From the NCBI RefSeq assembly GCF_001590835.1, contig NZ_LTAQ01000023.1, positions 64,596 to 128,595 on the forward strand: 64,000 nt of DNA, read 5' to 3'. This document shows, one piece after another, positions 1-64,000 of the stretch. The stretch is from Bacillus gaemokensis. GTDB lineage: Bacteria; Bacillota; Bacilli; Bacillales; Bacillaceae_G. Every line of letters starts with the position of its first letter. Position 1 is the stretch's first letter. Position numbers and translations under genes: made by a program. Under the pieces are notes generated by a model. That model made no database searches and was not told the origin of the DNA. It saw nothing but the letters and a program-made list of their open reading frames with translations.

Positions 1-10
1 TTAATAATGT

Positions 11-51
11 AAAAAAACAACAGGACTGTCCTACGTAAATAAGACAGTCCT
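11..51 (-). terminator. Terminator of the sigma/anti-sigma operon
   Basis: Stem AGGACTGTC / GACAGTCCT (22-51) lies just after the stop of the anti-sigma gene. On the minus strand it is followed by seven T residues (11-17), which gives an intrinsic terminator. Confidence 0.85.
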
Positions 52-59
52 TACATCTG

Positions 60-1208
60 TTATTTCTTCAAATCAATAATGATATCATCTAAAACAATAT
101 CTTTATTTTTCCCTTCTCGTTTAGGCACTTCAATCTTCTTCTCTTTTCCGCCACTCATTTCTACACCGCCATAGTTCTCAGGTGTGCGAATTCGCAAATT
201 AACATGCGGAGTCACAATCAGTTTCGTTGCATTTTCATTCAGCTTTTGGAACGTTGTACTCCAGTGACTTTTATATGGCTCTGCAGCCGTACTTGTTCCT
301 CCATTTCCTTCACCTGCATAATGATTACCTAAATCATCTTTAATTTCTAATTCAACATCCGCATCATCCCATTCCTTCCTTGTATCTTTAGAAACTTCTT
401 GATTGTAGTAAAGAATAAATGACATAGGTGTCACTGCGATTTTTTCCATATTTACTTTTACGCCATCTTTTTCTGAACTCCCACTAATCGATTGTTCTTT
501 ACTATTCGACGCCTTTAGAGTAAGAGCGAAGTTCCAATTCCCTTTTATCTCTTCTTGCTTTTCTAGAGTTCTTATACTTCGTATATCCCATTCAATATTT
601 ACCTTATCTTCTTTACTGTTAGTAATATTACTTGCAGTAACTAAACCTACATACTTTCCTTTATCAACCTTGGAAATTTTATTCCTTCCGGATATCCCCT
701 CCGCACCTTTTATGTTTAGAAAATCAAAAGTACTAGGATTTTCACCTAAATCCTGGTCACTTTCTATAGAATAGGTTAAAGACACTGTTTTCCCATCAAA
801 AACCGCATCATTTATCGTAACTTTAATTCCTTTACTTTCTTTTGTCATATTTATTTCTGTAGCATGTTTCTTATACTCATAATGAAGCCCAGTTCTTCCA
901 GCCGTATTAACTTGTGCATTATCATAAACACCCGTTCTACCATTATCTAAAAATCGAAAAATATCCCCTACTATCGGAAGACTGCCAGCGTAAGTAGGAA
1001 ACCCTATCCCAAGTGTTGCGACTGATAACCCTACTAAAACGGATGCAACAGCAATCCTCTTTTTCCAGTTCCTTGTCTTTTTCTTTTTATGGATAGCTTG
1101 TTTCAAATTACGTTTCACTTTTTCCTTTTCAAACTCAGAGGCTTCTATTTCCTCAAATCCTTTTTCATCTATTTCAATATCATTTAATAACTCATAAACA
1201 TCCTTCAT
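60..1208 (-). CDS. DUF4179-type membrane anti-sigma factor
   Basis: 382 residues. The N-terminal ~48 residues are charged and cytoplasmic, followed by one membrane segment (about 51-70) and a large extracytoplasmic domain beginning with the YAGSLPIVGDIFRFL signature of DUF4179 proteins. Its ATG overlaps the stop of the upstream ECF sigma factor by 4 bases (ATGA), so the two are translationally coupled. Family knowledge: such proteins hold their cognate sigma factor at the membrane until an envelope signal releases it. The signal is unknown. The gene ends at a strong terminator, so the operon has two genes. Confidence 0.85.
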   Translation of the reverse strand: MKDVYELLNDIEIDEKGFEEIEASEFEKEKVKRNLKQAIHKKKKTRNWKKRIAVASVLVGLSVATLGIGFPTYAGSLPIVGDIFRFLDNGRTGVYDNAQVNTAGRTGLHYEYKKHATEINMTKESKGIKVTINDAVFDGKTVSLTYSIESDQDLGENPSTFDFLNIKGAEGISGRNKISKVDKGKYVGLVTASNITNSKEDKVNIEWDIRSIRTLEKQEEIKGNWNFALTLKASNSKEQSISGSSEKDGVKVNMEKIAVTPMSFILYYNQEVSKDTRKEWDDADVELEIKDDLGNHYAGEGNGGTSTAAEPYKSHWSTTFQKLNENATKLIVTPHVNLRIRTPENYGGVEMSGGKEKKIEVPKREGKNKDIVLDDIIIDLKK

Positions 1209-1771
1209 ATTACACTACCTCCTAAACTAAGATTCGTAGCATTTTTTTGTAATTTCTTTTTCCCCCTATAAATCCGATTATCTATTGCTGCCCGAGTTAA
1301 ATCTAATTTTTCTCCTATCTCTTCCGTCTTTAAACCTAGAAGAAACTTCATGATAAAAATCTTTTGGTCCACAGGCTCTAATTCATGAATAAGCTTCATA
1401 AGTTCATCTCTATCTTCCATTACAATTAATTCATCTTCTGCCGATTTCCCTGTATTTAAATCCACTTCATCTGAAGTAATCTCGACTTTCTTATTTGCTT
1501 TTCTGTAGTAATCAATTGCTTTGAACTTAGCAATCGCTGCAATCCATTTTTTAAAGTCATCTGGATTCCCATGAAACTTATTCGCATTATTCCAAACTGA
1601 CAGAAAAACATCATTGATACATTCCTCTATAAGCCCATCGTTTTTAAGTGGAATAAGAACCTTATGCGTTATCCCCTTTATTAATGGCAAATATGTATCG
1701 ACAATAAACTCTAACGCATCTTCTTTTTGCCGCTGCAGCCTTTTTATAAAATTTTTCTCATTTGATTTCAT
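1205..1771 (-). CDS. ECF-type sigma-70 family RNA polymerase sigma factor
   Basis: 188 residues. Region 2 spans roughly residues 20-95, with FHGNPDDFKKWIAAIAKFKAIDYYRK matching the -10-binding helix of ECF sigmas. Region 4 spans about 125-180, with EPVDQKIFIMKFLLGLKTEEIGEKLDLTRAAIDNRIYRGKKKL as its helix-turn-helix. RBS AAGGGG lies 6 bases before the ATG. It is first in a two-gene operon with its anti-sigma factor. Autoregulation is usual for the family, but I could not pick out a convincing ECF promoter upstream. Length is normal for the family. Confidence 0.9.
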   Translation of the reverse strand: MKSNEKNFIKRLQRQKEDALEFIVDTYLPLIKGITHKVLIPLKNDGLIEECINDVFLSVWNNANKFHGNPDDFKKWIAAIAKFKAIDYYRKANKKVEITSDEVDLNTGKSAEDELIVMEDRDELMKLIHELEPVDQKIFIMKFLLGLKTEEIGEKLDLTRAAIDNRIYRGKKKLQKNATNLSLGGSVI

Positions 1772-2076
1772 TTCACAGTTCCCCTTATTTTGTCGTAAAA
1801 GCTTTTACACTTTATATAACGTACAAGAAAAATTTTTCTCTCATATTTCAAACATTTTTATTTCATAAAGGGAAATTCCCATCTAAAAATGAACAATCAA
1901 TTCAATGGTACAATTTTCATTTTTTCTCCCCTAATTGTCTCATACAAATATTAATGCGGAAGAAAATTTTCTCAAGTCTATATTTTATTTCACATAGTAT
2001 ACTATTTATGTAGTTATCTTTTACCTAGCTATACATTTTACTTAATTAATCTATCATTATTTTACAATTTTAATTT
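1772..2076. other. Intergenic region between divergent sigma and asnB genes
   Basis: About 300 AT-rich bases carrying the divergent promoters. No T-box specifier or AGGGTGG antiterminator motif is visible, so asnB does not look T-box controlled. No convincing ORF was seen. Confidence 0.5.
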
Positions 2077-2092
2077 AGGAGATGAGATGTAT

Positions 2093-3916
2093 ATGTGTGG
2101 AATTACAGGTTGGGTAGATTGGCAAGAAGATCTTTCAAATCAACATACAATTTTAAAAGCTATGGCGAAAAGTATCGATCATCGTGGTCCTGATGCAGAA
2201 GGTTTTTGGTTTTCGCCACGAGCAGCATTTGCACATCGCCGATTAATTGTAATTGATCCACAAGGCGGGACGCAGCCAAAAACATTCCAAGCTGGTGATT
2301 ATATTTACGCCATTACATATAATGGGGAGATTTATAATTTTCGTGAGCTGAGAGAAATATTACAAAAGCGCGGTCATACATTTCAGACACATTCAGACAC
2401 AGAGGTATTACTGCACGCCTATTTAGAATGGCAGGAAGATTGTGTACAACATTTAAACGGGATTTTTGCATTTGCAATATGGGATGATCAAAAACAACAG
2501 CTCTTTTTAGCTAGAGATCATTTAGGTGTAAAACCACTCTTTTATACGGAACGAAATAACAGTATTATTTTTGGATCTGAGATTAAAGCACTACTATCTC
2601 ATCCATCTGTCCCTGCTGAAATTGATACAGATGGCATCAATGAAATATTTGGCCTAGGATCATTTCGAACTCCAGGATGCGGTGTATTTAAGCATATTAA
2701 AGAAGTACGTGCCGGGCATTATATAACATTCACTCGGGATAGAAAGACAGTAAAGAACTATTGGGACTTAGAAAGCAAACAACACATAGATACTCCTGAG
2801 AATACGGCTTCACATATTCTTTCCATTTTACAGGATACCGTAAAAAGACAATTAATTGCCGATGTCCCCCTCGTTTGTATGTTGTCAGGAGGATTAGACT
2901 CCAGTGGTATTACAGCTCTAGCAGGTACAGAGTTTGCGCGAAACAACAAGACTTTACACACATATTCAATTGATTTTGCCAACAGTGCCAAAGATTTTGA
3001 ACTAACGTTTGCTCGCACTGGCTTGGACGCTCCTTGGGTAAAACGTGTATCGGAACATGTGGGAACAGCTCATCACGACATTATTGTAAATGCAGAAGAA
3101 TTAGCAAATCATTTCTTCGTTCCGCTTCATGCAAAGGATTTACCAAGTGCTGGTGAGATGGAAACTTCACTTTATTTACTATTTCGCGAAATGAAAAAGG
3201 ACGCAACTGTCGCTCTATCTGGCGAATCCGCTGATGAAGTATTTGGCGGATATCCTTGGTTCCATCAAGAGGAACTTTTATATGTAAATCAATTTCCATG
3301 GCTAACGAATTGGAAAAATACATCCTTTCTATTATTAAATGAAGTAAGACAACAGTGCAATCCCGAGAATTACATAAATAAACGATTCCAGGAAGCTGTA
3401 CTTGAAGTCCCCATTCTTGAAGGGGAAAGTAAAAAAGAAGCAAAACAGCGCCAAATGTTTTATTTATTTTTAACAAGATTTCTTCCTTTCTTACTCGACC
3501 GAAAAGATCGTATGAGCATGGCAGTTGGCTTTGAAGTCCGCGTTCCATTTTGCGATTACCGTCTTGTAGAATATTTATGGAATGTACCTTTTCATATAAA
3601 AAGCATTGATAACATTGAAAAAGGAATTTTACGTAGAGCATTGCGTGGGGCATTACCTGACGATGTCCGAAACCGAAGAAAAAGTGCCTATCCAACTTCA
3701 CAAGACCCACATTATTTACAAGCAGTCCGCAATTTAACGCTCGATATGTGTAGCAATAAAAACAATCCGATCTTCTCACTCGTCAATCATTCCACATTGC
3801 TTGCAATTGCTGATAGAATAAATCAAGAAATTGATGATTTTGAGGCGAGAAGTGCGATGGAATATATGCTACAAGTCAATGAATGGCTAAAAACTTATCC
3901 CATTCATATTCACTAA
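2093..3916 (+). CDS. asnB: Glutamine-hydrolysing asparagine synthetase
   Basis: Makes asparagine from aspartate, ATP and glutamine in the cytoplasm. I place the start at the second ATG (2093) because the mature enzyme needs Cys immediately after Met as the glutaminase nucleophile (MCGITGWVDW), and AGGAG at 2078-2082 is 10 bases away from it but only 4 from the first ATG at 2087. The class II amidotransferase domain covers about residues 2-195. The synthetase domain has the PP-loop SGGLDSS at about 265-271. About 607 residues, full length. Monocistronic, with a perfect hairpin terminator downstream. It resembles the AsnO/AsnB type of Bacillus; which paralogue it is cannot be settled here. Confidence 0.93.
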   Translation: MCGITGWVDWQEDLSNQHTILKAMAKSIDHRGPDAEGFWFSPRAAFAHRRLIVIDPQGGTQPKTFQAGDYIYAITYNGEIYNFRELREILQKRGHTFQTHSDTEVLLHAYLEWQEDCVQHLNGIFAFAIWDDQKQQLFLARDHLGVKPLFYTERNNSIIFGSEIKALLSHPSVPAEIDTDGINEIFGLGSFRTPGCGVFKHIKEVRAGHYITFTRDRKTVKNYWDLESKQHIDTPENTASHILSILQDTVKRQLIADVPLVCMLSGGLDSSGITALAGTEFARNNKTLHTYSIDFANSAKDFELTFARTGLDAPWVKRVSEHVGTAHHDIIVNAEELANHFFVPLHAKDLPSAGEMETSLYLLFREMKKDATVALSGESADEVFGGYPWFHQEELLYVNQFPWLTNWKNTSFLLLNEVRQQCNPENYINKRFQEAVLEVPILEGESKKEAKQRQMFYLFLTRFLPFLLDRKDRMSMAVGFEVRVPFCDYRLVEYLWNVPFHIKSIDNIEKGILRRALRGALPDDVRNRRKSAYPTSQDPHYLQAVRNLTLDMCSNKNNPIFSLVNHSTLLAIADRINQEIDDFEARSAMEYMLQVNEWLKTYPIHIH

Positions 3917-3920
3917 AAGC

Positions 3921-3958
3921 AAAAGGAGATGAGAACATATATGTTCTCATCTCCTTTT
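3921..3958. terminator. Bidirectional terminator between convergent genes
   Basis: Nearly perfect palindrome with an 18-bp stem of the form AAAAGGAGATGAGAACAT and its complement, flanked by A and T runs. It serves asnB (+) and the phosphatase gene (-). Confidence 0.9.
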
Positions 3959-3967
3959 GTACGTATA

Positions 3968-4762
3968 TTAATTTGCACGTTTCCTATTTTCTGTATCAAT
4001 GGACCAACCAATAATAGTAGCGCAGTCCCTACCTTTCCATTCAAGTACATTCGCTAATACAGGTTCTATTTGCAAGAACTCTCCATCATGTAATGCGTTA
4101 AATAAAGATTGATCATCCTCAAACGTTTGCTTATCACAATCTAAAATTCCGTCCGTTGCCATAACAATGTGATTCATTCCTCTTTCTAAGCCTCGAACAC
4201 CTGAAGTAAAGCAAGGAGTATTAGCCGCAAAAACATTTCTTCTTCCTATACATTCATAGTATTTTCGCTGATTTAGTCTTCCTTTCCCGCTCTTTGCCCG
4301 TTCAGGATGAAATAAATAAGCAAAACAATCACCAACTGATAGCCAATATAAAAACTCACCTTTTCGTAAACAAATTAAACAACCAAGTTCTTCATTCTCT
4401 TGTTCACAGTTCTCAATAAATAATTCATCAGTAAACAACGCTAATAAATACATATGTGTATGATGAAACGCTAGATGAATGGGATATGAGAATAATTCTT
4501 TTAACTTCTCTTTCCTTTCAGAAATTGCTTCTATTATATAATGGATATTTTTCGTTTTATGATGAGCATCGAAAATCATAACAAATTCAAATTCTAGTTG
4601 CGGATCCCACCAAGCTAGTACTGCATCTCCTCTTTCATACGCATCACTCTCTTGATTTCCACCATATACGCCAACTGAAAGAGGACCACATTTTTCAACA
4701 TGTATTTGATCTAAATACATCTTTTCATGACTAATCCATTTAAATGTATTCACTTCTATCAT
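3968..4762 (-). CDS. PP2C-like protein phosphatase domain protein
   Basis: 264 residues. It has the motif order of PP2C (PPM) phosphatases: FDAHH (normally DGHG), then LSVGDCFAYLF, then MATDGILDCD, and a final RDCATIIGW in place of the usual DNxT. The metal-binding aspartates of these motifs are present, although the first motif is altered, so activity is likely but not certain. No membrane segment or receptor domain is fused to it. It is a single gene that converges on asnB; no partner kinase or anti-sigma protein lies beside it. The likely role is dephosphorylation of Ser/Thr, substrate unknown. Confidence 0.75.
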   Translation of the reverse strand: MIEVNTFKWISHEKMYLDQIHVEKCGPLSVGVYGGNQESDAYERGDAVLAWWDPQLEFEFVMIFDAHHKTKNIHYIIEAISERKEKLKELFSYPIHLAFHHTHMYLLALFTDELFIENCEQENEELGCLICLRKGEFLYWLSVGDCFAYLFHPERAKSGKGRLNQRKYYECIGRRNVFAANTPCFTSGVRGLERGMNHIVMATDGILDCDKQTFEDDQSLFNALHDGEFLQIEPVLANVLEWKGRDCATIIGWSIDTENRKRAN

Positions 4763-4923
4763 CCTCTCTCTTGCTATTTGTATGCCTTTACACTAAGAGT
4801 AACTGATATTTCAATAAAAATAAACTTTTTCACTAATTTTCGTGTGAAATAGAAGGATTTAACATCTTATATAACGAATATATCGTATTATAAGATATAA
4901 AATTCAAACGGAGGTACATCCAT

Positions 4924-5334
4924 ATGAAAAATATTAATAAGAGTTGGGAAACGATTTATTATCACTTACGACATGAATATGAAGACAATCTCTCTCACCA
5001 AGCGATTCGGCTTTTGCAAATTATTTCACGAGAAAAAGCTACTACAATTGGAAAAATTGCATCCGAATTAAACTTGTCTCATAATACTTCATCTGAACAT
5101 GTAAAACGTCTTATTCAAAAAGGCTTTATTATAAAAGAAAGAAATAAAAGAGATGAACGCATCGTCAATGTAGCATTAACTACAGAAGGCATTCAAGCTT
5201 TAACAAAACATACGCGATTAGATGAAGAAAAACTGAATATATTACAAGCTCACCTTTCAACAGAAGAGCAACAATTAATTCAAAAAGCATTTTCGTTATT
5301 AGCAAAGGAGGCGCAATATGCATTTCCTCGTTAA
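4924..5334 (+). CDS. MarR family transcriptional regulator
   Basis: 136 residues. The winged helix-turn-helix at about 45-105 reads ATTIGKIASELNLSHNTSSEHVKRLIQKGFI, with the wing KRDERIVNVALT typical of MarR proteins. RBS GGAGGTA lies 7 bases before the ATG. Its 3' end overlaps the next gene by 17 bases, so it is the first gene of a three-gene operon with a DUF3147 membrane protein and an alpha/beta hydrolase. It probably represses its own operon in response to a small molecule; the ligand is unknown. Confidence 0.9.
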   Translation: MKNINKSWETIYYHLRHEYEDNLSHQAIRLLQIISREKATTIGKIASELNLSHNTSSEHVKRLIQKGFIIKERNKRDERIVNVALTTEGIQALTKHTRLDEEKLNILQAHLSTEEQQLIQKAFSLLAKEAQYAFPR

Positions 5335-5647
5335 AATGATTGTCTCAGCCCTAATTATTGGTGGCGTAACTGAATTTGCTAAACATTATAGTACACTTGG
5401 CGGTTTCATAGCTGCCCTCCCGCTTATTAGTTTACTCAGCTTGTTTTGGATTTCTGTTGAAGGCGGCAACAAACAAGACTTAAGTCAATTTGCTTTAGGG
5501 GTATTATATGGATTTCCTGCATCAGCACTACTACTATTTATCGTCTATATTGGATTAAAAAATTCTTTTTCGCTAAGTACATCAGTGCTATTCGGTATAG
5601 GGATTTGGTGTATCGCATTCGCTTGTCAAAAAGTATTTCAGTCTTAG
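5318..5647 (+). CDS. DUF3147 family small membrane protein
   Basis: 109 residues with four predicted membrane segments. GGVTEFAKHYSTLGGFIAALPLISLLSLFWI is the signature of DUF3147. It is encoded inside the end of the marR gene, with its own RBS (AAAGGAGG) 6 bases upstream, so the two are co-translated. Function unknown. Confidence 0.8.
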   Translation: MHFLVKMIVSALIIGGVTEFAKHYSTLGGFIAALPLISLLSLFWISVEGGNKQDLSQFALGVLYGFPASALLLFIVYIGLKNSFSLSTSVLFGIGIWCIAFACQKVFQS

Positions 5648-5659
5648 AGGAGGATTACT

Positions 5660-6592
5660 ATGAGCAATTTTGTAGAAGTACTCGGAAAGAAAATAGAAGT
5701 TTGTATAAAGGGCACTGGTTCTCAAACAATAGTCATTCAAACAGGAATGGGCTGTTCTTTTTATGATTGGATGCCAATCGCAGAGAAGCTTGCTTTGAAT
5801 TATAAAGTTGTTCTATTTCATCGCCCCGGTTATGGACAAAGTGAGCTCGGTAACGAGGCGCGTACGACACTACAAGCGACAAAAGAGCTACACGAATTAT
5901 TACATGTGTTAGCTATTCGACAACCGATTATTTTAATTGGACATTCTTATGGAGGATTATGCGCGCAGCAATTTGCTATGTTGCATTCTAATCAACTAGC
6001 AGCTGTGATTCTACTTGATTCTACTTCTATGAACTTACATCGATTAGATGACCTTGATCTACCCATCTCTGATGAAACAGACTCAGATGATATGTGGCTA
6101 CAAAAATATATGAATTACGCCAATATGAATTCAGACTCACTTCATGCAGAACTACACTCTACATTCGTAAATCAATATGGTCATTTATCATTATATAAGC
6201 AGAATCAGTATATAGATTTTTCTACCTCACCTTTATTATATAAAGCTACCGCTTCTGAACTTTCAGAGTGGAAAGTTTGTGCAAAAAGAATGAAACAACT
6301 GGGAGTAACATTAGAAATTCCATTGATTATCATTGGTAGAGATCCAAATTATTCTATACAGCAAATGATTCAAGGGGGCATGCCACATGAAGAAGCAACA
6401 AAGCTTGAAGTAGTGTGGCAAGAACTTATCCAAGAGCAACGATTACTTTCTAAAAACAGCCAATATATTCTCGCACCAAATGCTAGCCATGGAATTGAAA
6501 GTGACCGGCCAGATATCATAATTGATACCATTCATTCCTTACAAAAAGGTGATTTAAATGACAGTAGAAACCATAAGCCTTTCCACAATTAA
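5660..6592 (+). CDS. Alpha/beta hydrolase
   Basis: 310 residues. Oxyanion and core strand region at about 25-60 (VIQTGMGCSFYDWMPIAEKL), nucleophile elbow GHSYGG with Ser96, and candidate catalytic His277 in PNASHGIES near the C-terminus. RBS GAGGAGG is 7 bases upstream and 12 bases separate it from the DUF3147 gene, so it ends the marR operon. No signal peptide, so it is cytoplasmic. Substrate unknown; it could be a detoxifying esterase given the MarR context. Confidence 0.85.
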   Translation: MSNFVEVLGKKIEVCIKGTGSQTIVIQTGMGCSFYDWMPIAEKLALNYKVVLFHRPGYGQSELGNEARTTLQATKELHELLHVLAIRQPIILIGHSYGGLCAQQFAMLHSNQLAAVILLDSTSMNLHRLDDLDLPISDETDSDDMWLQKYMNYANMNSDSLHAELHSTFVNQYGHLSLYKQNQYIDFSTSPLLYKATASELSEWKVCAKRMKQLGVTLEIPLIIIGRDPNYSIQQMIQGGMPHEEATKLEVVWQELIQEQRLLSKNSQYILAPNASHGIESDRPDIIIDTIHSLQKGDLNDSRNHKPFHN

Positions 6593-6614
6593 ATAAGTAT
6601 ACTAAACAACTAAG

Positions 6615-6645
6615 TAAAAAAAGGAAGCAGTCTTCACTGCTTCCT
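6615..6645 (-). terminator. Terminator between convergent genes
   Basis: Stem AGGAAGCAG / CTGCTTCCT with a 6-base loop. The run of A at 6615-6621 gives a U-tract on the minus strand. Confidence 0.85.
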
Positions 6646-6652
6646 CTCTCAT

Positions 6653-7042
6653 CTATTCATAATTCTCTTCGTCTTCATCAACATCATAATATGAGTTTCC
6701 ATTATTCACATATATAGGTCCGTTCGCAACATCAACACGGAGTACCCATGCCCATGGTACATCTAATCGTTTATGTAATGCGCGCCAAAATGCCATTGAT
6801 TTTCTTTCATACTCCTGAAATTCCTGAAGTATATCTTTATAGGAGGTGCCGTCTAACTGAATATTTGCTTCTAGCAAGCGAGAATAGGCATAGTGTTGTA
6901 ATTCTAGTTCTGCTGCAACTTCCATTTCTTCTAACGTTGCCATACCAATAATGGTTCCGTCAAGTGGTGCAATTTCATATACATTCTGAATATCAATAGA
7001 CCCTTCTAGATGATCTACTAACCTCTTCTCTTTCTCAAACAT
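6653..7042 (-). CDS. Conserved acidic protein of unknown function
   Basis: 129 residues from the ATG at 7042. A longer reading exists, but AAAGGAGG sits 8 bases before this ATG, so I use it. The sequence is acidic (C-terminus YYDVDEDEENYE) with a predicted helical middle part and a WAWVLRVDVANGPIYV strand. No signal peptide, membrane segment or known motif. I do not recognise the family beyond it looking like a conserved B. cereus-group protein. Monocistronic. Confidence 0.65.
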   Translation of the reverse strand: MFEKEKRLVDHLEGSIDIQNVYEIAPLDGTIIGMATLEEMEVAAELELQHYAYSRLLEANIQLDGTSYKDILQEFQEYERKSMAFWRALHKRLDVPWAWVLRVDVANGPIYVNNGNSYYDVDEDEENYE

Positions 7043-7139
7043 GTAAACAGCCTCCTTTATCACATAATTTTTTATGTTTCAAAAGGATACTTCTCTATTT
7101 CTTTTATACTTTCCTGCTTTTTTGATAAAATTTTACAAA

Positions 7140-7721
7140 TTATTCACCGGATGACCTGTTTGTCATTCGTTCTGCTGCTATTCTTACAGCTGAAGTTAGT
7201 TGCTCTTTCTTAAAAGTTAATTTGTACATATCAGGCATTTCAAGTCCTTTCCAAAAGTGAAAATTATATTTAGAATCAAAATAGTTCATAATTAACACCA
7301 TAATATTCCCATGCGTTCCTATCACAATGTTTTTTCCTTCATACTGTTTTAATATATTTTTAATACATATGACACCACGCTGTTGTGCTATATAATTTGA
7401 TTCCCCATCTTCAAAAGAAAAAGTTGGATTCTCCCATACTTTTATAATTGCTTCCTCAAAATCTATTACTGATTCCTTACTTAATAGTCTCTCACGTAAG
7501 TCTTCTTCAATTTGTATTGGTAAGTCAAATTGCTTTGCAACTCCTTGAACAGTTTGAATTGCTCGTTTGTATGGACTAGAGATTACAAGATCTATTTGTT
7601 CCCCTTTTAATAAATCTGTCACGGTTTATGTATCATTCCGTCCTTTTTCAGATAATGGACGTTCTCTTTCTTCTGGTGTATATGTAGAATGGGCGTGGCG
7701 TACAAAATAAATTTGAGTCAT
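7140..7721 (-). pseudogene. Histidine phosphatase family protein, interrupted by an in-frame stop
   Basis: Reading from the ATG at 7721 (RBS AAAGGAGAGAGG) gives MTQIYFVRHAHSTYTPEERE, a perfect histidine-phosphatase N-terminus with the catalytic RHA motif, up to an in-frame TAA at 7626-7628 (codon 32). The same frame then continues without a gap through SSPYKRAIQTVQ and the second catalytic His in VIGTHGNIMVLIMN to the normal end: 193 codons in all. The downstream part could restart at a GTG (7622), but that piece lacks the RHA phospho-acceptor and cannot be a working enzyme. It is a recent nonsense mutation or a sequencing error. Confidence 0.88.
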
Positions 7722-7851
7722 AATATTCCTCTCTCCTTTATAAAAACATAAAAAACTAGGGTTTCAAACAAATAATCAAAATAACTTCTACAATCATTAT
7801 TTTCATGCTTCCTGTTTATAATTGTAATATGATTTTTTTAGGAGTGATAAA

Positions 7852-8500
7852 GTGTCTCTCAATAAAAAAGACTGCAAAATTCAACTGTCAAATGAACTAA
7901 ATGCTTCTAATTTCGGTCCAACATTCCCATCTCGCCCTCCTTTTACACTTCCAACTGGGCCTACTGGGAGCACTGGATCTACCGGCGACACTGGGCCCTA
8001 CCGGTGGCACTGGACCTACTGGTGGCACTGGGCCTACTGGTACATTTGATACAACTACTGAAGCTTATGGTCATATTTATAGTACTATTTATAGTACTAC
8101 TGCACAATCAATCGCACCTGGCGATAATATTATATTTGATTCAAACGGCTCATTAAAAAGTGTTTTTTACACACCAGGTACATCAGCTGCTACTGTAGAC
8201 CCTACAGTGGGAGGTTCTTATTTGGTTATTTTTAAAGTGTTAGTTACATCACCAGCTGAAGCAACCTACGCTGTTACCGTAGGCAGTGTTGCTCAAGCCA
8301 CCACTTCTTACACAGAATCCACAAATGCAACTGGGAATTTATTATTATCAGGATCTGCAGTAATTAACATACCTGGTGGTACTGCCGTTACACTGCGAAA
8401 TGTGGGAACTACAAATACTTTACCAATTGTTCCTATTACAGTAATCGGTGCTCCTGCAATTAACGCTTCTATCCAATTAGTTCGATTAGATATTGGGTAA
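7852..8500 (+). pseudogene. BclA-like collagen-like exosporium protein, frameshifted
   Basis: A GTG start (RBS TAGGAGTG) opens a leader ending NFGPTFPSRPPFTLPTGPTG, close to the exosporium-targeting leader of BclA. A short GXT collagen-like run follows. At GGGCCC (7993-7998) one extra base breaks the frame: the first frame reads into YRWHWTYWW and stops at 8049, while the +1 frame resumes GPTGGTGPTGG and a ~150-residue beta-rich C-terminal domain similar in layout to the BclA trimerisation head. Restored, the protein would be about 215 residues. Family role: hair-like nap glycoprotein on the exosporium. A strong terminator follows. Confidence 0.88.
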
Positions 8501-8526
8501 TTCCTTTCAGTATTTTTCATTGCATA

Positions 8527-8559
8527 ACAAAAGGTGCCTATAGAAAAGGCACCTTTTGT
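8527..8559. terminator. Bidirectional terminator
   Basis: Hairpin ACAAAAGGTGCC / GGCACCTTTTGT between the exosporium gene (+) and the serine hydrolase gene (-). Confidence 0.88.
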
Positions 8560-8580
8560 TTACATAATAAAATTATATTG

Positions 8581-9669
8581 TTATAACTTTTTTCTAAATT
8601 CTTCGCTCGTTACTACATCTCGAATGAAATAATCTATATTATTTTCAAGTTTTTTAAACTCTATCGAATCTAAGTCGTTAGACATAAAAACAATTTCCAC
8701 CTGGTTTCCTTTTTTATCTGTTCCATAAAAGCTTTTTGTTATTACAAATGCTGTGGAACCACCTTTTTCACCTGCATATTCATATATACTATCTCCAACA
8801 GTTCCTTTAAAAATCCGTTCAATCTCATCTTGCATTGGCTTTGGAAAATCATTTCTATTATTTATTTTTCCTATTAAATTCATATAGTCTTTTGCAGTTG
8901 CACTTACTAGTCTATCAGACCAAATACGTTGAAATTCCATATCAATTTTTAATGGTATATTGTGTTTTTTCCATTCTACTTCATCTTTCATCCATTCATG
9001 TATTTGCAAAGCGCGCTTTCTATATTCATCCATGGACATTTTACGTAACACTTCTAATGATTGATCTTCAGGTATATGAAGTTCTTTTTCTACATATCCT
9101 CTCATATATAAGGAAGATGTAAATGGATAAAATAGATCATGACTATCCAACTCTAACTCTTTTAAACTTTCATTTACTCTTTCAATTCCAAGTTTCTCTA
9201 ATAAGTAAGTTGTATTTACATTAGAACTAAAATGAATCATACCTCTCGCTACTTCTTCTAAAGAAATCTTCTCATTTTGTACCGTATTTCTTGCCTTTGC
9301 ATCCTCTAACCATGCAGGATGTGCTCCAGCATCTGTTTTTGGCACATAATATTTTTCTAGATCTTGTAATGGAATTTGTTCTTCAGGATTTATCTTCTCC
9401 TCTGAAACTTGTTTTGCAAATTCCACTGCTACTACTATTTTCGCCATACTTGCTAACGGTAATTTTTTATTCTCATTCACAGCAGCTAGAATCTCACCAT
9501 TTCTTCTAATCATTAATGAACATGTTTGATCTTTTTTATGTTCTTTTATGTAATTCAATACATAATTTGGATCCTTTTTTGAATAGTAATATTCCATGAT
9601 TGCTAAAAATGCTATGATAACCGCTATAATAATAAAAATACTCCATCCTATAACCTTTAACACCTTCAC
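8581..9669 (-). CDS. Membrane-anchored serine hydrolase, class A beta-lactamase-like
   Basis: 362 residues. An N-terminal membrane anchor (about 8-27) puts the catalytic domain outside. The three active-site boxes of penicillin-recognising serine hydrolases are visible: SMAK (Ser74, Lys77), SSN (148-150) and KGG (302-304, for the usual KTG). It is not a classical beta-lactamase: the gene is longer and the omega-loop ExxLN box is not evident. It may act on peptidoglycan or peptides. Monocistronic. Confidence 0.82.
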   Translation of the reverse strand: MKVLKVIGWSIFIIIAVIIAFLAIMEYYYSKKDPNYVLNYIKEHKKDQTCSLMIRRNGEILAAVNENKKLPLASMAKIVVAVEFAKQVSEEKINPEEQIPLQDLEKYYVPKTDAGAHPAWLEDAKARNTVQNEKISLEEVARGMIHFSSNVNTTYLLEKLGIERVNESLKELELDSHDLFYPFTSSLYMRGYVEKELHIPEDQSLEVLRKMSMDEYRKRALQIHEWMKDEVEWKKHNIPLKIDMEFQRIWSDRLVSATAKDYMNLIGKINNRNDFPKPMQDEIERIFKGTVGDSIYEYAGEKGGSTAFVITKSFYGTDKKGNQVEIVFMSNDLDSIEFKKLENNIDYFIRDVVTSEEFRKKL

Positions 9670-9778
9670 TATATTGCCTCCCCTAATAAAATACCAATTA
9701 TCACTATATCTATTATATCAAATATAAAAGAAGTTTTTATTTAAAGAAAAACTTTAGTAGTTTATCAATTCTATACAA

Positions 9779-9808
9779 ATAAAATAGCCCCTATTCAAGA
9801 ATAAGAGC
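9779..9808 (-). terminator. Terminator of the cupin gene
   Basis: On the minus strand, AGCTCTTATTC pairs with GAATAGGGGCT (with G-T pairs) and ATTTTATTTG follows. The stem begins right after the stop codon. Confidence 0.7.
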
Positions 9809-10443
9809 TACTCTATTTCACACGAAGTTACCTCTCCATTTAGTAACACTACTATATCAGAATCCGTATGACTGTGTTCGTCCGTAGAACGCTGTGAGTT
9901 TGGCGGCCCAATCACAACAGATCCCTTAATAGGTGAAAGATCCTTAGCTAAATTTTCGGCATTAACACCGTAAGCAACTTGAAATACTTCCGGTGGCGTC
10001 ATTCTAAGTACATCTGAACCTTCTGCTGTTTCAAATTGATCATTATTAAAGAATAGATGTAACTGTACTTCATCTGTTACTGGCGTAATCCAGTGCCACC
10101 AACCCATTGGAATAAAGACCGTTTGCCCAGCTTTTGCATGATAATTTTGCAGCTGATTCGTTTCTGGATTTAGGATAGACGTAACTGCTTCTCCTGAAAC
10201 AACAACATCTAATTCCCAAGCATTTGGATGCCAATGTGGTTCTCTCATATGTCCTTTCGTCATAAAAAGATCGACAAATGCTCCGCCAATCATGGCTGGT
10301 AACTGCGTTGAAGTTACTTCATATGCTACGTTTTTATCATCTCTTTTAAAAAACACATTTTCTCGTGAGTCAAAAAAAAGATTTGGAGTTCCTGAACTTT
10401 TCTTTAAGTTTTTATTATCTGGAACATATCCTGAATTACCCAT
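9808..10443 (-). CDS. Cupin domain-containing protein
   Basis: 211 residues from the ATG at 10443 (GAGGG just upstream; a GTG 18 bases earlier is less likely). A metal-binding cupin motif is clear: HWHPNAWELDVVVSGE (His70, His72, Glu77 region), then the second motif FIPMGWWHWITPV. A second weaker half at the C-terminus (EHSHTDSDIVVLLNGEV) suggests a bicupin like oxalate decarboxylase-type or germin-like proteins. It is shorter than OxdD, so I make no enzymatic claim. Monocistronic. Confidence 0.8.
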   Translation of the reverse strand: MGNSGYVPDNKNLKKSSGTPNLFFDSRENVFFKRDDKNVAYEVTSTQLPAMIGGAFVDLFMTKGHMREPHWHPNAWELDVVVSGEAVTSILNPETNQLQNYHAKAGQTVFIPMGWWHWITPVTDEVQLHLFFNNDQFETAEGSDVLRMTPPEVFQVAYGVNAENLAKDLSPIKGSVVIGPPNSQRSTDEHSHTDSDIVVLLNGEVTSCEIE

Positions 10444-10566
10444 TCTATCCCTCTTTTCCACTCCAAATATTCCGTACTTAACATTGTATATCCTATGGAA
10501 AACACGAAACTACTGTGCATATTTACTATGTCGTTCCCATTATTTTTTGCATAAAGTGAAACTTTA

Positions 10567-10706
10567 ATCAGTGGGGGTTTTTCTTCATCCCCCACTGATT
10601 ATTAGTTGAACGAATCGGGCTTTTACGGGCAGTTTATCTCCCACCTAACTTCTTTGCTTTTGCTGACCTTTGAGGTGGGAGTATTACTGCCCGTTAATGC
10701 GGGATA
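10567..10706. repeat. bcr1-like intergenic repeat element
   Basis: About 140 bases with two nested inverted repeats: ATCAGTGGGGG / CCCCCACTGAT at 10567-10599, and ACGGGCAGTTTATCTCCCACCT against AGGTGGGAGTATTACTGCCCGT at about 10624-10695. Size, structure and wording match my memory of the bcr1 repeat of the B. cereus group, which is reported to be dispersed and to behave like a mobile element. It lies between genes and is not coding. Confidence 0.7.
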
Positions 10707-10708
10707 AC

Positions 10709-10740
10709 AAAAAAACATGCTCCCTAACGCTAGCATGTTT
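10709..10740 (-). terminator. Terminator of the DUF4083-like gene
   Basis: Stem AAACATGCT / AGCATGTTT; on the minus strand it is followed by a T-run. Confidence 0.8.
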
Positions 10741-10781
10741 TGTGATGTTCTTCACATTATCTAACTAAAAAATAAACCTCT

Positions 10782-10943
10782 TTACTTACCGTGATGTAAC
10801 ATTAAATCACCAAGCTCTTCTTCAATATGATTTAACTTTGCAATCCCTTCTTTCCATTTATGGATATAACGTGATACCCCAACAACAAATAAAGCAATAA
10901 TAGTAGAAAGAATAATACCATACACGATAGCTACAGTACTCAT
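10782..10943 (-). CDS. Small single-pass membrane protein, DUF4083-like
   Basis: 53 residues: MSTVAIVYGIILSTIIALFV forms one N-terminal membrane segment, followed by a basic, then helical tail ending ELGDLMLHHGK. AAGGAAGTG is 7 bases before the ATG and a terminator follows the stop. Layout matches DUF4083 proteins of the B. cereus group. Function unknown. Confidence 0.75.
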   Translation of the reverse strand: MSTVAIVYGIILSTIIALFVVGVSRYIHKWKEGIAKLNHIEEELGDLMLHHGK

Positions 10944-11120
10944 AGTTACACTTCCTTGTAATAGGTTATGACTTCATTATAATCCTTTTTCTTATGAAAT
11001 GTCGGAAATTCAAGTTATTGTAACAAAATTAATTTTTCTAATTATACAAAAAAGTACTTTTTGAACGTATAGATAGAGGAGAAACCTTCTATCCGTTAAG
11101 ATTTTTCCTCTATGTAAATA

Positions 11121-11915
11121 TTATTCTACACCAACAGAAACGGTTTCCGGCAACGTACTTCCACCATCAATTACAATGTGTGTACCTGTTATGTAGCTTG
11201 ATTCATCAGATGCAAGAAAACCTGCTAATTGTCCTACCTCTTCAATTTTCCCTAAACGTCCGAGTAGAACTCCTGAAGCAATTCCATCGATAACAGTATT
11301 CGGTTCATTTGGATTAGATTCATTGGCAATTTGCTCTGCCATTGGCGTCATAATATAGCCTGGACAAATTGCATTTACAGTAATGTGATGCTTAGCTACT
11401 TCACGTGCTAATGCTTTTGTAAATCCCCAAATAGCGGCCTTCGTTGTCCCATAAGCCGTTTCCCTTTCATCTGCAACTAACGTCCCTGTCACAGAAGACA
11501 TATTCACAATCTTCCCATAATTCTCCTCAATCATATACGGTAGGACTGCTTTTGAAAAGTTCCATACACCATTAATATTTACTTGAAATTGAAAATCACG
11601 TATTTCATCTGACATATCTAAAAAATTATCAAGACGAATAACTCCTGCGTTATTCACTAATATATCAATCTTTCCATATTTCTCATATGCATCTTTTGCA
11701 ATTTCTTTTACAGCAGCAAAATCAGTTACATCCACTTCGTAACTTGCTGCTTCAAGCCCCTTACTAACAATTTCTTTTGCTGTTTCATGAACATTTTCAG
11801 AAATATCAACAAGTAATACTTTTGCGCCAAATTCCGCAAATACGTGAGCAATCCCAGCACCATTTCCCATTGCAGCCCCAGTAACAAAAGCGACTTTTCC
11901 ATCTAATTTTCCCAT
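11121..11915 (-). CDS. ucpA: SDR family oxidoreductase UcpA
   Basis: 264 residues. A classical short-chain dehydrogenase: cofactor motif TGAAMGNGAG (12-21), NNAG (88-91), catalytic Ser140/141, Tyr155 and Lys159 (YGTTK). The C-terminal ESSYITGTHIVIDGGSTLP plus ETVSVG is the ending I know from enterobacterial UcpA, and similarity runs along the whole length, including FLDMSDEIRDF. Cytoplasmic NAD(P)-dependent oxidoreductase of uncertain physiological substrate. RBS AAGGGGG lies before the ATG. Monocistronic. Confidence 0.9.
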   Translation of the reverse strand: MGKLDGKVAFVTGAAMGNGAGIAHVFAEFGAKVLLVDISENVHETAKEIVSKGLEAASYEVDVTDFAAVKEIAKDAYEKYGKIDILVNNAGVIRLDNFLDMSDEIRDFQFQVNINGVWNFSKAVLPYMIEENYGKIVNMSSVTGTLVADERETAYGTTKAAIWGFTKALAREVAKHHITVNAICPGYIMTPMAEQIANESNPNEPNTVIDGIASGVLLGRLGKIEEVGQLAGFLASDESSYITGTHIVIDGGSTLPETVSVGVE

Positions 11916-12143
11916 TTCATAACCCCCTTATGATTTTCAGAAAACTTTTCTGGCACTTTAATCATACCAAATACTATTTATTTTTTAATAAATATTGTAA
12001 TTTGTTAAAAATTGTTCAAAAAGAGAAAGTTCCATCTATATACATTAAAGTGGGGGTATCAATTAATATTCATTTTAAAGAACATGGGACATGGGGATCT
12101 TACTTACCCGCAAATAGCAAGATGAATACTTCTTCCAAAACAC

Positions 12144-12171
12144 AAAAAAAGCTGTCGTCCAAAACGACAGC
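12144..12171 (-). terminator. Terminator of the lipoprotein gene
   Basis: Stem GCTGTCGT / ACGACAGC with a run of seven A at 12144-12150, a U-tract on the minus strand. Confidence 0.88.
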
Positions 12172-12198
12172 CTAACAAACCATTCTCAAAATATAATT

Positions 12199-12726
12199 CT
12201 ATTGATTTTTCTTCGCGTCTATTTTTTCCTTTGCTTGTTCTGCTTTATCCAGTACTTCTCCAACTTTTTTCTGCTTTTCTCTTGCTTCATCAACGCTATC
12301 TACAGCTTTAATTACTTTATCAATGCCTTCTTCATCAACCTTCTTTTGCTTCGCTACTCTCGCTTTTACTTTTTCTTCAATATCCGTTGCCTGCTGTAAC
12401 ATGTCTTCAGCATTTGATTTTACAGCCTTCTCCAGGGTGGCATCCTTTTTCTTTTGCAATACTTGATTTGCGTCATCTTTAGCTTCTAGGTATTTACCAC
12501 CTTTTAATGCTGACGCACCATGATCCATCAACTTCGCAACTTCTTTAGATGTTTTTGCTTCGTCCGTAGATTTTTCTTTTTCTGCTGTTTCAAACCACAT
12601 AATTGCATCACTATATTTTTTATCTTTTAATGCCGTCATACCTGTTTCAATTTGAGTATCATAGTTACTGCTACACCCAACCATCATAAGCAGTACACAT
12701 AGCACAGCAAATATTTTGTATTTCAT
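12199..12726 (-). CDS. Lipoprotein with TPR-like and coiled-coil regions
   Basis: 175 residues. Type II signal peptide MKYKIFAVLCVLLMMVGCSS with lipobox MVGC, so it is lipid-anchored at Cys18. Residues 24-95 show two degenerate TPR-like hairpins (MTALKDKKYSDAIMWFETAEK, ASALKGGKYLEAKDDANQVL). The rest is a long charged helix. RBS GGGAG is upstream. Role at the membrane surface unknown. Monocistronic. Confidence 0.82.
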   Translation of the reverse strand: MKYKIFAVLCVLLMMVGCSSNYDTQIETGMTALKDKKYSDAIMWFETAEKEKSTDEAKTSKEVAKLMDHGASALKGGKYLEAKDDANQVLQKKKDATLEKAVKSNAEDMLQQATDIEEKVKARVAKQKKVDEEGIDKVIKAVDSVDEAREKQKKVGEVLDKAEQAKEKIDAKKNQ

Positions 12727-12808
12727 GTTGCATATCTCCCTCTCTCGCTATTCCACTTGGGTTTCTTCATTAAATGTACCATAACTAAAAAACACTTTCA
12801 AAAAAAGA

Positions 12809-12842
12809 AAAAACTTCATTTCCTTCGAAATGAAGTTTTTTC
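12809..12842. terminator. Bidirectional terminator downstream of the MFS gene
   Basis: Stem AAAACTTCATTTC / GAAATGAAGTTTT, loop CTTC, with T-runs on both sides. Confidence 0.88.
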
Positions 12843-12860
12843 TAGAAATGCATTCTACAT

Positions 12861-14129
12861 CTATGCTGATACATCCACTTGTTTTTGCACATCCATTTGT
12901 TTCATCCCTAATAAGACTACAATAAACATTCCAACAGCCGAAATGATTATTACTGTACTAGTTGGAATCATATCCAATAAAAAGCCATACAAAATAAATC
13001 CAAGAGGTATAATTCCCGTAGCAATTGTTTCAATGAGCCCAAAAACACGCCCTAAATACCTTGGGTCAGTTGTTTTTTGAATATATACTTGAAGAGGTAT
13101 ATTAATTGAAATACTCGTCATTCCACAAAGAAACGTAACAAGTATATAGTACATAAAGCTTACCGTCCCAGGAATTGTAACTAATAACGGAAACGTAGTA
13201 CATAAATACAAACCTGCTAATACAGATAAACTAATCCGAACCGAGCGAAACGGATTATTCATTTCCTTACGAACAGATAAAATAATTGACGCGACTAACA
13301 TTCCTACTGCCGACGCCCCTTCCACAACACCAAGTTGCTGAGATAATAAATGTAAGTTTTGAACGATAATATACGGAAGTGCAACAAAAAATGCACTACC
13401 AAAGAAGTTAATCCAAACAAAAACTTTTAATACCCTATACATATCATGCTGTCTTTTCACATATAAGAACCCTTCTTTTATACTCGATAAAAAATGATCT
13501 TTCTTCTGTTCTGATTGTACTTTATACAAATCAAATACAATAAATAACTGTAGGATTACCGCTAAGAAAAATGTAATACCATTTAAAAGAAAAAAGAATT
13601 CCATTGAAAAAAAGCCATACACCATTCCACCAATCATTGGTGCTAAAATATTGGAAAGTGATGTCGCTGTTTGATTTAAAGAACTAGCTTGTTGAATACG
13701 CGTACTGTCAACTAAAGTTGGAATAGAAGCTGTAAAAGAAATAGAGTAGAAACTTGCACATATCGATAACAGTGCTGCAGATACATAGATGAATAGAAGT
13801 GACATGCCAAATAAAGTAGAAAGTAAGAACATCGTTAACATGATAAGACTACTTAGTAAGTCTGCACCAATAACAAGCCAACGTCTGTTTACTTTGTCTG
13901 CCATAGCCCCTGCAACTGGCCCGAATACCATTCTTGGAATTGAGCCGCAAATAAGTGTAATCGCAAATCCCATACCTGATCCGGTTGTTTTTAGTACATA
14001 TAACCCCATCGCAAACGTATAAATCCCTGCGCCTAATAAAGAAGTGGTTTTCCCAATCATCATCAAAAAGATATTTCTCACTGCAATTTTTATTCGTGAA
14101 TCATTTGGACTTATACTTACGTCCCCCAT
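12861..14129 (-). CDS. MFS transporter (drug-efflux-like)
   Basis: 422 residues from the ATG at 14129. AGGGGAGAG lies 7 bases before this ATG, whereas the longer reading starts inside the operator. Twelve membrane segments; the loop 2-3 motif GPVAGAMADKVNRR is typical of the MFS_3-type exporters related to macrolide efflux and enterobactin exit. It diverges from a TPR regulator, and each side has a similar palindrome, so it is probably the regulated target. Substrate unknown. Confidence 0.85.
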   Translation of the reverse strand: MGDVSISPNDSRIKIAVRNIFLMMIGKTTSLLGAGIYTFAMGLYVLKTTGSGMGFAITLICGSIPRMVFGPVAGAMADKVNRRWLVIGADLLSSLIMLTMFLLSTLFGMSLLFIYVSAALLSICASFYSISFTASIPTLVDSTRIQQASSLNQTATSLSNILAPMIGGMVYGFFSMEFFFLLNGITFFLAVILQLFIVFDLYKVQSEQKKDHFLSSIKEGFLYVKRQHDMYRVLKVFVWINFFGSAFFVALPYIIVQNLHLLSQQLGVVEGASAVGMLVASIILSVRKEMNNPFRSVRISLSVLAGLYLCTTFPLLVTIPGTVSFMYYILVTFLCGMTSISINIPLQVYIQKTTDPRYLGRVFGLIETIATGIIPLGFILYGFLLDMIPTSTVIIISAVGMFIVVLLGMKQMDVQKQVDVSA

Positions 14130-14150
14130 TATGTCACTCTCCCCTAAAAA

Positions 14151-14167
14151 GTTTAATTGTGTTAAAC
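14151..14167. promoter_or_regulatory. Palindromic operator candidate, MFS side
   Basis: GTTTAA-N5-TTAAAC, a perfect 6-bp dyad, 22 bases upstream of the MFS start. A near copy lies on the other side of the divergent intergenic region at 14206-14222. Confidence 0.6.
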
Positions 14168-14205
14168 TCATTATATAACCAACTTTCAAAATTTTACAAC
14201 AAAAG

Positions 14206-14222
14206 GTTTAATTATATTTAAC
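14206..14222. promoter_or_regulatory. Palindromic operator candidate, regulator side
   Basis: GTTTAATTATATTTAAC, an imperfect copy of the 14151-14167 dyad with the same total length, 27 bases upstream of the regulator start. Confidence 0.55.
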
Positions 14223-14248
14223 TTTTTTTATGATAAAGGAGCAATCAC

Positions 14249-15463
14249 ATGGCTACTCTTGGTGAAAAAATTAAGACCTTGCGAAAAGAAAAGCACCTTA
14301 CCCAGACAGAATTAGCTGGTACAGAGTTAACGAAAAGTATGCTAAGTCAAATCGAAAATGGAAAAGCAACACCTTCCATGAAAACATTACATTATCTTGC
14401 TGGTAAGCTTGGATGTGAGGCAAGTTTTTTATTGGAAGAAGACAATGAGGAAATAACAGAACTCATTCAAAAAATGGAGCATGCTATACAGTCCCACCAA
14501 TTCGAAGAAGTATATCAAACGCTATTGCCTATCGTTCAAGAAGAACTACCACCAACCTTAAGCACAGCACATTTATATAAACAATTTGTAAGGGTTGCAA
14601 TTCATATGAGAGATTATGACGTACATTCCTATATAGAAAAAGCCATATTCATTTTTCAAAAATATACCTTCTATCGTGAAAGTACACAAACAAGTTTAAT
14701 GCTCTGTCATGTATTATTTGCCCAAAAAAAGTATGAGAAATGCCTACAACTCATTTCATCTATTCAAAAAGACTACGAAACAAAGCAATTGGAAATGGAT
14801 CTTATTATACAAATAGAACTTTTCTTAAGCGAAGCAATTATTTTACTCGCCTATGGTAATTATGAAGAATGCGAAAATATTATCTTACAAGCACTGGAAT
14901 TTTCAAAAAAACATCAAGTGTATTATAAAACGGACGAATTTTATCGAATTCTCTCTTATCAAAAAGTAATAGTGGCTGATAAGAAAAAATATTTATACTA
15001 TGTAGAAAAATCAGAGCAATTCGCTGTTTTTATAGAGGATACCTTAGCCGCTGCTAACATAGATATATTAAAAACTTATTACTATAATACAATAACAAAA
15101 GAGTATACTTTAGCCTTACAACACCTAAAGGTATTTAGAGAAAAGCTTCAAAACGAACCCAATTTTAAAGAAGATGGACTTTATTACCTTGAAAAGGGAA
15201 AAGCCTTATATGGCCTTGGACAATATAAAGAAGCGTTAGAAGAATTACAACAAGCAACAATCCCAGATTATATGTTTCACCCGCTAGATCAAGCATGGAT
15301 TATAACTGGAGGTGCTTATCGTGCCCTTTGCTATATGCAACTACAAAATAAACAACAAGCGCTTCATGAGGCAACGGAAGCCTTTCATGCTATACAAGAA
15401 TTCCCTGATTCAACGTTTACCACTTTTATTAAAGAAACATTACAAATAATACAAAAATTTTAA
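14249..15463 (+). CDS. HTH regulator with TPR domain (RRNPP-like)
   Basis: 404 residues. The N-terminal XRE helix-turn-helix (about 1-62) is LTQTELAGTELTKSMLSQIENGKATPSMKTL. The remaining ~335 residues are helical pairs consistent with tetratricopeptide repeats, as in peptide-sensing RRNPP regulators. RBS AAAGGAG. It is divergent from an MFS pump with matching palindromes between them. I see no small peptide gene next to it, so it may sense a substrate or a peptide made elsewhere. The next gene is sspH. Confidence 0.85.
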   Translation: MATLGEKIKTLRKEKHLTQTELAGTELTKSMLSQIENGKATPSMKTLHYLAGKLGCEASFLLEEDNEEITELIQKMEHAIQSHQFEEVYQTLLPIVQEELPPTLSTAHLYKQFVRVAIHMRDYDVHSYIEKAIFIFQKYTFYRESTQTSLMLCHVLFAQKKYEKCLQLISSIQKDYETKQLEMDLIIQIELFLSEAIILLAYGNYEECENIILQALEFSKKHQVYYKTDEFYRILSYQKVIVADKKKYLYYVEKSEQFAVFIEDTLAAANIDILKTYYYNTITKEYTLALQHLKVFREKLQNEPNFKEDGLYYLEKGKALYGLGQYKEALEELQQATIPDYMFHPLDQAWIITGGAYRALCYMQLQNKQQALHEATEAFHAIQEFPDSTFTTFIKETLQIIQKF

Positions 15464-15531
15464 ATCTACACCAAACTGGTATATTACTCCTCCCTTCAAG
15501 CAAAAATAATAAAGATGGGAGGAATGTAAAG

Positions 15532-15711
15532 ATGAACGTTCAACGCGCAAAAGAAATTTCCGAGTCATCAGAACAAGCACATGTCAGTTTTCAAGGTATG
15601 CCCGTTATGATCCAGCATGTTGATGAAAACAATGAGACCGCACGCATATACGATGCAACGAACCCTGATCGTGAATTAACAGTTCCAGTTAATAGCCTAG
15701 AGGAAATATAA
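15532..15711 (+). CDS. sspH: H-type small acid-soluble spore protein
   Basis: 59 residues (MNVQRAKEISESS... to ...VPVNSLEEI). Key similarities to SspH: the opening MNVQRAKEI, FQGMPVMIQHVDE and the ending RELTVPVNSLEEI. GGGAGG is 9 bases upstream. Family role: minor spore core protein made in the forespore. A strong terminator follows at once. Confidence 0.9.
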   Translation: MNVQRAKEISESSEQAHVSFQGMPVMIQHVDENNETARIYDATNPDRELTVPVNSLEEI

Positions 15712-15713
15712 GA

Positions 15714-15750
15714 AATCCCACTTCAATTTCATTTGAAGTGGGATTTTTTT
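15714..15750 (+). terminator. Terminator of sspH
   Basis: Stem AATCCCACTTCAA / TTGAAGTGGGATT followed by a T-run. Confidence 0.9.
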
Positions 15751-15852
15751 ATTTTTGTTTTATTACTTGCCCGCCAATAGTAGGAGGATAAAACCTAATC
15801 AATTTTCAAAATAAAAAAATACTCCTTTATTATTTTTACACTCTAAAATCTA

Positions 15853-16172
15853 TCAGTTATCGTTTCTTTTTTTGAAAAACAAAAAAACAGTAAGTAGCAT
15901 CAATATGCCGCCAATGAGATAGAAGATTGTTGTCCCTATACTCCCGGTTGCAGGAATCACCCATTCACTCTTATTTTTTGTATGGATGTTATTGATGTTA
16001 AATGAACTTCAATAGGGTCTCTTAAAAGCATATATCCTTCTGGCGCTTGAATTTCTTTCAATGTATAGTAACCGATTAGCAATTGATCTGAAATTGCCTT
16101 ACCATTTTCATCTGTTGTTACTATACCAAACCCTTTTAATAGCTTTCTTTTTCTATCTTCTGTATTCTTCAC
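15853..16172 (-). pseudogene. C-terminal remnant of a SpaA-domain, sortase-anchored surface protein
   Basis: The frame opening at the GTG at 16172 encodes most of a SpaA-type beta-sandwich repeat: FGIVTTDENGKAISDQLLIG and YTLKEIQAPEGYMLLRDPI. It ends at a stop near 15957. A shift at an A6 run (about 15974-15979) continues as NKSEWVIPATG, then a hydrophobic span (about 20 residues) and FFKKRNDN, a complete sortase-type cell-wall sorting signal with IPATG for LPxTG. The stop is at 15853. The N-terminal bulk of the adhesin is gone. An AAGGTGG lies upstream of the GTG, but a useful product is unlikely. Confidence 0.85.
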
Positions 16173-16500
16173 AAAACCACCTTCTTATTTATCCCGTATT
16201 AACGAACAATAAAAGCTAACTATCAATTATAAAGTAAACTACCTTCACTTTATAATTATTATTAAATCAAATTAATTATATATACTTATCTGGTATATTT
16301 CTACCATAAATCTACTTTTTTATTATATTAATATCATTTTTTCTAATTTCAGACAAAGCCTCTGTTTATTTATGAAATTGTGAAATTTCACATTCAAAAT
16401 ACAGTTTTTAAGATTATTTCATAAAGTAGAACTTTGATTACCAGGATTTATTTCATGAATTTTCAAAAATTTTATGATAAAATACCATTCATACATATAC
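16173..16500. other. AT-rich intergenic region
   Basis: About 330 very AT-rich bases between the adhesin remnant and the monooxygenase operon. No further piece of the lost adhesin could be read here. It presumably contains the promoter of the downstream operon. Confidence 0.5.
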
Positions 16501-16513
16501 TTGGAGGGATTGT

Positions 16514-16849
16514 ATGAACAACTCTAAACAATATAGTAAGCCCTATTACGCAGTGATATTCACTTCTCAGCTTTCAAAAGATACCACTGATTATAACGAT
16601 GTGGCAGAAGAAATGGAAAAGCTCGCTAAACAGCAACCAGGATTTATAGATGTTGAAAGCGTACGAGATGCATCAGGATTAGGCATTACAATTTCATATT
16701 GGGAGTCACTTGAGGCAATTAAACATTGGAGAGAAAATGCAGCACATACAGCAGCAAGAAAAAGAGGCCGCGAACAATGGTATGAAAGCTTTCATATGAA
16801 AATATGTGTTGTAGAAAGAAAATATAATTTTCAGAGGAAAGGTTTATAA
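16514..16849 (+). CDS. Antibiotic biosynthesis monooxygenase (ABM) family protein
   Basis: 111 residues with the ferredoxin-like ABM fold signature: YYAVIFTSQL, PGFIDVESVRD, ITISYWESLEAIKHWRENAAH and the end FHMKICVVER. Such proteins are small dimeric haem or flavin-free monooxygenases or stress proteins. RBS GGAGGG. Only 3 bases separate it from the next gene, so it opens an operon with a dienelactone-hydrolase-like protein and a small membrane protein. Confidence 0.85.
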   Translation: MNNSKQYSKPYYAVIFTSQLSKDTTDYNDVAEEMEKLAKQQPGFIDVESVRDASGLGITISYWESLEAIKHWRENAAHTAARKRGREQWYESFHMKICVVERKYNFQRKGL

Positions 16850-16852
16850 TCC

Positions 16853-17458
16853 ATGAAGAACAAAGTAGCTCTAATTGTTGTTCACGAAGTATACAGCGTA
16901 AATGAGCATATGCAGGATGTAATCTCCAGGTTTTCTTCATCACAGATCGATGTCTTCTGCCCGAATCTTTTACAGCTAGATGCTCCTTTTCATTATAATG
17001 AGGAACAAAAAGCGTATTCCCACTTTATGAAAAACATTGGATTTCAGTGTGGTAGAGAACAAATTGAAGAAATGGTGACAATGCTTTCAAAAGATTACGC
17101 GTATATAGGACTCATCGGATTCAGCATTGGCGCAACGATTGCATGGCTATGCAGTAACAATCTCAAAGTTAATTTTGTTATTGGCTGCTACGGATCCCGT
17201 ATACGAGATTATTTACAAATTACCCCTACATGCCCTACCCTTTTGATTTTTCCAGAATCGGAAACGAGTTTTTCAGTATCTTCTCTTATTACAGAACTAC
17301 AAAATCACTACAGTCTACTACTACAAATTGAGCAGCTTCCTGGTGAACATGGATATTTAAATTCATATACTACAAAATATAACGACCAATCTACTAAACG
17401 AGCGTATAATAGAATAGACTCATTTCTTCTAGAGAACCTGCTGGAAATCATGTATTAG
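16853..17458 (+). CDS. Dienelactone hydrolase family protein
   Basis: 201 residues, alpha/beta hydrolase. It opens VALIVVHEVYSVNEHMQDV like DLH proteins. The nucleophile elbow is GFSIGA, with Ser where true dienelactone hydrolase has Cys. The late LPGEHGYLN supplies the His. Cytoplasmic. Second gene of the ABM operon; the pairing suggests handling of a small reactive or aromatic compound, which is inference only. Confidence 0.75.
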   Translation: MKNKVALIVVHEVYSVNEHMQDVISRFSSSQIDVFCPNLLQLDAPFHYNEEQKAYSHFMKNIGFQCGREQIEEMVTMLSKDYAYIGLIGFSIGATIAWLCSNNLKVNFVIGCYGSRIRDYLQITPTCPTLLIFPESETSFSVSSLITELQNHYSLLLQIEQLPGEHGYLNSYTTKYNDQSTKRAYNRIDSFLLENLLEIMY

Positions 17459-17470
17459 AGGAGTTTTTAT

Positions 17471-17713
17471 ATGTCATTCACATTCATTTTTCTTACTTTC
17501 GTTCTGTTTCTTGTAATCTTAACATTAACTCTCATTTTTATAAACGGTTTAACTTTCTTCAAAACGGTACGACTTTTTTATAAACAGTATAACTTTGTTT
17601 TAAATCAACACCAAAGCGGAATGAAAAGATACAATGCGTACGCGAGAACCATCCAGATTGCGAAAGATACGATTTGCTGTGATGAAAGTATCGGGAAAAT
17701 ACTAGAGGAGTAA
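17471..17713 (+). CDS. Small membrane protein of unknown function
   Basis: 80 residues: one long N-terminal hydrophobic segment (about 4-32) and a basic cytoplasmic tail ending DTICCDESIGKILEE with a CC pair. GAGGAG lies 8 bases before the ATG and 12 bases separate it from the hydrolase gene, so it is the last gene of that operon. I do not recognise the family. Confidence 0.7.
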   Translation: MSFTFIFLTFVLFLVILTLTLIFINGLTFFKTVRLFYKQYNFVLNQHQSGMKRYNAYARTIQIAKDTICCDESIGKILEE

Positions 17714-17730
17714 TACAGAATAATCAAATA

Positions 17731-17779
17731 AACATGGAAGGAAGAAAAGCCTACATTCAACTTTTCTTCCTTCTATGTT
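17731..17779. terminator. Bidirectional terminator
   Basis: Long imperfect stem AACATGGAAGGAAGAAAAG against CTTTTCTTCCTTCTATGTT. It ends the ABM operon and overlaps the 3' end of the convergent DUF3951-like gene. Confidence 0.8.
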
Positions 17780-17930
17780 TATCTTTATGAGACTGCATTG
17801 TTACGGAGTCACAAGGTGTGTAATAGATTTGCGGCGTTGCTTTATTAACAAGCATTGTAAAAGTAATCAAACCAATAATGAAGAAAATAAACAATGTAAA
17901 CAAGATAAAACCTATTGTTAAAAGAATCAT
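17757..17930 (-). CDS. DUF3951-like small membrane protein
   Basis: 57 residues from the ATG at 17930, which has AGGGGTGG upstream. The longer start at 17951 has no RBS. One N-terminal membrane segment is followed by YYTPCDSVTMQSHKDKHRRKKS, which follows the YTPxDxxTxQ pattern of DUF3951. Function unknown. Confidence 0.7.
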   Translation of the reverse strand: MILLTIGFILFTLFIFFIIGLITFTMLVNKATPQIYYTPCDSVTMQSHKDKHRRKKS

Positions 17931-17994
17931 AACACCACCCCTATTTTTCATTCATGATATTACACTTTTCGATATAATATGAGAGGAATCCTTG

Positions 17995-18306
17995 TTATAA
18001 GAACAATCGTAACAAAATAATCACAATCACTCCCGTTAACACCGTTCCTAGTAAACTACGTGTATAGATGGCAACAAGGAATGTCGGTATTGCCGCAATC
18101 AAATAATCCCATTGCATCTTTTCATGCATAAATAACACTTGTGCAAGAAGTGCCGCCAATATAGCAATTGGTATATAACTTAACCATTTTAATCCCCAAT
18201 CTGGAATTTGTATTTTACTAAATACAATGAGAGGTAATAGACGCGGAATTAAAGTAACTACACCTGCTCCAATTAGAAGTAATAACACATCTAACCTTAC
18301 TTCCAT
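17995..18306 (-). CDS. azlD: AzlD family branched-chain amino acid exporter subunit
   Basis: 103 residues, four membrane segments, with TLIPRLLPLIVF near the N-terminus as in AzlD. It overlaps the end of azlC by 10 bases, so the two are co-translated. Family role: together with AzlC it exports branched-chain amino acids or analogues. Confidence 0.88.
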   Translation of the reverse strand: MEVRLDVLLLLIGAGVVTLIPRLLPLIVFSKIQIPDWGLKWLSYIPIAILAALLAQVLFMHEKMQWDYLIAAIPTFLVAIYTRSLLGTVLTGVIVIILLRLFL

Positions 18307-19022
18307 TTCTCAATCACCACCCCAATTGTTGCTGCTACAAGTGTTGCTATAATAACTGCTACGCTGGCTGGTACAAAAAAGTGTGTACCGTATGCAATAA
18401 CAATCGCTACAATAGCAACGCTTAAATGAATTGCCAATTTCGGATGACTGCTTATTAATTGAAGAACAAACAATCCAATAAACATAGCAGGTAATGCATA
18501 ATCCATACCGTATGTATGGGGATCTGGTATCCACTCTCCAAAAATACCACCGATGACATTTGCAATAATCCAGTTTAAATATCCTGTTACATTTAAACCG
18601 AGCATCCACCTCTCACTTAAATATTGTTGTTTCGAAGCTTGCTGCACTGCAAGACCAAATGTCTCATCTGTAATTTGTGAACCGATAATCATATTTTTCA
18701 AAAAAGGAACTTTCGTTAAATAAGGTGCAAGCGCAGCACTCATTAACAAATGACGTAAATTCACAAAAAATACAGTAAAAATAATTGTAGAAGTAGGTGC
18801 CCCGGCGGCGAACATACCAGCCAGTATAAATTGTGAGGAACCTGCATAAATCAAAGTAGACATAAGAGCAATTTCCGCCAATGAAAATCCAGCTGTTTTT
18901 TCAATTACACCGGCGGCAATACCGATACTTAAATAACCGAGAACAGTCGGCAAACAGTCTTTTATACCTTGCCTAAATGTATCGTCAGCTTGTATCGTTA
19001 CCCGTGCCTCAGCCCTATCCAT
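18297..19022 (-). CDS. azlC: AzlC family branched-chain amino acid exporter
   Basis: 241 residues from the ATG at 19022. A longer in-frame reading exists, but GGAGG sits 7 bases before this ATG, which overlaps the stop of the upstream regulator gene as TAATG. Motifs: GIKDCLPTVLGYLSIGIAAG, IYAGSSQFILAGM and FFVNLRHLLMSAALAPYL, all diagnostic of AzlC. Polytopic membrane protein. Operon order is trmB-like regulator, azlC, azlD. Confidence 0.9.
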   Translation of the reverse strand: MDRAEARVTIQADDTFRQGIKDCLPTVLGYLSIGIAAGVIEKTAGFSLAEIALMSTLIYAGSSQFILAGMFAAGAPTSTIIFTVFFVNLRHLLMSAALAPYLTKVPFLKNMIIGSQITDETFGLAVQQASKQQYLSERWMLGLNVTGYLNWIIANVIGGIFGEWIPDPHTYGMDYALPAMFIGLFVLQLISSHPKLAIHLSVAIVAIVIAYGTHFFVPASVAVIIATLVAATIGVVIEKWK

Positions 19023-19849
19023 TAATCTTCCTCCTTTTCTTGCACAAACCGTTTCCCCGTTACAACATGAACCAAGTCTGTATTCCCACGCCATAGTGCG
19101 TCTAACTTATCAGGACCGAACTCTTGTGTAATTTCTTCGACCATAATGTCATGCCGGACATATTCTGTTGCGACAAGAACTAGTGCCGGATCGTACGTTG
19201 TTACAGCCCATGAGGTACTATTATCTGAAAAGTTAGCAATCAGCACTTCTTTCCCGTCTCGTGCAACCACGGTTAAATGCCCACCCATCCGCTCTTTCAC
19301 AACATCTGGCGTCATATAATTATGATGAAACGTCGTGCCAATATTCGTATGAGGCGCACCAAAAAGAATAGAGAATATATGTACACCTTCTCGCTCTTTG
19401 CTTTGAATAAGCGCCTCCAGCTCAATCACTTGCTGTTCCCACACAGAAATCCATAGTTCTTCTTCAGCTCTTTCAATAATATTACGAATTTCTTTCAAAA
19501 TGCGTTCATCAGTGCGAATATGAGAGATTACATCTACTTGGCGTTCTTGCTCTAAACAATTTAACTTTTGATCAAGGAAATCAAATGATTTTTCAAAATC
19601 CTTTCTCATTCGGTTCACTAATTCAGTTGCAGACACTGGAACATATTTAACTGGTTCTGAAGGTACTAAATGTACTGCCCCCTTATCCATCAATTTACCT
19701 AATACTTCATAAATCATGGACCGTGGTACACCAGTTTGTTTACTTATTTCATAACCGGTTGCTGGATAATGCTTTAATAAACCAATATATGCTTTGCACT
19801 CATATTGAGAAAAACCTAATTTCTGTAGTTCCTTCATGACTTCATCCAT
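19022..19849 (-). CDS. TrmB family transcriptional regulator
   Basis: 275 residues. The N-terminal winged HTH (about 1-70) is LGFSQYECKAYIGLLKHYPATGYEISKQTGVPRSMIYEVLGKL, the TrmB signature. A coiled linker comes next, then the PLD-like effector domain (about 110-250). It stops inside the azlC start (TAATG). In this position it probably controls amino acid export rather than sugar uptake, the usual TrmB role; that is inference from context. Confidence 0.87.
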   Translation of the reverse strand: MDEVMKELQKLGFSQYECKAYIGLLKHYPATGYEISKQTGVPRSMIYEVLGKLMDKGAVHLVPSEPVKYVPVSATELVNRMRKDFEKSFDFLDQKLNCLEQERQVDVISHIRTDERILKEIRNIIERAEEELWISVWEQQVIELEALIQSKEREGVHIFSILFGAPHTNIGTTFHHNYMTPDVVKERMGGHLTVVARDGKEVLIANFSDNSTSWAVTTYDPALVLVATEYVRHDIMVEEITQEFGPDKLDALWRGNTDLVHVVTGKRFVQEKEED

Positions 19850-19887
19850 TGCAATCCCTCACTTCACTATGAATCCATTATTTATAT

Positions 19888-20601
19888 TTATTGAACAGCC
19901 CGTACTTCAAAACGACGATTTTGCTTTCCCTTGCTTTTCACTTTATCGATAACAAGAGAGCCAATTTCATTTGTATTTTTAACATGTGTCCCTCCGCATG
20001 CTTGCTCATCGATATCTTGAATCGTTACAATGCGAATTTCTTGGATAGTAGGTGGTAGAAGATTGATTGCTGTTTTAATCATTCCTGCGGCTTTTTCTGC
20101 TTCTTCGCGGCTTATCATTTTAGTGGAAATTTCTTTGTCTTTCTGGATCAATTGATTCGTCTCTGCTTCAATTTCAGCAACTTGTTCACTCGTTAGCTCC
20201 TGTAATTCGTTAAAGTCAATACGTGCCTTATCAGGATAGATTTGATTCCCTGTACATAATGCACCGTATTTTTCATATACTACTGCACCAATAAGATGTA
20301 GCAATGAATGGTGACGCATTAAGTTATGACGACGTTCCCAATCAATTTCTAACTGAACCGGCCCAACCTTGAGACGCGCTCCATCTTTCACATAGTGAAC
20401 AATTTCTCCTTGTTCTTTCTTTACTTTTACAACTTCAAACGTATACTCACCTTGTGTAATTACACCTGTATCACACTCTTGTCCTCCGCCAGTTGGATAA
20501 AAAATCGTTTCCTTCACAAATACTCTATCCCCATCAACTTTCGTTACCTTTGTTTGGCAGCTTTTCCTGTACGCATCCTGCAAAAACAATGCTTCTGTCA
20601 T
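19888..20601 (-). CDS. Alanyl-tRNA editing protein AlaX
   Basis: 237 residues. A free-standing editing domain of alanyl-tRNA synthetase: zinc ligands HHSLLH (His98, His102) and CGGTH (Cys200, His204), plus FYPTGGGQ (35-41) and the glycine motif before the HxxxH. It hydrolyses Ser-tRNA(Ala) (and perhaps Gly-tRNA(Ala)) in the cytoplasm. Length fits AlaX-M. It lies 38 bases upstream of the TrmB gene on the same strand, so co-transcription is possible. Confidence 0.9.
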   Translation of the reverse strand: MTEALFLQDAYRKSCQTKVTKVDGDRVFVKETIFYPTGGGQECDTGVITQGEYTFEVVKVKKEQGEIVHYVKDGARLKVGPVQLEIDWERRHNLMRHHSLLHLIGAVVYEKYGALCTGNQIYPDKARIDFNELQELTSEQVAEIEAETNQLIQKDKEISTKMISREEAEKAAGMIKTAINLLPPTIQEIRIVTIQDIDEQACGGTHVKNTNEIGSLVIDKVKSKGKQNRRFEVRAVQ

Positions 20602-20748
20602 GTTCCCACCCCTTTAGTAGTTATTGTTATACCTACTAATATAAAAAGAAAAATATGGATAGTCAATAAAATTCCGAATTTTAATTTAATTACCAAAAAA
20701 CTATCTTTTGGATAGAGATGAAAAATTTATTTAATATTGATAAAAAAC

Positions 20749-20787
20749 AAAGAGTCATACTACCTCTGAATGGGAGTATAACTCTTT
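20749..20787 (-). terminator. Terminator of the XRE-cupin regulator gene
   Basis: Stem AGAGTCATACTACC / GGGAGTATAACTCT with mismatches; A-rich on the left (20742-20748). Confidence 0.75.
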
Positions 20788-20835
20788 TGAGTTGTTTAAT
20801 TATCGCTAATTAAACTCGAATCTGTAAAAGATTTG

Positions 20836-21390
20836 TTAGTTTGGATAATGTATTGTCATACTTAATCGAGTTAATGTTTCTCCAGAATTATAATATATGT
20901 GAGGCCTATCAGCCCTAAACCTGATTGAATCACCACTTTTTAATTTATATTGAGATTCACTGACTTGAATCGTTACTTCTCCATCAAAAACAGTAATAAA
21001 TTCCTCAGCTCCCTCTCTATGAGAATTAGAACTTAACCTCCCTTCTTTTTCAATTTCAACAGAGTAAACTTCAAAGCGCCTATCTTCTTGGAAGGGAAAA
21101 GAAGGATATACTCTATACCTTCCATTGTCTTCAGATAATACCTGAATTTCATTTCTTAACACAACTTTCGTATCAGGCTGCGGATTATTGATGAGGGAAG
21201 TAAAGGAAATCTTTAAGCCATTTGCTATTTTCCAAATTGTTGTAAGGGTTGGACTTGACTCTCCCCTTTCGATTTGTCCTATCATCGTTTTGCTTACTCC
21301 ACTTAATTGAGAGACCTTTTCCAAACTTAATTTTTCCTTCTCTCTAATCGCTTTTAAATTTCTTGCAAGAATAAGATGAATTTCCTCCAT
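20836..21390 (-). CDS. XRE family regulator with C-terminal cupin
   Basis: 184 residues. HTH at about 8-62 (LSLEKVSQLSGVSKTMIGQIERGESSPTLTTIWKIANGL). Cupin at 105-180 with HREGAEEFITVFDGEVTI and RFRADRPHIYYNSGE. This is the architecture of small-molecule-sensing repressors. It diverges from a LysE-type exporter 115 bases away, so it probably controls amino acid export. Confidence 0.88.
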   Translation of the reverse strand: MEEIHLILARNLKAIREKEKLSLEKVSQLSGVSKTMIGQIERGESSPTLTTIWKIANGLKISFTSLINNPQPDTKVVLRNEIQVLSEDNGRYRVYPSFPFQEDRRFEVYSVEIEKEGRLSSNSHREGAEEFITVFDGEVTIQVSESQYKLKSGDSIRFRADRPHIYYNSGETLTRLSMTIHYPN

Positions 21391-21504
21391 AAACTCACTC
21401 CTATACCATTTACAATATAACGACCATTATGTATAATAAAAAGCACAACGTTATATTGTTCATTTTGGACATTATAACATACATTATGAAAAGGAGGTTC
21501 AAAA

Positions 21505-22089
21505 ATGCCTTTGTTTTCATTTTTGTTATTTGTTTTTATTACTAGTTTTACTCCAGGTCCCAACAATATCATGGCAATGACGTTTGCGAATAACCATGGA
21601 TTGAAAAAAACAATTACATTTTGTTTAGGAGTAGGTGTCGGATTTTTTGTTATTACATTATTGTGTAGTTTTTTTAACATCATACTTACAAGTGCTATGC
21701 CAGTAATTGAATTTCCTTTGACCGTTTTTGGTGTAGGTTATATGTTATATTTAGCTTTTAAAATATTTACCAGTAAAGATAATGACGATGGTAATGATAA
21801 AGGGAATAGAAACTTTTTCTTAATAGGTATCTTGTTACAATTTATTAATCCAAAAGGTATTCTTTTTGGAATTACAGTAGTAGCAACCTTCATTCTTCCC
21901 TATTACAATTCATATTTCAGCTATCTTCTTTTTTCATTATTTTTAGGAATGGTTGGTGTAATGAGTACATTTAGTTGGAGTCTATTTGGTTCGATTTTTC
22001 AAAAACTCTTATTACAATACAGAAAACAGTTTAATATCATTATGGCAGTTTTATTGGTATACAGTGCTTTTTCAATTATCATAAAATAA
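21505..22089 (+). CDS. LysE/RhtB family amino acid exporter
   Basis: 194 residues, six membrane segments. N-terminal FTPGPNNIMAMTFANNHG is the LysE/RhtB signature, with INPKGILFGITVVATFI in the middle. AAAGGAGG is 8 bases upstream. It faces an XRE-cupin regulator, the common arrangement for inducible exporters. Substrate not predictable. Confidence 0.88.
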   Translation: MPLFSFLLFVFITSFTPGPNNIMAMTFANNHGLKKTITFCLGVGVGFFVITLLCSFFNIILTSAMPVIEFPLTVFGVGYMLYLAFKIFTSKDNDDGNDKGNRNFFLIGILLQFINPKGILFGITVVATFILPYYNSYFSYLLFSLFLGMVGVMSTFSWSLFGSIFQKLLLQYRKQFNIIMAVLLVYSAFSIIIK

Positions 22090-22123
22090 ATATGTAAAAA
22101 AAATGTTTTTTTAAAAGAAAGAA

Positions 22124-22168
22124 GTGACTCTATTTGGTCGTTAATTGCGGTCTATTGAGTCACCTTTT
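22124..22168 (+). terminator. Terminator of the LysE-type gene
   Basis: Stem GTGACTC / GAGTCAC with a 26-base loop, followed by CTTTT. Confidence 0.6.
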
Positions 22169-22229
22169 CCACATTATCACAAATCTACACCTTCTTCTAG
22201 GAGAGAGCAATTCATTCCTTTCTCTATAA

Positions 22230-22276
22230 AAAATAAGCCTGTAATAGAGAGACTTTCTTTCACTCTATTACAGGCT
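22230..22276 (-). terminator. Terminator of the NUDIX gene
   Basis: Perfect 14-bp stem AGCCTGTAATAGAG / CTCTATTACAGGCT with an A-run on the left that is a U-tract on the minus strand. Confidence 0.88.
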
Positions 22277-22310
22277 ATGACATAAAACATTTCAATCATA
22301 TACAGTAGCG

Positions 22311-22760
22311 CTAAATCCGTAAAGCGTTTACCGGATTAAAAATACCAGTTCCACTTTTTTTGTATTCTTTCAAAGCATTTTGTAAAGTTAATGCCAATGG
22401 GGAAGGAAGACACTCTAATGAAAACCATCCAATTTCATCAATCGCATGTTTTTCCAGATTTTCCGCTCTTCCATTTTTTACTTTTGCAATATAGGTTGGA
22501 CATATCCAATGTGCATCCTCTTCACTTAAAATATGATTCGTTACACATAATAACGATATAATTTCAATCTCTAATCCTACTTCTTCTTGAATTTCCCTCA
22601 CTACTGTGTCTTCTACCGTTTCCATCCATTCTACTTTTCCACCAGGTAAACTCCAGTGTCCTTTTTCCGGTGCTTTTTTCCGTAGCACCAGAAGTAATTC
22701 ATTTCGTTCATTTAAAATAAACGCTCCAACTCCAACACGCGGATGTAATTGTTGCTTCAT
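22311..22760 (-). CDS. NUDIX hydrolase
   Basis: 149 residues. The Nudix box is complete at about 40-62: GGKVEWMETVEDTVVREIQE, then EVGLEI. It hydrolyses a nucleoside diphosphate linked to another moiety; the upstream RVGVGAFILNE and HWSLPGG resemble ADP-ribose or 8-oxo-dGTP pyrophosphatases. RBS GGGAGG. Monocistronic with its own terminator. Confidence 0.88.
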   Translation of the reverse strand: MKQQLHPRVGVGAFILNERNELLLVLRKKAPEKGHWSLPGGKVEWMETVEDTVVREIQEEVGLEIEIISLLCVTNHILSEEDAHWICPTYIAKVKNGRAENLEKHAIDEIGWFSLECLPSPLALTLQNALKEYKKSGTGIFNPVNALRI

Positions 22761-22875
22761 AGGAATTTCCCTCCTTAACTTGCATCCTTCTATTTCTACT
22801 TTTTTAATTTTAACATGAAAATAAAAAGAGTAATTTTCTATTAGCTTCTTAAAAACCCATAGAAAATTACTTCCT

Positions 22876-23766
22876 TTATTTCATAGACATCATTTGTTCT
22901 CTTCTATCCATTTTGTTATGCTGATCCAAATATTGTTTACATACATTCACAAAAGACGGTAATGTCCTTATTTGTTCAATATCAGAGCTTTCAATAAAAC
23001 CAGTCATTTGCTTCGTCATTTCATTCATACTAGTAAGAAGTTCTTCCTTTTCATATTTCAATTTCTCATTTTCCGCACGAAGATTTTGAATTTCTTGCTG
23101 CACGTCTTGTTTAGAATTTTCCTTTGCACGCCCAGCTGCCATACTAGAAAGCTTATATATCCCCTCCATAAATTGATATAGTTCTTGTTTTTCTCCTTGT
23201 ACACCGATTGTTTCAAAATTATCGACAATCCCTGATAACATAGTAACTAAATTGGTTTCTGTATTTTCAAGATGAGTTACTATTTCCTTTGTATCATTCC
23301 GATTTTCATCAACATCATTTTCTAATCCATGTTTTCTCTTACGCCCAGGCTTCCCTTTTTTTATATTTTCAAATGGTAATTCTTGTTTTTTTAATTTATA
23401 ATACGTATTCTGCAATTGACTTTCCGTTTTCGGAAACAATTGTAAGTTCTCTTTACTAATCGCCTCCGAAGTATCCGCAATATTTAAATCATAGCGCTGA
23501 CAAAACTGATACGTAGCATATAATAATTCCAATTCTGATTTTAACCACATAATTTGCGATTGTACATATGCTAATATCCCGCCCATTTTTTCAATATCTC
23601 TTTGAAAGGCTACCATTTTATTATATAAATCCATTAACTCATCATATGTTACATGGAATTGCTTCTCTATTTTTCTACATTCTTCTTGTACTTTCCGAAG
23701 GTTCCTTATTTCATTTGCTATATTTTTCAAAAGACTTAGTACATGAATTGCCGTTTGTTGATACAT
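22876..23766 (-). CDS. Coiled-coil protein with a basic GRKRK motif
   Basis: 296 residues from the ATG at 23766. Almost wholly helical: a coiled coil at about 15-75, a middle part, then the basic stretch KKGKPGRKRKHG (about 136-147), which looks like an AT-hook or nuclear-type DNA-binding patch, and a leucine-zipper-like coil late (EIQNLRAENEKLKYEKEELL). No signal or membrane segment. I do not recognise the family; the composition suggests a DNA- or RNA-binding structural protein. Confidence 0.65.
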   Translation of the reverse strand: MYQQTAIHVLSLLKNIANEIRNLRKVQEECRKIEKQFHVTYDELMDLYNKMVAFQRDIEKMGGILAYVQSQIMWLKSELELLYATYQFCQRYDLNIADTSEAISKENLQLFPKTESQLQNTYYKLKKQELPFENIKKGKPGRKRKHGLENDVDENRNDTKEIVTHLENTETNLVTMLSGIVDNFETIGVQGEKQELYQFMEGIYKLSSMAAGRAKENSKQDVQQEIQNLRAENEKLKYEKEELLTSMNEMTKQMTGFIESSDIEQIRTLPSFVNVCKQYLDQHNKMDRREQMMSMK

Positions 23767-23943
23767 GGTATTCCCGCCCTTCTCACCATTTTGCAATTTT
23801 TATATTCTCCCTGTCTTTTGTAAAAATAAAAAATATTATAAAAATATTTTACAATATTTCTAAATTATCCGTCAAATCAACTTAAATTGACACATTCTAT
23901 TTTTATATTAAGATTAGTTTATAGAAATACGAGGGGGATCTAT

Positions 23944-24546
23944 ATGGAACATAACATTTTAAAAGTCATTGCACTAGCAGAAAAGTTAAAATATGAAATG
24001 AGACACAGTTGGCTCTCAAACGGGCGTCAGGAAAGTGTTGCCGAACATACTTGGCGTATGTCACTCATGGCTATTTTGGTTCAACCGTATTTAGATAAAA
24101 ACGTAAATATGGAAAAACTATTAAAGATGGTTATTATTCATGATCTTGTAGAAGCAGAGGCTGGTGATATTCCCGCTTTTGATACAATGAATAGTGAAGA
24201 ATTACAACTAAAAAAACAAGAAAATGAACAAAAAGCAATTTTAAACATTAAACATACACTAGACGGTTCTCTCGGAGAAGAGTTGTATGATTTATGGATG
24301 GAATTTGAAGCAAAAGAAACATACGAGGCGAAAGTAGCAAATGCTCTCGATAAACTGGAAGTAAAAATTCAGCATAACGAAGCTGACATTGATACATGGC
24401 TTCCAATTGAACATAAAATGACATTCCAAGTTGCGAAACATACAGACTTTGACTCTTTCTTATCAAAATTACAAAAGATTATTGAACAAGAAGGCGAAAA
24501 AAAATTAATTGCTGCCGGCATTGATGTCGAGGCATGCAAACAGTAA
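23944..24546 (+). CDS. HD domain protein, 5'-deoxynucleotidase YfbR-like
   Basis: 200 residues from the ATG at 23944 (GAGGGGG upstream; the longer reading has no RBS). HD-domain metal ligands: His35 in SVAEHTWRMS, His66-Asp67 in IIHDLVEAEAGDIP, and a late Asp in ANALDKLEVKIQH. This matches the YfbR/HDDC2 group, which dephosphorylates deoxyribonucleoside 5'-monophosphates. Monocistronic. Confidence 0.87.
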   Translation: MEHNILKVIALAEKLKYEMRHSWLSNGRQESVAEHTWRMSLMAILVQPYLDKNVNMEKLLKMVIIHDLVEAEAGDIPAFDTMNSEELQLKKQENEQKAILNIKHTLDGSLGEELYDLWMEFEAKETYEAKVANALDKLEVKIQHNEADIDTWLPIEHKMTFQVAKHTDFDSFLSKLQKIIEQEGEKKLIAAGIDVEACKQ

Positions 24547-24575
24547 CAGTTCATCCACGATGAGCTGTTTTTTCA
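24545..24575 (+). terminator. Terminator of the HD gene
   Basis: AACAGTTCATC / GATGAGCTGTT around CAC, followed by TTTT. It begins inside the stop codon. Confidence 0.85.
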
Positions 24576-24680
24576 TACTTTTGTATGAGATACCTCCACT
24601 CTTTTTATCGATTTCATTTAGAAATATAAAGAATACAATTATAAATAAGAACTACATTTTAATTACTAGGAGGATTATTT

Positions 24681-25157
24681 ATGATTAAAGGATTATACGA
24701 AGCACATCTCCCCGTTCATAATCTAGAAGTATCCATACCATTCTATGAATCATTGGGATTAAAACTATATAAAAGATATGAAGATACTGCCTTCTTTTGG
24801 ATTGTAAAAGAACAAAGTTGGCTCGGGCTTTGGGAAGGAGAAGAATATAAAACTCCATATCATCCCTCTCTTCGGCATCTTGCTTTTCAAGTAGACTTCG
24901 AGTTTCTTTACACATCTGTTCAGTGGCTTCAAGACAGAAATATTGAACCGGTTCCATTTGGTAATCGAAATACGATTGAACCTTTTGTTCGCCCTAATCA
25001 AGGAAATGCTTCTGTCTATTTTAAAGATCCAGACCATAATAGTATTGAGTTTATTAGTTTCCTTAAAGTTCCTGATAAACTAAAACATATTACAAAGAAA
25101 CTTTCTTTAGAAGAATGGAATAAGCTTTCACAATCCCATTTACGAAAGGAAAGCTAA
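24681..25157 (+). CDS. VOC family (glyoxalase/bleomycin-resistance fold) protein
   Basis: 158 residues, two beta-alpha-beta-beta-beta modules: LYEAHLPVHNLEVSIPFYESLGL at the start and SVYFKDPDHNSIEFISF at the end of the second module, with the metal-site His and Glu of the fold. RBS AGGAGGA. Only 6 bases separate it from an MFS gene, so the two probably form a resistance or detoxification operon. Confidence 0.88.
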   Translation: MIKGLYEAHLPVHNLEVSIPFYESLGLKLYKRYEDTAFFWIVKEQSWLGLWEGEEYKTPYHPSLRHLAFQVDFEFLYTSVQWLQDRNIEPVPFGNRNTIEPFVRPNQGNASVYFKDPDHNSIEFISFLKVPDKLKHITKKLSLEEWNKLSQSHLRKES

Positions 25158-25163
25158 TTCCTT

Positions 25164-26396
25164 ATGCCATCACATTCTCTTACATATCGTCAACTTCTCA
25201 AACATAACAGTGAATTTAAGAAACTATTTTATGCCCAAACATTAAGTGTGCTCGGAGATTGGTTTCACACTATCGCATTGTTAACATTCGTCTATAGTGC
25301 CACTCAATCTCCATTCATGCTTGCATTAACCTTTATGAGCAAAAGTGTACCGCAACTTCTTCTCAGCCCTTTTATTGGTGCAATTGTAGATCGCTTTTCG
25401 AAAAAGAAAATTATGATTTTGGCTGATGTTTTACGAGGAGTCATTGTTCTTACATATTTGTTAGTATTCTACAAAATTGAAATTATTTTTATCGCTAATA
25501 TACTACTAGCCATCCTTTCTTCCCTATTTAGTCCTGCAAAACAAGCATCTATAAAGAGCATTGTAAAACAAGATCATTTAGTAACTGCAAACTCTCTTTC
25601 TGGTACAATGGATGGTTTTATGGCTATCATGGGTGCTTCACTGGGTGGTATGACTGCTCAAATGATGAATGTGGAAGCCGCTTTTTTCATCAATAGTGTT
25701 TCTTTCTTCATTTCGGCATTACTCATTTATAAAACAAAAATTCTTTCTTATGAAGCTGCTAAAACGAAAAAAGCATTTTTCACCGATATGAAAGAAGGCT
25801 TTACATATATTTTAAATCAAAAAATTATCCTTACTTTAATCCTTATCGGTATTTCATGGGGCATTATTGGCGGTGCTTACCAACTGCTTTTAACAATATA
25901 TGCAGAAAGCATCTTTCACGTAGGAAATAATGGCATAGGTATACTATATGCTGTTCAAGGTGCAGGTCTTATGATTGGTAGTCTATTTGTAAACCACTAT
26001 ATTAGTTCAAACGAAAATAGAATGAAGAAAGCATTTGGCTTGGCTTATTTGTGGCAAGGGATTTTCTTTCTCTGCTTCGTTCTATCCGATCAACTTATTA
26101 TCGGCATAATTACATTACTAGGAATGAGAATTGCTGGAGGAATTATTATTCCCCTCGATACAACCTTATTACAAACCTATACGAAAGAAAGTATGGTTGG
26201 CAAAGTTTTTTCGTTTCATTATTCTATTTACGGATCCCTTATGCAACTCTCTATGTTTATTACAGGATGGCTTTTAGAAACGGTTTCTCCTCAAACGATT
26301 GGTAGCTTTTTAGCCATATGTTGTATTTTCGTTAGTCTTATATGGATTTTTCTCTTTTATAGTGGAAAACTCAATGAACCAAAAAAGGTAGCATGA
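25164..26396 (+). CDS. MFS transporter (MFS_3, drug-efflux-like)
   Basis: 410 residues, twelve membrane segments. LSVLGDWFHTIALLTFVY at the start and SPFIGAIVDRFSKKKIMI in loop 2-3 are typical of MFS_3 exporters of the macrolide-efflux kind. It is cotranscribed with the VOC gene. The terminator overlaps its 3' end. Second of three such pumps in the window. Confidence 0.88.
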   Translation: MPSHSLTYRQLLKHNSEFKKLFYAQTLSVLGDWFHTIALLTFVYSATQSPFMLALTFMSKSVPQLLLSPFIGAIVDRFSKKKIMILADVLRGVIVLTYLLVFYKIEIIFIANILLAILSSLFSPAKQASIKSIVKQDHLVTANSLSGTMDGFMAIMGASLGGMTAQMMNVEAAFFINSVSFFISALLIYKTKILSYEAAKTKKAFFTDMKEGFTYILNQKIILTLILIGISWGIIGGAYQLLLTIYAESIFHVGNNGIGILYAVQGAGLMIGSLFVNHYISSNENRMKKAFGLAYLWQGIFFLCFVLSDQLIIGIITLLGMRIAGGIIIPLDTTLLQTYTKESMVGKVFSFHYSIYGSLMQLSMFITGWLLETVSPQTIGSFLAICCIFVSLIWIFLFYSGKLNEPKKVA

Positions 26397-26418
26397 GGAT
26401 ATATATGCTATCTTTTTT
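26381..26418 (+). terminator. Terminator of the VOC/MFS operon
   Basis: AAAAAAGGTAGCAT / ATGCTATCTTTTTT around a GAGGATAT-type loop. It overlaps the stop codon. Confidence 0.88.
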
Positions 26419-26523
26419 GGTTGCTCTATGTCGAAAAACGTATTAAAAAAGCGAATTTCTTTTATTTACGTACTAATTATTTAGAATGTACAATTATTTT
26501 AGATTAATAAACGAGGAGGTTTT

Positions 26524-26988
26524 ATGATGTCCAATCAACAATTTACCATTTCTGCCGAACAACAAAAGTTAATTTCAAATGCAATCCGTATTCAAATTCT
26601 TCACATTTTAAAAGAGGAAGTTCTCACCGCAAAACAAGTAGCGACTAAACTTAACAAATCCCCTGGCAGCATTCATTATCACGTGCAGTTACTATATGAT
26701 GGCGGTCTTCTGGAATTAGTGGAAACGAAAGAAAAACGTGGCATTGTTGAAAAATACTACAAAGCAAAAGCGGTTCATTTTATCACTGAAACAGAGAACT
26801 TAACTGATTCCAATCCATCTAGTCATATTCAGTCCCACCTATTTTTAAACGAGGAAGAATTCCAGCAGCTCTCCTGGGAAATTACACAAGTTTTATTACG
26901 CTGGGAGAATAAAACAGCACGTCATACAAAAACGGAACAAGAATATGCCATCTCCGTTCGCCTTCAAAAAATAATAGAAGAAAGGTGA
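26524..26988 (+). CDS. Winged-helix regulator (ArsR-like)
   Basis: 154 residues. Winged HTH at about 12-75: ISNAIRIQILHILKEEVLTAKQVATKLNKSPGSIHYHVQLLYDGGLLELV. GAGGAGG is 5-8 bases before a tandem ATGATG. It ends 11 bases before an MFS gene on the same strand, so it probably controls that pump. Confidence 0.83.
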   Translation: MMSNQQFTISAEQQKLISNAIRIQILHILKEEVLTAKQVATKLNKSPGSIHYHVQLLYDGGLLELVETKEKRGIVEKYYKAKAVHFITETENLTDSNPSSHIQSHLFLNEEEFQQLSWEITQVLLRWENKTARHTKTEQEYAISVRLQKIIEER

Positions 26989-26999
26989 ATAGATCTATC

Positions 27000-28220
27000 A
27001 TGAAAACAAAATTATTATTATTGTCCGGAACTGGTATTTCTCGTTTAGGTGATTTCATGTATATCATCGCTCTCACCACGATGGTATTAAAAAATACGAA
27101 TTCACCAGCAGCTGTGGCTGGATTAGCGTTAGTATCTTCACTTGCTACCGTCTGTACAAAATTTTGGTCTGGCAGCATCGTCGATCGACTCAATAAACGT
27201 TCCATTATGATTGTTACCGATATCATTCGAGCTATTTTCATTTGTTGTATTCCATTTTTCCATTCCATTTGGCCCATTTATCTTTTTATCTTCCTTACTC
27301 GCATTGCAGCATCATTCTTTGACCCTGCCTCCCTTACTTATCGAACGATGCTTATTCCTTGTGAGGAACGGGCACAATTTAACGCTTGGAATAATTTTTT
27401 TGCAACAGGAGCCGTTTTAGTAGGTCCTGCTCTTGCAGGATCACTTATGTTTGTCTATTCACCACAGATTGTAATTTATTGTAATAGCATTTCTTTTCTT
27501 ATTTCAGCATTATTGATTTATTTTCTTCCAAACATCACATTACAAGGAGAACCCTCCCTCAAACAGACAAATTCTTTTTTACATACATTACAGGATGATT
27601 GGAGACAAATCTTTTTATTTGCAAAAACGAAAATATACATTATCCTGATTTTTTCCTTATTCCAAATGACTCTGCTTCTTTCTATGGCTCTTGATTCACA
27701 AGAAGGGGTTTTCATAATGAAAGTACTTCATCAATCGGAAACAGCCTATAGCATGCTTGTTAGTATAACTGGCCTTGCATATGTTTTAGGTTCATTTCTT
27801 GTCTCTCTCGTTGTAAACCGAATACCAATCCAATACAGCATAAGCATTGGTACAATTTTAACAGCAGTCGGTTATATTATTTTTGCTGTTTCCCATTCAT
27901 TCCTAGTTGCAGCCAGTGGATTTATTATACTTGGCATTTTTTCATCATTTGCAAATACGGGATTTTTGACGTTCTATCAAAATAACATTCCGCTTGAAAT
28001 GATGGGACGAATCGATAGTGCCTTCGACTCTATAAAAAACTTAATTCAAATTTTCTTTATCATAATAATCGGGGTATTAGCAGAATTTATTTCTATTCGG
28101 TATACCATAATTGGTAGTGCATTACTGATTTTCTTTTTCTCCTGTATGCTAGGAATATGTGTGATGCTTCCTTCCCGTAACAAACATTATGTGACCACAG
28201 AATCTTCATTGCATTATTAG
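27000..28220 (+). CDS. MFS transporter (MFS_3, drug-efflux-like)
   Basis: 406 residues from the ATG at 27000; a GTG at 26985 overlapping the previous stop is possible. GTGISRLGDFMYIIALTTMV and the loop SGSIVDRLNKRSIMIVTD place it with the other two MFS_3 pumps here. Twelve membrane segments. Downstream gene of a regulator-pump operon, closed by a terminator at 28254. Confidence 0.87.
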   Translation: MKTKLLLLSGTGISRLGDFMYIIALTTMVLKNTNSPAAVAGLALVSSLATVCTKFWSGSIVDRLNKRSIMIVTDIIRAIFICCIPFFHSIWPIYLFIFLTRIAASFFDPASLTYRTMLIPCEERAQFNAWNNFFATGAVLVGPALAGSLMFVYSPQIVIYCNSISFLISALLIYFLPNITLQGEPSLKQTNSFLHTLQDDWRQIFLFAKTKIYIILIFSLFQMTLLLSMALDSQEGVFIMKVLHQSETAYSMLVSITGLAYVLGSFLVSLVVNRIPIQYSISIGTILTAVGYIIFAVSHSFLVAASGFIILGIFSSFANTGFLTFYQNNIPLEMMGRIDSAFDSIKNLIQIFFIIIIGVLAEFISIRYTIIGSALLIFFFSCMLGICVMLPSRNKHYVTTESSLHY

Positions 28221-28253
28221 AAAATTTTTTTATAGAACGATAGTGAACAAAAT

Positions 28254-28287
28254 AAGAAAAACGGCTTTACATAAGCCGCTTTTCTTA
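28254..28287. terminator. Bidirectional terminator
   Basis: AAGAAAAACGGCTT / AAGCCGCTTTTCTT between convergent MFS and ArsR-type genes. Confidence 0.88.
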
Positions 28288-28842
28288 CAAAATATACTTC
28301 ATCAAAAGAAGTCCTTGCGTTACTACAACAAAAATTGCAACACCAATCACAAACTTTTTTTCAAAATCGTTATATTTCCCTTTATTTATTCCTCGTTCTT
28401 TCAATAACAACATCATTTCGTGTAACTCTTCCCAATGTTCCTTACTACCTAATCTGATATATGTTCTCTTTACCCTAATCCCATATACATTTATCTCTTC
28501 TTCCTTCTGTGATATCTCATCAATAGAACCTAGCTGAATCTCATGCTCATTAACCTGCTTATAATAACAATCCAATCCTTTTAATAACAACCTTTTATTT
28601 GTTAAGACAACATAGTAATAACCTTTTCGTTCTTTTTGTATAAGGCCCGTAGACTCTAACATTTTCAAATGATTTGAAACCGTTGATTTTGTAAGACTAT
28701 ACCGCTCTGTTAATTGCTGTGTACAAAAAGATTGAAAGGATAAATCTCTTAACATTTTTAACCTCGTTTCATCTGATATCGCTTGTAGAATTCTTAAAAG
28801 ATCCTTTGGTACTTCATCTGAATACAACGATGCAATTTCCAC
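28285..28842 (-). CDS. ArsR family regulator with a C-terminal membrane segment
   Basis: 185 residues. Winged HTH (about 14-85): ILQAISDETRLKMLRDLSFQSFCTQQLTERYSLTKSTVSNHLKMLESTGLIQKERKGYYYVV. After a ~70-residue linker the protein ends in a hydrophobic stretch VIGVAIFVVVTQGLLLMKYIL (starting ~165), which would anchor it to the membrane. A membrane-tethered ArsR protein is unusual. No cysteine metal site of classical ArsR is evident. The target is unknown, and no transporter is beside it on this strand. Confidence 0.82.
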   Translation of the reverse strand: MEIASLYSDEVPKDLLRILQAISDETRLKMLRDLSFQSFCTQQLTERYSLTKSTVSNHLKMLESTGLIQKERKGYYYVVLTNKRLLLKGLDCYYKQVNEHEIQLGSIDEISQKEEEINVYGIRVKRTYIRLGSKEHWEELHEMMLLLKERGINKGKYNDFEKKFVIGVAIFVVVTQGLLLMKYIL

Positions 28843-28883
28843 CTCATAATATACTTTTATATGAGTAGAAATAAGATTATCAA

Positions 28884-29192
28884 TTAATAAATGCGGTGCC
28901 CAAAAGTTGATGGATATAATGTAACTGCTGATAAATCCTCATAACGATATTGCCAAGTACGAGCTTTTAAAAATGTTATCTCCTTATCATCAATTAAAAA
29001 CCTTGGATGTAAAGTTTTAGAAAGTGACAACGGATTTCGTTTGATTGTTTCTTTTACATCATGTACAGATCGCTCAAGCCATGGCTCAACGCGGAACAGC
29101 TCGCGTGCAAAATAACGCTGATGATATCCTAATAAAAAATCACAAACTATTTCTTTTTCTAAATTTGGAAACATTCTCTGAAATATTTTCAT
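28884..29192 (-). CDS. Conserved protein of unknown function
   Basis: 102 residues, basic, rich in aromatic residues (LGYHQRYFARELFRVEPWLERSV, ARTWQYRYEDLSAV). No membrane segment or motif recognised. Its 5' end abuts a terminator for the upstream nitroreductase gene, so it needs its own promoter or readthrough. Looks like a genuine small gene of the group. Confidence 0.6.
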   Translation of the reverse strand: MKIFQRMFPNLEKEIVCDFLLGYHQRYFARELFRVEPWLERSVHDVKETIKRNPLSLSKTLHPRFLIDDKEITFLKARTWQYRYEDLSAVTLYPSTFGHRIY

Positions 29193-29222
29193 AAAAAAAC
29201 AAACCTGCTAATGCAGATTTGT
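29193..29222 (-). terminator. Terminator of nfsA
   Basis: On the minus strand ACAAATCTGCA pairs with TGCAGGTTTGT-type sequence and a T-run follows. It reaches the start of the next gene. Confidence 0.75.
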
Positions 29223-29229
29223 TCATACT

Positions 29230-29964
29230 TTATCTTCTATTGAAACCTTTTTCACTCAAAAATCCCTTCATATGTAGTCGCTTCTCTTTTGACATGAAAG
29301 CACTCATTGAGCCCGTCCATGTCACATCCTTTTGATTCGTCAGTCTTCCTTTATAGTATTCATTAGTCATTCCATCATACTCTTCTAATAATTCATCATA
29401 CTTATTCTCATCATATACATTTTCATGTAAGATCGCTTCCACTGGCAATCGCGGTTTCACTGCGTGATTTTCATCTGGTACTCCAACTGTCATGCCAAAC
29501 ACTGGATACACTTTATCTGGTAAATGCAGCAACTCACTTACTTGTTCTGGATTATTTCGAATCCCACCAATATAACAAATGCCATATCCGAGTGATTCTG
29601 CAGCGAGCGCTAAATTTTGTGCAAACAGTGATGCATCTACTGTAGCTACAATAAAATCCTCTGCTGTATCATGCTTAATCTCTGTTCCATGTTTCTCACA
29701 AGCTATTTCTAAACGCTTTAAATCTGCACAGCAAACAAAAAATGCCGCGCAATCTTTCACATGACGATTACCCGATAACTCTGCTAATTGTGCTTTTAAC
29801 GTTTCATCTGTAATATACATAACTGAATATGCCTGAACAAAATGTGATGATGCTGCGTGCTGAGCTGCTTGTACCATTCTTTCAGCTATATTCTTTGGAA
29901 TTGATTCTTGTTTATACTTTCGAACTGATGTATGTTGCTCCATTTTATGTATCATCTCATTCAT
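29230..29964 (-). CDS. nfsA: Oxygen-insensitive NADPH nitroreductase
   Basis: 244 residues. FMN-binding flavoreductase: HTSVRKYKQESIPKN at the start (RxYK FMN site), SLGYGICYIGGIRNNPEQVSELLHLP in the middle, PVFGMTVGVPDE, and the long NfsA C-terminal arm with KPRLPVEAILHENVY. Reduces nitroaromatics and quinones using NADPH; the Bacillus homologue is NfrA. RBS AGGAGG. Monocistronic. Confidence 0.92.
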   Translation of the reverse strand: MNEMIHKMEQHTSVRKYKQESIPKNIAERMVQAAQHAASSHFVQAYSVMYITDETLKAQLAELSGNRHVKDCAAFFVCCADLKRLEIACEKHGTEIKHDTAEDFIVATVDASLFAQNLALAAESLGYGICYIGGIRNNPEQVSELLHLPDKVYPVFGMTVGVPDENHAVKPRLPVEAILHENVYDENKYDELLEEYDGMTNEYYKGRLTNQKDVTWTGSMSAFMSKEKRLHMKGFLSEKGFNRR

Positions 29965-30108
29965 AGTAAAACCTCCTTTTTTCTTATTACTGAAAAATTA
30001 ACATATCTTTTTCATATATCACAACATTTATGCCCATCTAAAAAATTTTATATAATATTCTCTTTTTTCACCTCATTCAAAACATCTCCTTCAGAACTAT
30101 ACGAAAAA

Positions 30109-30139
30109 AGAGGACGAATTATTAATAATTCGTCCTCTT
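30109..30139. terminator. Terminator hairpin
   Basis: AAGAGGACGAATTAT / ATAATTCGTCCTCTT, nearly perfect, downstream of the DUF4870 gene (minus strand). Confidence 0.85.
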
Positions 30140-30162
30140 ACATTCTTGAGAAAATCAATCAT

Positions 30163-30480
30163 TTAAGCTGTTTTTAACACTCTAACACCCTTAACAATAT
30201 TCCAAATGAAGTAATAGATCCCTACAACTGCAAAAGTTACATATGTTGCAATCATTCCAATTCCAACACTTGCTGATTCTCCAAAACTTAAACCGAATAC
30301 ACCCGAAAGTGCCAGACCACCAATTAAAATTGCATATGGGAAAATATGTGTCCACAAAGCTTTTTTCGCATGATATTTCACATCATCTTCTGCAATAAAA
30401 TAAACGATGATTGGGAGCAGAAACGGTGCGAAAAAAATACTAAAGTAACAAAGAGAAGATAAAATATTATTGCCTTTCAT
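30163..30480 (-). CDS. DUF4870-like membrane protein
   Basis: 105 residues from the ATG at 30480 (GAGGTG 7 bases upstream). Three membrane segments. LSSLCYFSIFFAPFLLPIIVYFIAEDDVKYHAKKALW is the DUF4870 pattern. Function unknown. Confidence 0.82.
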   Translation of the reverse strand: MKGNNILSSLCYFSIFFAPFLLPIIVYFIAEDDVKYHAKKALWTHIFPYAILIGGLALSGVFGLSFGESASVGIGMIATYVTFAVVGIYYFIWNIVKGVRVLKTA

Positions 30481-30592
30481 ACGATTCACCTCTAAAGTTT
30501 CGTTGTTTTTGTTACTTTTATTATGTCATGCAACTCCTTTAGAAACTATCGCTTTACCTTTCAACAAGATGACATATTTGTAAGATTAGTCA

Positions 30593-31174
30593 CTACATTC
30601 GATTCATTAGCCAATATTGTGTAATCGCAAAATATTCCCGCACATTAGACTGAATGGTAATTGCCTTTGGTGTTTTTGCAGAAAGACCATCTACCTTTAA
30701 CCCTTGTTTTTCAGCAATTCTTTTGGCCCGGAACATATGAAAGTCATTCGTAACAATAATTCCCTTTTTCTTATTCACTGGAATAAGAGACTTTGAGAAT
30801 TTAATATTTTCATCTGTATTTGTAGAACGATCTTCCATTATAATTCTTTCTTCTGCGATCCGTTGTTTCACTAATCCGTTTTTCATTGCCAAAGCCTCCG
30901 AAATGTCTTCACCTTTTCCTTTACCACCAGACACAATTACAATCGTTTTCTCGTGTGTTTTTAAATACTCTGCTGCTTTATCAATACGATATTGCAAAGA
31001 ATAGGAAGGCTCTGATCCTTTCACCTTTGCCCCTAAAAGAATCATGTATTCTGCATCATCTGGCGCTTTCATATGACCATGCTTATAAATGCTATATTGT
31101 AAAATCCCTATATAACTTACTATAAACATCATCAAAACCAAACTATATTTGATAATCTTTTTCTTCTTTAACAT
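30593..31174 (-). CDS. YdcF/SanA family (DUF218) membrane protein
   Basis: 193 residues. One N-terminal membrane segment, then the DUF218 domain with MILLGAKVKG, VIVSGGKGKGEDISEAL, IIMEDRSTNTDENI and IIVTNDFHMFRAKRIA in order. The domain would be extracytoplasmic. Linked elsewhere to cell envelope integrity; reaction not established. Monocistronic. Confidence 0.85.
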   Translation of the reverse strand: MLKKKKIIKYSLVLMMFIVSYIGILQYSIYKHGHMKAPDDAEYMILLGAKVKGSEPSYSLQYRIDKAAEYLKTHEKTIVIVSGGKGKGEDISEALAMKNGLVKQRIAEERIIMEDRSTNTDENIKFSKSLIPVNKKKGIIVTNDFHMFRAKRIAEKQGLKVDGLSAKTPKAITIQSNVREYFAITQYWLMNRM

Positions 31175-31355
31175 TTACATATACTCCTATTTTTTTCTAT
31201 TTTCCCATCATAATATCCCTCTCATTATTTGTATAGCTTTTATTTCCAAGATACCCTAAATTACCCTTGAAAAGTAATATTTACAACAAATAAGGGAATA
31301 GTGAATAAGGTATACACAATTTGTAATGGGAACTCTGCATTAAGGGGTGTAATCA

Positions 31356-32033
31356 TTGATTATTTTTTTATGTACAGTAACGTTCTTTTTTTTATTGTTT
31401 CTTATAGCGACTAAACTATTAGGAAAATCAGCATTAGCACAGCTTACACCACACGATTTTGGAGCTATCATATTTTTATCCTATTTAGCTTTCGGAGCTA
31501 TCAAAATAGATAATTCATGGCAAGCCATTATGGGCATGATTGTGATTACATGTCTCCACCTTTTCATTACAAAACTTAGTTTACTAAACAAACTCAATCG
31601 TTTTATTCTCGGTCATCCGACGCTGCTCATAAAACATGGAAATATTCTATTCGAGAACTTAAAGGAAAGTAGATATCCGATTGCAGAGTTACTTTCTAAC
31701 CTAAGAGTAGCTGGATATCCAAATGTAAGTGAAATCGAATATGCCATTTTAGAAGCAAATGGGGCAATTAGTATTTTACCCAAAAGGGAACTTGCCCCTC
31801 TTACTCCGAAAGATATACATATGGATGTTGAATATGCAGGGTTACCTATTGTAGTCATTGTTGATGAACAGATTCAATACGATAATTTAAAGCTTATCCA
31901 TAAAAATGAAAATTGGCTACGAAAAGAATTAAAAGCAAAGGGATTTGAAAACATAAAAAACATTGCATTTGCTTCTGTTCAAGAGACAGATGGTTCTTTT
32001 ACGATAAGCTTAAAAAATAAGAAATCCCCTTAA
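31356..32033 (+). CDS. DUF421 (YetF-like) membrane protein
   Basis: 225 residues with a TTG start chosen for AAGGGGTG 7 bases upstream. Three N-terminal membrane segments, then a cytoplasmic domain with LIKHGNILFENLKESRYPIAELLSNLRVAGYPNVSEIEYAILEANGAISILPK, the DUF421 hallmark. YetF-type proteins are implicated in spore or germination biology in Bacillus. Ends in a palindromic terminator. Confidence 0.87.
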   Translation: MIIFLCTVTFFFLLFLIATKLLGKSALAQLTPHDFGAIIFLSYLAFGAIKIDNSWQAIMGMIVITCLHLFITKLSLLNKLNRFILGHPTLLIKHGNILFENLKESRYPIAELLSNLRVAGYPNVSEIEYAILEANGAISILPKRELAPLTPKDIHMDVEYAGLPIVVIVDEQIQYDNLKLIHKNENWLRKELKAKGFENIKNIAFASVQETDGSFTISLKNKKSP

Positions 32034-32050
32034 ATATTTAAGGGGATTTC
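32021..32050. terminator. Bidirectional terminator
   Basis: Perfect palindrome GAAATCCCCTTAAAT / ATTTAAGGGGATTTC between convergent DUF421 and MATE genes. Confidence 0.88.
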
Positions 32051-32052
32051 TA

Positions 32053-33405
32053 TCACACTACACGTTCTTCTATTTTTCGTACTGGTACAGGATGAGAAAC
32101 ATGATTCATTCCAAATACGATAATTGCTGTTAATAATTCAGCAACAGGCATGACAAGCCAAATTCCATTCACACCAAGTAACTTTGGCATAATCCATAAC
32201 AGCGGAATAATAAATACTAAACCACGACTCAAAATAATAAAGACTGATTTTCTCGTTTGTCTTACAGATTGGAAATATTCACCATAAACAATGTTATATC
32301 CTAAAAATACATATTGTATAAAGAAGAGGCTAATTCCCGTTACAGTTAATTGAATTAATTCTGTTGATTGAACATCAAATAAACCAATAATATATTTCCC
32401 AAAGAATAAACCGATCACAATTGCCGCACATCCTAAGACAATCGCTATTTTCACTGCGAAATGTAATCCTTCCCTTAATCTTTCAGATAAATTCGCACCA
32501 TAATGAAAACTTGCGATGGGCTGTAGTGCTGCTCCAACACCAAAAAATAATAGTAATGTCATTGAGTGTATACTATTTACCATCGCATAAGACGCCACGC
32601 CTAATTCTCCTGCATATTGAATAAAGGCTATGTTAAAACCAATTGTTACAATCGCTACTGTTATTTCTGTCGTAAAGCTTGGAAAACCAATTACCATAAT
32701 TTGTTTAACAGTTTCCCATTCAAAATGAAATTTCGTCCATTTTAAAATACTACTTTTTCTAAAGAAATGGCTTAATAAAACGAGAAAACCAATTGCAGCT
32801 GATAGGATAGTCGCTGCCGCTGCCCCTGTTACACCCCAGCCAAATATAAAGATAAAAATATAGTCAAATACGATATTTAATAACGCTGTTACAACAAGAC
32901 CTGCCATTGCTAAATTCGGATTACCATCATTCCGAATAAATGTGCTTAAAATATTTTCTAAAACGTATATCATGCCAAATGTTAATAGTACATACAAATA
33001 ATCTAAAGCATACGGTAAAATAACATCATTTGCTCCAAATAGATAAGCTAAATCTTCTATTCTCCATAAACAAACGACCATTAAAATACCTACAATTATG
33101 ACTGCTACTGTCATCGATTGTGTAAAAATAGATCTCGCTCGCTCTATTTTATTTTCTCCTAAGGCAATAGAGTATAATGTTGCTCCTCCCATTCCAATCC
33201 ATAATGAAATGGAGAAAAAGATAGAAAAAGCTGGAATAGCGACGTTCACTCCTGCTAAACCGTTTGCTCCTACACCACGACTAATCATCACAGCATCAAT
33301 TACAATATTCACCGACATTAATACCATTCCAAGAACTGCTGGTATCAAATAGGATATAAATAAACTTTTTATTGGTTTTTCTCTTAATTTCTCAGTTGTT
33401 TCCAT
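32053..33405 (-). CDS. MATE family efflux transporter
   Basis: 450 residues, twelve membrane segments. ISYLIPAVLGMVLMSVNIVIDAVMISRGVGANGLAGVNVAIP is the MATE opening repeated at mid-protein. Transports drugs or cations out using an ion gradient. Its promoter (33438-33468) carries a MerR operator, and the merR gene lies directly upstream on the same strand. Confidence 0.9.
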   Translation of the reverse strand: METTEKLREKPIKSLFISYLIPAVLGMVLMSVNIVIDAVMISRGVGANGLAGVNVAIPAFSIFFSISLWIGMGGATLYSIALGENKIERARSIFTQSMTVAVIIVGILMVVCLWRIEDLAYLFGANDVILPYALDYLYVLLTFGMIYVLENILSTFIRNDGNPNLAMAGLVVTALLNIVFDYIFIFIFGWGVTGAAAATILSAAIGFLVLLSHFFRKSSILKWTKFHFEWETVKQIMVIGFPSFTTEITVAIVTIGFNIAFIQYAGELGVASYAMVNSIHSMTLLLFFGVGAALQPIASFHYGANLSERLREGLHFAVKIAIVLGCAAIVIGLFFGKYIIGLFDVQSTELIQLTVTGISLFFIQYVFLGYNIVYGEYFQSVRQTRKSVFIILSRGLVFIIPLLWIMPKLLGVNGIWLVMPVAELLTAIIVFGMNHVSHPVPVRKIEERVV

Positions 33406-33437
33406 AACAAAATGCTCCTTTTCAATTCTCTGTTCAC

Positions 33438-33468
33438 ATTTTAAACCTTCAAGTTACTTTAAGGTCAA
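33438..33468 (-). promoter_or_regulatory. MerR-type promoter/operator of the MATE gene
   Basis: On the minus strand -35 TTGACC and -10 TAAAAT are 19 bases apart, the over-long spacing that MerR proteins correct. Between them is the dyad ACCTT-N11-AAGGT (33445-33465). Confidence 0.85.
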
Positions 33469-33502
33469 GTAAGAATTGAAAATACATTTTTTCATATCTC
33501 AT

Positions 33503-34336
33503 TTACTTTCTTTTAACTACTGGAATTTGTATCTCCGTTACTTGCTCTTCTGGATTCTCTGTAACAGACCAATCAATTAAAGCAAGCTCAATTGCATCTC
33601 CTGACACTTCAAATCCTTTTTTCTCAATATTCATTAACAGTTCCTTGTAAGTTCCGTCCGTTTCTTCATACGGTCCATGGTGGTAAGAACAAGCAAACAC
33701 TCCCTCTTTAATTTCATCTGAGGTAGTAATTTGAAATGGCATATCATCAAGAAGAATAAATACACTGTTATACTCCTGAAATTCATTTTGAAGTAATCCC
33801 TCTTTTGACACTGTTACACCAAGATCTCCTGAAAATAAACTATCATCTATTTGCTTCATATTTTTTTGGAGTGAATGTATATAATACTCAAACATATCAT
33901 CTGTAACATTTGGTGCAATAGCTAGTGCCGTAATTTTTCTCTTTGGTAATTTTTTAAATATTACATGATTCGCTTTTGATCCAGTAGCTTCTTTCATCAA
34001 GTCGATTTTGTGCTTCATTTTGGCTAATACATATTCGATTTTCCTTTGCTTTTTTACCATCATCTCTTGTTGTTTTTCAAGTAAATTTAAAGCATAGGAT
34101 GGATTTCTTTCATCAATATACTGCTTTATTTCTTTTAACGAAATATTTAATTGACGTAAAAACTTAATTGTATCCAAAAGTGAAAATTGATCTATTGTGT
34201 AATATCGATAATTTGTTTGCGGGTCGACAATTGACGGATGAAAAATCCCTTTTTCATCATAATATCGTAATGTTGACTCTGCGATATTATGCATTTTTGC
34301 CATCTCTCCGATGGTAAAACGTTGATTGAATAACAT
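33503..34336 (-). CDS. MerR family regulator with GyrI-like effector domain
   Basis: 277 residues. MerR HTH at about 5-75 (FTIGEMAKMHNIAESTLRYYDEKGIFHPSIVDPQTNYRYYTIDQF), a dimerisation coil, then a GyrI/BmrR-type ligand-binding domain (about 120-275). The downstream MATE gene has the matching 19-bp-spacer promoter, so this is probably a multidrug sensor like BmrR or BltR. Confidence 0.9.
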   Translation of the reverse strand: MLFNQRFTIGEMAKMHNIAESTLRYYDEKGIFHPSIVDPQTNYRYYTIDQFSLLDTIKFLRQLNISLKEIKQYIDERNPSYALNLLEKQQEMMVKKQRKIEYVLAKMKHKIDLMKEATGSKANHVIFKKLPKRKITALAIAPNVTDDMFEYYIHSLQKNMKQIDDSLFSGDLGVTVSKEGLLQNEFQEYNSVFILLDDMPFQITTSDEIKEGVFACSYHHGPYEETDGTYKELLMNIEKKGFEVSGDAIELALIDWSVTENPEEQVTEIQIPVVKRK

Positions 34337-34434
34337 ATTTTTTCATTTCCTTTCAATTTCATTCATCTCATAAATGAAATCAACATTGTTTCTTTTATTC
34401 TTCATTATATAACCATATAATCGGTATCCCAAAT

Positions 34435-34475
34435 AAAAATGGATTCCAAGGTTCTTTTCTTTGGAATCCATTTTT
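34435..34475. terminator. Terminator-like palindrome
   Basis: AAAAATGGATTCCAA / TTGGAATCCATTTTT. On the minus strand it would stop readthrough from the RNase J gene towards merR. Confidence 0.82.
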
Positions 34476-34661
34476 ATTTCGACAAGAAATTATAATTTTC
34501 TCTAGTTCCGTCTTATTTAACTCTTTATCCATCCAATCTTAGATTAATACTCACCAGATATCAAAAAAAAAACAATCCAATTTATGTTGAATTTAAATTA
34601 GACTTTAATAATTTTTCTTTAAGTTGATTCTACTACTTATTCCTACATGAAAGCAGTCTTT

Positions 34662-36335
34662 TTAAACTTCAATTACGATAGGAAGAATCATTGGCTTTCT
34701 TTTTGTATGTGAGTATATAAATTGACCTAGTGTTTCTTTTATCTCTCTTTTAAGAACACTCCATTGGTGAATATTTGTTTTTTGTAAATTGTTAATGGTT
34801 ATTACAACTAATTGATTAATTTTATTCAAGAAATCTTCCGAATCGCGAACATATACAAATCCACGAGAAATCGTGTCTGGACCAGAAATAATTTTCCCTT
34901 CTGTTTTACTAAGAGTGATAACTACAACAAGCATACCATCCTCAGAAAGTTGTTTGCGATCACGCAAAATAATGTTTCCAACATCACCAATACCCAATCC
35001 ATCTACATATATATTCCCTGCAGGTATTCGTCTAGACTGACAAGCAATTTGGTTGCTTATATCGACAACATCGCCATTACTAATAATATAAATATTATCT
35101 TTCTTAACACCAACGGACTCCGCTAATAAACTATGATGATGTAACATTCTAAATTCGCCATGAATAGGAATGAAATATTTAGGTTTCATTAAAGTGAGCA
35201 TTAATTTTAATTCTTCTTGATATGCATGTCCGGAAACATGCATTCCAGTGGAACTTCCCGAGCCATAAATAACATTAGCTCCTAATAGAAATAAATTATC
35301 TATAATCCGTGAAACGTTACGTTCATTTCCTGGTATAGGAGTTGCAGCTATAATGACAGTATCTTCAGGCAGGATATCTACCTGTCGATAGTTTCCACTA
35401 GCTAAACGAGATAGCGCAGCCATAGGTTCACCTTGACTACCAGTGCAAAGAATAGTTACTCTTTCTGGATCCATTCGATTAATTTCATTGGCTTCAATTA
35501 ACATTCCTTCAGGGATATTCAAATAACCTTGTTCTAGGGCAACAGATACTACATTTACCATACTTCTCCCAAGCAGGGCAAGCTTTCTATTCGTTTTTAA
35601 AGCTGCATCTACCACTTGTTGTACACGGTTAACATTTGAAGCAAAGGTCGAGATGACAACTTTTCTATGAGCTTTAATAAACGCTTCTTCAATACGCTCG
35701 CCTACAGATCGTTCTGATGGAGTAAATCCAGGACGTTCCGCATTCGTACTTTCAGAGAGCAGAGCTAAAACGCCACCACTTCCGATTTTAGCCATTTTAT
35801 GAATATCCGGATATTGATTATTTACAGGAGTCAAATCAAATTTGAAGTCGCCTGTATGTACTACAGTACCTTCTGGTGTATGAAAAGCAATACCAAGGCA
35901 GTCGGGAATACTGTGGTTCGTTTTAAAAAAAGTCAGATCTATTGAGCCAAATTCAATTGCTGATTCAGAATCAATAACAAACAATTGCGTTAGATTTTCA
36001 AGTCCGTGTTCTTTTAATTTAATTCCAATTAAACCTAGCGTTAATCTTGTTGCATAAATTGGTACATTCAATTGTTTTAATAGATATGGGATACCTCCAA
36101 TATGATCTTCGTGTCCATGTGTAACAACTAACCCTCGAATTTTATCCTTATTTTCTTGCAAGTATGTAATGTCAGGGATAATCAAATCAATTCCTAATAA
36201 GCTTTCATCTGGAAACTTAGAACCGCAATCAATTATCACAATATCGTTCGAATATTGGATTGCATACATATTTTTACCTATTTCATTTACGCCACCTAAA
36301 GCAAAAATAGATAGTGTATTTTCTACTGTGCTCAA
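34662..36335 (-). CDS. Ribonuclease J paralogue
   Basis: 557 residues. I use the TTG at 36335 because AAAGGAGG lies 9 bases upstream. Metallo-beta-lactamase/beta-CASP nuclease: catalytic HGHEDH (about 73-78) is intact, with the metal-site SIPDCLG and THTGDFKFD, and the beta-CASP motifs later (STNAERPGFTPSE, HVSGHAYQEEL). A 5'-3' exo- and endoribonuclease. RNase J1 and J2 are normally near rpoY/def or dapA; here the neighbours are merR and an antiporter, so this looks like an extra copy. The C-terminal end YSHTKRKPMILPIVIEV is complete. Confidence 0.88.
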   Translation of the reverse strand: MSTVENTLSIFALGGVNEIGKNMYAIQYSNDIVIIDCGSKFPDESLLGIDLIIPDITYLQENKDKIRGLVVTHGHEDHIGGIPYLLKQLNVPIYATRLTLGLIGIKLKEHGLENLTQLFVIDSESAIEFGSIDLTFFKTNHSIPDCLGIAFHTPEGTVVHTGDFKFDLTPVNNQYPDIHKMAKIGSGGVLALLSESTNAERPGFTPSERSVGERIEEAFIKAHRKVVISTFASNVNRVQQVVDAALKTNRKLALLGRSMVNVVSVALEQGYLNIPEGMLIEANEINRMDPERVTILCTGSQGEPMAALSRLASGNYRQVDILPEDTVIIAATPIPGNERNVSRIIDNLFLLGANVIYGSGSSTGMHVSGHAYQEELKLMLTLMKPKYFIPIHGEFRMLHHHSLLAESVGVKKDNIYIISNGDVVDISNQIACQSRRIPAGNIYVDGLGIGDVGNIILRDRKQLSEDGMLVVVITLSKTEGKIISGPDTISRGFVYVRDSEDFLNKINQLVVITINNLQKTNIHQWSVLKREIKETLGQFIYSHTKRKPMILPIVIEV

Positions 36336-36832
36336 AAGTAATATCCTCCTTTTTAAAACACGCAAGTATATCCGAAGAAATACGGCATTTTTCTTTTATG
36401 ATGAACCCATCTAACTAGATGTCATTTAAATTTTATTATCTGTTATAAGGAGATTATCCATACCTATCAAGCAGAGGCCAATTTGAAATAAAGAAACTTT
36501 TTCTGGAGACTAATTGTATACAAAATAAAGTGAAAGCTTCTCATCAGTGAGGTTGGACGTGCAGTTATCCCCCCACCTATTTCTGAATTTTGTAAGGTGT
36601 GGTTCTTACTCCCCCCATGCAAACAGCAAAATGAAAGCTATTTCCTCAATGAAAATCTGCTAATTTAACATTGATTTTTTATGGAATTTATTATATATTA
36701 ATTACAGGTTCAAATTACAAGTTCAAAAGAACTTGTATAAAGACCTCTTGTTTAATGTGTTTTACATATCATTGCATTAAGCAAATTCCGAGAAATCGTA
36801 TAATAAAAACAAAGATGAAAAGGGGAGATGAG
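36336..36832. other. Intergenic region with a degenerate bcr-like repeat
   Basis: About 500 bases without a gene. At about 36545-36625 lies GTGCAGTTATCCCCCCACCT ... AAGGTGTGG ... ACTCCCCCCATGCA, the same layout as the bcr1-like repeat at 10567 but diverged. The antiporter promoter must be in the last 150 bases. A longer in-frame reading into this region for the antiporter is not supported by an RBS. Confidence 0.4.
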
Positions 36833-37990
36833 ATGGAATTTTTCTTTCAAATTGCGTTAATTTTACTAAGCACGAAAATCGCTGGTGACATTAGTGTCAG
36901 ATTAGGGCAACCTTCTGTACTCGGAAAATTGATCGTCGGTATTGTAATCGGTCCGGCTGTATTAGGTTGGGTCAACAATTCAGATTTACTCACTCAGCTA
37001 AGTCAGGTAGGGGTTATTCTCCTTATGTTTATGGCTGGTCTAGAAACAGATTTAAAAGAACTGAATGAAAATCGTAATTCATCCTTAGCAGTTGCTATGG
37101 GAGGTATTATTCTTCCATTTGCAGGTGGTTATGTTTCAGGACTTATTATGGGCATGGAACAAGCAAATGCAGTCTTTTTAGGATTACTTCTATGTGCAAC
37201 GAGTGTTAGTATCTCTGTACAAACACTTCGTGACTTAGGAAAGATGAAGACACGTGAAAGTACCACGATGCTAGGTGCTGCTGTATTTGATGATATTCTT
37301 GTCGTTATTTTACTTGCATTTGCTATGAGTTTCTTAGGTTCAGCTGATGTAAGCTTAACTATGATCATCTTGAAAAAAGTTGTCTTCTTCGCATCTATTA
37401 TCTTAATTGGTTGGAAAGGTGTTCCAATGATTATGCGTTGGTTATCACCACTGCGCGTATCAGAGTCTATTATTAGTGCTGCTCTTATCATTTGTTTCGC
37501 TTTTGCATATTTCGGTGAGATTTTAGGAATCGCAGGAATTATCGGTGCATTCGCTGCTGGTATTGCAATTTCCCAAACAGATTATAAGCATGAAGTAGAA
37601 AAGAAAGTGGAACCAATCGCTTATGCAATGTTTGTCCCAATTTTCTTTGTAAGTATTGGAATGAATATTACATTTGCAGGTATCGGGGATAAAATTTGGT
37701 TTATCTTAGCTTTAACAGTAATTGCTGTCTTAACAAAACTAATTGGTTGTGGCTTCGGAGCACGAATGACTGGATTTGACTTACAATCCTCTACAATCAT
37801 TGGATCTGGAATGGTTTCACGCGGTGAAGTCGCGCTTATCATCGCGGGGCAAGGACTTACTTCTGGACTATTAGCACAAGATTACTTTACAGCAATCGTT
37901 ATCGTTGTTATTTTAACAACAATGATTACACCACCAATGTTAAAATACTCTTTCGGTGTAAAAGATAAGCAATTAAAACTAGGTAAATAG
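36833..37990 (+). CDS. GerN/NapA-type sodium:proton antiporter (CPA2)
   Basis: 385 residues from the ATG at 36833 (AGGGGAG upstream). About twelve membrane segments. ALILLSTKIAGDISVRLGQPSVLGKLIVGIVIGPAVLGW is typical of the GerN/NapA group. The conserved acidic pair region is GIIGAFAAGIAISQTD. GerN and GerT of B. cereus exchange Na+ or K+ for H+ and affect spore germination and outgrowth. I cannot say which of the two this is. Confidence 0.88.
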   Translation: MEFFFQIALILLSTKIAGDISVRLGQPSVLGKLIVGIVIGPAVLGWVNNSDLLTQLSQVGVILLMFMAGLETDLKELNENRNSSLAVAMGGIILPFAGGYVSGLIMGMEQANAVFLGLLLCATSVSISVQTLRDLGKMKTRESTTMLGAAVFDDILVVILLAFAMSFLGSADVSLTMIILKKVVFFASIILIGWKGVPMIMRWLSPLRVSESIISAALIICFAFAYFGEILGIAGIIGAFAAGIAISQTDYKHEVEKKVEPIAYAMFVPIFFVSIGMNITFAGIGDKIWFILALTVIAVLTKLIGCGFGARMTGFDLQSSTIIGSGMVSRGEVALIIAGQGLTSGLLAQDYFTAIVIVVILTTMITPPMLKYSFGVKDKQLKLGK

Positions 37991-38022
37991 TAACTATATA
38001 AAGTACTAGTTTCATAATATTC

Positions 38023-38067
38023 AAAAACGAGATTACTATCTTATGAAGATAATAATCTCGTTTTTTT
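38023..38067 (+). terminator. Terminator of the antiporter gene
   Basis: AAAAACGAGATTA / TAATCTCGTTTTT with a TATCTT/AAGATA inner stem, followed by T residues. Confidence 0.88.
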
Positions 38068-38149
38068 ATTCATAAAGGAACTAGGAAAATGTCTCTAAAA
38101 AGGCGAATGAAACATATATGTACCATATAAATACTTTTGGAGGTGTTTC

Positions 38150-38638
38150 ATGGATCGCAAAGATATTTTTTTAGAGCAACTCCTTGCATGTCATAATGAA
38201 AACAATTGGTTTGTCTCACTACAGAGTGCACTTGATGGTCTTACTGAAGAACAAGCTTCTTGGAAAGATACAGATGCGACAAATTCTATTTGGGAAATCG
38301 TTAATCATTTGATTTTCTGGAACGATCGCATTCTAAAGCGATTTTACGGTTTTGCTGCTCAAGAACAAATTAAAAATAATGATGATACGTTTCAAAATAT
38401 AAGAAATTTAGATTGGCATGCTACAGTTGCACAAATTGATACGATTATGGAAAAGTGGCAAACGGCCCTACATAATTGCGATGAAACAAAGCTCGCTCTC
38501 TCTCAGTCAGCAGAAACTGAAGAAACATGGACATCTGTTTTACTAAACTTCACAATTCATAACGCTTATCATATTGGACAAGTTATCTCTATTCGCAAAC
38601 AACAAGGAAGTTGGGAGAGAGAACATGGCGTTCATTAA
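38150..38638 (+). CDS. DinB family protein
   Basis: 162 residues, four-helix bundle. The three metal-ligand histidines of DinB proteins fit NHLIFWNDR, the mid-helix and NAYHIGQVISIRKQQ. Often thiol-dependent transferases or of unknown role. RBS GGAGGTG. Monocistronic. Confidence 0.85.
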   Translation: MDRKDIFLEQLLACHNENNWFVSLQSALDGLTEEQASWKDTDATNSIWEIVNHLIFWNDRILKRFYGFAAQEQIKNNDDTFQNIRNLDWHATVAQIDTIMEKWQTALHNCDETKLALSQSAETEETWTSVLLNFTIHNAYHIGQVISIRKQQGSWEREHGVH

Positions 38639-38651
38639 CAAACTTATACAT

Positions 38652-38686
38652 AAAAAAGCGAGCTGATATCCTTTGGCTCGCTTTTT
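38652..38686. terminator. Bidirectional terminator
   Basis: AAAAAGCGAGC / GCTCGCTTTTT between the DinB gene (+) and the aminotransferase gene (-). Confidence 0.87.
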
Positions 38687-38696
38687 CACCCTTTTA

Positions 38697-40049
38697 TTAA
38701 ATACGTTCCATCGCAGTTTTCAATGTCCCAACAATAAAAGCAATTTCCTCACTCGAGATAACAAGAGGTGGTGCCAATGTTAAAATATTATTATAGCCTG
38801 CTGTCGTCATTCCGTTACGACCAATGATTAATCCTTTTTCCTTACAAGCGTTCACTACACTTGCAATTTTGTCATTATCAATTGGTTCTTTTGTTCCTTT
38901 ATCATTTACCATCTCAATGCCAACCAGTAAGCCTTTTCCTCTAATATCTCCAACAAGTGGATGATCTCCAATTTCTTCTTTTAATTGTTCTAATAAGAGT
39001 GATCCCATTTGTGCAGAACGTTCGATTAAATTTTCATTTTCCATAATTTCTAAATTTTTAAGCGCTAATGCACAAGCTGCCGGATTTCCACCAAACGTGT
39101 TAATATGACGGAAAAAATCATATTCCCCTGTTCCTTTAAATGCTTCATAAATTTCTTTCTTTACTGCTGTTGCTGATAATGGTAAATATGCACTTGTTAT
39201 CCCTTTCGCCATCGTAATAATATCAGGCTTCACATCGTAATTCATAAAACCAAACGCTTTCCCCGTACGACCAAAACCGCAAATTACTTCGTCACTAATT
39301 AGCAATGCACCATGCTTTTTGCATGTCTCATGAACAGCTTTCATATAATCTTGCGGTGGCATCAAAATACCTCCGCCTGTAATAATTGGCTCCATAATAA
39401 ATGCAGCTATCGTTTCACTTAATTCCCACGCCATAACACGGTCAATTTCTTTCACACATTCTATATCATAAATATTTTGCGACTCGATCTCTGGCATTCG
39501 GTAACAATCTGGCGGCGCTACATGTAAAAATCCTGACGCAAATGGCTCATATTGATACCTCCGCTGTGCTTGTCCTGTCGCTGCCATCGTCGCCATCGTA
39601 TTTCCATGATAACCACGATAACGTGACATAAATTTATAACGGTGGGCTTCTCCCTTATATGCGTAATATTGACGAGCGATTTTAAATGCTGTTTCATTCG
39701 CTTCTGATCCACTATTAGAGAAGAAAATAACATATTCTCCTCCAAGCCATTCATTTAACTTTTCAGCAAGCTGAATTGCAGGTTCATGAGATTGTGACAT
39801 TGGAAAGTATGATAATTTTTGCAGTTGTTCATACGCTGCCTCAGCAAGCTCTTTTCTTCCATATCCACTATTCACACACCAAAGTCCACTCATTCCATCT
39901 AAGTACCGTTTTCCTTCTATGTCTTCTACCCAGCATCCCTCGGCTTTTGCCCCAACCATTGTACTATTTGGACTAAAGGGACGCATTCCATGCCACACAT
40001 ACTTTTCATCCTTTGCTAATAATGCATCTGTTTGTTTCGTCTTCATCAT
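38697..40049 (-). CDS. Class III PLP-dependent aminotransferase
   Basis: 450 residues from the ATG at 40049 (AAGGTGG upstream; the longer reading has no RBS). Fold type I: FFSNSGSEANETAFKIAR, ISDEVICGFGRTG with the PLP-binding Asp253, and MAKGITSAYLP with the Schiff-base Lys282. Nearest by wording to omega-amino acid, beta-alanine or taurine:pyruvate transaminases. The substrate is not fixed. It converges with nothing and is separated from the acetate symporter operon by a terminator. Confidence 0.88.
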   Translation of the reverse strand: MMKTKQTDALLAKDEKYVWHGMRPFSPNSTMVGAKAEGCWVEDIEGKRYLDGMSGLWCVNSGYGRKELAEAAYEQLQKLSYFPMSQSHEPAIQLAEKLNEWLGGEYVIFFSNSGSEANETAFKIARQYYAYKGEAHRYKFMSRYRGYHGNTMATMAATGQAQRRYQYEPFASGFLHVAPPDCYRMPEIESQNIYDIECVKEIDRVMAWELSETIAAFIMEPIITGGGILMPPQDYMKAVHETCKKHGALLISDEVICGFGRTGKAFGFMNYDVKPDIITMAKGITSAYLPLSATAVKKEIYEAFKGTGEYDFFRHINTFGGNPAACALALKNLEIMENENLIERSAQMGSLLLEQLKEEIGDHPLVGDIRGKGLLVGIEMVNDKGTKEPIDNDKIASVVNACKEKGLIIGRNGMTTAGYNNILTLAPPLVISSEEIAFIVGTLKTAMERI

Positions 40050-40197
40050 ACATTCCACCTTCCATAACAACTTATATTCCTCCAAGCTGCGCTGGCACCA
40101 TGATGATTTAAAACTTCTTCCTGCTTATTTTCATTCCACATGAATGAAACAAATCCTACCAAATAATGCGTAATATTTTAAAAGCAAATTACAAACT

Positions 40198-40229
40198 AAA
40201 AAAAGCCCTCCAATTAATTGGAAAGCCCT
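40198..40229 (-). terminator. Terminator of the symporter operon
   Basis: GGGCTTTCCAATT / AATTGGAGGGCTT on the minus strand, then a T-run. Confidence 0.85.
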
Positions 40230-40235
40230 AATCTT

Positions 40236-41786
40236 TTAATGTGTTGAAACGTCACTAACACCATGACCTGTGTTAGATTTAACAAGGATTTCATCAAATT
40301 TCGCTACATCTTCTTTCTTACTTGAAAAGATTGTCCCTAAATATGCCGCTAAGAATCCAAGTGGAATCGAAATAATTCCAGGTGTTGTATAAGGGAATAA
40401 CGCTTCTCCAACAAAAATCGCTTTCCCAGCTTCAGGGTTCCAAACATTTGGACTTAAGGCAACTAACACGATTGCTGAAACTAAACCAACAACCATACCG
40501 CAAATTGCGCCAGTCGTATTAAAACGCTTCCAATAAATTGTAAACAAAATAACTGGTAAATTGGCGCTTGCCGCAACCGCAAACGCTAATGAGACTAAGA
40601 AAGCAACATTTAATGTTTGCGCAAATAACGCTAATATAATAGATAATACTGCCACACCAATTGAAGCATAGCGTGCCATTGATACTTGTTCTTTTTCTGT
40701 TGACTTGCCTTTCCGGATAATCTCATTATAAAAGTCATGTGCAAATGCTGAAGCAGCTGTTAAAACAAGGCCAGCTACAACCGCTAAAATTGTAGCAAAT
40801 GCAATTGCTGAAACAAAGGCAAACAGGAAATCTCCTCCAAGTGCTTTCGCTAATAAAGGTGCTGCCATGTTACCAGCTGGATTGGCCTGGATAATTGCTG
40901 CATTCCCTACAAACGCAGCTGCACCAAAACCTAAGAAAATTGTCATAATATAAAACGCACCAATTAACCAAGTTGCATATACAACAGATTGGCGTGCTGT
41001 TTTTGCATCCCGAACAGTAAAAAAACGAACTAGAATATGAGGTAATCCTGCTGTCCCAAGAACAAGACCTAGATTTAAAGAAATCGTATCTAATCCATCT
41101 TTGTATTTCACACCTGGATTCAAAAATGCTTCCTTAAGCGGTGTTGCAGTTTTCATCTGTGCAAACATTTCTGTTATGCTAAAATTAAATTTTGCAAATA
41201 CAATAACTGAAATAATAAACGTACCCGCCATCAGTAAAACAGCCTTTACAATTTGCACCCAGCTTGTTGCTGTCATACCTCCGAAAATCACATATACCGT
41301 CATTAACGTGCCAACAATTAAAACAGATGTCGTATATTCAATTCCTAATAATAATTTAATAAGTGCTCCTGCTCCCACTAGTTGTGCAATCATATAGAAA
41401 ATGGAAATCGTCATCGTATTTAAAGCGGCAATCCCGCGTACCTTCCTTGCGTCAAAACGTGCGGCGATCATATCTGCTAATGTATACTTCCCTAAATTTC
41501 TAAGTGGTTCCGCAACAAGATATAATACAACTAAATACGCAACAAGAAAACCAACGCTATAAAAGAAACCGTCAAATCCAGTTAACGCTACTGCACCAGC
41601 AATTCCAAGGAATGAAGCAGCCGACATATAATCTCCCGCAATGGCCAGACCATTTTGCCAACCAGTTAATCCCCCTCCTGCTGTATAAAACTCGCTCGCA
41701 TTTTTTGTCTTTTTCGACGCAAAATATGTAATAACGAGTGTTCCTAGCACAATAATTAAAAAGAGTGCAAACGCTGTTGTGTTCAA
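40236..41786 (-). CDS. Sodium:solute symporter, ActP-like (acetate)
   Basis: 516 residues, thirteen membrane segments, SSS family. EFYTAGGGLTGWQNGLAIAGDYMSAASFLGIAGAVALTG is diagnostic of the ActP/YwcA branch. Preceded at 2 bases by a DUF485 gene, the same pairing as yjcH-actP of enterobacteria. Probably Na+-coupled uptake of acetate or other short carboxylates. Confidence 0.9.
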   Translation of the reverse strand: MNTTAFALFLIIVLGTLVITYFASKKTKNASEFYTAGGGLTGWQNGLAIAGDYMSAASFLGIAGAVALTGFDGFFYSVGFLVAYLVVLYLVAEPLRNLGKYTLADMIAARFDARKVRGIAALNTMTISIFYMIAQLVGAGALIKLLLGIEYTTSVLIVGTLMTVYVIFGGMTATSWVQIVKAVLLMAGTFIISVIVFAKFNFSITEMFAQMKTATPLKEAFLNPGVKYKDGLDTISLNLGLVLGTAGLPHILVRFFTVRDAKTARQSVVYATWLIGAFYIMTIFLGFGAAAFVGNAAIIQANPAGNMAAPLLAKALGGDFLFAFVSAIAFATILAVVAGLVLTAASAFAHDFYNEIIRKGKSTEKEQVSMARYASIGVAVLSIILALFAQTLNVAFLVSLAFAVAASANLPVILFTIYWKRFNTTGAICGMVVGLVSAIVLVALSPNVWNPEAGKAIFVGEALFPYTTPGIISIPLGFLAAYLGTIFSSKKEDVAKFDEILVKSNTGHGVSDVSTH

Positions 41787-41788
41787 AT

Positions 41789-42127
41789 TTATCGCCTCCC
41801 CTTTTGCATATCTTGAAGGATTTTCTCTGAAGCCTTATCAAATGACTCTGCTTTTTTGCTATACATCATACATAAAACCCAAGTCATAACAAATTGTGCA
41901 AATGCAAAAACCCACGCCCATGTTACATCACCAAATGCTGCTTTATTTAATACCTTCGAATAAGAAGTCAAAATCGGCAATGCAATAAAAAAGCTAAAAA
42001 AGAAAATACTCATAGGGATAATAAATTTCCGCTTTTTTTCTAATAATGACTGAAATTCCACTGACTGAACGACTTCTGTGTAATTTATCTCGCTTTGTAA
42101 CCTGCGTGCTGAACTGTCTCGTTTCAT
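41789..42127 (-). CDS. DUF485 domain membrane protein
   Basis: 112 residues, two membrane segments with the loop YSKVLNKAAFGDVTWAWVFAFAQFVMTWVLCMMYSKKAESFD, the DUF485 signature. First gene of the symporter operon. It is thought to be a helper subunit of ActP-type carriers. Confidence 0.9.
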   Translation of the reverse strand: MKRDSSARRLQSEINYTEVVQSVEFQSLLEKKRKFIIPMSIFFFSFFIALPILTSYSKVLNKAAFGDVTWAWVFAFAQFVMTWVLCMMYSKKAESFDKASEKILQDMQKGRR

Positions 42128-42310
42128 TTGTCCTCTCCCCCTCCTAAATTTTCCGAAACAAATTCCCTCTTACGACCTTACAAAACACTAAATTTTATAA
42201 ATATTCAGAAACTTACATTTATTTTAGACAATCTCTGTGTCTCTGCAAAGATTTTTCGATAGACAATTTTCGGCATATTCCCCTAATTTTTTAATATACT
42301 TTTTCAAAAT

Positions 42311-42335
42311 AAAAGTAGTGCTTATCGCACCACTT
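42311..42335 (-). terminator. Terminator of the hydroxylase gene
   Basis: GAAGTGGTGC / GCACTACTTTT on the minus strand around GATAA, U-rich end. Confidence 0.78.
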
Positions 42336-42951
42336 CCTTTCCTTCATCTTTTTCTAAGTTACGTGCCGTCTCACTTACTTCAACATCTTTTCCATTTTTA
42401 TACGTACCAAATAAAAAATCATACACCGGGTTCGAAACACCGAACCAATAATTTTCATTTTTGTAATGGTGCAAAATATGTTGTTTTTTTAACCATCTCC
42501 CAAAACGAGTAAACGGACGGATTGGTTTATGCGCTATATAATGTTTCCATTCATATACAAGTAACATCACGATCATCCCAAGTCCAAATGAAAATGTAAT
42601 TGTTATATTACTTGTTGTACCATACAAAATGAATAAATAGAACGCAAACCCTGGCATGCTATACCAAACAGGTAAAAATAATAATTTCAAATCATCTGGA
42701 TATACATGATGATCGTAATGCAATCTTTTCAATATCTTTAGTAAAAATGGATTTTTTGGTGGTTTAATATGAAATAAAAAACGATGTGTAACATATTCAT
42801 TGATTGTATAAAAAATGATACCCGCTAGACAAGATACGATCGCCATCCATGTGAATAATTGCATTTTCAAAATAATGATAAAAAGCACCAATACTCCCAC
42901 CATAATGACAATATCATGTTGCAAAAAGAATTCCTTTATTACCCTTTTCAT
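42322..42951 (-). CDS. Fatty acid hydroxylase / sterol desaturase family membrane protein
   Basis: 209 residues with four membrane segments and the diiron histidine boxes HRFLFH, HYDHH, HYIAHK and HHYKNENYWFGVSNPVYDFLFGT. It hydroxylates or desaturates a lipid chain in the membrane; substrate unknown. Monocistronic. Confidence 0.87.
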   Translation of the reverse strand: MKRVIKEFFLQHDIVIMVGVLVLFIIILKMQLFTWMAIVSCLAGIIFYTINEYVTHRFLFHIKPPKNPFLLKILKRLHYDHHVYPDDLKLLFLPVWYSMPGFAFYLFILYGTTSNITITFSFGLGMIVMLLVYEWKHYIAHKPIRPFTRFGRWLKKQHILHHYKNENYWFGVSNPVYDFLFGTYKNGKDVEVSETARNLEKDEGKEVVR

Positions 42952-42968
42952 TCATTATGCCCCCTTCT

Positions 42969-42996
42969 AAAAAAAGCCGTAACACATCGTTACGAC
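42969..42996 (-). terminator. Terminator of the 43029 gene
   Basis: GTCGTAAC / GTTACGGC on the minus strand followed by seven T. Confidence 0.85.
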
Positions 42997-43028
42997 CTCT
43001 TCTTTTTATCTATATTATTCTATTCACA

Positions 43029-43322
43029 TTACAAATTTGCTTGCTGTTCCATTGTAGAAAAAAATTTTTTCGAACCAAATATATTTTGCTTGGGAATAAT
43101 GTGTTCAACCGCAAAGACAGTTACGTCTCCTCTTTGGACTTCTCCAATAATTAATCCAAATATTTCATGATTTACAGCAAATGTTGGTTGCTTTGTTTGC
43201 AGCAATCGCTCAGCAGTATGAAGAACAGCCTCATATAAAGGATCTCTGTCAATAACTTCTTTTCTGATTTTTGGTGCCAATGTAATAATAATTTCTTTTC
43301 CATTAACGGTGGTTCGATACAT
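43029..43322 (-). CDS. Small conserved protein of unknown function
   Basis: 97 residues from the ATG at 43322 (AAGGGGAG 6 bases upstream; the longer reading overlaps the LysE-type gene). MYRTTVNGKEIIITLAPKIR then a helical, weakly charged body. No motif recognised. The gene follows a LysE-type exporter by 19 bases on the same strand, so they are probably cotranscribed. Confidence 0.65.
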   Translation of the reverse strand: MYRTTVNGKEIIITLAPKIRKEVIDRDPLYEAVLHTAERLLQTKQPTFAVNHEIFGLIIGEVQRGDVTVFAVEHIIPKQNIFGSKKFFSTMEQQANL

Positions 43323-43341
43323 AGAAATCTCCCCTTCAATC

Positions 43342-43974
43342 TTATGTGAACAACTGTAAAGCTTTATACGCAAAATGGATCGAATACCCAACTAAAACGA
43401 TGCCAGCTCCCGCTGTAATATAACCGAGCGCTTTCGGCTTAAGCAATGTTCGTCCAAAATGAACAGAAAAAGCTATATTTAAATTCCACAAAATAATGCC
43501 AACGATAATGCAAAGACTATACAAAAAGGCTTCTTGTTTTGTCACCTTCGTAAGCAATGAACTAAGTGTACTCCCGTATACACCAAACCAAAAGACAAGA
43601 TTTAACGGATTAGATACCGCAATTAAAAATCCCGCCATAAAGGATTGCCGCAGTCCACCTACCTCTTCTTGTTTATATTCCATATTCGAGTGTAAAATTC
43701 CTTGTTTCACACTTTGAAACCCCAAATAAAACAATAGGAAAAATCCCATACAATACATAAATGCTTGGACATATGTATACATAAACACTGAAGATAACCC
43801 AAAATAAATAAGGAGCATAAATAGAATATCTGCACTCATTCCTCCTACTCCTACAATCCAAGCATGCCAAAAACCACGTTCAATCCCTCGTTTTAACATT
43901 TCAATATTAATTGGTCCCACCGGTGCAGCTAATGAAATACCTAGTACAATTTGCTGTATAATTGCTCCAATCAT
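43342..43974 (-). CDS. LysE family exporter
   Basis: 210 residues, six membrane segments. ISLAAPVGPINIEMLKRGIERGFWHAWIVGVGGMSADI is the LysE-type opening. Different paralogue from the one at 21505. No adjacent regulator. Substrate unknown. Confidence 0.87.
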   Translation of the reverse strand: MIGAIIQQIVLGISLAAPVGPINIEMLKRGIERGFWHAWIVGVGGMSADILFMLLIYFGLSSVFMYTYVQAFMYCMGFFLLFYLGFQSVKQGILHSNMEYKQEEVGGLRQSFMAGFLIAVSNPLNLVFWFGVYGSTLSSLLTKVTKQEAFLYSLCIIVGIILWNLNIAFSVHFGRTLLKPKALGYITAGAGIVLVGYSIHFAYKALQLFT

Positions 43975-44049
43975 CGCTCTATCCTTTCCATACCTTTTAC
44001 TATTAACTAATGAGAAAACTTTAAAAAAAAGACTAGCTTTTATAAAAGT

Positions 44050-44160
44050 GAACTGTACCCCGAATCATGGGCACTAAAAAAGTCCATGATTCAGGGGGAT
44101 GTTTTTGCACCCATTTCCTTGTTATAACGGAAACAATGATAAAAGTGAGGTACGGGCTGA
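44050..44160 (+). mobile_element. Solo left end of an IS3-family (IS150-like) element
   Basis: GAACTGTACCCCGAATCATGG through GTGAGGTACGGG matches, with differences, the left end of the IS remnant at 61333. It contains a strong hairpin CCCCGAATCATGG / CCATGATTCAGGGG (44058-44097). No transposase sequence follows. Confidence 0.7.
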
Positions 44161-44980
44161 TTTTCTAGTTTTCATATTTTTCTCCTCTTATTCGCTTAGC
44201 ATACATTGAATTCTAATTTAAGAAGTTAAATTCCTTTTGTATACTATACTCAACACACGTTATTGATATAAACCTCGCTCTCAAAAAGTAGCTTACATGT
44301 AAGCTCAACAAAACAAAAGTATGTCCTTTTATAAATTAATTAATTAAAATAATACAATAAATACTAGTTTAAAATGCATAAAAATAGCATAAAAGCATCT
44401 CTTTTTATGCATTTTATTTTTCTATTAAGTTGAGAATTTTGTGTCGCTAGACATCCCCCCTTAGAAGCTTGTTCCCTGTTCATGTATATTTCTTTTGTAT
44501 TATTTATTGAACGTGAATTTGTTATCTATTGTAGTTTTATATTCAAATTTGTATCATGCAAATCTATTTGTTTAAATTGATATTTTTCTAATCAAAAATC
44601 CGATTGGTAATGTTTCCACTTAAATAAGTTTTGCTTTTCCAGACTGGTTACGTCCTTTTTAAATACTAGAATCAGATTACTTGCAAAAAGTTTCTTTTTT
44701 GCACTAAAACCAGCATTATCATGTTAACTTATCTATAGAAAAAATTAAAATAAACTTAATCCACGTTAAAAGGACCTGCTATCAGTTGCAGGTCCTTTTC
44801 AAATAAGAAAGAAATTTGGAGATCACGTATTCATTCAATACAAAAACTTCTAACATAAATCAATAGTTACTACAATTTTTCGTACTAATGTCCTAACTAA
44901 TGTGATTCCACTTAATTCTTTTATAAATAACTTCTCTCATTTATTTCATTGTATACTATCCTTTGAAAGCGCTTGTACAA
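44161..44980. other. AT-rich non-coding region left of the accessory element
   Basis: About 820 bases without a credible gene. Holds a hairpin AAAATGCATAAAAA / TTTTTATGCATTTT (about 44371-44414), a terminator at 44768-44798, and a catabolite-responsive-element-like TGAAAGCGCTTGTA at 44964-44977. Confidence 0.5.
44768..44798. terminator. Terminator hairpin downstream of the left DUF5065 gene
   Basis: AAAAGGACCTGC / GCAGGTCCTTTT, perfect 12 bp, loop TATCAGTT. Confidence 0.8.
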
Positions 44981-45451
44981 TTATTGAGTAATCTTAAATG
45001 GTTGGCCATGTAAAAATGTTGTTTCCCCGTTCTTTAGGGTAAGCTTCATAACCGCAACATAAGTATCTGGGGTATATACAGCGGTAATTGGTGTTTTAAA
45101 TTCAGCGATTCCTGTCCATACGCCAGAATCCTGAATAGTTATATATCTTTGAAGTGAAGTTTCTGCATCCCCCAAGTCATGAATTCTAAAAATTTTCATC
45201 ACAGCACTTTCCCCAGGCTCAAGTCCAAATGACATTCTAAATTCTTCACCTTGTTTCAAATCACCTACACGAGTGATATCTGGTGAGTAGTTTGCATTGT
45301 GATGGACATGTTGCCAAGATTTAAGTCCCCATTCATCATTGAACGGATCAGAGTAAGCCGCAGCAGCTTGTGTAGTTGGTTTAATCATTTCAACAGCTGT
45401 GAAACCGCCAAGTGTTAACGCTCCGATAATTGCTACTTTTCCTAATTTCAT
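44981..45451 (-). CDS. DUF5065 family secreted protein, copy 1
   Basis: 156 residues from the ATG at 45451 (TGGAGGAAAA upstream). Sec signal peptide MKLGKVAIIGALTLGGFTAV... with cleavage near TTQAAA-AY. Shares W-x-x-HHNANY, LKQGEEF, LQRYITIQ and FKTPITAVYTPDTYVAVMKL with the two copies at 57027 and 57567. Secreted beta-rich protein, role unknown. It lies on the left flank, on the opposite strand from the other two. Confidence 0.85.
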   Translation of the reverse strand: MKLGKVAIIGALTLGGFTAVEMIKPTTQAAAAYSDPFNDEWGLKSWQHVHHNANYSPDITRVGDLKQGEEFRMSFGLEPGESAVMKIFRIHDLGDAETSLQRYITIQDSGVWTGIAEFKTPITAVYTPDTYVAVMKLTLKNGETTFLHGQPFKITQ

Positions 45452-45699
45452 AATATGTTTTTCCTCCAATATAAATTTAGTAGTTAGATCAATTCCATAA
45501 TAAGTACAGTTTGCACAATGAAAAAGATTATTTGGTCAATTCAATTATACATGGAAATAATAACAATTAAAGTGTTTTTATTACAAATTTTTATTCTTTA
45601 CGTAAAAAAAGAAATTTATCCCATTTCTTAATTTTTAATAGATTCTTTGTTATGGGGTTGTACCATATCTTGTTGTCGAGCGCTTTTAAACTTTATCCT

Positions 45700-46398
45700 T
45701 TATTTATAAAGAAATTGGAATAAATATACAAATACTCCTGTAGAATCTTCTTTTAATTCTACTTTTTTAATCAAATTTTGTGTTGTAGGACCGAAATTAC
45801 CATTGGCAGTAGCATCATCTAATCCTTCTTCATATTGAATCGCGTACATTAACGCCTTTTGAACATCACGAGAGTAATGACCATCACAAGGCATGTAGAA
45901 GAAACCAGCACGGTTGATATATTTGTTGTTTAACCATTGTTGAATACTTCGAACTTTTGAGCTACCTCCAGTGATTAATACATAAGCGTCCATGGTTAAG
46001 AGTGCTTTAAATAATTTTGGATTTACAGCACCATCTGCTGTACAGCCTAAATCTTTCTGCATAGAAGTAATTGCAGACTGTGTACCTGGCCCATACGTTC
46101 CTGTAATCCCACCTGGTCCATATCCTTTACAATATAAAGCAGCTTGAATAATTTTTACAATATTTGCATTCGTATTAGATGTTGTGCTAATTGGACATTT
46201 TTTTGCAACTGTTTGTAATGTAGTAGGGCCAAAACTAGTAGATGTATTTGTAATCCCAATTTCTAATTGTAATGCTTATGTTAAAGCACCCATGGTTGAC
46301 CAACCTGTTTTCCCATTTTCTTCGATTGCAGTATAACCTGCTTTACCTTTATACGTGCTATTTACCCATTGTTGAGCTTTTAAGACCATTTGATCCAT
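45700..46398 (-). pseudogene. Peptidoglycan-binding protein with in-frame stop and missing C-terminus
   Basis: From the ATG at 46398: MDQMVLKAQQWVNSTYKGKA then GYTAIEENGKTGWSTMGALT, an in-frame TAA at 46276-46278, and ALQLEIGITNTSTSFGPTTLQTV onwards in the same frame to the stop at 45700. The two repeats with FGPTTQNLI are peptidoglycan-binding domains as in B. cereus proteins that carry a C-terminal DUF1906 glycoside-hydrolase-like domain. Here that domain is absent, so the gene is both nonsense-interrupted and 3'-truncated. A start at 46062 could give a 120-residue fragment. A fragment of the same gene sits at 56525 in the opposite orientation. Confidence 0.85.
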
Positions 46399-46564
46399 AA
46401 CTAAGACCTCTTCCCATTATTTTTTAATACACTTAGATATACTTAAGTAAGTTTTGATTCTAAATAATTTTTTTGTCCTTCTGGTAATAAATTTACTGCT
46501 AAATTTGGTATAAAAAGTCCCCTTTTTTCTCAGTATTTTGTCGATACCTTAGCATGTTATTCTT

Positions 46565-46600
46565 CAAAAAAGAGCGATATTTTAATACATCACTCTTTTT
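46565..46600 (-). terminator. Terminator downstream of the arpU-like gene
   Basis: AAAAAGAGTGAT / ATCGCTCTTTTTT on the minus strand with a ~10-base loop and T-run. Confidence 0.78.
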
Positions 46601-46740
46601 GATTTTCTAACTTCAGTTACGTAATAGATTCTTCTATTTTTTGATATTTACTGTAAAAAATTTTTAGGCCTTTACTTTTTAAAAAATTATCTCTTAATCT
46701 TTAAGGATTATCTTAAAAATATAACTGAACATGTTGAAGC

Positions 46741-46778
46741 ATCTAATTGTAAAATTCAATATAAATTTACAATTAGAT
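46741..46778. repeat. 13-bp inverted repeat
   Basis: ATCTAATTGTAAA / TTTACAATTAGAT, perfect, 12-base loop, just after the arpU-like gene. There is no T-run, so it is not a standard terminator. Confidence 0.7.
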
Positions 46779-46797
46779 AAAAATTCCCCTGTTTTTT

Positions 46798-47181
46798 TCA
46801 CATAATTCCTAAAGAAATTGCAATTAACCAAAATGCATTTTTCTTCTTCTTATAATATTTGTCTCTGTTCATTAATAATTTGTCGTAAATATAATCGTCA
46901 TTACATTTTTTGTTACTCAAATACTTCGCAACAATGATATTACGTTGCTCTTCATCTAAAACATACTGCAGTACTTTTTCAATCTGTTCAAACTTCATGC
47001 GGTTAAACCTCTCCAACTCACCAATTCTAGAAAATAAAATAACCCCTTCTTTTTTTTGTTCAGCCGCATTTTCAAAATATATCTTTAACGCACGATATTC
47101 TTTTAAAATATTAATTACTTCCTTTTGAACTTTCTTTTCTGTTTCCTTATCAATTGTTGGTAATAAAGATAATTGTTTCAA
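46798..47181 (-). CDS. ArpU family phage late transcription regulator
   Basis: 127 residues. LSLLPTIDKETEKKVQKEVINILKEYR at the start, a region-4-like middle (DEEQRNIIVAKYLSNKKCNDDYIYDKLLMNRDKYYKKKKNAFWLIAISLGI) and length all fit ArpU proteins, which control phage late genes or muramidase export. It lies at the downstream end of the prophage remnant, beyond the lysis genes. No structural genes follow. Confidence 0.78.
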   Translation of the reverse strand: MKQLSLLPTIDKETEKKVQKEVINILKEYRALKIYFENAAEQKKEGVILFSRIGELERFNRMKFEQIEKVLQYVLDEEQRNIIVAKYLSNKKCNDDYIYDKLLMNRDKYYKKKKNAFWLIAISLGIM

Positions 47182-47270
47182 AAAGAATTCCCCCTTGTAT
47201 TGGATAGAAAAAGATTTAAAAAATGAAGAACTGACTAAAAAATCTCAAACACCTATATCAAAATAAACAA

Positions 47271-47295
47271 GAGCAATGTCCATAGGACATTGCTC
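47271..47295 (-). terminator. Terminator of the lysis cassette
   Basis: GAGCAATGTCC / GGACATTGCTC, loop ATA; U-rich on the minus strand. Confidence 0.8.
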
Positions 47296-47303
47296 CTAAA
47301 TAA

Positions 47304-48356
47304 TTATTTAACTTCTATATAAGATGAGCTTGCCGTAATATAAAATGTCATATTTTTGCTATTATGAACTTTATATTGTTTTGAGCCATTTACCATAATT
47401 TCAGCATCTATAATAAAACATTCCCCAGCATTTACAACACCAGCGACATCTTTATCTTCCCAAGAAGGCGAGCTATAGAAGCGTAAATTATCTACCTTAG
47501 AAATAATGCGGTGTCCTACAATTGATGAATCCACATTATTCCTTGTATCAAGCCTAATATAAGATGGATCATATTTTATCCATTGATTATCTCCAAGGTT
47601 TAACCATCCATCTTCTTCACTCCATACAGCATAAGATTCTGGTTTGTTTATCTGACGAATTACCTGATAACTTGTTCCAGGCCCTTTTCGTAAATTAACA
47701 TTAAATCCTTCTACATATACAACATCATGAATAGAAGACACATTTATTTCTAATGATTCAATAGAATAAAATTTATCACTAGAATAATTGTATGCACGAT
47801 TTACATCGGAACGGAATTGAGATTCAGAAACACCATGACTTTGCAAGTAGGATAATGGATCTTCATGTGTTGTACCCCCAAGGTTTCTACGGACATCATC
47901 ATGTGTCCATAATCCTTTTTCTACAGATATTCCCTTATCATGTAAAATTTTTGCAAGTAGCTTCACATATTTATCATAGGATCGCTTGAATTTATCATAA
48001 TCAGCAGTTTCACAAAGCTCTACGTGTACAAAGCGGCTATTTGCATTTGGACCTGCACCATATGCAATGTAATTTTTATCTGCAATTTGAATTGTTTCAT
48101 TCCAATCTACTGCATAATGTACAAAAGCTGAACGCCATGTACGAGTTTCATATTTTTGAATATTAATAGCTGGCGCTTCCAGTGTTGCAGTACTATGTGC
48201 AACTACTCCTTCATATGCGCCTACGCCATTTCGATAAGGAATTTTCGGTAAGTTCTCTATAATAAGATCTCTATCAGCAAATGCACCTGTAGAAAAACTC
48301 ACTAAGAATATAAATGTCATAAATACAACTGTAAATAGATATAATACTTTTTTCAT
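47304..48356 (-). CDS. N-acetylmuramoyl-L-alanine amidase (endolysin) with SH3 domains
   Basis: 350 residues. A Sec signal peptide (1-27, cleaved after AFA) is followed by an amidase_2 domain (about 33-180): VVAHST with His54, WTHDDV with His152 and HEDP with Asp166 as likely zinc ligands. Two SH3-like wall-binding domains lie at about 213-268 and 280-350. It cuts the muramoyl-alanine bond. It starts 3 bases after the holin stop, so holin and amidase form a lysis cassette. A signal peptide on a phage endolysin is less usual and suggests host-Sec export. Confidence 0.87.
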   Translation of the reverse strand: MKKVLYLFTVVFMTFIFLVSFSTGAFADRDLIIENLPKIPYRNGVGAYEGVVAHSTATLEAPAINIQKYETRTWRSAFVHYAVDWNETIQIADKNYIAYGAGPNANSRFVHVELCETADYDKFKRSYDKYVKLLAKILHDKGISVEKGLWTHDDVRRNLGGTTHEDPLSYLQSHGVSESQFRSDVNRAYNYSSDKFYSIESLEINVSSIHDVVYVEGFNVNLRKGPGTSYQVIRQINKPESYAVWSEEDGWLNLGDNQWIKYDPSYIRLDTRNNVDSSIVGHRIISKVDNLRFYSSPSWEDKDVAGVVNAGECFIIDAEIMVNGSKQYKVHNSKNMTFYITASSSYIEVK

Positions 48357-48359
48357 AAA

Positions 48360-48620
48360 TTATCTATCCCCTTTCGTACCCAAAATTTGTTTGATTTCAG
48401 ATACATCTTTAGATAGAGCACCAAAAGCTTCAGCTTGTTTAGTAATAACAACTTGATTTTCTGTGATTGTCTGCTGATATTTATCTTCCCGTTCTTTATT
48501 CTCTTGACGAGTTGATTCTAATAATTCTTTACTCTCTTTCCTTGTTGAAAATAGCAGCCAAACAAATAAGGCGCCAAAAGCACCTTGTGATAACACTGTA
48601 TTAAAAACTTGCTCTTCCAT
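48360..48620 (-). CDS. BhlA/UviB family holin-like protein
   Basis: 86 residues from the ATG at 48620 (AAAGGAGA 8 bases upstream). MEEQVFNTVLSQGAFGALFVWLL then FSTRKESKELLESTRQENKEREDKYQ is the BhlA/UviB pattern: one membrane segment and a charged coil. It is directly upstream of the amidase and probably opens the membrane at lysis. Confidence 0.88.
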   Translation of the reverse strand: MEEQVFNTVLSQGAFGALFVWLLFSTRKESKELLESTRQENKEREDKYQQTITENQVVITKQAEAFGALSKDVSEIKQILGTKGDR

Positions 48621-48642
48621 TATCTTCATCTCCTTTTCAATA

Positions 48643-48676
48643 ATAAAAATAGAAGCATTCATATGCTTCTATTTTT
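48643..48676 (-). promoter_or_regulatory. Terminator-like hairpin in the holin leader
   Basis: On the minus strand AAAAATAGAAGCAT / ATGCTTCTATTTTT, 14 bp with a 4-base loop and T-rich end, lies immediately before the holin RBS. It would stop transcription arriving from upstream unless relieved. Confidence 0.65.
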
Positions 48677-49195
48677 AAAAGTGTAATTTTGTTAGATTTT
48701 TAAAGTACATGTCTCTAATTATTTGTACTTTTCATAAGAATATTTTCTAATTAAATTTCAAGTAATTTGATCTGCTTTTTTCTTCAGTTAGTACTTTTAA
48801 CAAATAATTGCTTTAAACTATATAAATCTAGATTCTTTATTCCGAAAAATACAACAACTACTTTTACCTACTAATAGTATACCAACAATAAATCAACTGC
48901 ATTGTGTTATAAATGTGGCAGGGGTGTGGCATCATTCTATCTTACAACCCTTTCTTCTAATATTTTCAGGAGAAATAGATTAACTGATTTCTTTCTTAAA
49001 CTTCTTCTTACAATCCCAAATTAACTTCTATATTCACTCATGTTTTTTTGAACATTCACGCAATATCATTAGTCTTTTCAATATACTTCTTCACTTCTAG
49101 TCAATTAATAGAGAATTTTTTTCTCCCTCTAATATGCTATACTCACTATCTTATATTCTCTTTATTTGAGATAAGCCATCATTATAAATAGAAAT
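48677..49195. other. Non-coding gap upstream of the lysis cassette
   Basis: About 520 AT-rich bases where late structural genes would be expected in an intact phage. No coding frame above the background was found. A GTGTGGCA-containing motif occurs at about 48919-48938 (GGCAGGGGTGTGGCAT). Confidence 0.45.
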
Positions 49196-49220
49196 GAAAA
49201 AGAGGAAGCAATCTGCTTCC
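49196..49220 (-). terminator. Terminator of the 49230 gene
   Basis: GGGGAAGCA / TGCTTCCTCTTTTTC on the minus strand. Confidence 0.82.
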
Positions 49221-49229
49221 CCTCCTTAC

Positions 49230-49565
49230 TTATCGGTAAATCTTAAAGCTATCTGTTTTATTGTATTTAGCTGCTCCACCAGCAGATAATTTTCCGTATA
49301 CACGATAGTCACCCGGAAAATTATCTGTGATGTTGAATGATCTTGTTACATTATTTGCAAAGCTACCTAATAAAGTATCAGTTGTAGACCATTCTCCGTT
49401 AACAAGACGTTGTAAGTAAATTGTATAGCTCCATGTGTAACCCGGTGCATTGTTCACTTGTGTGAAATCTACTGTTGTAGCTCCAGAACTGTAATAACTC
49501 GCATCCGTCTAACCGCTTACCTGTGAAGTATAACCATTATAACCACCATGAATATAACATGCCAG
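49230..49565 (-). pseudogene. Beta-rich tandem paralogue, start lost and stop gained
   Basis: Aligned with the intact copy at 49588, the frame begins CTG GCA TGT TAT ATT at 49565 after a conserved GAGGAGGAAA RBS, so the ATG start has become CTG. At 49509-49511 a TAG replaces the TGG of the conserved VSGWTDA. The rest reads normally: NNVTRSFNITDNFPGDYRVYG and DSFKIYR. A GTG at 49457 could restart 75 residues. Two independent lesions suggest decay. Confidence 0.82.
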
Positions 49566-49587
49566 TTTGTTTCCTCCTCAAAGATTT

Positions 49588-49908
49588 TTAGCGGTAAACA
49601 TTAAAAGCATCTGTATAGTTTGTGCTACCGCCATATACACCTTTAACACGATATAGACCAGGTAAATTATCCGTAATATTGAATGATCTTGTTACATTGT
49701 TTTTAAAGCTACCAGATGCTGTGTCAGTAGTATTCCATGTACCATTTGCATTACGCTGTAAATAAATTGTATAATATACTGTCGCACCCGGAACATTGTT
49801 CACTTGAGTAAAATCTACTGACGTAGCACCAGAACCATAAGAATTTGCATCTGTCCAACCACTTACTGTAGATGTACTTCCAGATGTGTTATAAACATAA
49901 CTTGCCAT
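49588..49908 (-). CDS. Beta-rich protein of unknown function
   Basis: 106 residues, no signal peptide. Rich in Thr, Ser, Asn, Gly and Tyr; VSGWTDANSYGSGATSVDFTQVNNVPGATVYYTIYLQRN and RSFNITDNLPGLYRVKGVYGG suggest a single immunoglobulin-like or jelly-roll beta-sandwich. RBS GAGGAGG. A decayed second copy follows directly. I do not recognise the family. Its position before the lysis cassette and its secreted-type composition suggest a structural or released product. Confidence 0.72.
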   Translation of the reverse strand: MASYVYNTSGSTSTVSGWTDANSYGSGATSVDFTQVNNVPGATVYYTIYLQRNANGTWNTTDTASGSFKNNVTRSFNITDNLPGLYRVKGVYGGSTNYTDAFNVYR

Positions 49909-50460
49909 GTTATTTCCTCCTCAAATTTTGTTTGTTTTATCTTTTGTTTTTAGAAGGTGTTGTATTGTCCCTCTAGTAATCATAGTATCGTTAATTCCGC
50001 TATAAAAGCTCCTCAAAAAAATCTTCTTTTTATCAGAATTTTATTATTCTATACTTTTCTCGGCTATTCATAAAACCATATATTGATTCATAAAAATAAT
50101 AGGAGTATTTCATCTTGTGTTTACTTCTATTTGATAATAAAAAAAACCGCTACTACTTAAGTAACAGTTCACATATTATATAGGATTGAAATTATTTTAT
50201 TAAAATTGCTTACCTTTCCTTACTAACTACTTTAAGTAAACCAAGTACTGAAATTATCGTATCTAATTAGCACCTGAAAAATTTTCCTATCTCGATCTAT
50301 TTAGCCAAAATCCTAAAGAATTCTCTCGCTTGTAAATGTGCAGAACCAAGTCCAATGAAAGCCGGAGATGAATTTCAGTTTGGTGTAACCAAAAGGTTTT
50401 ATTATACTGTATTTGTACAGATTGCTCTTTGAAAACTAACAATAAATTTATAGCACTGAC
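49909..50460. other. Non-coding region between beta-rich gene and sigma-like regulator
   Basis: About 550 AT-rich bases. A weak hairpin with a T-run at about 50142-50168 (minus strand) may end the early operon. On the plus strand at about 50330-50432 a short frame reads EPSPMKAGDEFQFGV, faintly like the GxxF motif of DUF5065; too short to call. Confidence 0.45.
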
Positions 50461-50916
50461 TCACTTATGTGTCATTGAAAGAGCTTGATCATCCCACCGC
50501 TTCATGTTACTGCTCACTCTTCTAATATGATCATAGCTATAATTTAACAATTCAGCTATTTGTTTTAAATTCATTCCTTTTACATCTCGATAATACATAA
50601 TACGCTTTTCTAAATCAGTCATTTTCTCCATCACCAATCTACCTTGATCCATTACCGTTTGTTTTTCCTTTACTAGCTCAGTTAGTACATGCATTTTATC
50701 AGCAATTTTATTATTTCTAATTAGTATTTCATCTAAACCTAATGGTACTTTCCCACCTAATACACGTTCTTTCTCATAATTAACTACACCATTAAATTTA
50801 GGTGCGGTCATGTTCATATTTTTTATCAGAAACTTATGTTCTATCTCTAAATCTTGGATTTGAATCTTCAACATCTCAATTTCTTGCTCTAAATCCTGCA
50901 TAAAAGATACTTGCAT
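50461..50916 (-). CDS. Phage sigma-70 region-4-like regulator
   Basis: 151 residues. The N-terminal two thirds is coiled coil. The C-terminus DLEKRIMYYRDVKGMNLKQIAELLNYSYDHIRRVSSNMKR is a sigma region-4-type helix-turn-helix, as in DUF1492/RinA/ArpU-like late-gene regulators of Gram-positive phages. Last gene of the early cluster. Its natural targets, the packaging genes, are missing. Confidence 0.75.
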   Translation of the reverse strand: MQVSFMQDLEQEIEMLKIQIQDLEIEHKFLIKNMNMTAPKFNGVVNYEKERVLGGKVPLGLDEILIRNNKIADKMHVLTELVKEKQTVMDQGRLVMEKMTDLEKRIMYYRDVKGMNLKQIAELLNYSYDHIRRVSSNMKRWDDQALSMTHK

Positions 50917-50973
50917 CTTACAGCCTCCTACTTGTATATATTCGTTTTATCTATTCATATTATTTCATTCTTT

Positions 50974-51144
50974 TTAATTTGTTTTATGCGCTTCATTCTC
51001 TCTTGATACATCATCAAATCGATCTATTTTTGTCATTATCAATTTTTCTAATTGTTTTTCACTAAGTTCCCATAATTGATAGTTATTAAATTTGTATACT
51101 CCGTTCTTAATTAAATACATAATTTTCTGATCTTTATTTACCAT
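50974..51144 (-). CDS. FbpA-like small protein
   Basis: 56 residues; AGGAGG is 5 bases before the ATG. The pattern IMYLIKNGVYKFNNYQLWELSEKQLEKL is that of the Fur-regulated basic protein FbpA family (small proteins, YLIxxGxYK...QLxELxxxELE). No Fur box was seen in front of it. Being inside the prophage suggests a phage-borne relative. Confidence 0.65.
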   Translation of the reverse strand: MVNKDQKIMYLIKNGVYKFNNYQLWELSEKQLEKLIMTKIDRFDDVSRENEAHKTN

Positions 51145-51286
51145 TTATCCTCCTAAGATTAAATTGTTATAACCCAATTTATTTATAAGGATATTAAGAT
51201 TATAAATATAATTCTTTTGCTACTTTCCCCGTGAATTACACTACCTATTATCAAGATTTTGTATTCCTTCTAACATACACACTTAT

Positions 51287-51502
51287 TTATAAGTTAGATA
51301 CATCCATACCACGTTGTATCATATATTGAATTAAATATTGATTCATTCTTTTTCTAAATCTTGATTGATAATAGTAGTCGAGCTTACTAACATCCTCTAA
51401 AAAAGTTAGTACCTTTCGTTCAAATACAAGATATTCAATTAATAGCCATGCACTTACTATTCCATCTCTCTTTGCTTCTGTATAATAGTCTAATATTGTC
51501 AT
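51287..51502 (-). CDS. Small phage-type protein
   Basis: 71 residues from the ATG at 51502 (AAAGGAATG upstream), beginning 5 bases before the helicase stop, so overlapping it. Helical, aromatic-rich (YYTEAKRDGIVSAWLLIEYL, YYYQSRFRKRMNQYLIQYMIQRGM). Function unknown. Confidence 0.65.
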   Translation of the reverse strand: MTILDYYTEAKRDGIVSAWLLIEYLVFERKVLTFLEDVSKLDYYYQSRFRKRMNQYLIQYMIQRGMDVSNL

Positions 51503-51506
51503 AACA

Positions 51507-52814
51507 TCACATTCCTTTATCAAAATATAAATTTGTTTTTTTAACGAACTGAAATGGCAATGTCGCTACAAATCCATTACGGTTTTTTGCTATAATTAAT
51601 TCAACATCATGGAATTCTTGTTCTTCTTGTTGCTCTCTATTGAAATATGCCGGACGATGAGGAAAAATAATTAGGTCAGCAATCTCCTCGATACTTCCAG
51701 ATTCACGAATATCTGCCATTGTAGGTGCCTTGTCTTGCTTTCCCTCAATACTACGATTTAATTGCGCTACAAGTATAATTGGTACACTGTACTCTCTTTG
51801 TATTTCCTTTAACTGTTTCATAATGTATGTGAATTTGAGATGATTATTTTGAAACGATTCCTCTACATCGATATGACCTAGATGATCTATTGCAAAAAGA
51901 TGCTTTTTACCAGGATTTTCCTTTACAATTTTACGAATTACCGTCCGAATTTGATTGATATTCTTTTCTGGACGAACGTTGATAGAAAGCTCTGCTAACT
52001 TACCACATGCTTTATGGTATTTCTCCCAGTATTGTTGCTTTCCATAAAAAAACTTATTCGGATTGTTCATTGTCGCAACAGGAATTTTTCCTTCTGCAGC
52101 AATCCATCTATCAATAATCTTATTTTCATCCATTTCACAAGAGAAAAATGTACCCATATAGTCCTTACTTTGATGTGCTCCACGCCGCATAGTTTCCAAA
52201 ACAAATGCTGTTTTTCCTACTGATGGACGTGCTGCCACAATAATTAAATCTGATGGTTGCCAACCATCTAACCCTTTATCAAGAGTGTTGAATCCAGTAG
52301 GCGTTCCACTTATTCCATTTTCCGGCATTTGACTATGCATCAGAATTCGCTTCTTTAATTTTTCCTGAAACGAAGGCTGTGATTTAATAGTTGTGACCTG
52401 AACATTATTAATTTTAGATATAAGTGTATTAAGCTGCTTAAAACTATGTGTAAATTTTGATTTATCTTTAAACTCCTCAACTGTATGGAGTGCTTCCTCA
52501 ATTGCAACAAACTCTATCATTCTTTCTTCTGTATATTTAAAATTATAATTAAACACTCCTAATTCGTACAAATTACTTAATGTATTTATCCCACCAAACA
52601 TAGCCATCTTTTCTTTTCCAACTTGAGAGAGCGAGACCATATCAACAGGTTTTTCATCACATCGAAGTTCTTTCATTATCTTAAATAAATTTTTGTTATA
52701 AATATTTAAATAATGCTTTTGTTTTAATCTTGTTTCATCTATTAAACCATTGTCATGAATCATCATCCCTAGGCTACAACACTCATTTTCATAATGTACT
52801 TGATACTTGTCCAT
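51507..52814 (-). CDS. DnaB-like replicative DNA helicase (phage)
   Basis: 435 residues from the ATG at 52814 (GAGGTG upstream; the longer reading uses a GTG inside the RBS). N-terminal DnaB domain, then the RecA-type ATPase: Walker A ARPSVGKTA (Gly200-Lys201-Thr202), Walker B-like FAIDHLGHI, and SVPIILVAQLNRSIEGK (the DnaB H3 motif). Replicates the prophage. It follows the replication HTH protein by 10 bases. Confidence 0.9.
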   Translation of the reverse strand: MDKYQVHYENECCSLGMMIHDNGLIDETRLKQKHYLNIYNKNLFKIMKELRCDEKPVDMVSLSQVGKEKMAMFGGINTLSNLYELGVFNYNFKYTEERMIEFVAIEEALHTVEEFKDKSKFTHSFKQLNTLISKINNVQVTTIKSQPSFQEKLKKRILMHSQMPENGISGTPTGFNTLDKGLDGWQPSDLIIVAARPSVGKTAFVLETMRRGAHQSKDYMGTFFSCEMDENKIIDRWIAAEGKIPVATMNNPNKFFYGKQQYWEKYHKACGKLAELSINVRPEKNINQIRTVIRKIVKENPGKKHLFAIDHLGHIDVEESFQNNHLKFTYIMKQLKEIQREYSVPIILVAQLNRSIEGKQDKAPTMADIRESGSIEEIADLIIFPHRPAYFNREQQEEQEFHDVELIIAKNRNGFVATLPFQFVKKTNLYFDKGM

Positions 52815-52824
52815 TCGATACACC

Positions 52825-53565
52825 TCAGTCTAATAAGTTATCTATAGAAAATTTGTCTGTTTGGTGCAAAACTGTTTGTGTTTTTGGTTTTATTTGATCA
52901 GCATACTCCAGATAACATTCATTGTTGAAGAAAGTAGTAGCATGTTTTATAAACCTTGTTTCTATCTCATTTCCTTTAATATATTCAGCATATCTTTGTG
53001 CCCCTAAACTTATCATTTCAATAGAATGTTTTTTAATAGCCAATTTAAATGATTTATAACCTAGTTTTTTATCAATCTTTTTAGGATATAGCCTCCATAA
53101 TTGTTCAAATTCTTCAGAGTAATCCGAGTTTTCGCGTTGAATATTTTTTGTTAACTTAGTTTTGTTAAAATTAGTATTGTTTGTGTTCCCTTCGGATACT
53201 ACCTCTGGTTTCTCTAAGACACTCCCCTGGTCTCTTTCCAATATCATATCTTGTTTTCTTGAGATACCAGGTGTTGGTAACAGGTGATACAGGTTAGAAA
53301 GATTGTCGCCTTTATCATCTTTTCTTGTTGTTTTTGCAATATATTTTTTCTCTACCAAAATCTTGATACACTCAATAATCTTTTTTTTTCCACATCCAAC
53401 CTTTTTAGCAAGTGTATTAAGTGATGGAAAAGCTGATTTTGTTTCTTTATTTGCATACCTAGCGATTACAGCATAGGTTTTAAACGCGTAAACATCTAAG
53501 TCACCATTATCTATAACTTCATTTTCTATCATAAAAAATCCGCCTCGTTTATCAATAAAGTTCAT
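52825..53565 (-). CDS. HTH_36-type phage replication protein
   Basis: 246 residues from the ATG at 53565 (GGAGG 4 bases upstream). N-terminal winged HTH: AFKTYAVIARYANKETKSAFPSLNTLAKKVGCGKKKIIECIKILVEKKYI. A poorly conserved linker follows, then a C-terminal domain (SEEFEQLWRLYPKKIDKKLGYKSFKLAIKK) found in DnaD/replisome-organiser proteins. It sits directly before dnaB, the classic initiator-helicase pair. Confidence 0.82.
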   Translation of the reverse strand: MNFIDKRGGFFMIENEVIDNGDLDVYAFKTYAVIARYANKETKSAFPSLNTLAKKVGCGKKKIIECIKILVEKKYIAKTTRKDDKGDNLSNLYHLLPTPGISRKQDMILERDQGSVLEKPEVVSEGNTNNTNFNKTKLTKNIQRENSDYSEEFEQLWRLYPKKIDKKLGYKSFKLAIKKHSIEMISLGAQRYAEYIKGNEIETRFIKHATTFFNNECYLEYADQIKPKTQTVLHQTDKFSIDNLLD

Positions 53566-53697
53566 AGATCCTCCTTCTCCACCCAACGCTCATAAAGCGT
53601 GTAAAGATTCATTCCATTACAAAATATTTATTGTGTTAGTACTATATATTATTTGATACAGTTCGCTTTACATCCCTTGCAAATCAGTTTGTATATT

Positions 53698-53880
53698 TTA
53701 AAAGGGAACTCGGTCCTCTTCTTCCTTTTGGCTTAATTCATATATTTCTTCTAATACTTGCAAACCATGTTCATATGCAAGTATCATCGCCGTTGAAAAT
53801 AAATCATGATTTTGTTTATGTTTTTCAATTAATCTTAAAAAAATTCTTCTTTCTAAATGGAACTTTTCATCTAGACGCAT
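53698..53880 (-). CDS. Small phage protein
   Basis: 60 residues from the ATG at 53880 (CAGGTG upstream), overlapping the stop of the previous gene. Helical, acidic C-terminus. No motif. Part of the early operon. Confidence 0.6.
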   Translation of the reverse strand: MRLDEKFHLERRIFLRLIEKHKQNHDLFSTAMILAYEHGLQVLEEIYELSQKEEEDRVPF

Positions 53881-53881
53881 T

Positions 53882-54085
53882 TTATTCACCTGCCACTTTC
53901 TTTATAGAATAATTTTCAACATAGTGTTTAATACATTCTGTCTCACAATGAAGATAATCTCCATCAAAGTCATAATAATTCTCACCAAAATAAATTTCAC
54001 CTCGACACCCTTCACAATATTCTAGAAAGTCATTCCTACTAGAATCGAAACACTGATTGTAAGTCATTGGATTTTCAATCACCAT
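53882..54085 (-). CDS. Small zinc-ribbon-like phage protein
   Basis: 67 residues from the ATG at 54085 (TAGGAG upstream). Two cysteine pairs, CEGC and CETEC (about 21-24 and 45-49), flank GEIYFGENYYDFDGDYLH, a typical zinc ribbon of small Bacillus phage early proteins. Opens MVIENPM like skin-element YqaI relatives. Confidence 0.68.
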   Translation of the reverse strand: MVIENPMTYNQCFDSSRNDFLEYCEGCRGEIYFGENYYDFDGDYLHCETECIKHYVENYSIKKVAGE

Positions 54086-54173
54086 CAATTTCTCCTATCT
54101 TTTGAGATAAAATAACTAGGAAACTAATAATTGTTTTATTTTATATATGAGGTTTAATAATTGAGGCTTTCTA

Positions 54174-54437
54174 CTACAATTTATTCTTTTGTTTCGTAGG
54201 AGGATTAATTTTTATATTTTTCCTAACCCCTATTAAGCAATCATATTCTGTTTTTCTTCTAAACAACTCCAATAACTGTTTACGAGCTGCAGTACCTTCG
54301 GCTAGCCATTTCATGTATTCTTCTCGGTCTTTCATATGTAAAGCTACTATTTGCTTTTTTATTGTATGATTCAAAAGATGAATTAAACTATTAGCTTCTT
54401 TCTCATGATGTGGTAAGATCCTATTTCTAAAGGCCAT
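54174..54437 (-). CDS. Small basic phage protein
   Basis: 87 residues; GAGGAG lies 9 bases before the ATG. Helical, basic end NIKINPPTKQKNKL. Function unknown; in the early operon. Confidence 0.6.
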   Translation of the reverse strand: MAFRNRILPHHEKEANSLIHLLNHTIKKQIVALHMKDREEYMKWLAEGTAARKQLLELFRRKTEYDCLIGVRKNIKINPPTKQKNKL

Positions 54438-54513
54438 ACATGAATTCTCCTCTATTTGTTTTTACATATGTTCACTGATAATTGAAAAGTAATCCTATGT
54501 GAATTTCTTTTAT

Positions 54514-55236
54514 TTATGCTGTTGCATTCTTCTTATTTAAAAGTTTATCTGCCACTCTTACTGCATCTTCTAACTGATTCGTAATCGCTAAGTATTGAGG
54601 AGCTGTTATTCGTTTCAGTGCATGCTTTTTTTTATAATTATTCATTTTCATTTTTAAATTTGTTCTATATGCTCTGTTATAGACAGATCTAAATACTCTC
54701 CATGCTTTTTGGAAGCTAATACCTTCATTCAAAGCCAAGAGCTGAATCATTTTATTTAAACGTTGCTGTAGACAACTCTCTGTATTAAGAGTATCAAGAC
54801 TATTAATACGATGTTCTACAGTTCTTACTTGTTTCTCTAATTGTTGAATTATAAGTAAAATCTCTACCGGTATTTTTTCACAATTCCAATTACTCTCTTT
54901 TACATGTTTAAATTCTTTTAAAAATTTAATCTTCACTTTTAAAGCTTCTGCATTTATATCTCCCATTGTTACAAATGCAAATGCACTTTCTGTGAGTGTA
55001 AACTTAGGGTATTCTATTCCTTTAATGGTATAACTCGACTTAATAAAATTAGCTTTTGAAAAATCACTTTCCCCAGCTTCGTTTAATTTTTGAATCTGAT
55101 TTACAATAGTATGTATTACAGATTTATGTTCTTCCTTCATCATGTAAGCAATTATTAAACTATCAGTAACAAGCTTATTTCCTTCCATAAATACCAAATT
55201 GCCAACTATATCTTCTCTCTTTTTTTCAACACCCAT
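54514..55236 (-). CDS. Rha family phage regulatory protein with ORF6C-type C-terminus
   Basis: 240 residues from the ATG at 55236 (GGAGGGG upstream). The Rha domain (about 10-110) has VTDSLIIAYMMKEEHKSVIHTIV and FTLTESAFAFVTMG, then IKFLKEF. The C-terminal half resembles ORF6C domains. Rha proteins act in lysis-lysogeny control and antirepression in temperate phages. Confidence 0.85.
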   Translation of the reverse strand: MGVEKKREDIVGNLVFMEGNKLVTDSLIIAYMMKEEHKSVIHTIVNQIQKLNEAGESDFSKANFIKSSYTIKGIEYPKFTLTESAFAFVTMGDINAEALKVKIKFLKEFKHVKESNWNCEKIPVEILLIIQQLEKQVRTVEHRINSLDTLNTESCLQQRLNKMIQLLALNEGISFQKAWRVFRSVYNRAYRTNLKMKMNNYKKKHALKRITAPQYLAITNQLEDAVRVADKLLNKKNATA

Positions 55237-55280
55237 ATATATCCCCTCCACTTTTATAAATCACAGGTTTACTTAAACTA

Positions 55281-55463
55281 TTAAAAAAAAAGTTCTTTTG
55301 GATCTTCTTCAAGAGCAATTGCAATTTTTAATGCCAGCTCTATTTTTAAATTTCTTTTATTATTTTCTATATACCAATAGTGCATTTTCGTTATCCCAAC
55401 CTTATTAGCAACCTCTTCATAAGTCCATCCTTTTTCTATTCTTTTTCTCTTTAATTTTTGCAA
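55281..55463 (-). CDS. Cro-like XRE family regulator
   Basis: 60 residues if translation starts at the TTG at 55463, which has GAAGGGG 8 bases upstream; an ATG at 55481 has none. HTH: LKRKRIEKGWTYEEVANKVGITKMHYWYIENNKRNLKIELALKIAIALEEDP. It opens the early operon under a strong promoter (55495-55523) with an embedded palindrome. Confidence 0.85.
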   Translation of the reverse strand: MQKLKRKRIEKGWTYEEVANKVGITKMHYWYIENNKRNLKIELALKIAIALEEDPKELFF

Positions 55464-55494
55464 GGCGATTACCCCTTCCATTATCTATATTCTT

Positions 55495-55523
55495 ATTATA
55501 AATAAACTACAAGTTTATTTCAA
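55495..55523 (-). promoter_or_regulatory. Early-operon promoter with palindromic operator
   Basis: Minus strand: TTGAAA, 17 bases, TATAAT, close to the sigma-A consensus. Between them lies the dyad AAATAAACT-TGT-AGTTTATTT (55500-55520). It shares TAAAC-N5-GTTTA with the repressor promoter at 58663. Confidence 0.85.
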
Positions 55524-55650
55524 GTGTTTTTTAGAAAAAACACAACCAAAATTATCTTCAACAAAATATGTATTTTCCTGGTGATTTCAATATTTAATTA
55601 GAATGATATATAATAAAAAATATTTATTAAACATATACATTAAAAGAAAA

Positions 55651-55667
55651 AGCCCCTCACTGGGCTA
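55651..55667 (-). terminator. Terminator of the 42-residue gene
   Basis: AGCCC / GGGCT around AGTGAG on the minus strand, then TTTTTC. It overlaps the 3' end of the gene. Confidence 0.7.
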
Positions 55668-55785
55668 TCTTTTTTTCTATATATGTTTTGGAAAAACATG
55701 CTTTTAGAATTTCCTCAGTGTTAATTTTATTTCCCTCTTTTAACCATAGCTTTACTACTTCTTTAGCTAATTCTTGTTTATTCAT
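55657..55785 (-). CDS. Very small helical protein
   Basis: 42 residues from the ATG at 55785, RBS GGGGGAATTGGG. MNKQELAKEVVKLWLKEGNK and a helical tail. Function unknown. A single gene with its own terminator between the early operon and the secreted peptide gene. Confidence 0.55.
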   Translation of the reverse strand: MNKQELAKEVVKLWLKEGNKINTEEILKACFSKTYIEKKIAQ

Positions 55786-55887
55786 CCCAATTCCCCCATA
55801 TTCAACATGTAATTTTGTGATTTTTTCACAATGTTTCACTTTTTTGTTAAATATATAAAAAGCGAATCTCTCTAAAACGTAGGAATG

Positions 55888-55917
55888 ACATCGTTCTAAT
55901 CAAAACGATGTCATTCA
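55888..55917. terminator. 13-bp perfect hairpin
   Basis: GAATGACATCGTT / AACGATGTCATTC with a short loop (CTAATCA), directly downstream of the small secreted peptide gene. It may end that transcript. Confidence 0.6.
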
Positions 55918-55947
55918 ACACTTCAATAATTTATAATATTTTTCGTA

Positions 55948-56085
55948 TTACCAACCACCACCTGGATCAGTCATTTGAACTAAATGACTAACCTCATATT
56001 GTTTTGAATAATCTGTACTTTCCTCTTCTAGTACACATATGGATACTCCTAATAAAACAACTAGGAATATTAAAATTTTTTTCAA
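55948..56085 (-). CDS. Small secreted peptide, possible signalling pre-peptide
   Basis: 45 residues with a TTG start placed 5 bases after GAGGTGG. MKKILIFLVVLLGVSICVLE is a Sec signal peptide or anchor. The remainder EESTDYSKQYEVSHLV ends QMTDPGGGW. Size and layout resemble Phr and AimP precursors, which are processed from a short C-terminus. The tail does not match known AimP peptides (which end RGA-like). An AimR-like receptor is 3.5 kb away on the same strand; no receptor is adjacent. Confidence 0.55.
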   Translation of the reverse strand: MKKILIFLVVLLGVSICVLEEESTDYSKQYEVSHLVQMTDPGGGW

Positions 56086-56524
56086 TTTTTCCACCTCATT
56101 TTAAATAATTACTTCCTTTTCTTTTATAACTAAAATATTTAACCATATTCATTTTTCTTTCATTAAATTTTACGAATTTAAATTTGTTATAAGAAACAGA
56201 GTACTCACCTATTATATTTATACTCCTCATATTCTAAAGAATAAAAGATTTATAGTTTTACCTACCCAATTTCTTCTCCACTATAAATCTCTATATGAAT
56301 ATTTTACCACAAAATAGAACCTGTGTTCTAGTTTTAATTTAAAATATCACATAAATTTATTGTTATTTAACATACGGAAAAATGAAATTTATTCAGGAAT
56401 AAGAAAACACTACGGAATATAGCAGTAAACTAATTACAAGAAGAACAACAAAATTTCTTCTCATCATTTAGATCATAGCTCAGGAAAATTGGGCTACATT
56501 CACATAAAAGAAAGAGGTATTTTA
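56086..56524. other. AT-rich non-coding region
   Basis: About 440 bases, no coding frame seen. Runs of A and T predominate. It precedes the duplicated peptidoglycan-binding fragment. Confidence 0.45.
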
Positions 56525-56650
56525 ATGGTCTTAAAAGCCCAACAATGGGTAAATAGCACGTATAAAGATAGAGCGGGCTATAAAAAATCGAAGAAAATCC
56601 AAATCCTCACTGGGGAGACTTTGAGCCAAATGCATATATTCTTTATGTAA
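56525..56650 (+). pseudogene. Duplicate 5' fragment of the peptidoglycan-binding gene
   Basis: The ATG at 56525 (GAGGT upstream) opens MVLKAQQWVNSTYKDRAGYK, matching MVLKAQQWVNSTYKGKAGY at 46398-46340. After AGYKK one base is missing; the restored frame continues IEENPNPHWGDFEPNAYILY then VI and stop. So the 5' end of the gene is joined, after IEEN, to an unrelated or C-terminal tail. It points the opposite way to the left copy. Confidence 0.78.
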
Positions 56651-57026
56651 TTTAATTAATACGATCTATTATCATCAATAGCATAAAAAAGAAGTATCTA
56701 TCTAGATACTTCTTTTGATTCTAGTACAAATATATAATAAAAAATGAAAATTCTCTTAAAAAGTGGATGAAGCAGGTTTTGGTGCAAGAACTTCAGAACA
56801 ATTATAAGGCACCTTTGAACTACCTATTTTTCTTTTACCCAATTTCATTTATAAAACACTATAATATGCAAATTTCTTTTAATTGTCACTATTTTCATAC
56901 TTATTCACCTTATTTACATTTTAAAAACACGATATAATAATACACAGTATTCTTACCAAATGCTATTTTTGTTTTAATATTATTTTTCACCTAATTAATC
57001 TTCATAATAACAGGAGGTTTTTGAAC
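56651..57026. other. Leader region of the right DUF5065 pair
   Basis: About 375 AT-rich bases with the terminator at 56688-56717 and the promoter of the DUF5065 pair. No additional gene. Confidence 0.45.
56688..56717. terminator. Terminator palindrome
   Basis: AAAAGAAGTATCTA / TAGATACTTCTTTT, perfect, downstream of the peptidoglycan-binding fragment. Confidence 0.82.
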
Positions 57027-57503
57027 ATGGAAAAGCTAAAATCCGTGGCACTTATCGGAGCATTAACGATCGGTAGTTTTACAACAATCGGGGTATTCTC
57101 AACACCAAACCAAGCATTAGCTGCAACATCAAGCACTGTACAGAAAGCATCTCCTGTAGTAGACGACTGGAGATGGCAATCCTTTTTCCTACTTCACCAC
57201 AATGCAGATTACCGAGCTGAGTTAGCTGTAGGAACACTAAGACACGGCGATACATTTGATGTTACATCTGAAGTTGGTGGCATCGACAACGGTATTATCA
57301 AAATATACCGTATAAATTATATAGGCGATGGTCTAGATGAGTTACAGCGATTCAAAACAATCCAAGGTGGAGAAGCAGGTCACCACTTCTATAGCAGATT
57401 CACTACACCTATCACAACTGTTTATACACCTGGAGATTATGTAGCTGTACTAAAAGTAGGCGATCATTACTATTACGGTGGTAAGTTCCAAATTACGAAA
57501 TAA
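57027..57503 (+). CDS. DUF5065 family secreted protein, copy 2
   Basis: 158 residues from the ATG at 57027 (AGGAGG upstream). Signal peptide cleaved near QALA-A. Mature part: DDWRWQSFFLLHHNADYRAELAVGTLRHGDTFDV, KIYRINYIGDG, LQRFKTIQ, FTTPITTVYTPGDYVAVLKVGDHYYYGGKFQI. Close to copy 3, 64 bases downstream, with which it probably forms an operon. Function unknown. Confidence 0.86.
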   Translation: MEKLKSVALIGALTIGSFTTIGVFSTPNQALAATSSTVQKASPVVDDWRWQSFFLLHHNADYRAELAVGTLRHGDTFDVTSEVGGIDNGIIKIYRINYIGDGLDELQRFKTIQGGEAGHHFYSRFTTPITTVYTPGDYVAVLKVGDHYYYGGKFQITK

Positions 57504-57566
57504 ACAGTATTCCTATCAATTCCTACACTATATAAATGTCAAAATTAACTACAAGGAGAATTTTCT

Positions 57567-58019
57567 ATGAAAAAACTAGGAACTATAGCTTTAGTTGGAG
57601 CATTAACACTTGGCGGTTTTACAGCAGCCGGAGTATTTACAGAACCTCAACATGCATCAGCTGCTAAAGGGGCATATGATGACTGGAGATGGCAAGAGTT
57701 TTTCTTAATTCACCATAACGCAGACTACCGACCAGAGTTAGCGGTAGGTCACCTTAGACATGGTGATACTTTTGACATTACTACTCAAGTTAATGGGACT
57801 GATAAAGGTATAATTAAACTATATCGAATCGATTATAGTGACAGCGATTATGGCGACCTACAACGCTACAAAACAATTCAACCATCAGATACAGGCGAGC
57901 GCTATTACAGTAGATTTACTACACCTATTACTAGTGCCTACGAGCCAGGCAGTTACGTAGCTGTATTAAAAGTAGGTGAAGACTACTATTACGGTGGTTC
58001 ATTCAAAATTTCAAGATAA
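57567..58019 (+). CDS. DUF5065 family secreted protein, copy 3
   Basis: 150 residues, RBS AAGGAGA. Signal peptide cleaved near HASA-A. Nearly the same core as copy 2 (DDWRWQEFFLIHHNADYRPELAVGHLRHGDTFDIT). It arose by tandem duplication. The two right-hand copies are closer to each other than to copy 1. Ends before a terminator. Confidence 0.86.
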   Translation: MKKLGTIALVGALTLGGFTAAGVFTEPQHASAAKGAYDDWRWQEFFLIHHNADYRPELAVGHLRHGDTFDITTQVNGTDKGIIKLYRIDYSDSDYGDLQRYKTIQPSDTGERYYSRFTTPITSAYEPGSYVAVLKVGEDYYYGGSFKISR

Positions 58020-58044
58020 TTGAAACTGACTCTCATGACATAGA

Positions 58045-58079
58045 AATGCCCCCTACATTCACTTGTGGGGGGTTTTTTT
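58045..58079 (+). terminator. Terminator of the DUF5065 operon
   Basis: GCCCCCTAC / GTGGGGGG type stem followed by seven T. Confidence 0.85.
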
Positions 58080-58650
58080 AACTCAAGCATAACCATAAGT
58101 GTTATAAAAAGTAAGAGTCCCCATTATATAGGTTTCTTTGTAACCACAGAAATTTTTTTAGCGATATTGATGAGATTACAAAAATAATTTCTGGAGAAGG
58201 TCAATGATTAAGGTAATACGAATGTAAACTCATATACTAAAGTTTATATTTATTTTAAAACATTACTTGTTTACTCTTAAATTAATTTATTTCATTGCTT
58301 TCTATGATTAACTTGCAATTACTACAACTTTGTATTCCCAAAAATAAAGAAGCTTCTTTTTTTGGCAATGATGAAGGAAAATCAATGTTGTTTGGATATG
58401 ATTCTCTCCCCTATTAGGAAAGTCGCACAATATAGTTTGAACGTTTTTACACATGATGCTCTTGTAAATAAAAAATTCAAAGTATGATTTCCAGTCCTCG
58501 TTTCCATGCAAATCCTCGTTTATACATTGCTACATTAATTTATATTTGGTTAATCATGTTATCTTTTGACTACACTTTATTAATTCCTGCTTTATTAATT
58601 TTCTCTCAAATCTAAGTAAATCTGAGATTTATAATTTTTTTTGTAAAAAT
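58080..58650. other. Non-coding gap between DUF5065 operon and repressor
   Basis: About 570 AT-rich bases. A 67-codon minus-strand frame (58308-58511) has a GAGGA before it but no recognisable content, so I do not call it. Confidence 0.45.
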
Positions 58651-58662
58651 AAGATACATCAC

Positions 58663-58692
58663 TTGTGGTAAACACATTGTTTACTTTATAAT
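58663..58692 (+). promoter_or_regulatory. Repressor promoter with palindromic operator
   Basis: TTGTGG, 18 bases, TATAAT. The dyad GTAAACA-CAT-TGTTTAC (58668-58684) lies between the boxes. It has the TAAAC-N5-GTTTA core seen at the early promoter. Confidence 0.8.
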
Positions 58693-58733
58693 TTAGTAGG
58701 CACCAGATAATTTCTATAAAAGGGGGTTGAAAA

Positions 58734-59084
58734 ATGATCGGAGAAATAATTAAAAAGCTAAGAAAAGAAAAGAATATAACTCAGGAACAATTAGGTAATG
58801 TTATTGGTGTTTCTAAAATGGCTATATCTTATTTTGAAAAAGGAAAAAAAGCCCCTGGTCGTGAAACATTAGAAAAAATAGCAGACTATTTTAATATTAC
58901 AACTGATTACCTTTTAGGTAGATCAGATGATCCAGAACTTAATGAACACGAATCTAAGATCGTAACTGAAGAAGGAAATAATATTCTAAAGTTAATAGAA
59001 ACTCTTCCTAAAGAAGAACGTCAAAAAGCATGGGAACAATTAGAAATGTATGTTAGCTATATAAAATCCAAAAAAAACAGCTAA
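58734..59084 (+). CDS. cI-like XRE family repressor
   Basis: 116 residues. HTH at about 5-60: KKLRKEKNITQEQLGNVIGVSKMAISYFEKGKKAPGRETLEKIADYFNITTDYLLG, the phage-repressor type (like Xre or Rok-less cI of Bacillus). Short helical C-terminal dimerisation tail. RBS AGGGGG. It diverges from nothing directly but its operator matches that of the early operon, so it is probably the immunity repressor. Confidence 0.88.
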   Translation: MIGEIIKKLRKEKNITQEQLGNVIGVSKMAISYFEKGKKAPGRETLEKIADYFNITTDYLLGRSDDPELNEHESKIVTEEGNNILKLIETLPKEERQKAWEQLEMYVSYIKSKKNS

Positions 59085-59092
59085 ACAAATAA

Positions 59093-59117
59093 CTGCCTCA
59101 TTAGGCAGCTTTTTTAT
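59093..59117 (+). terminator. Terminator of the repressor gene
   Basis: CTGCCT / AGGCAG around CATT, then TTTTTT. Confidence 0.87.
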
Positions 59118-59256
59118 TAGCTATTTTTTAATTCATTCTGCTTTTATTAAGAAACTATATATAAACATATGTTTTTAGCACTCGCTTATATATTTAAATA
59201 TTTTTTACTCTTGAAATATTCACCACTAAATATTCTTTTGGGCTGTTTAAAGTAAA

Positions 59257-59490
59257 TTAAAGCGCGATACTATCTACCTCTTTTAACCACCTAGTTATCA
59301 TCTTTTGTTTAAATTGCGTTAGCTTGGTACAGCAAGAATAATAGATCATTCTAGTTTCATTATAAGTGTGGTCCCACACATCAATGAAACGGTTAAATAT
59401 ATAGTAACTACAACTAATAGTCCTAGCAATTAGAATTTCTAGTGATGTGTTTGGATAGATACGGAATTCATAATCCTTATTTACTAACAA
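59257..59490 (-). pseudogene. N-terminal fragment of an IS200/IS605 TnpB
   Basis: TTG start with GAAGGTG upstream. DYEFRIYPNTSLEILIARTISCSYYIFNRF at the start and WLKEVDSIAL at the end match the conserved N-terminus of TnpB proteins (FRIYPN ... NR ... WLKEVDSxAL). The RuvC nuclease and zinc-finger parts are missing and the 77-residue frame ends early. A relic of an insertion directly downstream of the AimR-like gene. Confidence 0.78.
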
Positions 59491-59546
59491 TAGTCACACC
59501 TTCATATTTTGAGGAGAAGAACTTCTGTCGGAAGAGCTAAAAACAA

Positions 59547-60680
59547 TCAATCCAGACCTAAATATCTTTTAGGTAACTGCGAGTAAAAAATATTTCCCGT
59601 CTCTTCACACATTTCTAACGATTTTTTTATTAAATTTTTATCTTCTCTAGCTAAGCCCAAATACAATGTTTGAAAATCAGTAAGTTCTCCCATTTTATTT
59701 TCTAAATGTATTAGTAACTCTTCTGCTTCTTTATTTTTTCCTTGCTTTATTTTTAAATATGCCATTTCTGCACAATGGATCTCCTCTTCTAAGCTATCAA
59801 TATTTTGTCCCCAATAAATAACCAGAAAATTCAATGTATTCTTGATGAGTTGTTTCTTTTTTGTCATTTTAATGTCAGAAACATATTCCAACGTTTCAAA
59901 ACTTTTCTCTAAAAAGAACTTTGCAGTTTTATAATTTTCAAAAACATAAGATTCCCCCATTTTCAATAGCGCATTTACCTTTGGAATTATAAAAAATGGA
60001 TTACATTCAAACGCCTCTAAAATTTCATTCCCCATTCTTCTCGTTTTATTTATATTTCCTCTTTGTAAGGAAATTACACAAATAGCCTCTTTAAATCTAA
60101 TAGTAAAGCTATCTCTAATAAATTTATTTTTGATTCTTTTTATTTCCAATTCAATTTCTTGTAACCGCTCAAACAATAATCGATAATTTCCTAAATGATA
60201 CAACATTTGACACATTAAAAGCTCTGTTAATATTTTCATCTCTAATGTCTTAGAACTTCTATGTTTTTTTACAATTAAATTATATAATTCTTTAAATTCC
60301 CATTGCTCTGTATACATTTTATAAATTAAATCGTATACACTAGCCCACTCTTTATTACACGTAGCATCAGAATTCAATTCTCTATCCACGACTTCTTTTA
60401 GCAATCCAAAATCTCCATGTAAAGAAAAATATTCCATAGCTTCACGTAAATTTCTTAATTTGTTTTTTTCTATATATCTTTTCATCAAATTTGTTTGTAT
60501 AGCATTATCCTTATACAAACAGTTTAATGTTTTAGAAAAATAACAAAACCTCATTTGTGTCCTTCCATTTAAAACATCCGATACAACACTTTGAGTTACG
60601 CCCCAATATCTTGCTAATTCTTTATTTGTAATTTTTGCTACGTACAAATCATCGTTAATTTTTTTTAACAAGTTCTCCAT
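59547..60680 (-). CDS. AimR family lysis-lysogeny pheromone receptor
   Basis: 377 residues from the ATG at 60680 (AGGAGG 6 bases upstream). N-terminal HTH: ITNKELARYWGVTQSVVSDVLNGRTQMRF. The rest is a TPR-like helical superhelix. The C-terminal parts EEEIHCAEMAYLKIKQGKNKEAEELL and LYLGLAREDKNLIKKSLEMCEETGNIFYSQLPKRYLGL follow the wording of SPbeta AimR. In arbitrium phages AimR activates aimX until bound by the AimP peptide. Here the 3' neighbour, where aimP should be, is a TnpB fragment. The sensor may be orphaned. Confidence 0.78.
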   Translation of the reverse strand: MENLLKKINDDLYVAKITNKELARYWGVTQSVVSDVLNGRTQMRFCYFSKTLNCLYKDNAIQTNLMKRYIEKNKLRNLREAMEYFSLHGDFGLLKEVVDRELNSDATCNKEWASVYDLIYKMYTEQWEFKELYNLIVKKHRSSKTLEMKILTELLMCQMLYHLGNYRLLFERLQEIELEIKRIKNKFIRDSFTIRFKEAICVISLQRGNINKTRRMGNEILEAFECNPFFIIPKVNALLKMGESYVFENYKTAKFFLEKSFETLEYVSDIKMTKKKQLIKNTLNFLVIYWGQNIDSLEEEIHCAEMAYLKIKQGKNKEAEELLIHLENKMGELTDFQTLYLGLAREDKNLIKKSLEMCEETGNIFYSQLPKRYLGLD

Positions 60681-60715
60681 CTTGTTCCTCCTAGAAACAA
60701 AAAGATACATATCCT

Positions 60716-60736
60716 ATGCTTACGAAATAAAAGCAT
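60716..60736. promoter_or_regulatory. Dyad upstream of the AimR-like gene
   Basis: ATGCTT-N9-AAGCAT, 36-56 bases upstream of the start codon, in the expected promoter region. Possible autoregulatory site; no functional evidence. Confidence 0.4.
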
Positions 60737-60850
60737 GTTTCCAAAGTAAATTTCATTAAATAAATCTTTAAAATTCTAAAATATATACGCACTTAGATGT
60801 AAAGTTACAACCAGTCTATCATTTTAAAATCATTAAGCTATCATTTTTAA

Positions 60851-60913
60851 AAAATATGCATAATTTCATATCTCGAATATACAGTATTAAAGATATGAAA
60901 TTATGCATATTTA
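60851..60913. repeat. Perfect 22-bp inverted repeat
   Basis: AAATATGCATAATTTCATATCT and its exact complement, separated by about 17 bases, 170-230 bases upstream of the AimR-like gene. No T-run immediately after it. It could be an operator or a transposon-derived hairpin. Confidence 0.8.
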
Positions 60914-61332
60914 TAGAGAATGTCTAAACATAGATTTCACAAGACAGGAACAAGCCTCTAAAACGCCTATGTATGACCAGGGGAAAAACATTAAAAAACG
61001 TAGCAGAACCGTCTTTGCTTATTGAGTTGGGATAGCATACCTTTATCCTACATATCAGCGATACCAGAAAGGGACTTTACTTTCGATAGCAATAATCTTA
61101 CTAACACCACTTGTTTTTTCCATTAGGGGTTAAGCTATCGAAATAAAATACTTTTTTATCGTATAACGCTATACTAAAAACTTTTAATCACCCACAACAC
61201 CGAACTCTAGTTCGCAAATGTTCTTTGTTGAAATTATATCAAATATGTGAAAGGGATGTAAAATAATATCCCATTAAGTAACAACTACGGTTAGGTTGTT
61301 TACTGAAAATATAAAATTCTATACCTCCAGAT
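60914..61332. other. Non-coding remnant region with LexA box
   Basis: About 420 bases with no intact frame, containing an exact SOS box at 61201-61214. Probably the leftover of a deleted gene. Confidence 0.45.
61201..61214. promoter_or_regulatory. LexA (DinR) SOS box
   Basis: CGAAC-TCTA-GTTCG, an exact match to the Bacillus LexA half-sites CGAAC-N4-GTTCG. No gene follows on either strand within reach: the plus strand has a non-coding stretch and then the IS left end. Confidence 0.7.
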
Positions 61333-62261
61333 TGAACTGTCCCTCGAATCGAAGTCCATGATTCGGAGTTTTTATGTATTCCTGCATCCATGCCCTCATT
61401 ATTATAAAACCATCGATAAACGTGAGGTACGGGAAATGAATAAATTATTTTTTATGAAATTCAAATCAAACAGCTAGAGAAGAATGAAAATGTGGTAAAA
61501 GTATCGGAACGTTCTATTACCTCCTACGCTGACTTTAACGTAAAGCTATGAAAAAAATCAGGGCGTGAAACGGCCTAATCAAGTATTCTTAGAGAATAGA
61601 TTTGATTAGACATAGTTGAAAAAAATCCAAATAAATATTTAAAAAGCTAGAGAAATACGTATGAACAGTTTAGTGAAGAGAAATTCTACACACAACACCG
61701 TGGAAAAAGAAATAATGGTCGTCCTTCTACAAAAATGTTATCTTCCAATGACAAGTTAGAAAGAACAGAAGCACGTATTGCTTTTCTAGAAGCAGAACTT
61801 GAATTCTTAAAAAAGTTAGACAAACTCGAAAGGCAGGCGTTAAAGAAAAAGCGTTAGCACCACGTGAGAAAAAATATACACTCATTAAACAAACGAGTCG
61901 TCGCTTCAAATTCCCACGAATGGTACATTATTTTTGCGAACTAGCTGATCTGAGTCCAATTGGTTATTACGCTTAGCTTCATAAAATAGAAAGACGTATT
62001 GAAAAAGAAATGCGAATAAAACAATCTATGTCACGTAGGAGAAGCTGCTTGGATAATGCCCCGATAGAATCTTTTTTTGGTCATATGAACGATGAATTAG
62101 ATTATAAAGATTATCAAATTTTTCAATCTCTTCAACGGATGATAGAAGAGTATAATTACGATCCGTTATCAGTGGACACTAAAAAAGATATCTCTGATAC
62201 AATGCCGAAACCATCTTTTAAGTACTTATATTAAACGCCCCATTTTATAGGATACAGTTCA
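61333..62261 (+). mobile_element. Internally deleted IS3-family (IS150-like) insertion sequence
   Basis: Left end TTGAACTGTCCC (about 61332-61343) and right end GGATACAGTTCAA (62250-62262) share the 9-base terminal repeat TTGAACTGT. Inside are a degenerate orfA ending KLERTEARIAFLEAELEFLK and LDKLERQA, the start of orfB (ALAPREKKYTLIKQTSRRFKF to SPIGYYA, then a stop), a large deletion, and the C-terminal end of the DDE transposase. It cannot move by itself. Confidence 0.85.
62010..62234 (+). pseudogene. C-terminal fragment of IS3-family transposase orfB
   Basis: SMSRRRSCLDNAPIESFFGHMNDELDYKDYQIFQSLQRMIEEYN is the end of the DDE domain (the last E of the triad region). The true frame extends upstream to about 61980 but is cut off from the rest of orfB by the deletion. 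Confidence 0.82.
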
Positions 62262-62303
62262 AATACACCCATTAAAATGCCCTTTTATATTCAAACTATA
62301 CAA

Positions 62304-62328
62304 AAAAAGCCGTCTATACGACGACTTT
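62304..62328 (-). terminator. Terminator of the YqcI/YcgG gene
   Basis: GTCGTC / GACGGC on the minus strand followed by TTTTTTT. Confidence 0.8.
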
Positions 62329-63056
62329 CATTTATCTACTTTATGATGAAATGGACATTTCTCCTTAATTGGCTCGGTGTCATCTCCAATAAAATATTGT
62401 TTCCACTCCCTATGGTTTGGATCCCCATAATGACTAATATTCGGATGCTTCGGCAACTGATCCCACTTTTCAACTCGTTCCCTAACCATTTGTCTCGAAT
62501 AGGAACCTTTTGGCCGATCTCCTTCTAATCCATCGAAAATAATTCGTGGTTGAAATCCAATAATAAGAGAATTCCCTAAATATCTTGTTTTTCTTTGTTT
62601 ATAAGCAGGTGCATTTCCAAATGCAAACATTGGCTCTCCACCAAATGAAAACTCCCATAAGTAATGATCTGGATCCTGTGGAATTTCACTAGGCCATTGT
62701 TGTTCGTCTTCTTCGTGTAAATATTGTAGCACTCTCCAAAAATACCCTCGGTAATATTCAAGTGATTGCTCTTCACGTTCTGGTTCTACAAACAGAAAAA
62801 AACCTCGTCTTATAACTGGGCGTTCGTTCATCAAATGTAAAAAAGAAAGCATCGTATATGGTAAATGGCTCCAGTCATCATGGGAAAGAAACGAGTAACG
62901 AAGTTCATTTTTCTTTAAGGCTGTTAGGCCAAAGTAGCAGGGAAATGTCGCGTCTAATACTACGCTAGAAAAATTCCTAAACTCTCCCGAAATCCAATTT
63001 GGTATATCTTTCCTATTTTTCATTCCTTCATTATCTAATAAATACGACGGATTCAT
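62328..63056 (-). CDS. YqcI/YcgG family protein
   Basis: 242 residues. WISGEFRNFSSVVLDATFPCYFGLTALKKNELRYSFL at the start, then FWRVLQYLHEEDEQQWPSEIPQDPDHYLWEFSFGGEPMFAFGNAPAYKQRKTRYLG, then WKQYFIGDDTEPIKEKCPFH: all typical of the YqcI/YcgG family, whose members are small cytosolic proteins of unclear, perhaps oxygenase-like, function. RBS GAGGTG. Monocistronic; marks the return to ordinary chromosome. Confidence 0.88.
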   Translation of the reverse strand: MNPSYLLDNEGMKNRKDIPNWISGEFRNFSSVVLDATFPCYFGLTALKKNELRYSFLSHDDWSHLPYTMLSFLHLMNERPVIRRGFFLFVEPEREEQSLEYYRGYFWRVLQYLHEEDEQQWPSEIPQDPDHYLWEFSFGGEPMFAFGNAPAYKQRKTRYLGNSLIIGFQPRIIFDGLEGDRPKGSYSRQMVRERVEKWDQLPKHPNISHYGDPNHREWKQYFIGDDTEPIKEKCPFHHKVDK

Positions 63057-63322
63057 TCTCTCACCTCATTATGTACAGCATTCACTTAAACATATTAGAA
63101 AAAGAACTCGTCCTATACCATAAAAAACTTGAGCGGAAAATTATTTAAAAATACAAAAACATAAAATCGCTTACTTGACCAAATTCTACCATTTCATGTA
63201 TATTTAAATTATCATTTAGCAGAATATTCAAGAATATAGCATTTTCAGTTTTATGAATTTGTAAATATTTCATCAAAATTCACTAAATGAAAAAGGAATC
63301 ATTTTTTAGGAGGAATTGTAAC

Positions 63323-63520
63323 ATGCAAGGAAAAGTAAAATGGTTTAACAACGAAAAAGGTTTTGGATTTATCGAAATTGAAGGCGCTGACGATGTATTC
63401 GTACATTTCACTGCTATTCAAGGCGAAGGCTACAAAGCTTTAGAAGAAGGTCAAGAAGTATCTTTCGACATTACTGAAGGAAACCGTGGACCTCAAGCTG
63501 CAAACGTAGTAAAACTTTAA
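63323..63520 (+). CDS. Cold shock protein (CspB/CspD type)
   Basis: 65 residues from the ATG at 63323 (AGGAGG, 9-base spacing; the longer reading has no RBS). OB-fold with RNP1 KGFGFIE and RNP2 VFVHFTAI. Binds single-stranded RNA/DNA and melts mRNA structure in the cold. The leader of ~200 bases upstream probably acts as a temperature-responsive 5' UTR, as in other csp genes. Confidence 0.93.
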
Positions 63521-63534
63521 TCCAACATATAACA

Positions 63535-63563
63535 GGAGGTTACCTTACTTAGGTAACCTCCTT
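63535..63563 (+). terminator. Terminator of the csp gene
   Basis: AGGAGGTTACC / GGTAACCTCCT, 7-base loop, then TTTG. Confidence 0.87.
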
Positions 63564-63641
63564 TGTTATTCCTTTGTATATTTCCTTTTTACAGGGTAAA
63601 AACTATGTGAAATAAGGAAAAATATAAGGGAGGAATGACAA

Positions 63642-63890
63642 ATGGGTTCACATGTAAATGATTTTGAAGAGGTAAAATTCCGCGTAGAAACAGCACAAAA
63701 AATGGTAGGTTCTGCAACAATCACAATGGATCCAGAATCGCTGCAACATGCAACAACAGCAGTCGAGTCTGCACGTTCTCAACTAGAAATAATGAAATCT
63801 GTTGCGACAGATTTAGATGAACCATTTTTAATAAATGAAGAAAAGAAACTAAGTCAATGCGAACATCAATTACACGAAGCTAAACATTAA
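63642..63890 (+). CDS. DUF2564 family protein
   Basis: 82 residues, helical. FEEVKFRVETAQKMVGSATITMDPESLQHATTAVESARSQL matches DUF2564 wording; cytosolic; function unknown. RBS GGGAGG. Terminator follows. Confidence 0.82.
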   Translation: MGSHVNDFEEVKFRVETAQKMVGSATITMDPESLQHATTAVESARSQLEIMKSVATDLDEPFLINEEKKLSQCEHQLHEAKH

Positions 63891-63892
63891 AA

Positions 63893-63924
63893 AACATCCA
63901 GAGAACTCCTCTGGATGTTTTTTA
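63893..63924. terminator. Bidirectional terminator
   Basis: AAACATCCAGAG / CTCTGGATGTTT, T-run on both sides. Confidence 0.88.
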
Positions 63925-64000
63925 CGATAATTGCTCTCCATATTTCTTTAATTTTTCGCCTACCGTGCATTGCCGAATACAAAAAGAATGCGCGTAATAT
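63922..64000 (-). CDS. C-terminal end of a zinc-finger domain protein (cut by window edge)
   Basis: The minus strand reads YYAHSFCIRQCTVGEKLKKY then GEQLS and stop. HSFCIxQCTVGEKLKKYG is the ending of the small zinc-finger proteins of the B. cereus group. The N-terminus lies outside the window. Confidence 0.75.
   Translation of the reverse strand, partial: YYAHSFCIRQCTVGEKLKKYGEQLS

What the first reader, a model, noticed from the sequence alone, without database searches (positions are those of the whole stretch)
44981..58019. Prophage core framed by mirror-image DUF5065 / peptidoglycan-binding flanks
Left flank (minus strand): DUF5065 copy 1 then a peptidoglycan-binding gene. Right flank (plus strand): a 5' fragment of that same peptidoglycan-binding gene then DUF5065 copies 2 and 3. 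The order is the same read outward from the phage core and the orientation is inverted. This fits an inverted duplication, or phage insertion between cargo gene sets, and suggests that DUF5065 and the wall-binding protein travel together as a unit.
Basis: partly seen in the sequence, partly recalled or inferred. Interest (0 to 1): 0.75.

Follow-up and report, generated by a model that had tools for sequence, protein, structure and literature searches.

The report
Decayed prophage island with DUF5065 genes
A stretch of chromosome where decayed virus DNA, jumping-gene scraps and two sets of small secreted-protein genes have piled up between two ordinary genes; the mirror-image look comes from two worn-out copies of one gene facing opposite ways, and not, as far as the evidence goes, from a duplicated block.

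Summary
The layout is real but misread. Three intact DUF5065 genes are present. The left peptidoglycan-binding (PGB) gene is broken and lacks its 3' end; the right one is not just a 5' fragment but keeps both ends of the gene, with about 2.1 kb lost between. Left and right share about 190 nt in inverted orientation, only around the PGB start; spacers and DUF5065 upstream regions show nothing above chance, and the DUF5065 copies are far more diverged (synonymous sites near saturation) than the PGB relics (88%). This argues against one inverted block duplication. The right set lies inside phage DNA: repressor and AimR genes continue to 60.7 kb, and the set parts aimR from an aimP-like gene that follows aimR directly in 36 of 37 related prophage loci. 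The whole 18.35 kb lies between yqcI and lysE, neighbours in the four closest genomes held: an accretion island of arbitrium-type prophage remnant(s), IS relics and DUF5065/PGB segments. No DUF5065 or PGB was found in 78 + 80 related prophage loci. Recurrent DUF5065-PGB pairing in B. cereus-group chromosomes could not be tested: I met none in the collections. Mostly ordinary; the split arbitrium switch is the one unusual detail.

The parts
43975..62327 (.). whole insert (18.35 kb) between lysE and yqcI, which are adjacent in the closest genomes
   Evidence: synteny in L001 and L002; adjacency in four of four genomes with lysE at 74-81%
43342..43974 (-). lysE-type transporter, left border gene
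   Evidence: Pfam LysE; 74-81% to four genomes
62328..63056 (-). YqcI/YcgG family gene, right border gene
   Evidence: Pfam PF08892; 73-78% to four genomes
44589..44713 (-). IS6-family relic (end and start of transposase)
   Evidence: 84.5% over 84 nt to an annotated Priestia IS6 copy, 18 aa of transposase start at 83%
44981..45469 (-). DUF5065 copy 1 (D1), intact
   Evidence: Pfam, phrog_10569
45700..46398 (-). left PGB-DUF1906-type pseudogene: in-frame stop, 3' part missing
46315..46510 (-). left arm of the inverted repeat (PGB start and upstream)
46798..47181 (-). ArpU-type late regulator
   Evidence: TIGR01637 43.4 bits vs cut-off 43.1; phrog_248
47304..48356 (-). endolysin (amidase)
   Evidence: Pfam Amidase_2, phrog_2338
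48360..48662 (-). BhlA-type holin
   Evidence: Pfam PF10960
50461..50916 (-). sigma-like phage regulator
   Evidence: Pfam Sigma70_r4; phrog_10157
51507..52823 (-). DnaB-like helicase
   Evidence: Pfam; 78-79% to ten viral-contig loci
52825..53586 (-). DnaD-like replication protein
   Evidence: Pfam HTH_36 and weak DnaD_N, phrog_270
54514..55251 (-). Rha/antirepressor
   Evidence: Pfam Phage_pRha, phrog_373
55281..55481 (-). Cro-like HTH (HTH66)
   Evidence: Pfam HTH_3; matched in 29 of 78 prophage loci
55442..55558 (.). HTH66-side copy of the switch intergenic region (overlaps the start of HTH66)
55657..55839 (-). small ORF next to aimP (o60)
   Evidence: matched in 21 of 78 prophage loci
55948..56094 (-). 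aimP-like gene, 48-aa propeptide ending DPGGGW
56283..56383 (.). region that in relatives lies upstream of aimR (with a GAAC-N4-GTTC site)
56412..56680 (+). right PGB relic: upstream region, first ~76 nt and last codons of the gene, ~2.13 kb of the middle missing
56758..56803 (+). weak IS6-family end
   Evidence: 76% over 46 nt, E 1.4e-4
57021..57503 (+). DUF5065 copy 2 (D2), intact
   Evidence: Pfam
57567..58019 (+). DUF5065 copy 3 (D3), intact, followed by a terminator-like hairpin at 58048-58073
   Evidence: Pfam; (1 found, 0.9 expected)
58559..58733 (.). HTH116-side copy of the switch intergenic region (in some relatives the match starts only at 58613)
58734..59084 (+). CI-like HTH repressor (HTH116)
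   Evidence: Pfam HTH_3; 68 viral-contig loci
59547..60710 (-). aimR, arbitrium receptor
   Evidence: NF038310 401.8 bits vs cut-off 70; Pfam AimR 1.3e-53
61661..62234 (+). IS3-type transposase relic (type recalled)
   Evidence: Pfam rve_3 on 62010-62234

Best explanation
The region is an accretion island between yqcI and lysE, built of one or two arbitrium-type temperate-phage remnants, IS6- and IS3-type relics, and two PGB/DUF5065 segments that were not copied from each other as a block. The mirror symmetry comes from two old, separately decaying paralogues of a PGB-DUF1906 gene lying divergently on either side of a phage remnant, each with DUF5065 genes downstream. Shown by sequence: the borders, the gene identities, how the PGB copies are broken, the extent of the inverted homology, the unequal divergence, and the distance between aimR and aimP. 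Inferred: that two phage modules (A with aimP, B with aimR) met here, that IS6-type elements helped rearrange the segment, and that the DUF5065 proteins (signal-peptide-like N-terminus, purifying selection between D2 and D3) are secreted proteins kept by selection while the PGB copies decay.
For: Empty site: yqcI and lysE adjacent with the same outer genes in E. panaciterrae and E. antri, and adjacent in four of four genomes with lysE at 74-81%. Phage identity and extent. No integrase, terminase, capsid or tail family among the listed PHROG matches of 20 ORFs, out of 26 of at least 60 aa that one search lists inside the insert. PGB relics. Inverted homology confined to about 190 nt. Divergence: D1-D3 pS 0.67 (dS 1.72), D1-D2 pS 0.80 (saturated), D2-D3 dS 1.34 with dN/dS 0.20, against 88% identity of the PGB pieces. 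The right PGB piece is as close to the E. panaciterrae gene (89%) as to the left copy (88%). IS6-family traces beside both sets (the right one weak). Parts of the switch region in two places. An aimP-like ORF directly after aimR in 36 of 37 relatives, 3.45 kb away here.
Against: The two PGB relics share an upstream region not recognisable in the E. panaciterrae gene, so they belong to one subfamily and some duplication did happen. Two PGB-DUF5065 adjacencies in one island look more than accidental. The two copies of the switch region overlap by only about 60 nt at moderate identity, so two modules rather than one scrambled module is not certain. Saturated sites only bound the DUF5065 age, and the PGB comparison rests on 76 coding nt. 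PHROG families for DUF5065 and PGB exist, so phages or prophages elsewhere do carry them. In four of the nine lysE loci (L006-L009, lysE 44-48%) no yqcI was found nearby, so the neighbourhood is not universal.
Confidence: 0.62

Rival explanations
1. A prophage (module A, about 46.8-56.4 kb) integrated between two already existing, divergent PGB-DUF5065 sets.
For: The PGB upstream regions lie near the phage segment on both sides (arms end at 46510 and about 56412; recognisable phage sequence from 46798 and to about 56383).
Against: Only 9-mers as direct repeats at these borders and none of 10 nt or more; no integrase among the listed PHROG matches of the 20 ORFs scanned; more phage sequence beyond the right set.
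Confidence: 0.2
2. One prophage was rearranged by IS6-family elements: an inversion or deletions between IS6 copies separated D1 from D2-D3, brought the PGB/DUF5065 segment into the phage switch and split aimR from aimP.
For: IS6-family traces near both sets in opposite orientation; intramolecular transposition of IS6 elements gives deletions or inversions (PMC7986276, passages); in E. panaciterrae a PGB homologue lies between two IS6-type transposase frames.
Against: The IS6 traces are fragments and the right one is weak (E 1.4e-4); target duplications were not analysed. Part of the switch region seems to exist twice, which a simple inversion does not give.
Confidence: 0.13
3. Inverted duplication of a PGB-DUF5065 block.
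For: Same outward order and inverted orientation on both sides; about 190 nt of inverted homology.
Against: No homology above chance in spacers or DUF5065 upstream regions; DUF5065 copies far more diverged than the PGB relics; an IS6-type trace lies between PGB and DUF5065 on the right only.
Confidence: 0.05

Closest known systems
Arbitrium-type prophages of Bacillus (AimR, AimP-like, small ORF, CI- and Cro-like genes, as described for phage B83 in PMC6669507, passages seen)
   Same: AimR over the curated cut-off, an AimP-like propeptide with the DPG motif, CI- and Cro-like repressors, related replication genes
   Different: aimR and the aimP-like gene are 3.45 kb apart with the PGB relic, an IS6-type trace, two DUF5065 genes and the repressor between them; no structural gene or integrase seen in the ORFs scanned
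DUF5065 family (PF16723; solved structure 4GUC, 'Protein BA_2500')
   Same: all three copies well over the cut-off; a profile of the three matches 4GUC at 7.8e-47
   Different: nothing seen that sets them apart; function unknown; no paper of the searched library holds DUF5065, BA_2500 with Bacillus, or 4GUC
PGB-DUF1906 (glycoside-hydrolase-like) proteins
   Same: 87% identity of the C-terminal piece to a 756-aa frame of E. panaciterrae; some plasmid homologues are annotated glycoside hydrolase domain or DUF1906
   Different: both copies here are broken
IS6-family pseudo-compound transposon (PMC7986276, passages seen)
   Same: IS6-type traces near PGB, and a PGB gene between two IS6-type transposase frames in E. 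panaciterrae
   Different: here only fragments, in opposite rather than direct orientation

Membership tests
Inverted duplication of a PGB-DUF5065 unit | homology through the whole unit including spacers | tested here: not met
   spacer 19 of 60 shuffles as good; DUF5065 upstream 20 of 40 (D2) and 40 of 40 (D3)
Inverted duplication of a PGB-DUF5065 unit | equal divergence of all parts | tested here: not met
   DUF5065 synonymous sites near or at saturation, PGB pieces 88% over 76 nt
Arbitrium system | AimR-family receptor | tested here: met
   NF038310 401.8 bits vs 70; Pfam AimR
Arbitrium system | AimP propeptide with hydrophobic N-terminus and short C-terminal signal | tested here: met
   48 aa ending DPGGGW, same ending as four relatives; by sequence only, processing not tested
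Arbitrium system | receptor and propeptide genes directly adjacent (criterion in PMC10075063, passages seen) | tested here: not met
   3.45 kb apart; adjacent in 36 of 37 relatives
Arbitrium system | peptide binding switches lysis-lysogeny | not testable with these tools
   needs an experiment
Intact prophage | integrase and structural genes | tested here: not met
   none among the listed PHROG matches of 20 of 26 ORFs; one weak match of the HTH repressor to a 'DNA transposition protein' family (4.4e-4), read as its HTH
DUF5065 | score over the Pfam cut-off | tested here: met
IS6 pseudo-compound transposon | two IS6 copies in direct orientation around the cargo | tested here: not met
   fragments in opposite orientation
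DUF5065-PGB as a recurrent pair | adjacency in several genomes | tested here: inconclusive
   no pair met outside the window, but no B. cereus-group chromosome was met, and the controls rang in 0 of 14 genomes

The most novel reading that the evidence does not exclude
A split arbitrium switch: two prophage remnants contribute one half each (aimP from module A, aimR from module B), matched well enough for the DPGGGW peptide to act on this AimR, with two secreted DUF5065 proteins sitting between the halves and perhaps under their control. The decayed phage would then work as a peptide-sensing regulator of secreted host proteins.
Probability: 0.06. Interest if true: 0.6.

Novelty: new member of a known kind. 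Interest (0 to 1): 0.3.

Why it matters
It shows how a striking mirror arrangement can arise from paralogue relics around a prophage without a block duplication, and it yields one testable oddity: an arbitrium receptor parted from its signal gene by host-like cargo. It also records the yqcI-lysE interval as a place where phage and IS debris has gathered beside intact DUF5065 genes, a family with a solved structure and no known role.

Tried and rejected
Block inverted duplication: rejected (the shuffles are first-order Markov samples). Regular cargo of this phage type: DUF5065 and PGB absent from 78 and 80 prophage loci; the 80 are the best of 171, flanks reach at most 10 kb, and some loci of the two sets share a contig (L041 and L065, L039 and L181, L061 and L135, L064 and L123). 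Yet PHROG families exist for both proteins. att sites of phage A: only 9-mers. An 82-nt, 72% direct repeat near both outer ends of the insert was considered as attL/attR and left open; relatives L042 and L043 have weak matches to it. Rfam: no match over gathering scores in 42000-64000. PlcR-type boxes in front of DUF5065: none listed there; two perfect matches lie upstream of aimR (10 matches with up to one mismatch, 5.7 expected). Scans of viral contigs with sig151, A1, PGB_C, D2 and AimR confirmed no relative, as did genome contigs with A1. These scans need exact peptide words: the AimR scan found nothing although AimR relatives at up to 46% were already in hand, so such zeros are weak. Promoter-like sites around D2-D3 are fewer than in shuffles (8 vs 14.0). 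No fold search of DUF5065 was made, since structure prediction was never accepted.
Full report
What was claimed. A phage core framed by mirror-image DUF5065/peptidoglycan-binding (PGB) flanks, explained by an inverted duplication or by phage insertion between cargo sets that travel as a unit.

What is there. Pfam confirms three DUF5065 genes: D1 at 44981-45469 on the minus strand, D2 and D3 at 57021-57503 and 57567-58019 on the plus strand. A self comparison gives, outside DUF5065 itself, two neighbouring inverted matches between the flanks: 46315-46390 / 56524-56598 (88% over 76 nt, E 3e-19) and 46466-46505 / 56416-56455 (85% over 40 nt, E 4.5e-5). Upstream of the PGB start 56 nt are 77% identical and none of 60 shuffles is as good; the PGB-DUF5065 spacers (19 of 60 shuffles as good) and the DUF5065 upstream regions (20 of 40 for D2, 40 of 40 for D3) show nothing. 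The shared inverted part is about 190 nt.

The PGB relics. The left copy has an in-frame stop and lacks its 3' part. A homologue in Ectobacillus panaciterrae (756-aa frame, 87% identical over the C-terminal piece) shows that about 1.57 kb is missing. The right copy keeps the start and, from 56596, the last codons and 3' flank of the gene (69% over 94 nt, E 1e-8); about 2.13 kb between them is gone, and the two matches overlap by three bases at the junction. It is a remnant with both ends, not a 5' fragment. The right piece is as close to the E. panaciterrae gene (89%) as to the left copy (88%).

No block duplication. D1 differs from D2 and D3 at saturated or nearly saturated synonymous sites (pS 0.80 and 0.67); D2-D3 has dS 1.34 and dN/dS 0.20, as under purifying selection. 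DUF5065 copies that look much older than the PGB pieces beside them are unlikely to have been copied together with them. Limits: saturation, and only 76 coding nt of PGB.

The borders. In E. panaciterrae (L001) two genes that I call DUF2564 and csp (labels recalled) precede yqcI and lysE, and the genes that follow lysE are those left of lysE here; E. antri (L002) agrees, except that csp was not found. yqcI and lysE are neighbours in four of four genomes whose lysE is 74-81% identical, two of them the named ones. Farther off it varies: of the seven other loci, L005 has the pair in the same orientation, L003 and L004 have yqcI reversed, and L006-L009 show no yqcI nearby. So 43975-62327, 18.35 kb, reads as an insert.

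The phage. From 46.8 to 55.5 kb on the minus strand: ArpU-type regulator, endolysin, holin, two small paralogous ORFs, sigma-like regulator, DnaB, DnaD-like protein, small ORFs, Rha-type antirepressor, Cro-like HTH. Of 26 ORFs of at least 60 aa that one search lists inside the insert, 20 were scanned against PHROGs; no listed match is an integrase, terminase, capsid or tail family (the list for one protein was cut at 25 of 36). DnaB is 78-79% identical to ten viral-contig loci. AimR at 59547-60710 passes its curated cut-off (401.8 vs 70 bits), and a CI-like repressor lies at 58734-59084. The repressor query brought 68 loci. In relatives the order, in window orientation and where the genes are found, is Cro-like(-), CI-like(+), o60(-), aimP(-), aimR(-), with 163-166 nt between the first two in 19 of the 21 printed loci that show both (L041 and L065 are one contig). 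Here the order is Cro-like, o60, aimP-like, then PGB relic, IS6-type trace, D2, D3, then CI-like, a 77-aa ORF, aimR. The right set thus lies inside phage DNA.

The split switch. The aimP-like gene at 55948-56094 encodes 48 aa ending DPGGGW, the ending found in four relatives (L040, L049, L064, L072) whose AimR is 42-43% identical to this one. In 36 of 37 relatives a short ORF with a hydrophobic start follows aimR directly (which picked ORFs by that very feature; L104 and L105 end differently; in L106 the AimR match was cut short and the ORF picked is not AimP-like). Here 3.45 kb separate them. Parts of the Cro-CI intergenic region occur twice (55442-55558 and 58559-58733, the second from 58613 only in some relatives), and a region that lies upstream of aimR in relatives occurs near the aimP-like gene (56283-56383). 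I read this as two partly deleted modules; the overlap is about 60 nt, so one scrambled module is not excluded.

Mobile relics. IS6-family traces lie at 44589-44713(-) and, weakly (76% over 46 nt, E 1.4e-4), at 56758-56803(+), in opposite orientation. In E. panaciterrae two PGB-DUF1906-type genes lie with two IS6-type transposase frames on one 7.3-kb contig. Intramolecular transposition of IS6 elements yields deletions or inversions (PMC7986276, passages). An IS3-type relic (type recalled) lies at 61661-62234.

Do DUF5065 and PGB travel together? DUF5065: 0 of 50,697 phage records (D3 and D1 queries); 1 of 72,556 plasmid records, a partial copy on a Bacillus arachidis plasmid with no match to the PGB C-piece in the 12.2-kb locus; 0 of 19 genomes of the E. 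panaciterrae family; in 397 genomes of the order two weak matches, 0 over the cut-off. The controls of both family searches rang in 0 of 14 genomes, so these zeros are weak. PGB C-piece: 1 of the 19 genomes, 527 plasmid records, 379 of them Enterococcus, 1 weak phage record. Neither was found in 78 or 80 prophage loci; some loci share contigs and flanks are short. On the other side, PHROG families exist for both.

DUF5065 function. A profile of the three copies matches the solved structure 4GUC, 'Protein BA_2500' (7.8e-47). The library holds no paper with DUF5065, with BA_2500 and Bacillus, or with 4GUC. The signal-peptide-like N-termini suggest secretion (inferred by eye).

Verdict. The layout is real, the block duplication is not supported, the travelling unit is untested where it matters, and the locus is best read as an accretion island around arbitrium-phage debris.

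Noticed in passing
60842-60922: A palindromic pair, TATGCATAATTTCATA and TATGAAATTATGCATA, upstream of aimR; both fit the PlcR-box consensus (recalled) exactly and could be AimR operators.
   Followed up: partly
44040-44170 and 61320-61450: About 82 nt of direct repeat at 72% identity near both outer ends of the insert.
   Followed up: partly
49230-49457 and 49588-49908: Two small paralogous phage ORFs in tandem, 76% identical over 221 nt; both match phrog_8287, one of them weakly.
   Followed up: no
59257-59490: A 77-aa ORF sits where aimP and o60 are expected; one relative (L061) has it elsewhere at 47%.
   Followed up: partly
L047: Two PGB-DUF1906-type genes (755- and 756-aa frames) with two IS6-type transposase frames on one E. 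panaciterrae contig.
   Followed up: partly
L048 840-3084: A Priestia megaterium plasmid carries annotated YqcI/YcgG and LysE genes side by side next to an IS6-family transposase.
   Followed up: no
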